Source: Henricia sp. BOLD:AAB3569 (lineage: Eukaryota > Echinodermata > Asteroidea > Spinulosida > Echinasteridae). From it: a stretch of DNA of 64,000 nt. The position numbers were made by a program, and so were the translations under genes. Shown one piece after another: positions 1 through 64,000 of this stretch (positions are counted from its first letter, which is position 1; each line of letters opens with the position of its first letter). Location: contig JBBELK010001198.1 of assembly GCA_037783545.1 (NCBI GenBank), positions 124,001 to 188,000 of the forward strand. Direction: 5' to 3'. Below the pieces are notes generated by a model that saw only the letters and a program-made list of their open reading frames with translations, was not told the DNA's origin and ran no database searches.

Positions 1-44
1 ACACCTCTTTGGGGTACTCCTGAGTTGTGCGCATGCTCAGTCAA

Positions 45-140
45 TCGGACTGTCGTTAACGCACCGCAGTTTGGCTCGGCAATTTGGTCAAAGTGTGGTC
101 CAAACGTCGGCAAATTTGGAGGTCGAAAAATGTTCCGACG
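45..140 (+). repeat. Cryptic 31-bp subrepeat inside the monomer (representative copy)
   Basis: TCGG starts at 45, 76 and 107, exactly 31 bp apart. The second and third segments both begin TCGGCAA(A)TTTGG, and both carry a later TGNTCC-like stretch and end in ACG, so they look like diverged copies of one another. The first segment shares only TCGG and a TTTGG further along. The monomer may have grown from shorter units. The 62-bp deletion that creates the 235-bp monomers joins the first TCGG to the third, removing exactly two of these intervals. The match is short and the older duplication is an inference. Confidence 0.5.
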
Positions 141-152
141 AACTTCAAATTT
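112..152. repeat. Imperfect inverted repeat (hairpin) in each monomer (representative copy)
   Basis: The left arm 112-125 (AAATTTGGAGGTCG) pairs with the right arm 139-152 (CGAACTTCAAATTT) at 12 of 14 positions, with one of the two others able to form a G-U pair in RNA. The loop is 13 bases. The structure recurs in nearly every full-length monomer, so the array could form about 200 regularly spaced hairpins or cruciforms. Dyad symmetries are known in several centromeric satellites; a role here is only a possibility. Confidence 0.6.
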
Positions 153-3100
153 TGCATGCCCTAAACTCTCTATATTGCGCACTTGTCATAAAAAATTGAC
201 AGACTTTCGCCGGGAAATGGCAGAGAAATTTCAAAGTTTAGAAAAAACTGGATTGAGGCTTCCTGACTGCTCTCGCGCAAACCGTGGCTGTCTGTACACA
301 CATCTTTGGGGTACTCCTGAGTTGTGCGCATGCTCAGTCATTCGGACTGTCGTTAACGCACCGCAGTTTGGCTCGGCAATTTGGTCAAAGTGTGGTCCAA
401 ACGTCGGCAAATTTGGAGGTCGAAAAATGTTCCGACGAACTTCAAATTTTGCATGCCCTAAACTCTCTATATTGCGCACTTGTCATAAAAAATTGACAGA
501 CTTTCGCAGGGAATTGGCTGAGAAATTTCAAAGTTTAGAAAAAACTGGGTTGAGGCTTCCTGACTGCTCTCACGCAAACCGTGGCTGTCTGTACACACCT
601 CTTTGGGGTACTCCTGAGTTGTGCGCATGCTCAGTCATTCGGACTGTCGTTAACGCACCGCAGTTTGGCTCGGCAATTTGGTCAAAGTGTGGTCCAAACG
701 TCGGCAAATTTGGAGGTCGAAAAATGTTCCGACGAACTTCAAATTTTGCATGCCCTAAACTCTCTATATTGCGCACTTGTCATAAAAAATTGACAGACTT
801 TCCCCGGGAAATGGCAGAGAAATTTCAAAGTTTAGAAAAAAACTGGGTTGAGGCTTCCTGACTGCTCTCACGCAAACCGTGGCTGTCTGTACACACCTCT
901 TTGGGGTACTCCTGAGTTGTGCGCATGCTCAGTCATTCGGACTGTCGTTAACGCACCGCAGTTTGGCTCGGCAATTTGGTCAAAGTGTGGTCCAAACGTC
1001 GGCAAATTTGGAGGTCGAAAAATGTTCCGACGAACTTCAAATTTTGCATGCCCTAAACTCTCTATATTGCGCACTTGTCATAAAAAATTGACAGACTTTC
1101 CCCGGGAAATGGCAGAGAAATTTCAAAGTTTAGAAAAAAACTGGGTTGAGGCTTCCTGACTGCTCTCACGCAAACCGTGGCTGTCTGTACACACCTCTTT
1201 GGGGTACTCCTGAGTTGTGCGCATGCTCAGTCATTCGGACTGTCGTTAACGCACCGCAGTTTGGCTCGGCAATTTGGTCAAAGTGTGGTCCAAACGTCGG
1301 CAAATTTGGAGGTCGAAAAATGTTCCGACGAACTTCAAATTTTGCATGCCCTAAACTCTCTATATTGCGCACTTGTCATAAAAAATTGACAGACTTTCGC
1401 CGGGAAATGGCAGAGAAATTTCAAAGTTTAGAAAAAACTGGGTTGAGGCTTCCTGACTGCTCTCGCGCAAACCGTGGCTGTCTGTACACACCTCTTTGGG
1501 GTACTCCTGAGTTGTGCGCATGCTCAGTCATTCGGACTGTCGTTAACGCACCGCAGTTTGGCTCGGCAATTTGGTCAAAGTGTGGTCCAAACGTCGGCAA
1601 ATTTGGAGGTCGAAAAATGTTCCGACGAACTTCAAATTTTGCATGCCCTAAACTCTCTATATTGCGCACTTGTCATAAAAAATTGACAGACTTTCGCCGG
1701 GAAATGGCAGAGAAATTTCAAAGTTTAGAAAAAACTGGGTTGATGCTTCCTGACTGCTCTGACGCAAACCGTGGCTGTCTGTACACACCTCTTTGGGGTA
1801 CTCCTGAGTTGTGCGCATGCTCAGTCATTCGGACTGTCGTTAACGCACCGCAGTTTGGCTCGGCAATTTGGTCAAAGTGTGGTCCAAACGTCGGCAAATT
1901 TGGAGGTCGAAAAATGTTCCGACGAACTTCAAATTTTGCATGCCTTAAACTCTCTATATTGCGCACTTGTCATAAAAAATTGACAGACTTTCGCCGGGAA
2001 ATGGCAGAGAAATTTCAAAGTTTAGAAAAAACTAGGTTGATGCTTCCTGACTGCTCTCACGCAAATCGTGGCTGTCTGTACACACCTCTTTGGGGTACTC
2101 CTGAGTTGTGCGCATGCTCAGTCATTCGGACTGTCGTTAACGCACCGCAGTTTGGCTCGGCAATTTGGTCAAAGTGTGGTCCAAACGTCGGCAAATTTGG
2201 AGGTCGAAAAATGTTCCGACGAACTTCAAATTTTGCATGCCCTAAACTCTCTATATTGCGCACTTGTCATAAAAAATTGACAGACTTTCGCCGGGAAATG
2301 GCAGAGAAATTTCAAAGTTTAGAAAAAACTGGGTTGAGGCTTCCTGACTGCTCTCGCGCAAACCGTGGCTGTCTGTACACACCTCTTTGGGGTACTCCTG
2401 AGTTGTGCGCATGCTCAGTCATTCGGACTGTCGTTAACGCACCGCAGTTTGGCTCGGCAATTTGGTCAAAGTGTGGTCCAAACGTCGGCAAATTTGGAGG
2501 TCGAAAAATGTTCCGACGAACTTCAAATTTTGCATGCCCTAAACTCTCTATATTGCGCACTTGTCATAAAAAATTGACAGACTTTCGCCGGGAAATGGCA
2601 GAGAAATTTCAAAGTTTAGAAAAAACTGGGTTGATGCTTCCTGACTGCTCTCACGCAAACCGTGGCTGTCTGTACACACCTCTTTGGGGTACTCCTGAGT
2701 TGTGCGCATGCTCAGTCATTCGGACTGTCGTTAACGCACCGCAGTTTGGCTCGGCAATTTGGTCAAAGTGTGGTCCAAACGTCGGCAAATTTGGAGGTCG
2801 AAAAATGTTCCGACGAACTTCAAATTTTGCATGCCCTAAACTCTCTATATTGCGCACTTGTCATAACAAATTGACAGACTTTCGCCGGGAAATGGCAGAG
2901 AAATTTCAAAGTTTAGAAAAAACTAGGTTGATGCTTCCTGACTGCTCTCACGCAAATCGTGGCTGTCTGTACACACCTCTTTGGGGTACTCCTGAGTTGT
3001 GCGCATGCTCAGTCATTCGGACTGTCGTTAACGCACCGCAGTTTGGCTCGGCAATTTGGTCAAAGTGTGGTCCAAACGTCGGCAAATTTGGAGGTCGAAA

Positions 3101-6100
3101 AATGTTCCGACGAACTTCAAATTTTGCATGCCCTAAACTCTCTATATTGCGCACTTGTCATAAAAAATTGACAGACTTTCGCCGGGAAATGGCAGAGAAA
3201 TTTCAAAGTTTAGAAAAAACTGGGTTGAGGCTTCCTGACTGCTCTCACGCAAACCGTGGCTGTCTGTACACACCTCTTTGGGGTACTCCTGAGTTGTGCG
3301 CATGCTCAGTCATTCGGACTGTCGTTAACGCACCGCAGTTTGGCTCGGCAATTTGGTCAAAGTGTGGTCCAAACGTCGGCAAATTTGGAGGTCGAAAAAT
3401 GTTCCGACGAACTTCAAATTTTGCATGCCCTAAACTCTCTATATTGCGCACTTGTCATAAAAAATTGACAGACTTTCGCCGGGAAATGGCAGAGAAATTT
3501 CAAAGTTTAGAAAAAACTGGGTTGATGCTTCCTGACTGCTCTCACGCAAACCGTGGCTGTCTGTACACACCTCTTTGGGGTACTCCTGAGTTGTGCGCAT
3601 GCTCAGTCATTCGGACTGTCGTTAACGCACCGCAGTTTGGCTCGGCAATTTGGTCAAAGTGTGGTCCAAACGTCGGCAAATTTGGAGGTCGAAAAATGTT
3701 CCGACGAACTTCAAATTTTGCATGCCCTAAACTCTCTATATTGCGCACTTGTCATAAAAAATTGACAGACTTCGCCGGGAAATGGCAGAGAAATTTCAAA
3801 GTTTAGAAAAAACTGGGTTGAGGCTTCCTGACTGCTCTCACGCAAACCGTGGCTGTCTGTACACACCTCTTTGGGGTACTCCTGAGTTGTGCGCATGCTC
3901 AGTCATTCGGACTGTCGTTAACGCACCGCAGTTTGGCTCGGCAATTTGGTCAAAGTGTGGTCCAAACGTCGGCAAATTTGGAGGTCGAAAAATGTTCCGA
4001 CGAACTTCAAATTTTGCATGCCCTAAACTCTCTATATTGCGCACTTGTCATAAAAAATTGACAGACTTTCGCCGGGAAATGGCAGAGAAATTTCAAAGTT
4101 TAGAAAAAACTGGGTTGAGGCTTCCTGACTGCTCTCACGCAAACCGTGGCTGTCTGTACACACCTCTTTGGGGTACTCCTGAGTTGTGCGCATGCTCAGT
4201 CATTCGGACTGTCGTTAACGCACCGCAGTTTGGCTCGGCAATTTGGTCAAAGTGTGGTCCAAACGTCGGCAAATTTGGAGGTCGAAAAATGTTCCGACGA
4301 ACTTCAAATTTTGCATGCCCTAAACTCTCCATATTGCGCACTTGTCATAAAAAATTGACAGACTTTCGCAGGGAATTGGCTGAGAAATTTCAAAGTTTAG
4401 AAAAAACTGGGTTGAGGCTTCCTGACTGCTCTCACGCAAACCGTGGCTGTCTGTACACACCTCTTTGGGGTACTCCTGAGTTGTGCGCATGCTCAGTCAT
4501 TCGGACTGTCGTTAACGCACCGCAGTTTGGCTCGGCAATTTGGTCAAAGTGTGGTCCAAACGTCGGCAAATTTGGAGGTCGAAAAATGTTCCGACGAACT
4601 TCAAATTTTGCATGCCCTAAACTCTCTATATTGCGCACTTGTCATAAAAAATTGACAGACTTTCGCCGGGAAATAGCAGAGAAATTTCAAAGTTTAGAAA
4701 AAAACTGGGTTGAGGCTTCCTGACTGCTCTCGCGCAAACCGTGGCTGTCTGTACACACCTCTTTGGGGTACTCCTGAGTTGTGCGCATGCTCAGTCATTC
4801 GGACTGTCGTTAACGCACCGCAGTTTGGCTCGGCAATTTGGTCAAAGTGTGGTCCAAACGTCGGCAAATTTGGAGGTCGAAAAATGTTCCGACGAACTTC
4901 AAATTTTGCATGCCCTAAACTCTCTATATTGCGCACTTGTCATAAAAAATTGACAGACTTTCGCCGGGAAATGGCAGAGAAATTTCAAAGTTTAGAAAAA
5001 ACTGGGTTGATGCTTCCTGACTGCTCTCACGCAAACCGTGGCTGTCTGTACACACCTCTTTGGGGTACTCCTGAGTTGTGCGCATGCTCAGTCATTCGGA
5101 CTGTCGTTAACGCACCGCAGTTTGGCTCGGTAATTTGGTCAAAGTGTGGTCCAAACGTCGGCAAATTTGGAGGTCGAAAAATGTTCCGACGAACTTCAAA
5201 TTGTGCATGCCCTAAACTCTCTATATTGCGCACTTGTCATAAACAATTGACAGACTTTCGCCGGGAAATGGCAGAGAAATTTCAAAGTTTAGAAAAAACT
5301 AGGTTGAGGCTTTCTGACTGCTCTCACGCAAACCGTGGCTGTCTGTACACACCTCTTTGGGGTACTCCTGAGTTGTGCGCATGCTTAGTCATTCGGACTG
5401 TCGTTAACGCACCGCAGTTTGGCTCGGCAATTTGGTCAAAGTGTGGTCCAAACGTCGGCAAATTTGGAGGTCGAAAAATGTTCCGACGAACTTCAAATTT
5501 TGCATGCCCTGAACTCTCTATATTGCGCACTTGTCATAAAAAATTGACAGACTTTCGCCGGGAAATGGCAGAGAAATTTCAAAGTTTAGAAAAAACTGGG
5601 TTGAGGCTTTCTGACTGCTCTCACGCAAACCGTGGCTGTCTGTACACACCTCTTTGGGGTACTCCTGAGTTGTGCGCATGCTCAGTCATTCGGACTGTCG
5701 TTAACGCACCGCAGTTTGGCTCGGCAATTTGGTCAAAGTGTGGTCCAAACGTCGGCAAATTTGGAGGTCGAAAAATGTTCCGACGAACTTCAAATTTTGC
5801 ATGCCCTAAACTCTCTATATTGCGCACTTGTCATAAAAAATTGACAGACTTTCGCCGGGAAATGGCAGAGAAATTTCAAAGTTTAGAAAAAACTGGGTTG
5901 AGGCTTCCTGACTGCTCTCGCGCAAACCGTGGCTGTCTGTACACACCTCTTTGGGGTACTCCTGAGTTGTGCGCATGCTCAGTCATTCGGACTGTCGTTA
6001 ACGCACCGCAGTTTGGCTCGGCAATTTGGTCAAAGTGTGGTCCAAACGTCGGCAAATTTGGAGGTCGAAAAATGTTCCGACGAACTTCAAATTTTGCATG

Positions 6101-6225
6101 CCCTAAACTCTCTATATTGCGCACTTGTCATAAAAAATTGACAGACTTTCGCCGGGAAACGGCAGAGAAATTTCAAAGTTTAGAAAAAACTGGGTTGATG
6201 CTTCCTGACTGCTCTCACGCAAACC

Positions 6226-8897
6226 GTGGCTGTCTGTACACACCTCTTTGGGGTACTCCTGAGTTGTGCGCATGCTCAGTCATTCGGACTGTCGTTAACG
6301 CACCGCAGTTTGGCTCGGCAATTTGGTCAAAGTGTGGTCCAAACGTCGGCAAATTTGGAGGTCGAAAAATGTTCCGACGAACTTCAAATTTTGCATGCCC
6401 TAAACTCTCTATATTGCGCACTTGTCATAAAAAATTGACAGACTTTCGCCGGGAAATGGCAGAGAAATTTCAAAGTTTAGAAAAAACTGGGTTGAGGCTT
6501 CCTGACTGCTCTCACGCAAACCGTGGCTGTCTGTACACACCTCTTTGGGGTACTCCTGAGTTGTGCGCATGCTCATTCATTCGGACTGTCGTTAACGCAC
6601 CGCAGTTTGGCTCGGCAATTTGGTCAAAGTGTGGTCCAAACGTCGGCAAATTTGGAGGTCGAAAAATGTTCCGACGAACTTCAAATTTTGCGTGCCCTAA
6701 ACTCTCTATATTGCGCACTTGTCATAAAAAATTGACAGACTTTCGCCGGGAAATGGCAGAGAAATTTCAAAGTTTAGAAAAAACTGGGTTGAGGCTTCCT
6801 GACTGCTCTCGCGCAAACCGTGGCTGTCTGTACACACCTCTTTGGGGTACTCCTGAGTTGTGCGCATGCTCAGTCATTCGGACTGTCGTTAACGCACCGC
6901 AGTTTGGCTCGGCAATTTGGTCAAAGTGTGGTCCAAACGTCGGCAAATTTGGAGGTCGAAAAATGTTCCGACGAACTTCAAATTTTGCATGCCCTAAACT
7001 CTCTATATTGCGCACTTGTCATAAAAAATTGACAGACTTTCGCCGGGAAATGGCAGAGAAATTTCAAAGTTTAGAAAAAACTGGGTTGAGGCTTCCTGAC
7101 TGCTCTCACGCAAACCGTGGCTGTCTGTACACACCTCTTTGGGGTACTCCTGAGTTGTGCGCATGCTCAGTCATTCGGACTGTCGTTAACGCACCGCAGT
7201 TTGGCTCGGCAATTTGGTCAAAGTGTGGTCCAAACGTCGGCAAATTTGGAGGTCGAAAAATGTTCCGACGAACTTCAAATTTTGCATGCCCTAATCTCTC
7301 TATATTGCGCACTTGTCATAAAAAATTGACAGACTTTCGCCGGGAAATGGCAGAGAAATTTCAAAGTTTAGAAAAAACTGGGTTGAGGCTTCCTGACTGC
7401 TCTCGCGCAAACCGTGGCTGTCTGTACACACCTCTTTGGGGTACTCCTGAGTTGTGCGCATGCTCAGTCATTCGGACTGTCGTTAACGCACCGCAGTTTG
7501 GCTCGGCAATTTGGTCAAAGTGTGGTCCAAACGTCGGCAAATTTGGAGGTCGAAAAATGTTCCGACGAACTTCAAATTTTGCATGCCCTAAACTCTCTAT
7601 ATTGCGCACTTGTCATAAAAAATTGACAGACTTTCGCCGGGAAATGGCAGAGAAATTTCAAAGTTTAGAAAAAACTGGGTTGATGCTTCCTGACTGCTCT
7701 CACGCAAACCGTGGCTGTCTGTACACACCTCTTTGGGGTACTCCTGAGTTGTGCGCATGCTCAGTCATTCGGACTGTCGTTAACGCACCGCAGTTTGGCT
7801 CGGCAATTTGGTCAAAGTGTGGTCCAAACGTCGGCAAATTTGGAGGTCGAAAAATGTTCCGACGAACTTCAAATTTTGCATGCCCTAAACTCTCTATATT
7901 GCGCACTTGTCATAAAAAATTGACAGACTTTCGCCGGGAAATGGCAGAGAAATTTCAAAGTTTAGAAAAAACTGGGTTGATGCTTCCTGACTGCTCTCAC
8001 GCAAATCGTGGCTGTCTGTACACACCTCTTTGGGGTACTCCTGAGTTGTGCGCATGCTCAGTCATTCGGACTGTCGTTAACGCACCGCAGTTTGGCTCGG
8101 CAATTTGGTCAAAGTGTGGTCCAAACGTCGGCAAATTTGGAGGTCGAAAAATGTTCCGACGAACTTCAAATTTTGCATGCCCTAAACTCTCTATATTGCG
8201 CACTTGTCATAAAAAATTGACAGACTTTCGCCGGGAAATGGCAGAGAAATTTCAAAGTTTAGAAAAAACTGGGTTGAGGCTTCCTGACTGCTCTCACGCA
8301 AACCGTGGCTGTCTGTACACACCTCTTTGGGGTACTCCTGAGTTGTGCGCATGCTCAGTCATTCGGACTGTCGTTAACGCACCGCAGTTTGGCTCGGCAA
8401 TTTGGTCAAAGTGTGGTCCAAACGTCGGCAAATTTGGAGGTCGAAAAATGTTCCGACGAACTTCAAATTTTGCATGCCCTAAACTCTCTATATTGCGCAC
8501 TTGTCATAAAAAATTGACAGACTTTCGCCGGGAAATGGCAGAGAAATTTCAAAGTTTAGAAAAAACTGGGTTGATGCTTCCTGACTGCTCTCACGCAAAC
8601 CGTGGCTGTCTGTACACACCTCTTTGGGGTACTCCTGAGTTGTGCGCATGCTCAGTCATTCGGACTGTCGTTAACGCACCGCAGTTTGGCTCGGCAATTT
8701 GGTCAAAGTGTGGTCCAAACGTCGGCAAATTTGGAGGTCGAAAAATGTTCCGACGAACTTCAAATTTTGCATGCCCTAAACTCTCTATATTGCGCACTTG
8801 TCATAAAAAATTGACAGACTTCGCCGGGAAATGGCAGAGAAATTTCAAAGTTTAGAAAAAACTGGGTTGAGGCTTCCTGACTGCTCTCACGCAAACC
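6226..8897 (+). repeat. Nine-monomer HOR unit ending in the GACTTCGCC deletion
   Basis: A span of 2672 bp (eight 297-bp monomers and one of 296). The last six monomers run in the order CTAATCTC copy, CTCGCGC copy, TTGATGC, TTGATGC with AAATCG, TTGAGGC, TTGATGC, and then the deletion at about 8820. The same order closes the units ending at 17511 and 20183, which is what identifies it as a higher-order repeat. Confidence 0.75.
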
Positions 8898-11800
8898 GTG
8901 GCTGTCTGTACACACCTCTTTGGGGTACTCCTGAGTTGTGCGCATGCTCAGTCATTCGGACTGTCGTTAACGCACCGCAGTTTGGCTCGGCAATTTGGTC
9001 AAAGTGTGGTCCAAACGTCGGCAAATTTGGAGGTCGAAAAATGTTCCGACGAACTTCAAATTTTGCATGCCCTGAACTCTCTATATTGCGCACTTGTCAT
9101 AAAAAATTGACAGACTTTCGCCGGGAAATGGCAGAGAAATTTCAAAGTTTAAAAAAAACTGGGTTGAGGCTTCCTGACTGCTCTCACGCAAACCGTGGCT
9201 GTCTGTACACACCTCTTTGGGGTACTCCTGAGTTGTGCGCATGCTCAGTCATTCGGACTGTCGTTAACGCACCGCAGTTTGGCTCGGCAATTTGGTCAAA
9301 GTGTGGTCCAAACGTCGGCAAATTTGGAGGTCGAAAAATGTTCCGACGAACTTCAAATTTTGCATGCCCTAAACTCTCTATATTGCGCACTTGTCATAAA
9401 AAATTGACAGACTTTCGCCGGGAAATGGCAGAGAAATTTCAAAGTTTAGAAAAAACTGGGTTGAGGCTTCCTGACTGCTCTCGCGCAAACCGTGGCTGTC
9501 TGTACACACCTCTTTGGGGTACTCCTGAGTTGTGCGCATGCTCAGTCATTCGGACTGTCGTTAACGCACCGCAGTTTGGCTCGGCAATTTGGTCAAAGTG
9601 TGGTCCAAACGTCGGCAAATTTGGAGGTCGAAAAATGTTCCGACGAACTTCAAATTTTGCATGCCCTAAACTCTCTATATTGCGCACTTGTCATAAAAAA
9701 TTGACAGACTTTCGCCGGGAAATGGCAGAGAAATTTCAAAGTTTAGAAAAAACTGGGTTGAGGCTTCCTGACTGCTCTCACGCAAACCGTGGCTGTCTGT
9801 ACACACCTCTTTGGGGTACTCCTGAGTTGTGCGCATGCTCAGTCATTCGGACTGTCGTTAACGCACCGCAGTTTGGCTCGGCAATTTGGTCAAAGTGTGG
9901 TCCAAACGTCGGCAAATTTGGAGGTCGAAAAATGTTCCGACGAACTTCAAATTTTGCATGCCCTAATCTCTCTATATTGCGCACTTGTCATAAAAAATTG
10001 ACAGACTTTCGCCGGGAAATGGCAGAGAAATTTCAAAGTTTAGAAAAAACTGGGTTGAGGCTTCCTGACTGCTCTCGCGCAAACCGTGGCTGTCTGTACA
10101 CACCTCTTTGGGGTACTCCTGAGTTGTGCGCATGCTCAGTCATTCGGACTGTCGTTAACGCACCGCAGTTTGGCTCGGCAATTTGGTCAAAGTGTGGTCC
10201 AAACGTCGGCAAATTTGGAGGTCGAAAAATGTTCCGACGAACTTCAAATTTTGCATGCCCTAAACTCTCTATATTGCGCACTTGTCATAAAAAATTGACA
10301 GACTTTCGCCGGGAAATGGCAGAGAAATTTCAAAGTTTAGAAAAAACTGGGTTGATGCTTCCTGACTGCTCTCACGCAAACCGTGGCTGTCTGTACACAC
10401 CTCTTTGGGGTACTCCTGAGTTGTGCGCATGCTCAGTCATTCGGACTGTCGTTAACGCACCGCAGTTTGGCTCGGCAATTTGGTCAAAGTGTGGTCCAAA
10501 CGTCGGCAAATTTGGAGGTCGAAAAATGTTCCGACGAACTTCAAATTTTGCATGCCCTAAACTCTCTATATTGCGCACTTGTCATAAAAAATGGACAGAC
10601 TTTCGCCGGGAAATGGCAGAGAAATTTCAAAGTTTAGAAAAAACTGGGTTGATGCTTCCTGACTGCTCTCACGCAAAGCGTGGCTGTCTGTACACACCTC
10701 TTTGGGGTACTCCTGAGTTGTGCGCATGCTCAGTCATTCGGACTGTCGTTAACGCACCGCAGTTTGGCTCGGCAATTTGGTCAAAGTGTGGTCCAAACGT
10801 CGGCAAATTTGGAGGTCGAAAAATGTTCCGACGAACTTCAAATTTTGCATGCCCTAAACTCTCTATATTGCGCACTTGTCATAAAAAATTGACAGACTTT
10901 CGCCGGGAAATGGCAGAGAAATTTCAAAGTTTAGAAAAAACTGGGTTGAGGCTTCCTGACTGCTCTCACGCAAACCGTGGCTGTCTGTACACACCTCTTT
11001 GGGGTACTCCTGAGTTGTGCGCATGCTCAGTCATTCGGACTGTCGTTAACGCACCGCAGTTTGGCTCGGCAATTTGGTCAAAGTGTGGTCCAAACTTCGG
11101 CAAATTTGGAGGTCGAAAAATGTTCCAACGAACTTCAAATTTTGCATGCCCTAAACTCTCTATATTGCGCACTTGTCATAAAAAATTGACAGACTTTCGC
11201 CGGGAAATGGCAGAGAAATTTCAAAGTTTAGAAAAAACTGGGTTGAGGCTTCCTGACTGCTCTCACGCAAACCGTGGCTGTCTGTACACACCTCTTTGGG
11301 GTACTCCTGAGTTGTGCGCATGCTCAGTCATTCGGACTGTCGTTAACGCACCGCAGTTTGGCTCGGCAATTTGGTCAAAGTGTGGTCCAAACTTCGGCAA
11401 ATTTGGAGGTCGAAAAATGTTCCGACGAACTTCAAATTTTGCATGCCCTAAACTCTCTATATTGCGCACTTGTCATAAAAAATTTACAGACTTTCGCCGG
11501 GAAATGGCAGAGAAATTTCAAAGTTTAGAAAAAACTGGGTTGAGGCTTCCTGACTGCTCTCACGCAAACCGTGGCTGTCTGTACACACCTCTTTGGGATA
11601 CTCCTGAGTTGTGCGCATGCTCAGTCATTCGGACTGTCGTTAACGCACCGCAGTTTGGCTCGGCAATTTGGTCAAAGTGTGGTCCAAACGTCGGCAAATT
11701 TGGAGGTCGAAAAATGTTCCGACGAACTTCAAATTTTGCATGCCCTAAACTCTCTATATTGCGCACTTGTCATAAAAAAATGACAGACTTTCGCCGGAAA

Positions 11801-13948
11801 ATGGCAGAGAAATTTCTAAGTTTAGAAAAAAACTGGGTTGAGGCTTCCTGACTGCTCTCACGCAAACCGTGGCTGTCTGTACACACCTCTTTGGGGTACT
11901 CCTGAGTTGTGCGCATGCTCAGTCATTCGGACTGTCGTTAACGCACCGCAGTTTGGCTCGGCAATTTGGTCAAAGTGTGGTCCAAACGTCGGCAAATTTG
12001 AAGGTCGAAAAATGTTCCGACGAACTTCAAATTTTGCATGCCCTAAACTCTCTATATTGCGCACTTGTCATAAAAAATTGACAGACTTTCGCCGGGAAAT
12101 GGCAGAGAAATTTCAAAGTTTAGAAAAAACTGGGGTTTAAGTTTCCTGACTGCTCTCACGCAAACCGTGGCTGTCTGTACACACCTATTTGGGGTACTCC
12201 TGAGTTGTGCGCATGCTCAGTCATTCGGACTGTCGTTAACGCACCGCAGTTTGGCTCGGCAATCTGGTCAAAGTGTGGTCCAAACGTCGGCAAATTTGGA
12301 GGTCGAAAAATGTTCCGACGAACTTCAAATTTTGCATGCCCTAAACTCTCTATATTGCGCACTTGTCATAAAAAATTGACAGACTTTCGCCGGGAAATGG
12401 CAGAGAAATTTCAAAGTTTAGAAAAAACTGGGTTGAGGCTTCCTGACTGCTCTCACGCAAACCGTGGCTGTCTGTACACACCTCTTTGGGGTACTCCTGA
12501 GTTGTGCGCATGCTCAGTCATTCGGACTGTCGTTAACGCACCGCAGTTTGGCTCGGCAATTTGGTCAAAGTGTGGTCCAAACGTCGGCAAATTTGGAGGT
12601 CGAAAAATGTTCCGACGAACTTCAAATTTTGCATGCCCTAATCTCTCTATATTGCGCACTTGTCATAAAAAATTGACAGACTTTCGCCGGGAAATGGCAG
12701 AGAAATTTCAAAGTTTAGAAAAAACTGGGTTGAGGCTTCCTGACTGCTCTCGCGCAAACCGTGGCTGTCTGTACACACCTCTTTGGGGTACTCCTGAGTT
12801 GTGCGCATGCTCAGTCATTCGGACTGTCGTTAACGCACCGCAGTTTGGCTCGGCAATTTGGTCAAAGTGTGGTCCAAACGTCGGCAAATTTGGAGGTCGA
12901 AAAATGTTCCGACGAACTTCAAATTTTGCATGCCCTAAACTCTGTATATTGCGCACTTGTCATAAAAAATTGACAGACTTTCGCCGGGAAATGGCAGAGA
13001 AATTTCAAAGTTTAGAAAAAACTGGGTTGATGCTTCCTGACTGCTCTCACGCAAACCGTGGCTGTCTGTACACACCTCTTTGGGGTACTCCTGAGTTGTG
13101 CGCATGCTCAGTCATTCGGACTGTCGTTAACGCACCGCAGTTTGGCTCGGCAATTTGGTCAAAGTGTGGTCCAAACGTCGGCAAATTTGGAGGTCGAAAA
13201 ATGTTCCGACGAACTTCAAATTTTGCATGCCCTAAACTCTCTATATTGCGCACTTGTCATAAAAAATTGACAGACTTTCGCCGGGAAATGGCAGAGAAAT
13301 TTCAAAGTTTAGAAAAAACTGGGTTGATGCTTCCTGACTGCTCTCACGCAAATCGTGGCTGTCTGTACACACCTCTTTGGGGTACTCCTGAGTTGTGCGC
13401 ATGCTCAGTCATTCGGACTGTCGTTAACGCACCGCAGTTTGGCTCGGCAATTTGGTCAAAGTGTGGTCCAAACGTCGGCAAATTTGGAGGTCGAAAAATG
13501 TTCCGACGAACTTCAAATTTTGCATGCCCTAAACTCTCTATATTGCGCACTTGTCATAAAAAATTGACAGACTTTCGCCGGGAAATGGCAGAGAAATTTC
13601 AAAGTTTAGAAAAAACTGGGTTGAGGCTTCCTGACTGCTCTCACGCAAACCGTGGCTGTCTGTACACACCTCTTTGGGGGTACTCCTGAGTTGTGCGCAT
13701 GCTCAGTCATTCGGACTGTCGTTAACGCACCGCAGTTTGGCTCGGCAATTTGGTCAAAGTGTGGTCCAAACGTCGGCAAATTTGGAGGTCGAAAAATGTT
13801 CCGACGAACTTCAAATTTTGCATGCCCTAAACTCTCTATATTGCGCACTTGTCATAAAAAATTGACAGACTTCGCCGGGAAATGGCAGAGAAATTTCAAA
13901 GTTTAGAAAAGACTGGGTTGAGGCTTCCTGACTGCTCTCACGCAAACC
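8898..13948 (+). repeat. Expanded, partly scrambled HOR block (17 monomers)
   Basis: A span of 5051 bp between two deletion-bearing monomers. It holds two CTAATCTC copies (about 9967 and 12642), each followed by CTCGCGC and TTGATGC monomers as in the standard unit, so it looks like two HOR units fused and altered. Monomers from about 10570 to 12300 carry an unusual number of private changes (AACTTCGGC, TTCCAACG, AATTTACAG, TTTGGGATAC, GGTTTAAGTTTC, AATCTGG). The monomer at 13652 has both an inserted G and a deleted T, which restores 297 bp. Confidence 0.7.
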
Positions 13949-16900
13949 GTGGCTGTCTGTACACACCTCTTTGGGGTACTCCTGAGTTGTGCGCATGCTC
14001 AGTCATTCGGACTGTCGTTAACGCACCGCAGTTTGGCTCGGCAATTTGGTCAAAGTGTGGTCCAAACGTCGGCAAATTTGGAGGTCGAAAAATGTTCCGA
14101 CGAACTTCAAATTTTGCATGCCCTAAACTCTCTATATTGCGCACTTGTCATAAAAAATTGACAGACTTTCGCCGGGAAATGGCAGAGAAATTTCAAAGTT
14201 TAGAAAAAACTGGGTTGAGGCTTCCTGACTGCTCTCGCGCAAACCGTGGCTGTCTGTACACACCTCTTTGGGGTACTCCTGAGTTGTGCGCATGCTCAGT
14301 CATTCGGACTGTCGTTAACGCACCGCAGTTTGGCTCGGCAATTTGGTCAAAGTGTGGTCCAAACGTCGGCAAATTTGGAGGTCGAAAAATGTTCCGACGA
14401 ACTTCAAATTTTGCATGCCCTAAACTCTCTATATTGCGCACTTGTCATAAAAAATTGACAGACTTTCGCAGGGAAATGGCAGAGAAATTTCAAAGTTTAG
14501 AAAAAACTGGGTTGATGCTTCCTGACTGCTCTCACGCAAACCGTGGCTGTCTGTACACACCTCTTTGGGGTACTCCTGAGTTGTGCGCATGCTCAGTCAT
14601 TCGGACTGTCGTTAACGCACCGCAGTTTGGCTCGGCAATTTGGTCAAAGTGTGGTCCAAACGTCGGCAAATTTGGAGGTCGAAAAATGTTCCGACGAACT
14701 TCAAATTTTGCATGCCCTAAACTCTCTATATTGCGCACTTGTCATAAAAAATTGACAGACTTTCGCCGGGAAATGGCAGAGAAATTTCAAAGTTTAGAAA
14801 AAACTGGGTTGATGCTTCCTGACTGCTCTCACGCAAACCGTGGCTGTCTGTACACACCTCTTTGGGGTACTCCTTAGTTGTGCGCATGCTCAGTCATTCG
14901 GACTGTCGATAACGCACCGCAGTTTGGCTCGGCAATTTGGTCAAAGTGTGGTCCAAACGTCGGCAAATTTGGAGGTCGAAAAATGTTCCGACGAACTTCA
15001 AATTTTGCATGCCCTAAACTCTCTATATTGCGCACTTGTCATAACAAATTGACAGACTTTCCCTGGGAAATGGCAGAGAAATTTCAAAGTTTAGAAAAAA
15101 CTGGGTTGAGGCTTTCTGACTGCTCTCACGCAAACCGTGGCTGTCTGTACACACCTCTTTGGGGTACTCCTGAGTTGTGCGCATGCTCAGTCATTCGGAC
15201 TGTCGTTAACGCACCGCAGTTTGGCTCGGCAATTTGGTCAAAGTGTGGTCCAAACGTCGGCAAATTTGGAGGTCGAAAAATGTTCCGACGAACTTCAAAT
15301 TTTGCATGCCCTAAACTCTCTATATTGCGCACCTGTCATAAAAAATTGACAGACTTTCGCCGGGAAATGGCAGAGAAATTTCAAAGTTTAGAAAAAACTG
15401 GGTTGAGGCTTCCTGACTGCTCTCGCGCAAACCGTGGCTGTCTGTACACACCTCTTTGGGGTACTCCTGAGTTGTGCGCATGCTCAGTCATTCGGACTGT
15501 CGTTAACGCACCGCAGTTTGGCTCGGCAATTTGGTCAAAGTGTGGTCCAAACGTCGGCAAATTTGGAGGTCGAAAAATGTTCCGACGAACTTCAAATTTT
15601 GCATGCCCTAAACTCTCTATATTGCGCACTTGTCATAAAAAATTGACAGACTTTCGCCGGGAAATGGCAGAGAAATTTCAAAGTTTAGAAAAAACTGGGT
15701 TGATGCTTCCTGACTGCTCTCACGCAAACCGTGGCTGTCTGTACACACCTCTTTGGGGTACTCCTGAGTTGTGCGCATGCTCAGTCATTCGGACTGTCGT
15801 TAACGCACCGCAGTTTGGCTCGGCAATTTGGTCAAAGTGTGGTCCAAACGTCGGCAAATTTGGAGGTCGAAAAATGTTCCGACGAACTTCAAATTTTGCA
15901 TGCCCTAATCTCTCTATATTGCGCACTTGTCATAAAAAATTGACAGACTTTCGCCGGGAAATGGCAGAGAAATTTCAAAGTTTAGAAAAAACTGGGTTGA
16001 GGCTTCCTGACTGCTCTCGCGCAAACCGTGGCTGTCTGTACACACCTCTTTGGGGTACTCCTGAGTTGTGCGCATGCTCAGTCATTCGGACTGTCGTTAA
16101 CGCACCGCAGTTTGGCTCGGCAATTTGGTCAAAGTGTGGTCCAAACGTCGGCAAATTTGGAGGTCGAAAAATGTTCCGACGAACTTCAAATTTTGCATGC
16201 CCTAAACTCTCTATATTGCGCACTTGTCATAAAAAATTGACAGACTTTCGCCGGGAAATGGCAGAGAAATTTCAAAGTTTAGAAAAAACTGGGTTGATGC
16301 TTCCTGACTGCTCTCACGCAAACCGTGGCTGTCTGTACACACCTCTTTGGGGTACTCCTGAGTTGTGCGCATGCTCAGTCATTCGGACTGTCGTTAACGC
16401 ACCGCAGTTTGGCTCGGCAATTTGGTCAAAGTGTGGTCCAAACGTCGGCAAATTTGGAGGTCGAAAAATGTTCCGACGAACTTCAAATTTTGCATGCCCT
16501 AAACTCTCTATATTGCGCACTTGTCATAAAAAATTGACAGACTTTCGCCGGGAAATGGCAGAGAAATTTCAAAGTTTAGAAAAAACTGGGTTGATGCTTC
16601 CTGACTGCTCTCACGCAAATCGTGGCTGTCTGTACACACCTCTTTGGGGTACTCCTGAGTTGTGCGCATGCTCAGTCATTCGGACTGTCGTTAACGCACC
16701 GCAGTTTGGCTCGGCAATTTGGTCAAAGTGTGGTCCAAACGTCGGCAAATTTGGAGGTCGAAAAATGTTCCGACGAACTTCAAATTTTGCATGCCCTAAA
16801 CTCTCTATATTGCGCACTTGTCATAACAAATTGACAGACTTTCGCCGGGAAATGGCAGAGAAATTTCAAAGTTTAGAAAAAACTGGGTTGAGGCTTCCTG

Positions 16901-17511
16901 ACTGCTCTCACGCAAACCGTGGCTGTCTGTACACACCTCTTTGGGGTACTCCTGAGTTGTGCGCATGCTCAGTCATTCGGACTGTCGTTAACGCACCGCA
17001 GTTTGGCTCGGCAATTTGGTCAAAGTGTGGTCCAAACGTCGGCAAATTTGGAGGTCGAAAAATGTTCCGACGAACTTCAAATTTTGCATGCCCTAAACTC
17101 TCTATATTGCGCACTTGTCATAAAAAATTGACAGACTTTCGCCGGGAAATGGCAGAGAAATTTCAAAGTTTAGAAAAAACTGGGTTGATGCTTCCTGACT
17201 GCTCTCACGCAAGCCGTGGCTGTCTGTACACACCTCTTTGGGGTACTCCTGAGTTGTGCGCATGCTCAGTCATTCGGACTGTCGTTAACGCACCGCAGTT
17301 TGGCTCGGCAATTTGGTCAAAGTGTGGTCCAAACGTCGGCAAATTTGGAGGTCGAAAAATGTTCCGACGAACTTCAAATTTTGCATGCCCTAAACTCTCT
17401 ATATTGCGCACTTGTCATAAAAAATTGACAGACTTCGCCGGGAAATGGCAGAGAAATTTCAAAGTTTAGAAAAAACTGGGTTGAGGCTTCCTGACTGCTC
17501 TCACGCAAACC
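13949..17511 (+). repeat. Twelve-monomer HOR variant (nine-mer plus three)
   Basis: A span of 3563 bp. It starts like the 17512 unit (TTGAGGC with CTCACGC, CTCGCGC, CGCAGGG then TTGATGC) and ends like it, with CTAATCTC at about 15909 and the deletion at about 17434. Three additional monomers, around 14840-15730, are inserted before the CTAATCTC copy. One of them has a cluster of private changes (CTCCTTAGTT, GTCGATAACG, CATAACAAA, TTTCCCTGGG). This is the pattern expected of unequal exchange between misaligned units. Confidence 0.72.
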
Positions 17512-20183
17512 GTGGCTGTCTGTACACACCTCTTTGGGGTACTCCTGAGTTGTGCGCATGCTCAGTCATTCGGACTGTCGTTAACGCACCGCAGTTTGGC
17601 TCGGCAATTTGGTCAAAGTGTGGTCCAAACGTCGGCAAATTTGGAGGTCGAAAAATGTTCCGACGAACTTCAAATTTTGCATGCCCTAAACTCTCTATAT
17701 TGCGCACTTGTCATAAAAAATTGACAGACTTTCGCCGGGAAATGGCAGAGAAATTTCAAAGTTTAGAAAAAACTGGGTTGAGGCTTCCTGACTGCTCTCG
17801 CGCAAACCGTGGCTGTCTGTACACACCTCTTTGGGGTACTCCTGAGTTGTGCGCATGCTCAGTCATTCGGACTGTCGTTAACGCACCGCAGTTTGGCTCG
17901 GCAATTTGGTCAAAGTGTGGTCCAAACGTCGGCAAATTTGGAGGTCGAAAAATGTTCCGACGAACTTCAAATTTTGCATGCCCTAAACTCTCTATATTGC
18001 GCACTTGTCATAAAAAATTGACAGACTTTCGCAGGGAAATGGCAGAGAAATTTCAAAGTTTAGAAAAAACTGGGTTGATGCTTCCTGACTGCTCTCACGC
18101 AAACCGTGGCTGTCTGTACACACCTCTTTGGGGTACTCCTGAGTTGTGCGCATGCTCAGTCATTCGGACTGTCGTTAACGCACCGCAGTTTGGCTCGGCA
18201 ATTTGGTCAAAGTGTGGTCCAAACGTCGGCAAATTTGGAGGTCGAAAAATGTTCCGACGAACTTCAAATTTTGCATGCCCTAAACTCTCTATATTGCGCA
18301 CTTGTCATAAAAAATTGACAGACTTTCGCCGGGAAATGGCAGAGAAATTTCAAAGTTTAGAAAAAACTGGGTTGATGCTTCCTGACTGCTCTCACGCAAA
18401 CCGTGGCTGTCTGTACACACCTCTTTGGGGTACTCCTGAGTTGTGCGCATGCTCAGTCATTCGGACTGTCGTTAACGCACCGCAGTTTGGCTCGGCAATT
18501 TGGTCAAAGTGTGGTCCAAACGTCGGCAAATTTGGAGGTCGAAAAATGTTCCGACGAACTTCAAATTTTGCATGCCCTAATCTCTCTATATTGCGCACTT
18601 GTCATAAAAAATTGACAGACTTTCGCCGGGAAATGGCAGAGAAATTTCAAAGTTTAGAAAAAACTGGGTTGAGGCTTCCTGACTGCTCTCGCGCAAACCG
18701 TGGCTGTCTGTACACACCTCTTTGGGGTACTCCTGAGTTGTGCGCATGCTCAGTCATTCGGACTGTCGTTAACGCACCGCAGTTTGGCTCGGCAATTTGG
18801 TCAAAGTGTGGTCCAAACGTCGGCAAATTTGGAGGTCGAAAAATGTTCCGACGAACTTCAAATTTTGCATGCCCTAAACTCTCTATATTGCGCACTTGTC
18901 ATAAAAAATTGACAGACTTTCGCCGGGAAATGGCAGAGAAATTTCAAAGTTTAGAAAAAACTGGGTTGATGCTTCCTGACTGCTCTCACGCAAACCGTGG
19001 CTGTCTGTACACACCTCTTTGGGGTACTCCTGAGTTGTGCGCATGCTCAGTCATTCGGACTGTCGTTAACGCACCGCAGTTTGGCTCGGCAATTTGGTCA
19101 AAGTGTGGTCCAAACGTCGGCAAATTTGGAGGTCGAAAAATGTTCCGACGAACTTCAAATTTTGCATGCCCTAAACTCTCTATATTGCGCACTTGTCATA
19201 AAAAATTGACAGACTTTCGCCGGGAAATGGCAGAGAAATTTCAAAGTTTAGAAAAAACTGGGTTGATGCTTCCTGACTGCTCTCACGCAAATCGTGGCTG
19301 TCTGTACACACCTCTTTGGGGTACTCCTGAGTTGTGCGCATGCTCAGTCATTCGGACTGTCGTTAACGCACCGCAGTTTGGCTCGGCAATTTGGTCAAAG
19401 TGTGGTCCAAACGTCGGCAAATTTGGAGGTCGAAAAATGTTCCGACGAACTTCAAATTTTGCATGCCCTAAACTCTCTATATTGCGCACTTGTCATAAAA
19501 AATTGACAGACTTTCGCCGGGAAATGGCAGAGAAATTTCAAAGTTTAGAAAAAACTGGGTTGAGGCTTCCTGACTGCTCTCACGCAAACCGTGGCTGTCT
19601 GTACACACCTCTTTGGGGTACTCCTGAGTTGTGCGCATGCTCAGTCATTCGGACTGTCGTTAACGCACCGCAGTTTGGCTCGGCAATTTGGTCAAAGTGT
19701 GGTCCAAACGTCGGCAAATTTGGAGGTCGAAAAATGTTCCGACGAACTTCAAATTTTGCATGCCCTAAACTCTCTATATTGCGCACTTGTCATAAAAAAT
19801 TGACAGACTTTCGCCGGGAAATGGCAGAGAAATTTCAAAGTTTAGAAAAAACTGGGTTGATGCTTCCTGACTGCTCTCACGCAAACCGTGGCTGTCTGTA
19901 CACACCTCTTTGGGGTACTCCTGAGTTGTGCGCATGCTCAGTCATTCGGACTGTCGTTAACGCACCGCAGTTTGGCTCGGCAATTTGGTCAAAGTGTGGT
20001 CCAAACGTCGGCAAATTTGGAGGTCGAAAAATGTTCCGACGAACTTCAAATTTTGCATGCCCTAAACTCTCTATATTGCGCACTTGTCATAAAAAATTGA
20101 CAGACTTCGCCGGGAAATGGCAGAGAAATTTCAAAGTTTAGAAAAAACTGGGTTGAGGCTTCCTGACTGCTCTCACGCAAACC
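17512..20183 (+). repeat. Cleanest nine-monomer HOR unit (2672 bp)
   Basis: The reference HOR of domain 1. By the linker preceding each monomer the order is: TTGAGGC/CTCACGC; TTGAGGC/CTCGCGC; CGCAGGG with TTGATGC; TTGATGC, with CTAATCTC inside; TTGAGGC/CTCGCGC; TTGATGC; TTGATGC with AAATCG; TTGAGGC; TTGATGC; then the one-base GACTTCGCC deletion at about 20106. The CTAATCTC site at about 18581 is exactly 2672 bp from that at 15909, and the deletion is 2672 bp from the one at 17434. Confidence 0.82.
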
Positions 20184-23100
20184 GTGGCTGTCTGTACACA
20201 CCTCTTTGGGGTACTCCTGAGTTGTGCGCATGCTCAGTCATTCGGACTGTCGTTAACGCACCGCAGTTTGGCTCGGCAATTTGGTCAAAGTGTGGTCCAA
20301 ACGTCGGCAAATTTGGAGGTCGAAAAATGTTCCGACGAACTTCAAATTTTGCATGCCCTAAACTCTCTATATTGCGCACTTGTCATAAAAAATTGACAGA
20401 CTTTCGCCGGGAAATGGCAGAGAAATTTCAAAGTTTAGAAAAAACTGGGTTGAGGCTTCCTGACTGCTCTCGCGCAAACCGTGGCTGTCTGTACACACCT
20501 CTTTGGGGTACTCCTGAGTTGTGCGCATGCTCAGTCATTCGGACTGTCGTTAACGCACCGCAGTTTGGCTCGGCAATTTGGTCAAAGTGTGGTCCAAACG
20601 TCGGCAAATTTGGAGGTCGAAAAATGTTCCGACGAACTTCAAATTTTGCATGCCCTAAACTCTCTATATTGCGCACTTGTCATACAAAATTGACAGACTT
20701 TCGCCGGGAAATGGCAGAGAAATTTCAAAGTTTAGAAAAAACTGGGTTGAGGCTTCCTGACTGCTCTCACGCAAACCGTGGCTGTCTGTACACACCTCTT
20801 TGGGGTACTCCTGAGTTGTGCGCATGCTCAGTCATTCGGACTGTCGTTAACGCACCGCAGTTTGGCTCGGCAATTTGGTCAAAGTGTGGTCCAAACGTCG
20901 GCAAATTTGGAGGTCGAAAAATGTTCCGACGAACTTCAAATTTTGCATGCCCTAAACTCTCTATATTGCGCACTTGTCATAAAAAATTGACAGACTTTCG
21001 CCGGGAAATGGCAGAGAAATTTCAAAGTTTAGAAAAAAACTGGGTTGAGGCTTCCTGACTGCTCTCACGCAAACCGTGGCTGTCTGTACACACCTCTTTG
21101 GGGTACTCCTGAGTTGTGCGCATGCTCAGTCATTCGGACTGTCGTTAACGCACCGCAGTTTGGCTCGGCAATTTGGTCAAAGTGTGGTCCAAACGTCGGC
21201 AAATTTGGAGGTCGAAAAATGTTCCGACGAACTTCAAATTTTGCATGCCCTAAACTCTCTATATTGCGCACTTGTCATAAAAAATTGACAGACTTTCGCC
21301 GGGAAATGGCAGAGAAATTTCAAAGTTTAGAAAAAACTGGGTTGATGCTTCCTGACTGCTCTCACGCAAATCGTGGCTGTCTGTACACACCTCTTTGGGG
21401 TACTCCTGAGTTGTGCGCATGCTCAGTCATTCGGACTGTCGTTAACGCACCGCAGTTTGGCTCGGCAATTTGGTCAAAGTGTGGTCAAAACGTCGGCAAA
21501 TTTGGAGGTCGAAAAATGTTCCGACGAACTTCAAATTTTGCATGCCCTAAACTCTCTATATTGCGCACTTGTCATAAAAAATTGACAGACTTTCGCCGGG
21601 AAATGGCAGAGAAATTTCAAAGTTTAGAAAAAACTGGGTTGAGGCTTCCTGACTGCTCTCACGCAAACCGTGGCTGTCTGTACACACCTCTTTGGGGTAC
21701 TCCTGAGTTGTGCGCATGCTCAGTCATTCGGACTGTCGTTAACGCACCGCAGTTTGGCTCGGCAATTTGGTCAAAGTGTGGTCCAAACGTCGGCAAATTT
21801 GGAGGTCGAAAAATGTTCCGACGAACTTCAAATTTTGCATGCCCTAAACTCTCTATATTGCGCACTTGTCATAAAAAATTGACAGACTTTCGCCGGGAAA
21901 TGGCAGAGAAATTTCAAAGTTTAGAAAAAACTGGGTTGATGCTTCCTGACTGCTCTCACGCAAACCGTGGCTGTCTGTACACACCTCTTTGGGGTACTCC
22001 TGAGTTGTGCGCATGCTCAGTCATTCGGACTGTCGTTAACGCACCGCAGTTTGGCTCGGCAATTTGGTCAAAGTGTGGTCCAAACGTCGGCAAATTTGGA
22101 GGTCGAAAAATGTTCCGACGAACTTCAAATTTTGCATGCCCTAAACTCTCTATATTGCGCACTTGTCATAAAAAATTGACAGACTTTCGCAGGGAAATGG
22201 CAGAGAAATTTCAAAGTTTAGAAAAAACTGGGTTGATGCTTCCTGACTGCTCTCACGCAAACCGTGGCTGTCTGTACACACCTCTTTGGGGTACTCCTGA
22301 GTTGTGCGCATGCTCAGTCATTCGGACTGTCGTTAACGCACCGCAGTTTGGCTCGGCAATTTGGTCAAAGTGTGGTCCAAACGTCGGCAAATTTGGAGGT
22401 CGAAAAATGTTCCGACGAACTTCAAATTTTGCATGCCCTTAACTCTCTATATTGCGCACTTGTCATAAAAAATTGACAGACTTTCGCCGGGAAATGGCAG
22501 AGAAATTTCAAAGTTTATAAAAAACTGGGTTGAGGCTTCCTGACTGCTCTCACGCAAACCGTGGCTGTCTGTACACACCTCTTTGGGGTACTCCTGAGTT
22601 GTGCGCATGCTCAGTCATTCGGACTGTCGTTAACGCACCGCAGTTTGGCTCGGCAATTTGGTCAAAGTGTGGTCCAAACGTCGGCAAATTTGGAGGTCGA
22701 AAAATGTTCCGACGAACTTCAAATTTTGCATGCCCTAAACTCTCTATATTGCGCACTTGTCATAAAAAATTGACAGACTTTCGCCGGGAAATGGCAGAGA
22801 AATTTCAAAGTTTAGAAAAAACTGGGTTGAGGCTTCCTGACTGCTCTCGCGCAAACCGTGGCTGTCTGTACACACCTCTTTGGGGTACTCCTGAGTTGTG
22901 CGCATGCTCAGTCATTCGGACTGTCGTTAACGCACCGCAGTTTGGCTCGGCAATTTGGTCAAAGTGTGGTCCAAACGTCGGCAAATTTGGAGGTCGAAAA
23001 ATGTTCCGACGAACTTCAAATTTTGCATGCCCTAAACTCTCTATATTGCGCACTTGTCATAAAAAATTGACAGACTTTCGCCGGGAAATGGCAGAGAAAT

Positions 23101-24639
23101 TTCAAAGTTTAGAAAAAACTGGGTTGAGGCTTCCTGACTGCTCTCGCGCAAACCGTGGCTGTCTGTACACACCTCTTTGGGGTACTCCTGAGTTGTGCGC
23201 ATGCTCAGTCATTCGGACTGTCGTTAACGCACCGCAGTTTGGCTCGGCAATTTGGTCAAAGTGTGGTCCAAACGTCGGCAAATTTGGAGGTCGAAAAATG
23301 TTCCGACGAACTTCAAATTTTGCATGCCCTAAACTCTCTATATTGCGCACTTGTCATAAAAAATTGACAGACTTTCGCCGGGAAATGGCAGAGAAATTTT
23401 AAAGTTTAGAAAAAAACTGGGTTGATGCTTCCTGACTGCTCTCACGCAAACCGTGGCTGTCTGTACACACCTCTTTGGGGTACTCCTGAGTTGTGCGCAT
23501 GCTCAGTCATTCGGACTGTCGTTAACGCACCGCAGTTTGGCTCGGCAATTTGGTCAAAGTGTGGTCCAAACGTCGGCAAATTTGGAGGTCGAAAAATGTT
23601 CCGACGAACTTCAAATTTTGCATGCCCTAAACTCTCTATATTGCGCACTTGTCATAAAAAATTGACAGACTTTCGCCGGGAAATGGCAGAGAAATTTCAA
23701 AGTTTAGAAAAAACTGGGTTGATGCTTCCTGACTGCTCTCACGCAAATCGTGGCTGTCTGTACACACCTCTTTGGGGTACTCCTGAGTTGTGCGCATGCT
23801 CAGTCATTCGGACTGTCGTTAACGCACCGCAGTTTGGCTCGGCAATTTGGTCAAAGTGTGGTCCAAACGTCGGCAAATTTGGAGGTCGAAAAATGTTCCG
23901 ACGAACTTCAAATTTTGCATGCCCTAAACTCTCTATATTACGCACTTGTCATAAAAAATTGACAGACTTTCGCCGGGAAATGGCAGAGAAATTTCAAAGT
24001 TTAGAAAAAACTGGGTTGAGGCTTCCTGACTGCTCTCACGCAAACCGTGGCTGTCTGTACACACCTCTTTGGGGTACTCCTGAGTTGTGCGCATGCTCAG
24101 TCATTCGGACTGTCGTTAACGCACCGCAGTTTGGCTCGGCAATTTGGTCAAAGTGTGGTCCAAACGTCGGCAAATTTGGAGGTCGAAAAATGTTCCGACG
24201 AACTTCAAATTTTGCATGCCCTAAACTCTCTATATTGCGCACTTGTCATAAAAAATTGACAGACTTTCGCCGGGAAATGGCAGAGAAATTTCAAAGTTTA
24301 GAAAAAACTGGGTTGATGCTTCCTGACTGCTCTCACGCAAACCGTGGCTGTCTGTACACACCTCTTTGGGGTACTCCTGAGTTGTGCGCATGCTCAGTCA
24401 TTCGGACTGTCGTTAACGCACCGCAGTTTGGCTCGGCAATTTGGTCAAAGTGTGGTCCAAACGTCGGCAAATTTGGAGGTCGAAAAATGTTCCGACGAAC
24501 TTCAAATTTTGCATGCCCTAAACTCTCTATATTGCGCACTTGTCATAAAAAATTGACAGACTTCGCCGGGAAATGGCAGAGAAATTTCAAAGTTTAGAAA
24601 AAACTGGGTTGAGGCTTCCTGACTGCTCTCACGCAAACC
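20184..24639 (+). repeat. Fifteen-monomer rearranged HOR block
   Basis: A span of 4456 bp between deletion monomers at about 20106 and 24562. It lacks a CTAATCTC copy. It contains CATACAAAATTG at about 20682 (an allele otherwise common only after 31.9 kb), a 298-bp copy near 21030, and two consecutive CTCGCGC monomers at 22858 and 23155. It closes with the usual series TTGATGC, AAATCG, TTGAGGC, TTGATGC and deletion. Read as a unit enlarged by internal duplication. Confidence 0.68.
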
Positions 24640-26122
24640 GTGGCTGTCTGTACACACCTCTTTGGGGTACTCCTGAGTTGTGCGCATGCTCAGTCATTCG
24701 GACTGTCGTTAACGCACCGCAGTTTGGCTCGGCAATTTGGTCAAAGTGTGGTCCAAACGTCGGCAAATTTGGAGGTCGAAAAATGTTCCGACGAACTTCA
24801 AATTTTGCATGCCCTAAACTCTCTATATTGCGCACTTGTCATAAAAAATTGACAGACTTTCGCCGGGAAATGGCAGAGAAATTTCAAAGTTTAGAAAAAA
24901 CTGGGTTGAGGCTTCCTGACTGCTCTCGCGCAAACCGTGGCTGTCTGTACACACCTCTTTGGGGTACTCCTGAGTTGTGCGCATGCTCAGTCATTCGGAC
25001 TGTCGTTAACGCACCGCAGTTTGGCTCGGCAATTTGGTCAAAGTGTGGTCCAAACGTCGGCAAATTTGGAGGTCGAAAAATGTTCCGACGAACTTCAAAT
25101 TTTGCATGCCCTAAACTCTCTATATTGCGCACTTGTCATAAAAAATTGACAGACTTTCGCAGGGAAATGGCAGAGAAATTTCAAAGTTTAGAAAAAACTG
25201 GGTTGATGCTTCCTGACTGCTCTCACGCAAACCGTGGCTGTCTGTACACACCTCTTTGGGGTACTCCTGAGTTGTGCGCATGCTCAGTCATTCGGACTGT
25301 CGTTAACGCACCGCAGTTTGGCTCGGCAATTTGGTCAAAGTGTGGTCCAAACGTCGGCAAATTTGGAGGTCGAAAAATGTTCCGACGAACTTCAAATTTT
25401 GCATGCCCTAAACTCTCTATATTGCGCACTTGTCATAAAAAATTGACAGACTTTCGCCGGGAAATGGCAGAGAAATTTCAAAGTTTAGAAAAAACTGGAT
25501 TGATGCTTCCTGACTGCTCTCACGCAAACCGTGGCTGTCTGTACACACCTCTTTGGGGTACTCCTGAGTTGTGCGCATGCTCAGTCATTCGGACTGTCGT
25601 TAACGCACCGCAGTTTGGCTCGGCAATTTGGTCAAAGTGTGGTCCAAACGTCGGCAAATTTGGAGGTCGAAAAATGTTCCGACGAACTTCAAATTTTGCA
25701 TGCCCTAAACTCTCTATATTGCGCACTTGTCATAAAAAATTGACAGACTTTCGCCGGGAAATGGCGGGAAATTTCAAAGTTTAGAAAAAACTGGGTTGAT
25801 GCTTCCTGACTGCTCTCACGCAAACCGTGGCTGTCTGTACACACCTTTTTGGGGTACTCCTGAGTTGTGCGCATGCTCAGTCATTCGGACTGTCGTTAAC
25901 GCACCGCAGTTTGGCTCGGCAATTTGGTCAAAGTGTGGTCCAAACGTCGGCAAATTTGGAGGTCGAAAAATGTTCCGACGAACTTCAAATTTTGCATGCC
26001 CTAAACTCTCTATATTGCGCACTTGTCATAAAAAATTGACAGACTTCGCCGGGAAATGGCAGAGAAATTTCAAAGTTTAGAAAAAACTGGGTTGAGGCTT
26101 CCTGACTGCTCTCACGCAAACC
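24640..26122 (+). repeat. Truncated five-monomer HOR unit
   Basis: A span of 1483 bp. It opens as the standard unit does (TTGAGGC, CTCGCGC, CGCAGGG with TTGATGC, TTGATGC), then jumps directly to a deletion monomer at about 26045, losing the middle. The fourth monomer ends in a private GGCGGGAAATTTC, one base short. The unit looks like the contracted product of the same unequal exchange that lengthened its neighbours. Confidence 0.68.
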
Positions 26123-29089
26123 GTGGCTGTCTGTACACACCTCTTTGGGGTACTCCTGAGTTGTGCGCATGCTCAGTCATTCGGACTGTCGTTAACGCAC
26201 CGCAGTTTGGCTCGGCAATTTGGTCAAAGTGTGGTCCAAACGTCGGCAAATTTGGAGGTCGAAAAATGTTCCGACGAACTTCAAATTTTGCATGCCCTAA
26301 ACTCTCTATATTGCGCACTTGTCATAAAAAATTGACAGACTTTCGTCGGGAAATGGCAGAGAAATTTCAAAGTTTAGAAACAACTGGGTTGAGGCTTCCT
26401 GACTGCTCTCGCGCAAACCGTGGCTGTCTGTACACACCTCTTTGGGGTACTCCTGAGTTGTGCGCATGCTCAGTCATTCGGACTGTCGTTAACGCACCGC
26501 AGTTTGGCTCGGCAATTTGGTCAAAGTGTGGTCCAAACGTCGGCAAATTTGGAGGTCGAAAAATGTTCCGACGAACTTCAAATTTTGCATGCCCTAAACT
26601 CTCTATATTGCGCACTTGTCATAAAAAATTGACAGACTTTCGCAGGGAAATGGCAGAGAAATTTCAAAGTTTAGAAAAAACTGGGTTGATGCTTCCTGAC
26701 TGCTCTCACGCAAACCGTGGCTGTCTGTACACACCTCTTTGGGGTACTCCTGAGTTGTGCGCATGCTCAGTCATTCGGACTGTCGTTAACGCACCGCAGT
26801 TTGGCTCGGCAATTTGGTCAAAGTGTGGTCCAAACGTCGGCAAATTTGGAGGTCGAAAAATGTTCCGACGAACTTCAAATTTTGCATGCCCTAAACTCTC
26901 TATATTGCGCACTTGTCATAAAAAATTGACAGACTTTCGCCGGGAAATGGCAGAGAAATTTCAAAGTTTAGAAAAAACTGGGTTGATGCTTCCTGACTGC
27001 TCTCACGCAAACCGTGGCTGTCTGTACACACCTCTTTGGGGTACTCCTGAGTTGTGCGCATGCTCAGTCATTCGGACTGTCGTTAACGCACCGCAGTTTG
27101 GCTCGGCAATTTGGTCAAAGTGTGGTCCAAACGTCGGCAAATTTGGAGGTCGAAAAATGTTCCGACGAACTTCAAATTTTGCATGCCCTAAACTCTCTAT
27201 ATTGCGCACTTGTCATAAAAAATTGACAGACTTTCGCCGGGAAATGGCAGAGAAATTTCAAAGTTTAGAAAAAACTGGGTTGAGGCTTCCTGACTGCTCT
27301 CACGCAAACCGTGGCTGTCTGTACACACCTCTTTGGGGTACTCCTGAGTTGTGCGCATGCTCAGTCATTCGGACTGTCGTTAACGCACCGCAGTTTGGCT
27401 CGGCAATTTGGTCAAAGTGTGGTCCAAACGTCGGCAAATTTGGAGGTCGAAAAATGTTCCGACGAACTTCAAATTTTGCATGCCCTAAACTCTCTATATT
27501 GCGCACTTGTCATAAAAAATTGACAGACTTTCGCCGGGAAATGGCAGAGAAATTTCAAAGTTTAGAAAAAACTGGGTTGATGCTTCCTGACTGCTCTCAC
27601 GCAAACCGTGGCTGTCTGTACACACCTCTTTGGGGTACTCCTGAGTTGTGCGCATGCTCAGTCATTCGGACTGTCGTTAACGCACCGCAGTTTGGCTCGG
27701 CAATTTGGTCAAAGTGTGGTCCAAACGTCGGCAAATTTGGAGGTCGAAAAATGTTCCGACGAACTTCAAATTTTGCATGCCCTAAACTCTCTATATTGCG
27801 CACTTGTCATAAACAATTGACAGACTTTCGCCGGGAAATGGCAGAGAAATTTCAAAGTTTAGAAAAAACTGGGTTGATGCTTCCTGACTGCTCTCACGCA
27901 AACCGTGGCTGTCTGTACACACCTCTTTGGGGTACTCCTGAGTTGTGCGCATGCTCAGTCATTCGGACTGTCGTTAACGCACCGCAGTTTGGCTCGGCAA
28001 TTTGGTCAAAGTGTGGTCCAAACGTCGGCAGATTTGGAGGTCGAAAAATGTTCCGACGAACTTCAAATTTTGCATGCCCTAAACTCTCTATATTGCGCAC
28101 TTGTCATAAAAAATTGACAGACTTTCGCCGGGAAATGGCAGAGAAATTTCAAAGTTTAGAAAAAAATGGGTTGAGGCTTCCTGACTGCTCTCACGCAAAC
28201 CGTGGCTGTCTGTACACACCTCTTTGGGGTACTCCTGAGTTGTGCGCATGCTCAGTCATTCGGACTGTCGTTAACGCACCGCAGTTTGGCTCGGCAATTT
28301 GGTCAAAGTGTGGTCCAAACGTCGGCAAATTTGGAGGTCTAAAAAATTTCCGACGAACTTCAAATTTTGCATGCCCTAAACTCTCTATATTGCGCACTTG
28401 TCATAAAAAATTGACAGACTTTCGCCGGGAAATGGCAGAGAAATTTTAAAGTTTAGAAAAAACTGGGTTGAGGCTTCCTGACTGCTCTCACGCAAACCGT
28501 GGCTGTCTGTACACACCTCTTTGGGGTACTCCTGAGTTGTGCGCATGCTCAGTCATTCGGACTGTCGTTAACGCACCGCAGTTTGGCTCGGCAATTTGGT
28601 CAAAGTGTGGTCCAAACGTCGGCAAATTTGGAGGTCGAAAAATGTCCGACGAACTTCAAATTTTGCATGCCCTAAACTCTCTATATTGCGCACTTGTCAT
28701 AAAAAATTGACAGACTTTCGCCGGGAAATGGCAGAGAAATTTCAAAGTTAAAAAAAAACTGGGTTGAGGCTTCCTGACTGCTCTCACGCAAACCGTGGCT
28801 GTCTGTACACACCTCTTTGGGGTACTCCTGAGTTGTGCGCATGCTCAGTCATTCGGACTGTCGTTAACGCACCGCAGTTTGGCTCGGCAATTTGGTCAAA
28901 GTGTGGTCCAAACGTCGGCAAATTTGGAGGTCGAAAAATGTCCGACGAACTTCAAATTTTGCATGCCCTAAACTCTCTATATTGCGCACTTGTCATAAAA
29001 AATTTACAGACTTCGCCGGGAAATGGCAGAGAAATTTCAAAGTTTAGAAAAAACTGGGTTGAGGCTTCCTGACTGCTCTCACGCAAACC
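26123..29089 (+). repeat. Ten-monomer HOR unit with new 3' half (2967 bp)
   Basis: The first monomers follow the domain 1 order, but the end differs. It has CAAACAATTG near 27812, GGCAGATTTGG near 28029, AAAAAATGGG near 28165, GGTCTAAAAAATTTCC near 28337, and two monomers with ATGTCCGAC (one T lost, about 28642 and 28938), the last also carrying AATTTACAG and GACTTCGCC. This series repeats in the next unit, making a local tandem pair. Confidence 0.72.
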
Positions 29090-31312
29090 GTGGCTGTCTG
29101 TACACACCTCTTTGGGGTACTCCTGAGTTGTGCGCATGCTCAGTCATTCGGACTGTCGTTAACGCACCGCAGTTTGGCTCGGCAATTTGGTCAAAGTGTG
29201 GTCCAAACGTCGGCAAATTTGGAGGTCGAAAAATGTTCCGACGAACTTCAAATTTTGCATGCCCTAAACTCTCTATATTGCGCACTTGTCATAAAAAATT
29301 GACAGACTTTCGCCGGGAAATGGCAGAGAAATTTCAAAGTTTAGAAAAAACTGGGTTGAGGCTTCCTGACTGCTCTCGCGCAAACCGTGGCTGTCTGTAC
29401 ACACCTCTTTGGGGTACTCCTGAGTTGTGCGCATGCTCAGTCATTCGGACTGTCGTTAACGCACCGCAGTTTGGCTCGGCAATTTGGTCAAAGTGTGGTC
29501 CAAACGTCGGCAAATTTGGAGGTCGAAAAATGTTCCGACGAACTTCAAATTTTGCATGCCCTAAACTCTCTATATTGCGCACTTGTCATAAAAAATTGAC
29601 AGACTTTCGCAGGGAAATGGCAGAGAAATTTCAAAGTTTAGAAAAAACTGGGTTGATGCTTCCTGACTGCTCTCACGCAAACCGTGGCTGTCTGTACACA
29701 CCTCTTTGGGGTACTCCTGAGTTGTGCGCATGCTCAGTCATTCGGACTGTCGTTAACGCACCGCAGTTTGGCTCGGCAATTTGGTCAAAGTGTGGTCCAA
29801 ACGTCGGCAAATTTGGAGGTCGAAAAATGTTCCGACGAACTTCAAATTTTGCATGCCCTAAACTCTCTATATTGCGCACTTGTCATAAAAAATTGACAGA
29901 CTTTCGCCGGGAAATGGCAGAGAAATTTCAAAGTTTAGAAAAAACTGGGTTGATGCTTCCTGACTGCTCTCACGCAAACCGTGGCTGTCTGTACACACCT
30001 CTTTGGGGTACTCCTGAGTTGTGCGCATGCTCAGTCATTCGGACTGTCGTTAACGCACCGCAGTTTGGCTCGGCAATTTGGTCAAAGTGTGGTCCAAACG
30101 TCGGCAAATTTGGAGGTCGAAAAATGTTCCGACGAACTTCAAATTTTGCATGCCCTAAACTCTCTATATTGCGCACTTGTCATAAAAAATTGACAGACTT
30201 TCGCCGGGAAATGGCAGAGAAATTTCAAAGTTTAGAAAAAACTGGGTTGAGGCTTCCTGACTGCTCTCACGCAAACCGTGGCTGTCTGTACACACCTCTT
30301 TGGGGTACTCCTGAGTTGTGCGCATGCTCAGTCATTCGGACTGTCGTTAACGCACCGCAGTTTGGCTCGGCAATTTGGTCAAAGTGTGGTCCAAACGTCG
30401 GCAAATTTGGAGGTCGAAAAATGTTCCGACGAACTTCAAATTTTGCATGCCCTAAACTCTCTATATTGCGCACTTGTCATAAAAAATTGACAGACTTTCG
30501 CCGGGAAATGGCAGAGAAATTTCAAAGTTTAGAAAAAACTGGGTTGATGCTTCCTGACTGCTCTCACGCAAACCGTGGCTGTCTGTACACACCTCTTTGG
30601 GGTACTCCTGAGTTGTGCGCATGCTCAGTCATTCGGACTGTCGTTAACGCACCGCAGTTTGGCTCGGCAATTTGGTCAAAGTGTGGTCCAAACGTCGGCA
30701 GATTTGGAGGTCGAAAAATGTTCCGACGAACTTCAAATTTTGCATGCCCTAAACTCTCTATATTGCGCACTTGTCATAAAAAATTGACAGACTTTCGCCG
30801 GGAAATGGCAGAGAAATTTCAAAGTTTAGAAAAAAATGGGTTGAGGCTTCCTGACTGCTCTCACGCAAACCGTGGCTGTCTGTACACACCTCTTTGGGGT
30901 ACTCCTGAGTTGTGCGCATGCTCAGTCATTCGGACTGTCGTTAACGCACCGCAGTTTGGCTCGGCAATTTGGTCAAAGTGTGGTCCAAACGTCGGCAAAT
31001 TTGGAGGTCTAAAAAATTTCCGACGAACTTCAAATTTTGCATGCCCTAAACTCTCTATATTGCGCACTTGTCATAAAAAATTGACAGACTTTCGCCGGGA
31101 AATGGCAGAGAAATTTTAAAGTTTAGAAAAAACTGGGTTGAGGCTTCCTGACTGCTCTCACGCAAACCGTGGCTGTCTGTACACACCTCTTTGGGGTACT
31201 CCTGAGTTGTGCGCATGCTCAGTCATTCGGACTGTCGTTAACGCACCGCAGTTTGGCTCGGCAATTTGGTCAAAGTGTGGTCCAAACGTCGGCAAATTTG
31301 GAGGTCGAAAAA
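29090..31312 (+). repeat. Tandem copy of the preceding HOR unit, one monomer shorter
   Basis: It repeats the 26123 unit in the same order: CTCGCGC, CGCAGGG with TTGATGC, TTGATGC, TTGAGGC, GGCAGATTTGG (about 30699), AAAAAATGGG and GGTCTAAAAAATTTCC (about 31007). It lacks the single monomer that carried CAAACAATTG, so the spacing of the last markers is 2670 rather than 2967 bp. It runs into the ATGTCCGAC monomers that open domain 2. Confidence 0.72.
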
Positions 31313-32651
31313 TGTCCGACGAACTTCAAATTTTGCATGCCCTAAACTCTCTATATTGCGCACTTGTCATAAAAAATTGACAGACTTTCGCCGGGAAATG
31401 GCAGAGAAATTTCAAAGTTTAAAAAAAACTGGGTTGAGGCTTCCTGACTGCTCTCACGCAAACCGTGGCTGTCTGTACACACCTCTTTGGGGTACTCCTG
31501 AGTTGTGCGCATGCTCAGTCATTCGGACTGTCGTTAACGCACCGCAGTTTGGCTCGGCAATTTGGTCAAAGTGTGGTCCAAACGTCGGCAAATTTGGAGG
31601 TCGAAAAATGTCCGACGAACTTCAAATTTTGCATGCCCTAAACTCTCTATATTGCGCACTTGTCATAAAAAATTGACAGACTTTCGCCGGGAAATGGCAG
31701 AGAAATTTCAAAGTTTAAAAAAAACTGGGTTGAGGCTTCCTGACTGCTCTCACGCAAACCGTGGCTGTCTGTACACACCTCTTTGGGGTACTCCTGAGTT
31801 GTGCGCATGCTCAGTCATTCGGACTGTCGTTAACGCACCGCAGTTTGGCTCGGCAATTTGGTCAAAGTGTGGTCCAAACGTCGGCAAATTTGGAGGTCGA
31901 AAAATGTTCCGACGAACTTCAAATTTTGCATGCCCTAAACTCTCTATATTGCGCACTTGTCATACAAAATTGACAGACTTTCGCCGGGAAATGGCAGAGA
32001 AATTTCAAAGTTTAGAAAAAACTGGGTTGAGGCTTCCTGACTGCTCTCACGCAAACCGTGGCTGTCTGTACACACCTCTTTGGGGTACTCCTGAGTTGTG
32101 CGCATGCTCAGTCATTCGGACTGTCGTTAACGCACCGCAGTTTGGCTCGGCAATTTGGTCAAAGTGTGGTCCAAACGTCGGCAAATTTGGAGGTCGAAAA
32201 ATGTTCCGACGTACTTCAAATTTTGCATGCCCTAAACTCTCTATATTGCGCACTTGTCATAAAAAATTGACAGACTTTCGCCGGGAAATGGCAGAGAAAT
32301 TTCAAAGTTTAGAAAAAACTGGGTTGAGGCTTCCTGACTGCTCTCACGCAAACCGTGGCTGTCTGTACACACCTCTTTGGGGTACTCCTGAGTTGTGCGC
32401 ATGCTCAGTCATTCGGACTGTTGTTAACGCACCGCAGTTTGGCTCGGCAATTTGGTCAAAGTGTGGTCCAAACGTGGGCAAATTTGGAGGTCGAAAAATG
32501 TTCCGACGAACTTCAAATTTTGCATGCCCTAAACTCTCTATATTGCGCACTTGTCATACAAAATTGACAGACTTTCGCCGGGAAATGGCAGAGAAATTTC
32601 AAAGTTTAGAAAAAACTGGGTTGAGGCTTCCTGACTGCTCTCACGCAAACC

Positions 32652-32886
32652 GTGGCTGTCTGTACACACCTCTTTGGGGTACTCCTGAGTTGTGCGCATG
32701 CTCAGTCATTCGGCAAATTTGGAGGTCGAAAAATGTTCCGACGAACTTCAAATTTTGCATGCCCTAAACTCTCTATATTGCGCACTTGTCATAAAAAATT
32801 GACAGACTTTCGCCGGGAAATGGCAGAGAAATTTCAAAGTTTAGAACAAACTGGGTTGAGGCTTCCTGACTGCTCTCGCGCAAACC
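32652..32886 (+). repeat. Shortened 235-bp monomer 1
   Basis: The sequence passes from CAGTCATTCGG directly to CAAATTTGG (junction at about 32713). Exactly 62 bp are missing between two TCGG motifs of the normal monomer, leaving one TCGG. The next monomer boundary carries GAACAAAC and CACCGCTTT. Confidence 0.9.
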
Positions 32887-33480
32887 GTGGCTGTCTGTAC
32901 ACACCGCTTTGGGGTACTCCTGAGTTGTGCGCATGCTCAGTCATTCGGACTGTCGTTAACGCACCGCAGTTTGGCTCGGCAATTTGGTCAAAGTGTGGTC
33001 CAAACGTCGGCAAATTTGGAGGTCGAAAAATGTTCCGACGAACTTCAAATTTTGCATGCCCTAAACTCTCTATATTGCGCACTTGTCATACAAAATTGAC
33101 AGACTTTCGCCGGGAAATGGCAGAGAAATTTCAAAGTTTAGAAAAAACTGGGTTGAGGCTTCCTGACTGCTCTCACGCAAACCGTGGCTGTCTGTACACA
33201 CCTCTTTGGGGTACTCCTGAGTTGTGCGCATGCTCAGTCATTCGGACTGTTGTTAACGCACCGCAGTTTGGCTCGGCAATTTGGTCAAAGTGTGGTCCAA
33301 ACGTGGGCAAATTTGGAGGTCGAAAAATGTTCCGACGAACTTCAAATTTTGCATGCCCTAAACTCTCTATATTGCGCACTTGTCATACAAAATTGACAGA
33401 CTTTCGCCGGGAAATGGCAGAGAAATTTCAAAGTTTAGAAAAAACTGGGTTGAGGCTTCCTGACTGCTCTCACGCAAACC

Positions 33481-33715
33481 GTGGCTGTCTGTACACACCT
33501 CTTTGGGGTACTCCTGAGTTGTGCGCATGCTCAGTCATTCGGCAAATTTGGAGGTCGAAAAATGTTCCGACGAACTTCAAATTTTGCATGCCCTAAACTC
33601 TCTATATTGCGCACTTGTCATAAAAAATTGACAGACTTTCGCCGGGAAATGGCAGAGAAATTTCAAAGTTTAGAACAAACTGGGTTGACGCTTCCTGACT
33701 GCTCTCGCGCAAACC
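33481..33715 (+). repeat. Shortened 235-bp monomer 2
   Basis: Same junction (about 33542), 829 bp after the first short copy. It is followed by GAACAAAC and a TTGACGC allele shared only with the short copy at 36028. Confidence 0.9.
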
Positions 33716-35198
33716 GTGGCTGTCTGTACACACCGCTTTGGGGTACTCCTGAGTTGTGCGCATGCTCAGTCATTCGGACTGTCGTTAACGCACCGCAGTT
33801 TGGCTCGGCAATTTGGTCAAAGTGTGGTCCAAACGTCGGCAAATTTGGAGGTCGAAAAATGTCCGACGAACTTCAAATTTTGCATGCCCTAAACTCTCTA
33901 TATTGCGCACTTGTCATAAAAAATTGACAGACTTTCGCCGGGAAATGGCAGAGAAATTTCAAAGTTTAAAAAAAACTGGGTTGAGGCTTCCTGACTGCTC
34001 TCACGCAAACCGTGGCTGTCTGTACACACCTCTTTGGGGTACTCCTGAGTTGTGCGCATGCTCAGTCATTCGGACTGTCGTTAACGCACCGCAGTTTGGC
34101 TCGGCAATTTGGTCAAAGTGTGGTCCAAACGTCGGCAAATTTGGAGGTCGAAAAATGTCCGACGAACTTCAAATTTTGCATGCCCTAAACTCTCTATATT
34201 GCGCACTTGTCATAAAAAATTGACAGACTTTCGCCGGGAAATGGCAGAGAAATTTCAAAGTTTAAAAAAAACTGGGTTGAGGCTTCCTGACTGCTCTCAC
34301 GCAAACCGTGGCTGTCTGTACACACCTCTTTGGGGTACTCCTGAGTTGTGCGCATGCTCAGTCATTCGGACTGTCGTTAACGCACCGCAGTTTGGCTCGG
34401 CAATTTGGTCAAAGTGTGGTCCAAACGTCGGCAAATTTGGAGGTCGAAAAATGTTCCGACGAACTTCAAATTTTGCATGCCCTAAACTCTCTATATTGCG
34501 CACTTGTCATACAAAATTGACAGACTTTCGCCGGGAAATGGCAGAGAAATTTCAAAGTTTAGAAAAAACTGGGTTGAGGCTTCCTGACTGCTCTCACGCA
34601 AACCGTGGCTGTCTGTACACACCTCTTTGGGGTACTCCTGAGTTGTGCGCATGCTCAGTCATTCGGACTGTCGTTAACGCACCGCAGTTTGGCTCGGCAA
34701 TTTGGTCAAAGTGTGGTCCAAACGTCGGCAAATTTGGAGGTCGAAAAATGTTCCGACGTACTTCAAATTTTGCATGCCCTAAACTCTCTATATTGCGCAC
34801 TTGTCATAAAAAATTGACAGACTTTCGCCGGGAAATGGCAGAGAAATTTCAAAGTTTAGAAAAAACTGGGTTGAGGCTTCCTGACTGCTCTCACGCAAAC
34901 CGTGGCTGTCTGTACACACCTCTTTGGGGTACTCCTGAGTTGTGCGCATGCTCAGTCATTCGGACTGTTGTTAACGCACCGCAGTTTGGCTCGGCAATTT
35001 GGTCAAAGTGTGGTCCAAACGTGGGCAAATTTGGAGGTCGAAAAATGTTCCGACGAACTTCAAATTTTGCATGCCCTAAACTCTCTATATTGCGCACTTG
35101 TCATACAAAATTGACAGACTTTCGCCGGGAAATGGCAGAGAAATTTCAAAGTTTAGAAAAAACTGGGTTGAGGCTTCCTGACTGCTCTCACGCAAACC

Positions 35199-35433
35199 GT
35201 GGCTGTCTGTACACACCTCTTTGGGGTACTCCTGAGTTGTGCGCATGCTCAGTCATTCGGCAAATTTGGAGGTCGAAAAATGTTCCGACGAACTTCAAAT
35301 TTTGCATGCCCTAAACTCTCTATATTGCGCACTTGTCATAAAAAATTGACAGACTTTCGCCGGGAAATGGCAGAGAAATTTCAAAGTTTAGAACAAACTG
35401 GGTTGAGGCTTCCTGACTGCTCTCGCGCAAACC
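35199..35433 (+). repeat. Shortened 235-bp monomer 3
   Basis: Same junction (about 35260), 2547 bp after the copy at 32652, as expected of the second HOR unit. GAACAAAC and CACCGCTTT follow. Confidence 0.9.
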
Positions 35434-36027
35434 GTGGCTGTCTGTACACACCGCTTTGGGGTACTCCTGAGTTGTGCGCATGCTCAGTCATTCGGACTGT
35501 CGTTAACGCACCGCAGTTTGGCTCGGCAATTTGGTCAAAGTGTGGTCCAAACGTCGGCAAATTTGGAGGTCGAAAAATGTTCCGACGAACTTCAAATTTT
35601 GCATGCCCTAAACTCTCTATATTGCGCACTTGTCATACAAAATTGACAGACTTTCGCCGGGAAATGGCAGAGAAATTTCAAAGTTTAGAAAAAACTGGGT
35701 TGAGGCTTCCTGACTGCTCTCACGCAAACCGTGGCTGTCTGTACACACCTCTTTGGGGTACTCCTGAGTTGTGCGCATGCTCAGTCATTCGGACTGTTGT
35801 TAACGCACCGCAGTTTGGCTCGGCAATTTGGTCAAAGTGTGGTCCAAACGTGGGCAAATTTGGAGGTCGAAAAATGTTCCGACGAACTTCAAATTTTGCA
35901 TGCCCTAAACTCTCTATATTGCGCACTTGTCATACAAAATTGACAGACTTTCGCCGGGAAATGGCAGAGAAATTTCAAAGTTTAGAAAAAACTGGGTTGA
36001 GGCTTCCTGACTGCTCTCACGCAAACC

Positions 36028-36262
36028 GTGGCTGTCTGTACACACCTCTTTGGGGTACTCCTGAGTTGTGCGCATGCTCAGTCATTCGGCAAATTTGGAG
36101 GTCGAAAAATGTTCCGACGAACTTCAAATTTTGCATGCCCTAAACTCTCTATATTGCGCACTTGTCATAAAAAATTGACAGACTTTCGCCGGGAAATGGC
36201 AGAGAAATTTCAAAGTTTAGAACAAACTGGGTTGACGCTTCCTGACTGCTCTCGCGCAAACC
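36028..36262 (+). repeat. Shortened 235-bp monomer 4
   Basis: Same junction (about 36089), 2547 bp after the copy at 33481 and again linked to TTGACGC. Confidence 0.9.
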
Positions 36263-36406
36263 GTGGCTGTCTGTACACACCGCTTTGGGGTACTCCTGAG
36301 TTGTGCGCATGCTCAGTCATTCGGACTGTCGTTAACGCACCGCAGTTTGGCTCGGCAATTTGGTCAAAGTGTGGTCCAAACGTCGGCAAATTTGGAGGTC
36401 GAAAAA

Positions 36407-39232
36407 TGTTCCGACGAACTTCAAATTTTGCATGCCCTAAACTCTCTATATTGCGCACTTGTCATAAAAAATTGACAGACTTTCGCCGGGAAATGGCAGA
36501 GAAATTTCAAAGTTTAGAAAAAACTGGGTTGAGGCTTCCTGACTGCTCTCACGCAAACCGTGGCTGTCTGTACACACCTCTTTGGGGTACTCCTGAGTTG
36601 TGCGCATGCTCAGTCATTCGGACTGTCGTTAACGCACCGCAGTTTGGCTCGGCAATTTGGTCAAAGTGTGGTCCAAACGTCGGCAAATTTGGAGGTCGAA
36701 AAATGTTCCGACGAACTTCAAATTTTGCATGCCCTAAACTCCCTATATTGCGCACTTGTCATAAAAAATTGACAGACTTTCGCCGGGAAATGGCAGAGAA
36801 ATTTCAAAGTTTAGAAAAAACTGGGTTGAGGCTTCCTGACTGCTCTCGCGCAAACCGTGGCTGTCTGTACACACCTCTTTGGGGTACTCCTGAGTTGTGC
36901 GCATGCTCAGTCATTCGGACTGTCGTTAACGCACCGCAGTTTGGCTCGGCAATTTGGTCAAAGTGTGGTCCAAACGTCGGCAAATTTGGAGGTCGAAAAA
37001 TGTTCCGACGAACTTCAAATTTTGCATGCCCTAAACTCTCTATATTGCGCACTTGTCATAAAAAATTGACAGACTTTCGCCGGGAAATGGCAGAGAAATT
37101 TCAAAGTTTAGAAAAAACTGGGTTGAGGCTTCCTGACTGCTCTCACGCAAACCGTGGCTGTCTGTACACACCTCTTTGGGGTACTCCTGAGTTGTGCGCA
37201 TGCTCAGTCATTCGGACTGTCGTTAACGCACCGCAGTTTGGCTCGGCAATTTGGTCAAAGTGTGGTCCAAACGTCGGCAAATTTGGAGGTCGAAAAATGT
37301 TCCGACGAACTTCAAATTTTGCATGCCCTAAACTCTCTATATTGCGCACTTGTCATAAAAAATTGACAGACTTTCGCCGGGAAATGGCAGAGAAATTTCA
37401 AAGTTTAGAAAAAACTGGGTTGAGGCTTCCTGACTGCTCTCGCGCAAACCGTGGCTGTCTGTACACACCTCTTTGGGGTACTCCTGAGTTGTGCGCATGC
37501 TCAGTCATTCGGACTGTCGTTAACGCACCGCAGTTTGGCTCGGCAATTTGGTCAAAGTGTGGTCCAAACGTCGGCAAATTTGGAGGTCTAAAAAATTTCC
37601 GACGAACTTCAAATTTTGCATGCCCTAAACTCTCTATATTGCGCACTTGTCATAAAAAATTGACAGACTTTCGCCGGGAAATGGCAGAGAAATTTTAAAG
37701 TTTAGAAAAAACTGGGTTGAGGCTTCCTGACTGCTCTCACGCAAACCGTGGCTGTCTGTACACACCTCTTTGGGGTACTCCTGAGTTGTGCGCATGCTCA
37801 GTCATTCGGACTGTCGTTAACGCACCGCAGTTTGGCTCGGCAATTTGGTCAAAGTGTGGTCCAAACGTCGGCAAATTTGGAGGTCGAAAAATGTCCGACG
37901 AACTTCAAATTTTGCATGCCCTAAACTCTCTATATTGCGCACTTGTCATAAAAAATTGACAGACTTTCGCCGGGAAATGGCAGAGAAATTTCAAAGTTTA
38001 AAAAAAACTGGGTTGAGGCTTCCTGACTGCTCTCACGCAAACCGTGGCTGTCTGTACACACCTCTTTGGGGTACTCCTGAGTTGTGCGCATGCTCAGTCA
38101 TTCGGACTGTCGTTAACGCACCGCAGTTTGGCTCGGCAATTTGGTCAAAGTGTGGTCCAAACGTCGGCAAATTTGGAGGTCGAAAAATGTTCCGACGAAC
38201 TTCAAATTTTGCATGCCCTAAACTCTCTATATTGCGCACTTGTCATAAAAAATTGACAGACTTTCGCCGGGAAATGGCAGAGAAATTTCAAAGTTTAGAA
38301 AAAACTGGGTTGAGGCTTCCTGACTGCTCTCACGCAAACCGTGGCTGTCTGTACACACCTCTTTGGGGTACTCCTGAGTTGTGCGCATGCTCAGTCATTC
38401 GGACTGTCGTTAACGCACCGCAGTTTGGCTCGGCAATTTGGTCAAAGTGTGGTCCAAACGTCGGCAAATTTGGAGGTCGAAAAATGTTCCGACGAACTTC
38501 AAATTTTGCATGCCCTAAACTCTCTATATTGCGCACTTGTCATACAAAATTGACAGACTTTCGCCGGGAAATGGCAGAGAAATTTCAAAGTTTAGAAAAA
38601 AACTGGGTTGAGGCTTCCTGACTGCTCTCACGCAAACCGTGGCTGTCTGTACACACCTCTTTGGGGTACTCCTGAGTTGTGCGCATGCTCAGTCATTCGG
38701 ACTGTCGTTAACGCACCGCAGTTTGGCTCGGCAATTTGGTCAAAGTGTGGTCCAAACGTCGGCAAATTTGGAGGTCGAAAAATGTTCCGACGTACTTCAA
38801 ATTTTGCATGCCCTAAACTCTCTATATTGCGCACTTGTCATAAAAAATTGACAGACTTTCGCCGGGAAATGGCAGAGAAATTTCAAAGTTTAGAAAAAAC
38901 TGGGTTGAGGCTTCCTGACTGCTCTCACGCAAACCGTGGCTGTCTGTACACACCTCTTTGGGGTACTCCTGAGTTGTGCGCATGCTCAGTCATTCGGACT
39001 GTTGTTAACGCACCGCAGTTTGGCTCGGCAATTTGGTCAAAGTGTGGTCCAAACGTCGGCAAATTTGGAGGTCGAAAAATGTTCCGACGAACTTCAAATT
39101 TTGCATGCCCTAAACTCTCTATATTGCGCACTTGTCATACAAAATTGACAGACTTTCGCCGGGAAATGGCAGAGAAATTTCAAAGTTTAGAAAAAACTGG
39201 GTTGAGGCTTCCTGACTGCTCTCACGCAAACC
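36407..39232 (+). repeat. Mixed monomers linking HOR blocks
   Basis: About ten full-length monomers without a strict internal period. CTCCCTATA appears at about 36741. GGTCTAAAAAATTTCC at about 37588, followed by ATGTCCGAC at 37891 and a TTTAAAAAAAAC copy, reproduces the end of the 26-31 kb units. Then come CATACAAAA with a 298-bp length (about 38545), CCGACGTACT (about 38791) and GACTGTTGTT (about 39001) in the order seen at 31.7-32.6 kb. It reads as a recombinant of the two neighbouring HOR families. Confidence 0.68.
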
Positions 39233-39467
39233 GTGGCTGTCTGTACACACCTCTTTGGGGTACTCCTGAGTTGTGCGCATGCTCAGTCATTCGGCAAATT
39301 TGGAGGTCGAAAAATGTTCCGACGAACTTCAAATTTTGCATGCCCTAAACTCTCTATATTGCGCACTTGTCATAAAAAATTGACAGACTTTCGCCGGGAA
39401 ATGGCAGAGAAATTTCAAAGTTTAGAACAAACTGGGTTGAGGCTTCCTGACTGCTCTCGCGCAAACC
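39233..39467 (+). repeat. Shortened 235-bp monomer 5
   Basis: Same 62-bp deletion (junction about 39294) with GAACAAAC after it. Unlike the other short copies, the monomer that follows has CACCTCTTT rather than CACCGCTTT. Confidence 0.9.
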
Positions 39468-39764
39468 GTGGCTGTCTGTACACACCTCTTTGGGGTACTC
39501 CTGAGTTGTGCGCATGCTCAGTTATTCGGACTGTTGTTAACGCACCGCAGTTTGGCTCGGCAATTTGGTCAAAGTGTGGTCCAAACGTCGGCAAATTTGG
39601 AGGTCGAAAAATGTTCCGACGAACTTCAAATTTTGCATGCCCTAAACTCTCTATATTGCGCACTTGTCATACAAAATTGACAGACTTTCGCCGGGAAATG
39701 GCAGAGAAATTTCAAAGTTTAGAAAAAACTGGGTTGAGGCTTCCTGACTGCTCTCACGCAAACC

Positions 39765-39999
39765 GTGGCTGTCTGTACACACCTCTTTGGGGTACTCCTG
39801 AGTTGTGCGCATGCTCAGTCATTCGGCAAATTTGGAGGTCGAAAAATGTTCCGACGAACTTCAAATTTTGCATGCCCTAAACTCTCTATATTGCGCACTT
39901 GTCATAAAAAATTGACAGACTTTCGCCGGGAAATGGCAGAGAAATTTCAAAGTTTAGAACAAACTGGGTTGAGGCTTCCTGACTGCTCTCGCGCAAACC
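39765..39999 (+). repeat. Shortened 235-bp monomer 6
   Basis: Same junction (about 39826), only 532 bp after the preceding short copy, so one full monomer (with GTTATTCGG and GACTGTTGTT) lies between. This is the densest spacing in the window. Confidence 0.9.
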
Positions 40000-40593
40000 G
40001 TGGCTGTCTGTACACACCGCTTTGGGGTACTCCTGAGTTGTGCGCATGCTCAGTCATTCGGACTGTCGTTAACGCACCGCAGTTTGGCTCGGCAATTTGG
40101 TCAAAGTGTGGTCCAAACGTCGGCAAATTTGGAGATCGAAAAATGTTCCGACGAACTTCAAATTTTGCATGCCCTAAACTCTCTATATTGCGCACTTGTC
40201 ATAAAAAATTGACAGACTTTCGCCGGGAAATGGCAGAGAAATTTCAAAGTTTAGAAAAAACTGGGTTGAGGCTTCCTGACTGCTCTCGCGCAAACCGTGG
40301 CTGTCTGTACACACCTCTTTGGGGTACTCCTGAGTTGTGCGCATGCTCAGTCATTCGGACTGTCGTTAACGCACCGCAGTTTGGCTCGGCAATTTGGTCA
40401 AAGTGTGGTCCAAACGTCGGCAAATTTGGAGGTCGAAAAATTTTCCGACGAACTTCAAATTTTGCATGCCCTAAACTCTCTATATTGCGCACTTGTCATA
40501 AAAAATTGACAGACTTTCGCCGGGAAATGGCAGAGAAATTTCAAAGTTTAGAAAAAACTGGGTTGAGGCTTCCTGACTGCTCTCACGCAAACC

Positions 40594-43205
40594 GTGGCTG
40601 TCTGTACACACCTCTTTGGGGTACTCCTGAGTTGTGCGCATGCTCAGTCATTCGGACTGTCGTTAACGCACCGCAGTTTGGCTCGGCAATTTGGTCAAAG
40701 TGTGGTCCAAACGTCGGCAAATTTGGAGGTCGAAAAATGTCCGACGAACTTCAAATTTTGCATGCCCTAAACTCTCTATATTGCGCACTTGTCATAAAAA
40801 ATTGACAGACTTTCGCCGGGAAATGGCAGAGAAATTTCAAAGTTTAGAAAAAACTGGGTTGAGGCTTCCTGACTGCTCTCACGCAAACCGTGGCTGTCTG
40901 TACACACCTCTTTGGGGTACTCCTGAGTTGTGCGCATGCTCAGTCATTCGGACTGTCGTTAACGCACCGCAGTTTGGCTCGGCAATTTGGTCAAAGTGTG
41001 GTCCAAACGTCGGCAAATTTGGAGGTCGAAAAATGTTCCGACGAACTTCAAATTTTGCATGCCGTAAACTCTCTATATTGCGCACTTGTCATAAAAAATT
41101 GACAGACTTTCGCCGGGAAATGGCAGAGAAATTTCAAAGTTTAGAAAAAACTGGGTTGAGGCTTCCTGACTGCTCTCACGCAAACCGTGGCTGTCTGTAC
41201 ACACCTCTTTGGGGTACTCCTGAGTTGTGCGCATGCTCAGTCATTCGGACTGTCGTTAACGCACCGCAGTTTGGCTCGGCAATTTGGTCAAAGTGTGGTC
41301 CAAACGTCGGCAAATTTGGAGGTGGAAAAATGTTCCGACGTACTTCAAATTTTGCATGCCCTAAACTCTCTATATTGCGCACTTGTCATAAAAAATTGAC
41401 AGACTTTCGCCGGGAAATGGCAGAGAAATTTCAAAGTTTAGAAAAAACTGGGTTGAGGCTTCCTGACTGCTCTCACGCAAACCGTGGCTGTCTGTACACA
41501 CCTCTTTGGGGTACTCCTGAGTTGTGCGCATGCTCAGTCATTCGGACTGTTGTTAACGCACCGCAGTTTGGCTCGGCAATTTGGTCAAAGTGTGGTCCAA
41601 ACGTCGGCAAATTTGGAGGTCGAAAAATGTTCCGACGAACTTCAAATTTTGCATGCCCTAAACTCTCTATATTGCGCACTTGTCATACAAAATTGACAGA
41701 CTTTCGCCGGGAAATGGCAGAGAAATTTCAAAGTTTAGAAAAAAACTGGGTTGAGGCTTCCTGACTGCTCTCACGCAAACCGTGGCTGTCTGTACACACC
41801 TCTTTGGGGTACTCCTGAGTTGTGCGCATGCTCAGTCATTCGGCAAATTTGGAGGTCGAAAAATGTTCCGACGAACTTCAAATTTTGCATGCCCTAAACT
41901 CTCTATATTGCGCACTTGTCATAAAAAATTGACAGACTTTCGCCGGGAAATGGCAGAGAAATTTCAAAGTTTAGAACAAACTGGGTTGAGGCTTCCTGAC
42001 TGCTCTCGCGCAAACCGTGGCTGTCTGTACACACCGCTTTGGGGTACTCCTGAGTTGTGCGCATGCTCAGTCATTCGGACTGTCGTTAACGCACCGCAGT
42101 TTGGCTCGGCAATTTGGTCAAAGTGTGGTCCAAACGTCGGCAAATTTGGAGGTCGAAAAATGTTCCGACGAACTTCAAATTTTGCATGCCCTAAACTCTC
42201 TATATTGCGCACTTGTCATAAAAAATTTACAGACTTTCGCCGGGAAATGGCAGAGAAATTTCAAAGTTTAGAAAAAACTGGGTTGAGGCTTCCTGACTGC
42301 TCTCACGCAAACCGTGGCTGTCTGTACACACCTCTTTGGGGTACTCCTGAGTTGTGCGCATGCTCAGTCATTCGGACTGTCGTTAACGCACCGCAGTTTG
42401 GCTCGGCAATTTGGTCAAAGTGTGGTCCAAACGTCGGCAAATTTGGAGATCGAAAAATGTTCCGACGAACTTCAAATTTTGCATGCCCTAAACTCTCTAT
42501 ATTGCGCACTTGTCATAAAAAATTGACAGACTTTCGCCGGGAAATGGCAGAGAAATTTCAAAGTTTAGAAAAAACTGGGTTGAGGCTTCCTGACTGCTCT
42601 CACGCAAACCGTGGCTGTCTGTACACACCTCTTTGGGGTACTCCTGAGTTGTGCGCATGCTCAGTCATTCGGACTGTCGTTAACGCACCGCAGTTTGGCT
42701 CGGCAATTTGGTCAAAGTGTGGTCCAAACGTCGGCAAATTTGGAGGTCGAAAAATGTTCCGACGAACTTCAAATTTTGCATGCCCTAAACTCCCTATATT
42801 GCGCACTTGTCATAAAAAATTGACAGACTTTCGCCGGGAAATGGCAGAGAAATTTCAAAGTTTAGAAAAAAACTGGGTTGAGGCTTCCTGACTGCTCTCG
42901 CGCAAACCGTGGCTGTCTGTACACACCTCTTTGGGGTACTCCTGAGTTGTGCGCATGCTCAGTCATTCGGACTGTCGTTAACGCACCGCAGTTTGGCTCG
43001 GCAATTTGGTCAAAGTGTGGTCCAAACGTCGGCAAATTTGGAGGTCGAAAAATGTTCCGACGAACTTCAAATTTTGCATGCCCTAAACTCTCTATATTGC
43101 GCACTTGTCATAAAAAATTGACAGACTTTCGCCGGGAAATGGCAGAGAAATTTCAAAGTTTAGAAAAAACTGGGTTGAGGCTTCCTGACTGCTCTCACGC
43201 AAACC
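40594..43205 (+). repeat. Nine-monomer block, copy A of a 3.44-kb spaced pair
   Basis: Markers in order: ATGTCCGAC (about 40740), GCCGTAAAC (41061), CCGACGTACT (about 41340), GACTGTTGTT with CATACAAAA, short monomer, CACCGCTTT, GGAGATCG (about 42448), CTCCCTATA (about 42791), CTCGCGC. The same series recurs 3439-3441 bp downstream. Private features of this copy are AGGTGGAAAA, AATTTACAG, and two 298-bp monomers. Confidence 0.75.
41782..42016 (+). repeat. Shortened 235-bp monomer 7
   Basis: Same junction (about 41843). The monomer before it is 298 bp long with an extra A in the GAAAAAAC run. GAACAAAC and CACCGCTTT follow. Confidence 0.9.
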
Positions 43206-44034
43206 GTGGCTGTCTGTACACACCTCTTTGGGGTACTCCTGAGTTGTGCGCATGCTCAGTCATTCGGACTGTTGTTAACGCACCGCAGTTTGGCTCGGCA
43301 ATTTGGTCAAAGTGTGGTCCAAACGTCGGCAAATTTGGAGGTCGAAAAATGTTCCGACGAACTTCAAATTTTGCATGCCCTAAACTCTCTATATTGCGCA
43401 CTTGTCATACAAAATTGACAGACTTTCGCCGGGAAATGGCAGAGAAATTTCAAAGTTTAGAAAAAACTGGGTTGAGGCTTCCTGACTGCTCTCACGCAAA
43501 CCGTGGCTGTCTGTACACACCTCTTTGGGGTACTCCTGAGTTGTGCGCATGCTTAGTCATTCGGCAAATTTGGAGGTCGAAAAATGTTCCGACGAACTTC
43601 AAATTTTGCATGCCCTAAACTCTCTATATTGCGCACTTGTCATAAAAAATTGACAGACTTTCGCCGGGAAATGGCAGAGAAATTTCAAAGTTTAGAACAA
43701 ACTGGGTTGAGGCTTCCTGACTGCTCTCGCGCAAACCGTGGCTGTCTGTACACACCGCTTTGGGGTACTCCTGAGTTGTGCGCATGCTCAGTCATTCGGA
43801 CTGTCGTTAACGCACCGCAGTTTGGCTCGGCAATTTGGTCAAAGTGTGGTCCAAACGTCGGCAAATTTGGAGGTCGAAAAATGTTCCGACGAACTTCAAA
43901 TTTTGCATGCCCTAAACTCTCTATATTGTGCACTTGTCATAAAAAATTGACAGACTTTCGCCGGGAAATGGCAGAGAAATTTCAAAGTTTAGAAAAAACT
44001 GGGTTGAGGCTTCCTGACTGCTCTCACGCAAACC
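43206..44034 (+). repeat. 829-bp three-monomer module (full, short, full)
   Basis: GACTGTTGTT/CATACAAAA monomer, then a short monomer, then a CACCGCTTT monomer. This is the same 829-bp module that repeats at 32355-33183 and 34902-35730. Here it separates the two copies of the 3.44-kb spaced block. Confidence 0.72.
43503..43737 (+). repeat. Shortened 235-bp monomer 8
   Basis: Same junction (about 43564) with a private GCTTAGTC just before it. GAACAAAC and CACCGCTTT follow. Confidence 0.9.
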
Positions 44035-45221
44035 GTGGCTGTCTGTACACACCTCTTTGGGGTACTCCTGAGTTGTGCGCATGCTCAGTCATTCGGACTG
44101 TCGTTAACGCACCGCAGTTTGGCTCGGCAATTTGGTCAAAGTGTGGTCCAAACGTCGGCAAATTTGGAGGTCGAAAAATGTCCGACGAACTTCAAATTTT
44201 GCATGCCCTAAACTCTCTATATTGCGCACTTGTCATAAAAAATTGACAGACTTTCGCCGGGAAATGGCAGAGAAATTTCAAAGTTTAGAAAAAACTGGGT
44301 TGAGGCTTCCTGACTGCTCTCACGCAAACCGTGGCTGTCTGTACACACCTCTTTGGGGTACTCCTGAGTTGTGCGCATGCTCAGTCATTCGCACTGTCGT
44401 TAACGCACCGCAGTTTGGCTCGGCCATATGGTCAAAGTGTGGTCCAAACGTCGGCAAATTTGGAGGTCGAAAAATGTTCCGACGAACTTCAAATTTTGCA
44501 TGCCGTAAACTCTCTATATTGCGCACTTGTCATAAAAAATTGACAGACTTTCGCCGGGAAATGGCAGAGAAATTTCAAAGTTTAGAAAAAACTGGGTTGA
44601 GGCTTCCTGACTGCTCTCACGCAAACCGTGGCTGTCTGTACACACCTCTTTGGGGTACTCCTGAGTTGTGCGCATGCTCAGTCATTCGGACTGTCGTTAA
44701 CGCACCGCAGTTTGGCTCGGCAATTTGGTCAAAGTGTGGTCCAAACGTCGGCAAATTTGGAGGTCGAAAAATGTTCCGACGTACTTCAAATTTTGCATGC
44801 CCTAAACTCTCTATATTGCGCACTTGTCATAAAAAATTGACAGACTTTCGCCGGGAAATGGCAGAGAAATTTCAAAGTTTAGAAAAAACTGGGTTGAGGC
44901 TTCCTGACTGCTCTCACGCAAACCGTGGCTGTCTGTACACACCTCTTTGGGGTACTCCTGAGTTGTGCGCATGCTCAGTCATTCGGACTGTTGTTAACGC
45001 ACCGCAGTTTGGCTCGGCAATTTGGTCAAAGTGTGGTCCAAACGTCGGCAAATTTGGAGGTCGAAAAATGTTCCGACGAACTTCAAATTTTGCATGCCCT
45101 AAACTCTCTATATTGCGCACTTGTCATACAAAATTGACAGACTTTCGCCGGGAAATGGCAGAGAAATTTCAAAGTTTAGAAAAAACTGGGTTGAGGCTTC
45201 CTGACTGCTCTCACGCAAACC

Positions 45222-45456
45222 GTGGCTGTCTGTACACACCTCTTTGGGGTACTCCTGAGTTGTGCGCATGCTCAGTCATTCGGCAAATTTGGAGGTCGAA
45301 AAATGTTCCGACGAACTTCAAATTTTGCATGCCCTAAACTCTCTATATTGCGCACTTGTCATAAAAAATTGACAGACTTTCGCCGGGAAATGGCAGAGAA
45401 ATTTCAAAGTTTAGAACAAACTGGGTTGAGGCTTCCTGACTGCTCTCGCGCAAACC
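45222..45456 (+). repeat. Shortened 235-bp monomer 9
   Basis: Same junction (about 45283). It begins the first of two 1423-bp units, with GAACAAAC and CACCGCTTT after it. Confidence 0.9.
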
Positions 45457-46644
45457 GTGGCTGTCTGTACACACCGCTTTGGGGTACTCCTGAGTTGTGC
45501 GCATGCTCAGTCATTCGGACTGTCGTTAACGCACCGCAGTTTGGCTCGGCAATTTGGTCAAAGTGTGGTCCAAACGTCGGCAAATTTGGAGGTCGAAAAA
45601 TGTTCCGACGAACTTCAAATTTTGCATGCCCTAAACTCTCTATATTGCGCACTTGTCATAAAAAATTGACAGACTTTCGCCGGGAAATGGCAGAGAAATT
45701 TCAAAGTTTAGAAAAAACTGGGTTGAGGCTTCCTGACTGCTCTCACGCAAACCGTGGCTGTCTGTACACACCTCTTTGGGGTACTCCTGAGTTGTGCGCA
45801 TGCTCAGTCATTCGGACTGTCGTTAACGCACCGCAGTTTGGCTCGGCAATTTGGTCAAAGTGTGGTCCAAACGTCGGCAAATTTGGAGATCGAAAAATGT
45901 TCCGACGAACTTCAAATTTTGCATGCCCTAAACTCTCTATATTGCGCACTTGTCATAAAAAATTGACAGACTTTCGCCGGGAAATGGCAGAGAAATTTCA
46001 AAGTTTAGAAAAAACTGGGTTGAGGCTTCCTGACTGCTCTCACGCAAACCGTGGCTGTCTGTACACACCTCTTTGGGGTACTCCTGAGTTGTGCGCATGC
46101 TCAGTCATCCGGACTGTCGTTAACGCACCGCAGTTTGGCTCGGCAATTTGGTCAAAGTGTGGTCCAAACGTCGGCAAATTTGGAGGTCGAAAAATGTTCC
46201 GACGAACTTCAAATTTTGCATGCCCTAAACTCCCTATATTGCGCACTTGTCATAAAAAATTGACAGACTTTCGCCGGGAAATGGCAGAGAAATTTCAAAG
46301 TTTAGAAAAAACTGGGTTGAGGCTTCCTGACTGCTCTCGCGCAAACCGTGGCTGTCTGTACACACCTCTTTGGGGTACTCCTGAGTTGTGCGCATGCTCA
46401 GTCATTCGGACTGTCGTTAACGCACCGCAGTTTGGCTCGGCAATTTGGTCAAAGTGTGGTCCAAACGTCGGCAAATTTGGAGGTCGAAAAATGTTCCGAC
46501 GAACTTCAAATTTTGCATGCCCTAAACTCTCTATATTGCGCACTTGTCATAAAAAATTGACAGACTTTCGCCGGGAAATGGCAGAGAAATTTCAAAGTTT
46601 AGAAAAAACTGGGTTGAGGCTTCCTGACTGCTCTCACGCAAACC
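45222..46644 (+). repeat. 1423-bp five-monomer HOR, copy 1
   Basis: One short and four full monomers in the order short/GAACAAAC, CACCGCTTT, GGAGATCG, CTCCCTATA, CTCGCGC. All markers recur at +1423 in the next unit. It overlaps the 3' part of the nine-monomer block because HOR families are nested here. Confidence 0.8.
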
Positions 46645-46879
46645 GTGGCTGTCTGTACACACCTCTTTGGGGTACTCCTGAGTTGTGCGCATGCTCAGTC
46701 ATTCGGCAAATTTGGAGGTCGAAAAATGTTCCGACGAACTTCAAATTTTGCATGCCCTAAACTCTCTATATTGCGCACTTGTCATAAAAAATTGACAGAC
46801 TTTCGCCGGGAAATGGCAGAGAAATTTCAAAGTTTAGAACAAACTGGGTTGAGGCTTCCTGACTGCTCTCGCGCAAACC
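46645..46879 (+). repeat. Shortened 235-bp monomer 10 (last)
   Basis: Same junction (about 46706). No further short copy occurs in the remaining 17 kb. Confidence 0.9.
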
Positions 46880-48067
46880 GTGGCTGTCTGTACACACCGC
46901 TTTGGGGTACTCCTGAGTTGTGCGCATGCTCAGTCATTCGGACTGTCGTTAACGCACCGCAGTTTGGCTCGGCAATTTGGTCAAAGTGTGGTCCAAACGT
47001 CGGCAAATTTGGAGGTCGAAAAATGTTCCGACGAACTTCAAATTTTGCATGCCCTAAACTCTCTATATTGCGCACTTGTCATAAAAAATTGACAGACTTT
47101 CGCCGGGAAATGGCAGAGAAATTTCAAAGTTTAGAAAAAACTGGGTTGAGGCTTCCTGACTGCTCTCACGCAAACCGTGGCTGTCTGTACACACCTCTTT
47201 GGGGTACTCCTGAGTTGTGCGCATGCTCAGTCATTCGGACTGTCGTTAACGCACCGCAGTTTGGCTCGGCAATTTGGTCAAAGTGTGGTCCAAACGTCGG
47301 CAAATTTGGAGATCGAAAAATGTTCCGACGAACTTCAAATTTTGCATGCCCTAAACTCTCTATATTGCGCACTTGTCATAAAAAATTGACAGACTTTCGC
47401 CGGGAAATGGCAGAGAAATTTCAAAGTTTAGAAAAAACTGGGTTGAGGCTTCCTGACTGCTCTCACGCAAACCGTGGCTGTCTGTACACACCTCTTTGGG
47501 GTACTCCTGAGTTGTGCGCATGCTCAGTCATTCGGACTGTCGTTAACGCACCGCAGTTTGGCTCGGCAATTTGGTCAAAGTGTGGTCCAAACGTCGGCAA
47601 ATTTGGAGGTCGAAAAATGTTCCGACGAACTTCAAATTTTGCATGCCCTAAACTCCCTATATTGCGCACTTGTCATAAAAAATTGACAGACTTTCGCCGG
47701 GAAATGGCAGAGAAATTTCAAAGTTTAGAAAAAACTGGGTTGAGGCTTCCTGACTGCTCTCGCGCAAACCGTGGCTGTCTGTACACACCTCTTTGGGGTA
47801 CTCCTGAGTTGTGCGCATGCTCAGTCATTCGGACTGTCGTTAACGCACCGCAGTTTGGCTCGGCAATTTGGTCAAAGTGTGGTCCAAACGTCGGCAAATT
47901 TGGAGGTCGAAAAATGTTCCGACGAACTTCAAATTTTGCATGCCCTAAACTCTCTATATTGCGCACTTGTCATAAAAAATTGACAGACTTTCGCCGGGAA
48001 ATGGCAGAGAAATTTCAAAGTTTAGAAAAAACTGGGTTGAGGCTTCCTGACTGCTCTCACGCAAACC
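46645..48067 (+). repeat. 1423-bp five-monomer HOR, copy 2
   Basis: Same order and spacing as copy 1: short junction 46706, CACCGCTTT about 46897, GGAGATCG about 47311, CTCCCTATA about 47654. Its short monomer is the only one preceded by a CTCGCGC monomer instead of a GACTGTTGTT/CATACAAAA monomer, as expected at the joint of a tandem duplication. Confidence 0.8.
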
Positions 48068-49346
48068 GTGGCTGTCTGTACACACCTCTTTGGGGTACTC
48101 CTGAGTTGTGCGCATGCTCAGTCATTCGGACTGTCGTTAACGCACCGCAGTTTGGCTCGGCAATTTGGTCAAAGTGTGGTCCAAACGTCGGCAAATTTGG
48201 AGGTCGAAAAATGTTCCGACTAACTTCAAATTTTGCATGCCCTAAACTCTCTATATTGCGCACTTGTCATAAAAAATTGACAGACTTCGCCGGGAAATGG
48301 CAGAGAAATTTCAAAGTTTAGAAAAAACTGGGTTGAGGCTTCCTGACTGCTCTCGCACAAACCGTGGCTGTCTGTACACACCTCTTTGGGGTACTCCTGA
48401 GTTGTGCGCATGCTCAGTCATTCGGACTGTCGTTAACGCACCGCAGTTTGGCTCGGCAATTTGGTCAAAGTGTGGTCCAAACGTCGGCAAATTTGGAGGT
48501 CGAAAAATGTTCCGACGAACTTCAAATTTTGCATGCCCTAAACTCTCTATATTGCGCACTTGTCATAAAAAATTGACAGACTTTCGCCGGGAAATGGCAG
48601 AGAAATTTCAAAGTTTAGAAAAAACTGGGTTGAGGCTTCCTGACTGCTCTCGCGCAAACCGTGGCTGTCTGTACACACCTCTTTGGGGTACTCCTGAGTT
48701 GTGCGCATGCTCAGTCATTCGGACTGTCGTTAACGCACCGCAGTTTGGCTCGGCAATTTGGTCAAAGTGTGGTCCAAACGTCGGCAAATTTGGAGGTCGA
48801 AAAATTTTCCGACGAACTTCAAATTTTGCATGCCCTAAACTCTCTATATTGCGCACTTGTCATAAAAAATTGACAGACTTTCGCCGGGAAATGGCAGAGA
48901 AATTTCAAAGTTTAGAAAAAACTGGGTTGAGGCTTCCTGACTGCTCTCACGCAAACCGTGGCTGTCTGTACACACCTCTTTGGGGTACTCCTGAGTTGTG
49001 CGCATGCTCAGTCATTCGGACTGTCGTTAACGCACCGCAGTTTGGCTCGGCATTTTGGTCAAAGTGTGGTCCAAACGTCGGCAAATTTGGAGGTCGAAAA
49101 ATGTCCGACGAACTTCAAATTTTGCATGCCCTAAACTCTCTATATTGCGCACTTGTCATAAAAAATTGACAGACTTTCGCCGGGAAATGGCAGAGAAATT
49201 TCAAAGTTTAGAAAAAACTGGGTTGAGGCTTCCTGACTGCTCTCACGCAAACCGTGGCTGTCTGTACACACCTCTTTGGGGTACTCCTGAGTTGTGCGCA
49301 TGCTCAGTCATTCGGACTGTCGTTAACGCACCGCAGTTTGGCTCGG
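48068..49346 (+). repeat. Monomers left of the interruption
   Basis: Four full monomers and the first 93 bp of a fifth. They include a stray GACTTCGCC deletion (48286, otherwise confined to domain 1), CCGACTAACTTC, AAAATTTTCC at about 48805 and ATGTCCGAC at about 49101. The AAAATTTTCC then ATGTCCGAC pair is repeated just right of the interruption at about 50423 and 50721. Confidence 0.8.
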
Positions 49347-49368
49347 TCGTTAACGCACCGCAGTTTGG
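49320..49368 (+). repeat. 27-bp satellite segment, tandemly duplicated at the left junction
   Basis: The 27 bp from TCGTTAACG to GGCTCGG (49320-49346) begin again at 49347 and run for 22 bp, to TTTGG at 49368, before foreign sequence starts. No other monomer in the window shows this duplication. It may be a repair scar of the insertion event, or satellite carried at the edge of the inserted piece. Confidence 0.8.
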
Positions 49369-49580
49369 GGCGGTCGGGTTGGCGTACGGGTTCTTTCCTC
49401 GCTGGCCTGTGATGACCGCTTTCCAAAGGACTACCCTTGCACATAGGTAGTTTGGAGGAGTTTTTCGCGGAATCCCGTGATGTCCTGGAACGTTGCTCAA
49501 TGATGGAGTGACCAGTACGTACGTCACGGGGAACGCCGATGCAATTTTGGAACACGATTGGATCCGAGTCTGCGGTCTTG
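49369..49580. other. Unrecognised 212-bp part of the interruption
   Basis: Sequence unlike the satellite and without clear internal repeats. A reverse-strand frame runs through it, but it continues into satellite and across the non-coding minisatellite, so it gives no evidence of a gene. I do not recognise it. Confidence 0.6.
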
Positions 49581-49999
49581 ATTCTTCCAGACCTGGACTG
49601 GTGACGATTGTGGTTTTATGAGGATGTACCTGTGGTGCTTCTCGAAGGATATGACCTGACACTAGGACACGATCGACCAAGATTGGTGATGATTGTGATG
49701 GAGAATACTCGCCGGATAATGACCTGGATTGGCAACGACAACGAATGAGGAAATTTGGTGGATAAATGACCTGGACTGGCAACGACAACGAATGAGGAAA
49801 TTTGGCAATAACGGCGAACAATTGGTGGATAAATGACCTGGACTGGCAACGACTACGAATGAGGAAATTTGGCAATAACGGCGAACGCTTAGTGGATAAA
49901 TGACCTGGACTGGCAACGACTACGAATGAGGAAATTTGGCAATAACGGCGAACGCTTAGTGGATAAATGACCTGGACTAGCAACGACAACGGCTGAAGC
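49581..49999 (+). repeat. 67-bp minisatellite with decaying copies
   Basis: GATAAATGACCTGGACTGG starts at 49761, 49828, 49895 and 49962, each 67 bp apart. The 49828 and 49895 copies are identical over the whole unit, and the 49761 copy differs at about four sites. A 47-bp shortened copy starts at 49714. Two older copies of 66-67 bp can be traced at 49648 (GATATGACCTGACAC) and 49581 (GACCTGGACTGG followed by TTATGAGGA, like the AATGAGGA of the young copies). The last copy stops after about 30 bp. Divergence rises toward the left. Confidence 0.85.
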
Positions 50000-50037
50000 A
50001 CTGGTTCTATCGGTAACAACGTTGGACTGGTTAGCGT

Positions 50038-50059
50038 GTTTTATTCGGACGAATAAAAC
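50038..50059. repeat. Perfect palindrome, 10-bp arms
   Basis: GTTTTATTCG and CGAATAAAAC are exact reverse complements separated by GA. The palindrome lies 14 bp from the right edge of the interruption. It could form a hairpin in RNA. Palindromes overlapping a polyadenylation signal occur near the ends of some retroelement terminal repeats, but that is only a weak hint. Confidence 0.85.
50052..50057 (+). promoter_or_regulatory. Possible polyadenylation signal AATAAA
   Basis: AATAAA inside the right arm of the palindrome, followed 14 bases later by an AAAAA run at the edge of the interruption. The arrangement would suit the end of a polyadenylated transcript copied back into DNA. The A run is short and TTTAGAAAAA also occurs in the satellite itself, so this is tentative. 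Confidence 0.35.
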
Positions 50060-50073
50060 ATTTTAGAAAAAGG

Positions 50074-52356
50074 CAATTTGGTCAAAGTGTGGTCCAAACG
50101 TCGGCAAATTTGGAGGTCGAAAAATGTTCCGACGAACTTCAAATTTTGCATGCCCTAAACTCTCTATATTGCGCACTTGTCATAAAAAATTGACAGACTT
50201 TCGCCGGGAAATGGCAGAGAAATTTCAAAGTTTAGAAAAAACTGGGTTGAGGCTTCCTGACTGCTCTCGCGCAAACCGTGGCTGTCTGTACACACCTCTT
50301 TGGGGTACTCCTGAGTTGTGCGCATGCTCAGTCATTCGGACTGTCGTTAACGCACCGCAGTTTGGCTCGGCAATTTGGTCAAAGTGTGGTCCAAACGTCG
50401 GCAAATTTGGAGGTCGAAAAATTTTCCGACGAACTTCAAATTTTGCATGCCCTAAACTCTCTATATTGCGCACTTGTCATAAAAAATTGACAGACTTTCG
50501 CCGGGAAATGGCAGAGAAATTTCAAAGTTTAGAAAAAACTGGGTTGAGGCTTCCTGACTGCTCTCACGCAAACCGTGGCTGTCTGTACACACCTCTTTGG
50601 GGTACTCCTGAGTTGTGCGCATGCTCAGTCATTCGGACTGTCGTTAACGCACCGCAGTTTGGCTCGGCAATTTGGTCAAAGTGTGGTCCAAACGTCGGCA
50701 AATTTGGAGGTCGAAAAATGTCCGACGAACTTCAAATTTTGCATGCCCTAAACTCTCTATATTGCGCACTTGTCATAAAAAATTGACAGACTTTCGCCGG
50801 GAAATGGCAGAGAAATTTCAAAGTTTAGAAAAAACTGGGTTGAGGCTTCCTGACTGCTCTCACGCAAACCGTGGCTGTCTGTACACACCTCTTTGGGGTA
50901 CTCCTGAGTTGTGCGCATGCTCAGTCATTCGGACTGTCGTTAACGCACCGCAGTTTGGCTCGGCAATTTGGTCAAAGTGTGGTCCAAACGTCGGCAAATT
51001 TGGAGGTCGAAAAATGTTCCGACGAACTTCAAATTTTGCATGCCGTAAACTCTCTATATTGCGCACTTGTCATAAAAAATTGACAGACTTTCGCCGGGAA
51101 ATGGCAGAGAAATTTCAAAGTTTAGAAAAAACTGGGTTGAGGCTTCCTGACTGCTCTCACGCAAACCGTGGCTGTCTGTACACACCTCTTTGGGGTACTC
51201 CTGAGTTGTGCGTATGCTCAGTCATTCGGACTGTCGTTAACGCACCGCAGTTTGGCTCGGCAATTTGGTCAAAGTGTGGTCCAAACGTCGGCAAATTTGG
51301 AGGTCGAAAAATGTTCCGACGAACTTCAAATTTTGCATGCCCTAAACTCTCTATATTGCGCACTTGTCATAAAAAATTGACAGACTTTCGCCGGGAAATG
51401 GCAGAGAAATTTCAAAGTTTAGAAAAAAACTGGGTTGAGGCTTCCTGACTGCTCTCACGCAAACCGTGGCTGTCTGTACACACCTCTTTGGGGTACTCCT
51501 GAGTTGTGCGCATGCTCAGTCATTCGGACTGTCGTTAACGCACCGCAGTTTGGCTCGGCAATTTGGTCAAAGTGTGGTCCAAACGTCGGCAAATTTGGAG
51601 TTCGAAAAATGTTCCGACGTACTACAAATTTTGCATGCCCTAAACTCTCTATATTGCGCACTTGTCATAAAAAATTGACAGACTTTCGCCGGGAAATGGC
51701 AGAGAAATTTCAAAGTTTAGAAAAAACTGGGTTGAGGCTTCCTGACTGCTCTCACGCAAACCGTGGCTGTCTGTACACACCTCTTTGGGGTACTCCTGAG
51801 TTGTGCGCATGCTCAGTCATTCGGACTGTCGTTAACGCACCGCAGTTTGGCTCGGCAATTTGGTCAAAGTGTGGTCCAAACGTCGGCAAATTTGGAGGTC
51901 GAAAAATGTTCCGACGAACTTCAATTTTTGCATGCCCTAAACTCCCTATATTGCGCACTTGTCATAAAAAATTGACAGACTTTCGCCGGGAAATGGCAGA
52001 GAAATTTCAAAGTTTAGAAAAAACTGGGTTGAGGCTTCCTGACTGCTCTCGCGCAAACCGTGGCTGTCTGTACACACCGCTTTGGGGTACTCCTGAGTTG
52101 TGCGCATGCTCAGTCATTCGGACTGTCGTTAACGCACCGCAGTTTGGCTCGGCAATTTGGTCAAAGTGTGGTCCAAACGTCGGCAAATTTGGAGATCGAA
52201 AAATGTTCCGACGAACTTCAAATTTTGCATGCCCTAAACTCTCTATATTGCGCACTTGTCATAAAAAATTGACAGACTTTCGCCGGGAAATGGCAGAGAA
52301 ATTTCAAAGTTTAGAAAAAACTGGGTTGAGGCTTCCTGACTGCTCTCACGCAAACC
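50074..52356 (+). repeat. Continuation of domain 2 right of the interruption
   Basis: CTCGCGC, AAAATTTTCC (about 50423), ATGTCCGAC (50721), GCCGTAAAC (51042), GCGTATGCTC (private), CCGACGTACTAC with AGTTCGAAAA (private), CTCCCTATA (about 51951), then CACCGCTTT together with GGAGATCG (about 52192). The order resembles the 40.3-42.6 and 44.0-46.3 kb blocks but lacks a short monomer and a GACTGTTGTT monomer. Confidence 0.75.
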
Positions 52357-53843
52357 GTGGCTGTCTGTACACACCTCTTTGGGGTACTCCTGAGTTGTGC
52401 GCATGCTCAGTCATTCGGACTGTCGTTAACGCACCGCAGTTTGGCTCGGCAATTTGGTCAAAGTGTGGTCCAAACGTCGGCAAATTTGGAGGTCGAAAAA
52501 TGTTCCGACGAACTTCAAATTTTGCATGCCCTAAACTCTCTATATTGCGCACTTGTCATAAAAAATTGACAGACTTTCGCCGGGAAATGGCAGAGAAATT
52601 TCAAAGTTTAGAAAAAACTCGGTTGAGGCTTCCTGACTGCTCTCACGCAAACCGTGGCTGTCTGTACACACCTCTTTGGGGTACTCCTGAGTTGTGCGCA
52701 TGCTCAGTCATTCGGACTGTCGTTAACGCACCGCAGTTTGGCTCGGCAATTTGGTCAAAGTGTGGTCCAAACGTCGGCAAATTTGGAGGTCGAAAAATGT
52801 TCCGACGAACTTCAAATTTTGCATGCCCTAAACTCTCTATATTGCGCACTTGTCATAAAAAAATTGACAGACTTTCGCCGGGAAATGGCAGAGAAATTTC
52901 AAAGTTTAGAAAAAACTGGGTTGAGGCTTCCTGACTGCTCTCACGCAAACCGTGGCTGTCTGTACACACCTCTTTGGGGTACTCCTGAGTTGTGCGCATG
53001 CTCAGTCATTCGGACTGTCGTTAACGCACCGCAGTTTGGCTCGGCAATTTGGTCAAAGTGTGGTCCAAACGTCGGCAAATTTGGAGGTCGAAAAATGTTC
53101 CGACGAACTTCAAATTTTGCATGCCCTAAACTCTCTATATTGCGCACTTGTCATAAAAAATTGACAGACTTTCGCAGGGAAATGGCAGAGAAATTTCAAA
53201 GTTTAGAAAAAACTGGGTTGAGGCTTCCTGACTGCTCTCACGCAAACCGTGGCTGTCTGTACACACCTCTTTGGGGTACTCCTGAGTTGTGCGCATGCTC
53301 AGTCATTCGGACTGTCGTTAACGCACCGCAGTTTGGCTCGGCAATTTGGTCAAAGTGTGGTCCAAACGTCGGCAAATTTGGAGGTCGAAAAATGTTCCGA
53401 CGAACTTCAAATTTTGCATGCCCTAAACTCTCTATATTGCGCACTTGTCATAAAAAAATTGACAGACTTTCGCCGGGAAATGGCAGAGAAATTTCAAAGT
53501 TTAGAAAAAACTGGGTTGAGGCTTCCTGACTGCTCTCACGCAAACCGTGGCTGTCTGTACACACCTCTTTGGGGTACTCCTGAGTTGTGCGCATGCTCAG
53601 TCATTCGGACTGTCGTTAACGCACCGCAGTTTGGCTCGGCAATTTGGTCAAAGTGTGGTCCAAACGTCGGCAAATTTGGAGGTCGAAAAATGTTCCGACG
53701 AACTTCAAATTTTGCATGCCCTAAACTCTCTATATTGCGCACTTGTCATAAAAAATTGACAGACTTTCGCCGGGAAATGGCAGAGAAATTTCAAAGTTTA
53801 GAAAAAACTGGGTTGAGGCTTCCTGACTGCTCTCACGCAAACC
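52357..53843 (+). repeat. 1487-bp five-monomer HOR, copy 1
   Basis: Markers: AAAACTCGG (about 52619), CATAAAAAAATTG with one extra A (about 52857), CGCAGGG (about 53174), a second extra-A copy (about 53452), then a plain monomer. The first four recur 1487 bp later. The extra A is inherited in register, so it is not a random sequencing error. Confidence 0.75.
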
Positions 53844-55330
53844 GTGGCTGTCTGTACACACCTCTTTGGGGTACTCCTGAGTTGTGCGCATGCTCAGTCA
53901 TTCGGACTGTCGTTAACGCACCGCAGTTTGGCTCGGCAATTTGGTCAAAGTGTGGTCCAAACGTCGGCAAATTTGGAGGTCGAAAAATGTTCCGACGAAC
54001 TTCAAATTTTGCATGCCCTAAACTCTCTATATTGCGCACTTGTCATAAAAAATTGACAGACTTTCGCCGGGAAATGGCAGAGAAATTTCAAAGTTTAGAA
54101 AAAACTCGGTTGAGGCTTCCTGACTGCTCTCACGCAAACCGTGGCTGTCTGTACACACCTCTTTGGGGTACTCCTGAGTTGTGCGCATGCTCAGTCATTC
54201 GGACTGTCGTTAACGCACCGCAGTTTGGCTCGGCAATTTGGTCAAAGTGTGGTCCAAACGTCGGCAAATTTGGAGGTCGAAAAATGTTCCGACGAACTTC
54301 AAATTTTGCATGCCCTAAACTCTCTATATTGCGCACTTGTCATAAAAAAATTGACAGACTTTCGCCGGGAAATGGCAGAGAAATTTCAAAGTTTAGAAAA
54401 AACTGGGTTGAGGCTTCCTGACTGCTCTCACGCAAACCGTGGCTGTCTGTACACACCTCTTTGGGGTACTCCTGAGTTGTGCGCATGCTCAGTCATTCGG
54501 ACTGTCGTTAACGCACCGCAGTTTGGCTCGGCAATTTGGTCAAAGTGTGGTCCAAACGTCGGCAAATTTGGAGGTCGAAAAATGTTCCGACGAACTTCAA
54601 ATTTTGCATGCCCTAAACTCTCTATATTGCGCACTTGTCATAAAAAATTGACAGACTTTCGCAGGGAAATGGCAGAGAAATTTCAAAGTTTAGAAAAAAC
54701 TGGGTTGAGGCTTCCTGACTGCTCTCACGCAAACCGTGGCTGTCTGTACACACCTCTTTGGGGTACTCCTGAGTTGTGCGCATGCTCAGTCATTCGGACT
54801 GTCGTTAACGCACCGCAGTTTGGCTCGGCAATTTGGTCAAAGTGTGGTCCAAACGTCGGCAAATTTGGAGGTCGAAAAATGTTCCGACGAACTTCAAATT
54901 TTGCATGCCCTAAACTCTCTATATTGCGCACTTGTCATAAAAAAATTGACAGACTTTCGCCGGGAAATGGCAGAGAAATTTCAAAGTTTAGAAAAAACTG
55001 GGTTGAGGCTTCCTGACTGCTCTCACGCAAACCGTGGCTGTCTGTACACACCTCTTTGGGGTACTCCTGAGTTGTGCGCATGCTCAGTCATTCGGACTGT
55101 CGTTAACGCACCGCAGTTTGGCTCGGCAATTTGGTCAAAGTGTGGTCCAAACGTCGGCAAATTTGGAGGTCGAAAAATGTTCCGACGAACTTCAAATTTT
55201 GCATGCCCTAAACTCTCTATATTGCGCACTTGTCATAAAAAATTGACAGACTTTCGCAGGGAAATGGCAGAGAAATTTCAAAGTTTAGAAAAAACTGGGT
55301 TGAGGCTTCCTGACTGCTCTCACGCAAACC
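53844..55330 (+). repeat. 1487-bp five-monomer HOR, copy 2
   Basis: AAAACTCGG at about 54106, extra-A runs at about 54345 and 54940, CGCAGGG at about 54661. The final monomer has CGCAGGG (about 55255) where copy 1 has CGCCGGG. Confidence 0.75.
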
Positions 55331-58005
55331 GTGGCTGTCTGTACACACCTCTTTGGGGTACTCCTGAGTTGTGCGCATGCTCAGTCATTCGGACTGTCGT
55401 TAACGCACCGCAGTTTGGCTCGGCAATTTGGTCAAAGTGTGGTCCAAACGTCGGCAAATTTGGAGGTCGAAAAATGTTCCGACGAACTTCAAATTTTGCA
55501 TGCCCTAAACTCTCTATATTGCGCACTTGTCATAAAAAATTGACAGACTTTCGCCGGGAAATGGCAGAGAAATTTCAAAGTTTAGAAAAAACTGGGTTGA
55601 GGCTTCCTGACTGCTCTCACGCAAACCGTGGCTGTCTGTACACACCTCTTTGGGGTACTCCTGAGTTGTGCGCATGCTCAGTCATTCGGACTGTCGTTAA
55701 CGCACCGCAGTTTGGCTCGGCAATTTGGTCAAAGTGTGGTCCAAACGTCGGCAAATTTGGAGGTCGAAAAATGTTCCGACGAACTTCAAATTTTGCATGC
55801 CCTAAACTCTCTATATTGCGCACTTGTCATACAAAATTGACAGACTTTCCCCGGGAAATGGCAGAGAAATTTCAAAGTTTAGAAAAAACTGGGTTGAGGC
55901 TTCCTGACTGCTCTCACGCAAACCGTGGCTGTCTGTACACACCTCTTTGGGGTACTCCTGAGTTGTGCGCATGCTCAGTCATTCGGACTGTCGTTAACGC
56001 ACCGCAGTTTGGCTCGGCAATTTGGTCAAAGTGTGGTCCAAACGTCGGCAAATTTGGAGGTCGAAAAATGTTCCGACGAACTTCAAATTGTGCATGCCCT
56101 AAACTCTCTATATTGCGCACTTGTCATAAAAAATTGACAGACTTTCGCAGGGAAATGGCAGAGAAATTTCAAAGTTTAGAAAAAAACTGGGTTGAGGCTT
56201 CCTGACTGCTCTCACGCAAACCGTGGCTGTCTGTACACACCTCTTTGGGGTACTCCTGAGTTGTGCGCATGCTCAGTCATTCGGACTGTCGTTAACGCAC
56301 CGCAGTTTGGCTCGGCAATTTGGTCAAAGTGTGGTCCAAACGTCGGCAAATTTGGAGGTCGAAAAATGTTCCGACGAACTTCAAATTTTGCATGCCCTAA
56401 ACTCTCTATATTGCGCACTTGTCATAAAAAATTGACAGACTTTCGCCGGGAAATGGCAGAGAAATTTCAAAGTTTAGAAAAAACTGGGTTGAGGCTTCCT
56501 GACTGCTCTCGCGCAAACCGTGGCTGTCTGTACACACCGCTTTGGGGTACTCCTGAGTTGTGCGCATGCTCAGTCATTCGGACTGTCGTTAACGCACCGC
56601 AGTTTGGCTCGGCAATTTGGTCAAAGTGTGGTCCAAACGTCGGCAAATTTGGAGGTCGAAAAATGTTCCGACGAACTTCAAATTTTGCATGCCCTAAACT
56701 CTCTATATTGCGCACTTGTCATAAAAAATTGATAGACTTTCGCCGGGAAATGGCAGAGAAATTTCAAAGTTTAGAAAAAACTGGGTTGAGGCTTCCTGAC
56801 TGCTCTCACGCAAACCGTGGCTGTCTGTACACACCTCTTTGGGGTACTCCTGAGTTGTGCGCATGCTCAGTCATTCGGACTGTCGTTAACGCACCGCAGT
56901 TTGGCTCGGCAATTTGGTCAAAGTGTGGTCCAAACGTCGGCAAATTTGGAGGTCGAAAAATGTTCCGACGAACTTCAAATTTTGCATGCCCTAAACTCTC
57001 TATATTGCGCACTTGTCATAAAAAATTGACAGACTTTCGCCGGGAAATGGCAGAGAAATTTCAAAGTTTAGAAAAAACTGGGTTGAGGCTTCCTGACTGC
57101 TCTCACGCAAACCGTGGCTGTCTGTACACACCTCTTTGGGGTACTCCTGAGTTGTGCGCATGCTCAGTCATTCGGACTGTCGTTAACGCACCGCAGTTTG
57201 GCTCGGCAATTTGGTCAAAGTGTGGTCCAAACGTCGGCAAATTTGGAGGTCGAAAAATGTTCCGACGAACTTCAAATTTTGCATGCCCTAAACTCTCTAT
57301 ATTGCGCACTTGTCATAAAAAATTGACAGACTTTCGCCGGGAAATGGCAGAGAAATTTCAAAGTTTAGAAAAAACTGGGTTGAGGCTTCCTGACTGCTCT
57401 CACGCAAACCGTGGCTGTCTGTACACACCTCTTTGGGGTACTCCTGAGTTGTGCGCATGCTCAGTCATTCGGACTGTCGTTAACGCACCGCAGTTTGGCT
57501 CGGCAATTTGGTCAAAGTGTGGTCCAAACGTCGGCAAATTTGGAGGTCGAAAAATGTTCCGACGAACTTCAAATTTTGCATGCCCTAAACTCTCTATATT
57601 GCGCACTTGTCATAAAAAATTGACAGACTTTCGCCGGGAAATGGCAGAGAAATTTCAAAGTTTAGAAAAAACTCGGTTGAGGCTTCCTGACTGCTCTCAC
57701 GCAAACCGTGGCTGTCTGTACACACCTCTTTGGGGTACTCCTGAGTTGTGCGCATGCTCAGTCATTCGGACTGTCGTTAACGCACCGCAGTTTGGCTCGG
57801 CAATTTGGTCAAAGTGTGGTCCAAACGTCGGCAAATTTGGAGGTCGAAAAATGTTCCGACGAACTTCAAATTTTGCATGCCCTAAACTCTCTATATTGCG
57901 CACTTGTCATAAAAAAATTGACAGACTTTCGCCGGGAAATGGCAGAGAAATTTCAAAGTTTAGAAAAAACTGGGTTGAGGCTTCCTGACTGCTCTCACGC
58001 AAACC
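55034..58005 (+). repeat. 2972-bp ten-monomer HOR, copy 1
   Basis: Order: CGCAGGG; plain; CATACAAAA with TTTCCCCGGG; AATTGTGC with CGCAGGG; plain; CTCGCGC/CACCGCTTT with GATAGAC (about 56731); plain; plain; AAAACTCGG; extra-A. The first eight reappear from 58006. It shares its first monomer with the preceding HOR because the units overlap in phase. Confidence 0.75.
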
Positions 58006-60381
58006 GTGGCTGTCTGTACACACCTCTTTGGGGTACTCCTGAGTTGTGCGCATGCTCAGTCATTCGGACTGTCGTTAACGCACCGCAGTTTGGCTCGGCA
58101 ATTTGGTCAAAGTGTGGTCCAAACGTCGGCAAATTTGGAGGTCGAAAAATGTTCCGACGAACTTCAAATTTTGCATGCCCTAAACTCTCTATATTGCGCA
58201 CTTGTCATAAAAAATTGACAGACTTTCGCAGGGAAATGGCAGAGAAATTTCAAAGTTTAGAAAAAACTGGGTTGAGGCTTCCTGACTGCTCTCACGCAAA
58301 CCGTGGCTGTCTGTACACACCTCTTTGGGGTACTCCTGAGTTGTGCGCATGCTCAGTCATTCGGACTGTCGTTAACGCACCGCAGTTTGGCTCGGCAATT
58401 TGGTCAAAGTGTGGTCCAAACGTCGGCAAATTTGGAGGTCGAAAAATGTTCCGACGAACTTCAAATTTTGCATGCCCTAAACTCTCTATATTGCGCACTT
58501 GTCATAAAAAATTGACAGACTTTCGCCGGGAAATGGCAGAGAAATTTCAAAGTTTAGAAAAAACTGGGTTGAGGCTTCCTGACTGCTCTCACGCAAACCG
58601 TGGCTGTCTGTACACACCTCTTTGGGGTACTCCTGAGTTGTGCGCATGCTCAGTCATTCGGACTGTCGTTAACGCACCGCAGTTTGGCTCGGCAATTTGG
58701 TCAAAGTGTGGTCCAAACGTCGGCAAATTTGGAGGTCGAAAAATGTTCCGACGAACTTCAAATTTTGCATGCCCTAAACTCTCTATATTGCGCACTTGTC
58801 ATACAAAATTGACAGACTTTCGCCGGGAAATGGCAGAGAAATTTCAAAGTTTAGAAAAAACTGGGTTGAGGCTTCCTGACTGCTCTCACGCAAACCGTGG
58901 CTGTCTGTACACACCTCTTTGGGGTACTCCTGAGTTGTGCGCATGCTCAGTCATTCGGACTGTCGTTAACGCACCGCAGTTTGGCTCGGCAATTTGGTCA
59001 AAGTGTGGTCCAAACGTCGGCAAATTTGGAGGTCGAAAAATGTTCCGACGAACTTCAAATTGTGCATGCCCTAAACTCTCTATATTGCGCACTTGTCATA
59101 AAAAATTGACAGACTTTCGCAGGGAAATGGCAGAGAAATTTCAAAGTTTAGAAAAAACTGGGTTGAGGCTTCCTGACTGCTCTCACGCAAACCGTGGCTG
59201 TCTGTACACACCTCTTTGGGGTACTCCTGAGTTGTGCGCATGCTCAGTCATTCGGACTGTCGTTAACGCACCGCAGTTTGGCTCGGCAATTTGGTCAAAG
59301 TGTGGTCCAAACGTCGGCAAATTTGGAGGTCGAAAAATGTTCCGACGAACTTCAAATTTTGCATGCCCTAAACTCTCTATATTGCGCACTTGTCATAAAA
59401 AATTGACAGACTTTCGCCGGGAAATGGCAGAGAAATTTCAAAGTTTAGAAAAAACTGGGTTGAGGCTTCCTGACTGCTCTCGCGCAAACCGTGGCTGTCT
59501 GTACACACCGCTTTGGGGTACTCCTGAGTTGTGCGCATGCTCAGTCATTCGGACTGTCGTTAACGCACCGCAGTTTGGCTCGGCAATTTGGTCAAAGTGT
59601 GGTCCAAACGTCGGCAAATTTGGAGGTCGAAAAATGTTCCGACGAACTTCAAATTTTGCATGCCCTAAACTCTCTATATTGCGCACTTGTCATAAAAAAT
59701 TGATAGACTTTCGCCGGGAAATGGCAGAGAAATTTCAAAGTTTAGAAAAAACTGGGTTGAGGCTTCCTGACTGCTCTCACGCAAACCGTGGCTGTCTGTA
59801 CACACCTCTTTGGGGTACTCCTGAGTTGTGCGCATGCTCAGTCATTCGGACTGTCGTTAACGCACCGCAGTTTGGCTCGGCAATTTGGTCAAAGTGTGGT
59901 CCAAACGTCGGCAAATTTGGAGGTCGAAAAATGTTCCGACGAACTTCAAATTTTGCATGCCCTAAACTCTCTATATTGCGCACTTGTCATAAAAAATTGA
60001 CAGACTTTCGCCGGGAAATGGCAGAGAAATTTCAAAGTTTAGAAAAAACTGGGTTGAGGCTTCCTGACTGCTCTCACGCAAACCGTGGCTGTCTGTACAC
60101 ACCTCTTTGGGGTACTCCTGAGTTGTGCGCATGCTCAGTCATTCGGACTGTCGTTAACGCACCGCAGTTTGGCTCGGCAATTTGGTCAAAGTGTGGTCCA
60201 AACGTCGGCAAATTTGGAGGTCGAAAAATGTTCCGACGAACTTCAAATTTTGCATGCCCTAAACTCTCTATATTGCGCACTTGTCATAAAAAATTGACAG
60301 ACTTTCGCCGGGAAATGGCAGAGAAATTTCAAAGTTTAGAAAAAACTGGGTTGAGGCTTCCTGACTGCTCTCACGCAAACC
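58006..60381 (+). repeat. 2972-bp HOR, partial copy 2 (eight monomers)
   Basis: CGCAGGG, plain, CATACAAAA (about 58801), AATTGTGC with CGCAGGG (about 59060), plain, CACCGCTTT with GATAGAC (about 59702), plain, plain: the same order as 55034 onward. The AAAACTCGG and extra-A monomers of copy 1 are then missing. Confidence 0.75.
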
Positions 60382-60678
60382 GTGGCTGTCTGTACACACC
60401 TCTTTGGGGTACTCCTGAGTTGTGCGCATACTCAGTCATTCGGACTGTCGTTAACGCACCGCAGTTTGGCTCGGCAATTTGGTCAAAGTGTGGTCCAAAC
60501 GTCGGCAAATTTGGAGGTCGAAAAATGTTCCGACGAACTTCAAATTTTGCATGCCCTAAACTCTCTATATTGCGCACTTGTCATAAAAAATTGACAGACT
60601 TTCGCCGGGAAATGGCAGAGAAATTTCAAAGTTTAGAAAAAACTGGGTTGAGGCTTCCTGACTGCTCTCACGCAAACC
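58897..60678 (+). repeat. 1782-bp six-monomer HOR, copy 1
   Basis: AATTGTGC/CGCAGGG, plain, CACCGCTTT/GATAGAC, plain, plain, and a copy with private GCGCATACTC. The AATTGTGC monomer returns at 60679, 1782 bp on. The unit is nested in the larger ten-monomer pattern. Confidence 0.72.
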
Positions 60679-62163
60679 GTGGCTGTCTGTACACACCTCT
60701 TTGGGGTACTCCTGAGTTGTGCGCATGCTCAGTCATTCGGACTGTCGTTAACGCACCGCAGTTTGGCTCGGCAATTTGGTCAAAGTGTGGTCCAAACGTC
60801 GGCAAATTTGGAGGTCGAAAAATGTTCCGACGAACTTCAAATTGTGCATGCCCTAAACTCTCTATATTGCGCACTTGTCATAAAAAATTGACAGACTTTC
60901 GCAGGGAAATGGCAGAGAAATTTCAAAGTTTAGAAAAAACTGGGTTGAGGCTTCCTGACTGCTCTCACGCAAACCGTGGCTGTCTGTACACACCTCTTTG
61001 GGGTACTCCTGAGTTGTGCGCATGCTCAGTCATTCGGACTGTCGTTAACGCACCGCAGTTTGGCTCGGCAATTTGGTCAAAGTGTGGTCCAAACGTCGGC
61101 AAATTTGGAGGTCGAAAAATGTTCCGACGAACTTCAAATTTTGCATGCCCTAAACTCTCTATATTGCGCACTTGTCATAAAAAATTGACAGACTTTCGCC
61201 GGGAAATGGCAGAGAAATTTCAAAGTTTAGAAAAAACTGGGTTGAGGCTTCCTGACTGCTCTCGCGCAAACCGTGGCTGTCTGTACACACCGCTTTGGGG
61301 TACTCCTGAGTTGTGCGCATGCTCAGTCATTCGGACTGTCGTTAACGCACCGCAGTTTGGCTCGGCAATTTGGTCAAAGTGTGGTCCAAACGTCGGCAAA
61401 TTTGGAGGTCGAAAAATGTTCCGACGAACTTCAAATTTTGCATGCCCTAAACTCTCTATATTGCGCACTTGTCATAAAAAATTGATAGACTTTCGCCGGG
61501 AAATGGCAGAGAAATTTCAAAGTTTAGAAAAAACTGGGTTGAGGCTTCCTGACTGCTCTCACGCAAACCGTGGCTGTCTGTACACACCTCTTTGGGGTAC
61601 TCCTGAGTTGTGCGCATGCTCAGTCATTCGGACTGTCGTTAACGCACCGCAGTTTGGCTCGGCAATTTGGTCAAAGTGTGGTCCAAACGTCGGCAAATTT
61701 GGAGGTCGAAAAATGTTCCGACGAACTTCAAATTTTGCATGCCCTAAACTCTCTATATTGCGCACTTGTCATAAAAAATTGACAGACTTTCGCCGGGAAA
61801 TGGCAGAGAAATTTCAAAGTTTAGAAAAAACTGGGTTGAGGCTTCCTGACTGCTCTCACGCAAACCGTGGCTGTCTGTACACACCTCTTTGGGGTACTCC
61901 TGAGTTGTGCGCATGCTCAGTCATTCGGACTGTCGTTAACGCACCGCAGTTTGGCTCGGCAATTTGGTCAAAGTGTGGTCCAAACGTCGGCAAATTTGGA
62001 GGTCGAAAAATGTTCCGACGAACTTCAAATTTTGCATGCCCTAAACTCTCTATATTGCGCACTTGTCATAAAAAATTGACAGACTTTCGCCGGGAAATGG
62101 CAGAGAAATTTCAAAGTTTAGAAAAAACTGGGTTGAGGCTTCCTGACTGCTCTCGCGCAAACC
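60679..62163 (+). repeat. Six-monomer HOR, shortened copy 2 (five monomers)
   Basis: AATTGTGC/CGCAGGG (about 60843), plain, CACCGCTTT/GATAGAC (about 61484), plain, plain, and then directly another CACCGCTTT monomer. One monomer fewer than copy 1. Confidence 0.7.
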
Positions 62164-63054
62164 GTGGCTGTCTGTACACACCGCTTTGGGGTACTCCTGA
62201 GTTGTGCGCATGCTCAGTCATTCGGACTGTCGTTAACGCACCGCAGTTTGGCTCGGCAATTTGGTCAAAGTGTGGTCCAAACGTCGGCAAATTTGGAGGT
62301 CGAAAAATGTTCCGACGAACTTCAAATTTTGCATGCCCTAAACTCTCTATATTGCGCACTTGTCATAAAAAATTGATAGACTTTCGCCGGGAAATGGCAG
62401 AGAAATTTCAAAGTTTAGAAAAAACTGGGTTGAGGCTTCCTGACTGCTCTCACGCAAACCGTGGCTGTCTGTACACACCTCTTTGGGGTACTCCTGAGTT
62501 GTGCGCATGCTCAGTCATTCGGACTGTCGTTAACGCACCGCAGTTTGGCTCGGCAATTTGGTCAAAGTGTGGTCCAAACGTCGGCAAATTTGGAGGTCGA
62601 AAAATGTTCCGACGAACTTCAAATTTTGCATGCCCTAAACTCTCTATATTGCGCACTTGTCATAAAAAATTGACAGACTTTCGCCGGGAAATGGCAGAGA
62701 AATTTCAAAGTTTAGAAAAAACTGGGTTGAGGCTTCCTGACTGCTCTCACGCAAACCGTGGCTGTCTGTACACACCTCTTTGGGGTACTCCTGAGTTGTG
62801 CGCATGCTCAGTCATTCGGACTGTCGTTAACGCACCGCAGTTTGGCTCGGCAATTTGGTCAAAGTGTGGTCCAAACGTCGGCAAATTTGGAGGTCGAAAA
62901 ATGTTCCGACGAACTTCAAATTTTGCATGCCCTAAACTCTCTATATTGCGCACTTGTCATAAAAAATTGACAGACTTTCGCCGGGAAATGGCAGAGAAAT
63001 TTCAAAGTTTAGAAAAAACTGGGTTGAGGCTTCCTGACTGCTCTCACGCAAACC
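61273..63054 (+). repeat. 891-bp three-monomer tandem pair
   Basis: Two runs of CACCGCTTT/GATAGAC, plain, plain at 61273-62163 and 62164-63054, exactly 891 bp apart. This is a small, fresh duplication inside the six-monomer pattern. Confidence 0.75.
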
Positions 63055-64000
63055 GTGGCTGTCTGTACACACCTCTTTGGGGTACTCCTGAGTTGTGCGC
63101 ATGCTCAGTCATTCGGACTGTCGTTAACGCACCGCAGTTTGGCTCGGCAATTTGGTCAAAGTGTGGTCCAAACGTCGGCAAATTTGGAGGTCGAAAAATG
63201 TTCCGACGAACTTCAAATTTTGCATGCCCTAAACTCTCTATATTGCGCACTTGTCATAAAAAATTGACAGACTTTCGCCGGGAAATGGCAGAGAAATTTC
63301 AAAGTTTAGAAAAAACTGGGTTGAGGCTTCCTGACTGCTCTCACGCAAACCGTGGCTGTCTGTACACACCTCTTTGGGGTACTCCTGAGTTGTGCGCATG
63401 CTCAGTCATTCGGACTGTCGTTAACGCACCGCAGTTTGGCTCGGCAATTTGGTCAAAGTGTGGTCCAAACGTCGGCAAATTTGGAGGTCGAAAAATGTTC
63501 CGACGAACTTCAAATTGTGCATGCCCTAAACTCTCTATATTGCGCACTTGTCATAAAAAATTGACAGACTTTCGCAGGGAAATGGCAGAGAAATTTCAAA
63601 GTTTAGAAAAAACTGGGTTGAGGCTTCCTGACTGCTCTCACGCAAACCGTGGCTGTCTGTACACACCTCTTTGGGGTACTCCTGAGTTGTGCGCATGCTC
63701 AGTCATTCGGACTGTCGTTAACGCACCGCAGTTTGGCTCGGCAATTTGGTCAAAGTGTGGTCCAAACGTCGGCAAATTTGGAGGTCGAAAAATGTTCCGA
63801 CGAACTTCAAATTGTGCATGCCCTAAACTCTCTATATTGCGCACTTGTCATAAAAAATTGACAGACTTTCGCCGGGAAATGGCAGAGAAATTTCAAAGTT
63901 TAGAAAAAACTGGGTTGAGGCTTCCTGACTGCTCTCGCGCAAACCGTGGCTGTCTGTACACACCGCTTTGGGGTACTCCTGAGTTGTGCGCATGCTCAGT
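63055..64000 (+). repeat. Last monomers of the window
   Basis: A plain monomer, two consecutive AATTGTGC monomers (about 63514 and 63811, only the first with CGCAGGG), and the start of a CTCGCGC/CACCGCTTT monomer at 63946. The array continues beyond the window. Confidence 0.85.

Follow-up and report, generated by a model that had tools for sequence, protein, structure and literature searches.

A 727-bp insert within a sea star satellite monomer and its possible origin by target-primed reverse transcription

Introduction

A stretch of 64,000 nucleotides from the sea star Henricia sp. (hereafter the window) consists of satellite DNA that is interrupted once, by an insert of 727 bp. What is this insert, and how did it come to lie inside a monomer whose sequence continues undisturbed on the other side? 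The original prediction, which had drawn attention to the locus, left open whether the insert is a mobile element or captured filler DNA, and regarded it as a poor fit to common DNA transposons and LTR elements. The junctions agree with that view, but two features had been overlooked: a 27-bp duplicate of the target at the left end, and an AATAAA together with a run of five A residues (A5) at the right end. Taken together, these features suggest reverse transcription or, with a poorer fit, templated repair. Here we describe the site, the two ends and the core of the insert, and weigh the possible explanations of its origin.

Results

The insertion site and its empty counterparts

The features that define the site are:

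1..64000, + strand: satellite array of about 214 monomers of 297 bp with one interruption, as judged from TRF, motif spacings and the monomer count
50072..50073, + strand: GG that can be assigned to the insert or to the target, a 2-bp duplication or microhomology, as judged from the joined site

TRF assigns the whole window (1-64000) to a single tandem satellite with a period of 297, and the approximately 214 monomers comprise 94 distinct sequences. A limited search of the literature gave no match for a satellite of this length. CpG is depleted in neither the satellite nor the insert, with observed/expected ratios of 1.01 and 1.23, respectively.

An exact 14-bp satellite motif occurs 206 times in the window, from 61 to 63723. 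Across the insertion site (49328-50352), its spacings are 27 and then 997, which sum to 297+727. The remaining 203 spacings are all 295-298 or 532/533, the latter being places where a monomer has a 62-bp deletion. The insert (49347-50073) thus lies inside one monomer with its target complete, as had been proposed, and is indeed the only long non-satellite stretch in the 64 kb.

The array is its own source of empty sites for the insert. When the flanks are joined, 32 exact copies of the 297-bp host monomer, taken with the site at its centre, are found in the rest of the array, and 104 of the joined 200-bp flank around the site. In another frame, the host monomer is one of 31 identical monomers, itself counted. 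Because exact empty monomers are present in the array, we conclude that no target base was lost and none was changed. The site is the middle TCGG of the three in the monomer, in agreement with the original description. It reads CGG/CA under every placement of the insert, and one of the approximately 214 monomers in the window is occupied.

DNA transposons and LTR elements produce flanking duplications of 3-10 bp, or use TA, TTAA, AT or TT targets. At this site the placement is ambiguous by GG only, so neither a 3-9 bp duplication nor a TA, TTAA, AT or TT target is possible. The ends of the insert share only this GG, and terminal repeats were not found. With the 3-10 bp flanking duplication, the TA/TTAA target and the terminal repeats all absent, we rejected a cut-and-paste DNA transposon or LTR element.

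The left end duplicates the upstream target

Two adjacent copies of a satellite segment meet at the left junction:

49320..49346, + strand: original satellite copy, the 27 bp immediately upstream of the insertion point
49347..49373, + strand: 27-bp tandem duplicate of the upstream target, with which the insert begins: 22 bp exact, CT replaced by GG, then CGG

The insert opens with TCGTTAACGCACCGCAGTTTGG (49347-49368), which is identical to the satellite 27 bp upstream (49320-49341). The following five bases are GGCGG in the insert and CTCGG in the target. Insert bases 1-27 therefore repeat 49320-49346 with two substitutions, the first 22 bases being exact, and the earlier statement that there is no target duplication beyond GG does not hold. 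The 27-mer in its substituted form is found once in the window, and its exact satellite form 195 times. Since the substituted form is unique in the window, this part of the array did not supply it in its present form. Altogether, the satellite accounts for about 27 of the 727 bp, with the foreign core spanning approximately 49369-50061.

The right end carries a palindrome, AATAAA and a short A run

Three features are packed into the right end of the insert:

50037..50060, + strand: perfect palindrome of 11 bp around a 2-nt loop, located 13 nt before the right end
50052..50057, + strand: AATAAA, resembling a poly(A) signal and the only plus-strand one in the insert, within the right arm of the palindrome
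50062..50071, + strand: TTTAGAAAAA, closing with the single A5 run that the insert has on its plus strand and equal to 10 bp found elsewhere in the monomer

A stem of at least 11 bp with a loop of at most 6 was found in 0/1000 mononucleotide shuffles of the insert, and the position of the palindrome, so close to the right end, looks like that of a natural 3' end. The left arm of the palindrome yields an AATAAA on the minus strand as well, at 50040. The minus strand also has one A5 run, at 49461, which is not at an end. Among random 40-mers of the same composition, AATAAA and A5 occurred together in 1/200000, in a test that was picked after the sequence was seen. Shuffled tails matched the satellite over at least 10 bp in 31/5000 cases on the same strand and 59/5000 on both strands, in a test likewise chosen post hoc, and the 10-bp match of TTTAGAAAAA is only suggestive of a derivation from the satellite.

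The core of the insert

Between the two ends, the core contains a hairpin and a series of repeats:

49369..50061, + strand: non-satellite core, with no protein family at the cut-off, no RNA family at the gathering score and no relative in the searches made
49369..49420, + strand: GC-rich hairpin with which the core opens, having an outer stem of 7 bp
49590..49743, + strand: a 23-nt motif in its first three copies, which are more diverged than those recurring in the minisatellite units
49758..49991, + strand: minisatellite with a 67-bp unit in 3.5 copies (TRF, 96% matches)

No similarity between the core and the satellite was detectable, the score lying below the median of shuffles; for the first 250 bp of the core, the score was slightly above the shuffle median and below the 95% point. 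As the similarity is no better than that of shuffles, the core is ruled out as a diverged satellite monomer. The 23-nt motif is present in seven copies of at least 66% each, at spacings of 85, 46, 47, 67, 67 and 67, with the later copies falling within the minisatellite. The hairpin has a predicted energy of -24.7 kcal/mol, corresponding to a z of -2.55 on the plus strand against dinucleotide shuffles and of -3.99 on the minus strand. Folding of the whole insert as RNA gave nothing unusual on either strand.

On the minus strand, one frame is open for 265 codons (49246-50040) and extends into the satellite. This longest frame (265 aa) had no Pfam match, and tblastn against phages returned none. 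Ten further open stretches of the core gave none at the Pfam cut-off, the best being NapD (E 0.022, 15.3 bits, with the cut-off at 28). In a frame that spans the final bases of the insert and continues into the satellite, there were eight matches below the cut-off, of which the best was DUF371 (E 0.00057, 20.3 bits against 25); we took DUF371 and the seven others, all below the cut-off, as chance. Across the 13 open stretches scanned, Pfam thus reported no protein family at the cut-off.

ARAGORN found no tRNA, and no Rfam family, U2 included, reached its gathering score. The Rfam search gave two weak matches only, one in the satellite (E 4.4) and one in the core (E 8.7), and a further search gave none. 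We rejected a tRNA- or 5S-derived SINE on the basis that neither ARAGORN nor Rfam recognised a Pol III RNA head. Exact-pattern scans of viral contigs and genome contigs, collections with few or no eukaryotes, gave 0 matches in each of seven scans. No match was returned by blastn of the insert and its flanks against plasmids and phages, or of the core against E. coli, and these results carry little weight since few or no eukaryotes are represented there. No relative of the satellite or the core emerged from these collections, which consist mainly of prokaryotes and viruses. Of six sequence words looked up in the literature, one, a 14-mer that also occurs in a SARS-CoV-2 assay, was taken as chance.

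Target-primed reverse transcription and its alternatives

We asked which process could have produced both ends at once. The absence of target loss, the duplicate of upstream target at one end, and the AATAAA and A5 at the opposite end on the matching strand form the layout of target-primed reverse transcription of an RNA that bears part of the upstream target. We therefore favor, at about even confidence, the reading that the insert is a short non-autonomous retroelement, or a retroposed non-coding RNA, written in by this process from an RNA that started approximately 27 nt up in the satellite. This reading concerns how the insert was made, and not membership in the R2 clade.

According to this account, the bottom strand of the satellite would have been nicked at the middle TCGG, beside CAATTTGG, and the nick would have primed reverse transcription of an RNA whose 3' end carried the palindrome, AAUAAA and a short A tail. 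The RNA would have begun not at the element, but approximately 27 nt upstream in the satellite, because its donor copy presumably sat at the same site of the same satellite and was transcribed from it. If the end of the cDNA was then joined to the upstream satellite without annealing, the outcome would be a tandem 27-bp duplicate of the upstream target. A nick fits better than a resected break, given that no target base was lost or changed. In addition, AATAAA and A5 lie on the strand that places the duplicate at the 5' end, which supports the retroelement reading. Several considerations count against it. One copy is known, no donor and no relative came to light, and the window lacks a reverse transcriptase. 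Owing to its place in a palindrome, the AATAAA has a counterpart on the minus strand, which also has the A5 run at 49461, away from the ends. The match of the last 10 bp to the satellite is more directly explained by repair filler.

Elements of the R2 type offer the closest description of such junctions. Direct duplications of 24-25 bp of upstream 28S are reported at approximately 10% of silkmoth R2 junctions, a 26 bp upstream duplicate at 70% in one jewel wasp, a 21 bp duplicate with 3 substitutions at >90% in the horseshoe crab, and a 24 bp duplicate with one substitution in the sow bug (PMC3774820). For R1 of the melanogaster type, the duplicated stretch upstream of position -9 is given as 16-27 nt (PMC2718515). 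These published duplicates of upstream target in R2 and R1 provide a precedent for 27 bp with two substitutions. As in R2, the insertion described here falls within the unit of a tandem array, has an exact 3' junction and carries at its 5' end a duplicate in the range of 20-28 nt, which in some species is substituted (PMC3774820); such duplicates are seen in part of the R2 lineages. The 32 exact empty monomers establish the precise 3' junction without target loss that R2-like elements require. SIDEs, which are short non-autonomous derivatives of R2, are comparable in being short and non-autonomous (PMC3414825). The parallel with R2 is nonetheless limited, since target bases are lost at R2 junctions in the silkmoth (2-3 bp of 28S) and the sow bug (4 bp) (PMC3774820), and since about a third of Drosophila full-length R2 junctions are reported to have deletions, with few having duplications (PMC2718515, PMC3774820). 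The insert also differs from R2 and SIDEs in having a satellite rather than 28S as its target, in being known from one copy, and in lacking a relative in the searches made, a protein match or an established ribozyme. Its A tail of 5 nt compares with the 13-41 nt given for R2 and SIDE in D. willistoni (PMC3414825).

Resemblances of a looser kind are found in the restriction-like endonuclease clade. YURE elements of sea squirts are occasionally found inside U2-derived satellite repeats, and arthropod Utopia is described as making no target duplication (PMC4640811). The insert shares the satellite location with the former and the lack of target duplication with the latter, as described in that source, but those families are defined by their proteins, and the window has no Rfam match to U2 or any other family. 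The likeness is one of description.

As the main alternative, the insert could be filler captured during error-prone copying repair of a break at TCGG, by polymerase-theta-like end joining or replication template switching. Repair would have copied a 22-bp patch from the satellite 27 bp upstream and attached unrelated DNA or cDNA of approximately 693 bp, perhaps followed by a 10-bp patch of satellite, before the end was joined at GG. We regard this sequence of events as somewhat unlikely, while recognising that it accounts for the exact 22-bp local copy at the left as well as the retroelement reading does, and for the possible 10-bp satellite patch at the right better. The GG at the right would serve as microhomology, and the array holds another microhomology event, in the ten monomers with a 62-bp deletion between TCGG copies. 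Insertions templated by the flanks are described as a hallmark of polymerase-theta-like repair, and are also reported at the junctions of captured T-DNA (PMC10923293). The insert resembles these in its short flank copy at the junction and its microhomology, but templated-insertion repair in that study was accompanied by sizeable deletions, and the deletion is absent here, as is the target loss that is usual, though not obligatory, for filler in general. A core of approximately 690 bp with an element-like 3' end also sets the insert apart from the insertions described in PMC10923293. A random fragment would not favor having the palindrome, the only plus-strand AATAAA and A5 all at its right end.

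An improbable explanation, in our view, is a non-autonomous rolling-circle element of the Helitron2/Helentron type (HINE). HINEs of mites are described as having central repeats, a palindrome of 5-10 bp approximately 8-35 bp from the 3' end and an unmodified target, with at least two T flanking each end of the insertion (PMC4067079). The insert is similar to HINE/DINE-1 elements, which are non-autonomous Helentrons, in being non-coding and in having a minisatellite, an 11-bp palindrome close to the end (13 nt) and an intact target (PMC4067079, PMC7492417). It differs in both the T-flanked target and the subterminal inverted repeats. The site reads CGG/CA under all placements, rather than T-T or A-T, and the score of the best inverted match of the 5' end within the last 100 bp was reached by 1167/2000 shuffles when taken from the insert end and by 1196/2000 when taken from the core end. 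Moreover, a rolling-circle origin leaves the 27-bp copy of the upstream target at the left unexplained. With two defining features failing, target and subterminal inverted repeats, we rejected membership among Helitrons or HINEs. It is very improbable that a chimeric join in the assembly or reads placed unrelated sequence in the array. Such an artefact would agree with the single occurrence in 64 kb, but the exact satellite phase on both sides and the structured right end would then be coincidences.

A candidate ribozyme and a possible satellite-specific family

If the insert is a retroelement, it might belong to a family of short elements that occupy one fixed position of the satellite. Transcription of the satellite would provide the promoter, and the 5' end of the RNA would lie approximately 27-28 nt inside the satellite, possibly through a ribozyme in which the satellite forms the first stem strand. 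The satellite would then play the role that the 28S genes play for R2. We consider this extended scheme unlikely as it stands. Should other copies share this monomer position, the insert would represent a satellite-specific retroelement, for which the near-identical monomers supply dozens of exact empty sites (32 here) and allow the junctions to be read base by base. Such an element would provide a setting in which to ask whether satellite transcripts drive mobile elements. The limited literature search does not imply that elements of this type, specific to a satellite, are missing from the published record. If the insert is instead filler, it is a clean case of foreign DNA entering satellites with their phase unbroken.

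In several arthropods, an HDV-like ribozyme is reported to cut R2 RNA within the upstream 28S, at -28 in the earwig, one jewel wasp and the silkmoth (PMC3774820). A descriptor scan of 90 starts (49310-49399) gave candidates at 17 of them, the joint best being 49346, which has a satellite twin at 49319, and 49391. An extension of 28 nt would have its first base at position 49346. The score of our home-made descriptor at 49346 was reached by 3.1% of 1500 shuffled cores or, over eight starts, by 10% of 400. A stricter HDV-like junction motif was absent at all 90 starts, Rfam searches gave no match to an HDV-like ribozyme, and a first, tighter descriptor gave no candidate among the first 60 starts of the insert and a single one beyond them. 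The candidate HDV-like ribozyme at 49346 is thus not established, and we treat this modelled structure as a lead, not a result. An HDV-like ribozyme starting at 49369 was rejected, as 13% of mononucleotide shuffles produce the 7-bp helix seen at that start.

Organization of the array

Some variation within the array was apparent apart from the insert. Ten monomers that are 235-236 bp long, located between 32429 and 46954 of the window, share a 62-bp deletion that lies between two TCGG copies. Monomers of this form are confined to that region, and the remainder of the window has none, a pattern that suggests a single deletion event followed by local amplification. Within 32429-36337, two deletion monomers reappear 2547 bp further on (32429/34976 and 33258/35805), which indicates a recent segmental duplication inside the array. 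The mean identity of monomers peaks at distances of 3 and 6. Pairs of monomers nine apart are identical in 32 cases, the most of any distance from 1 to 30, a weak hint of a nine-monomer higher-order repeat.
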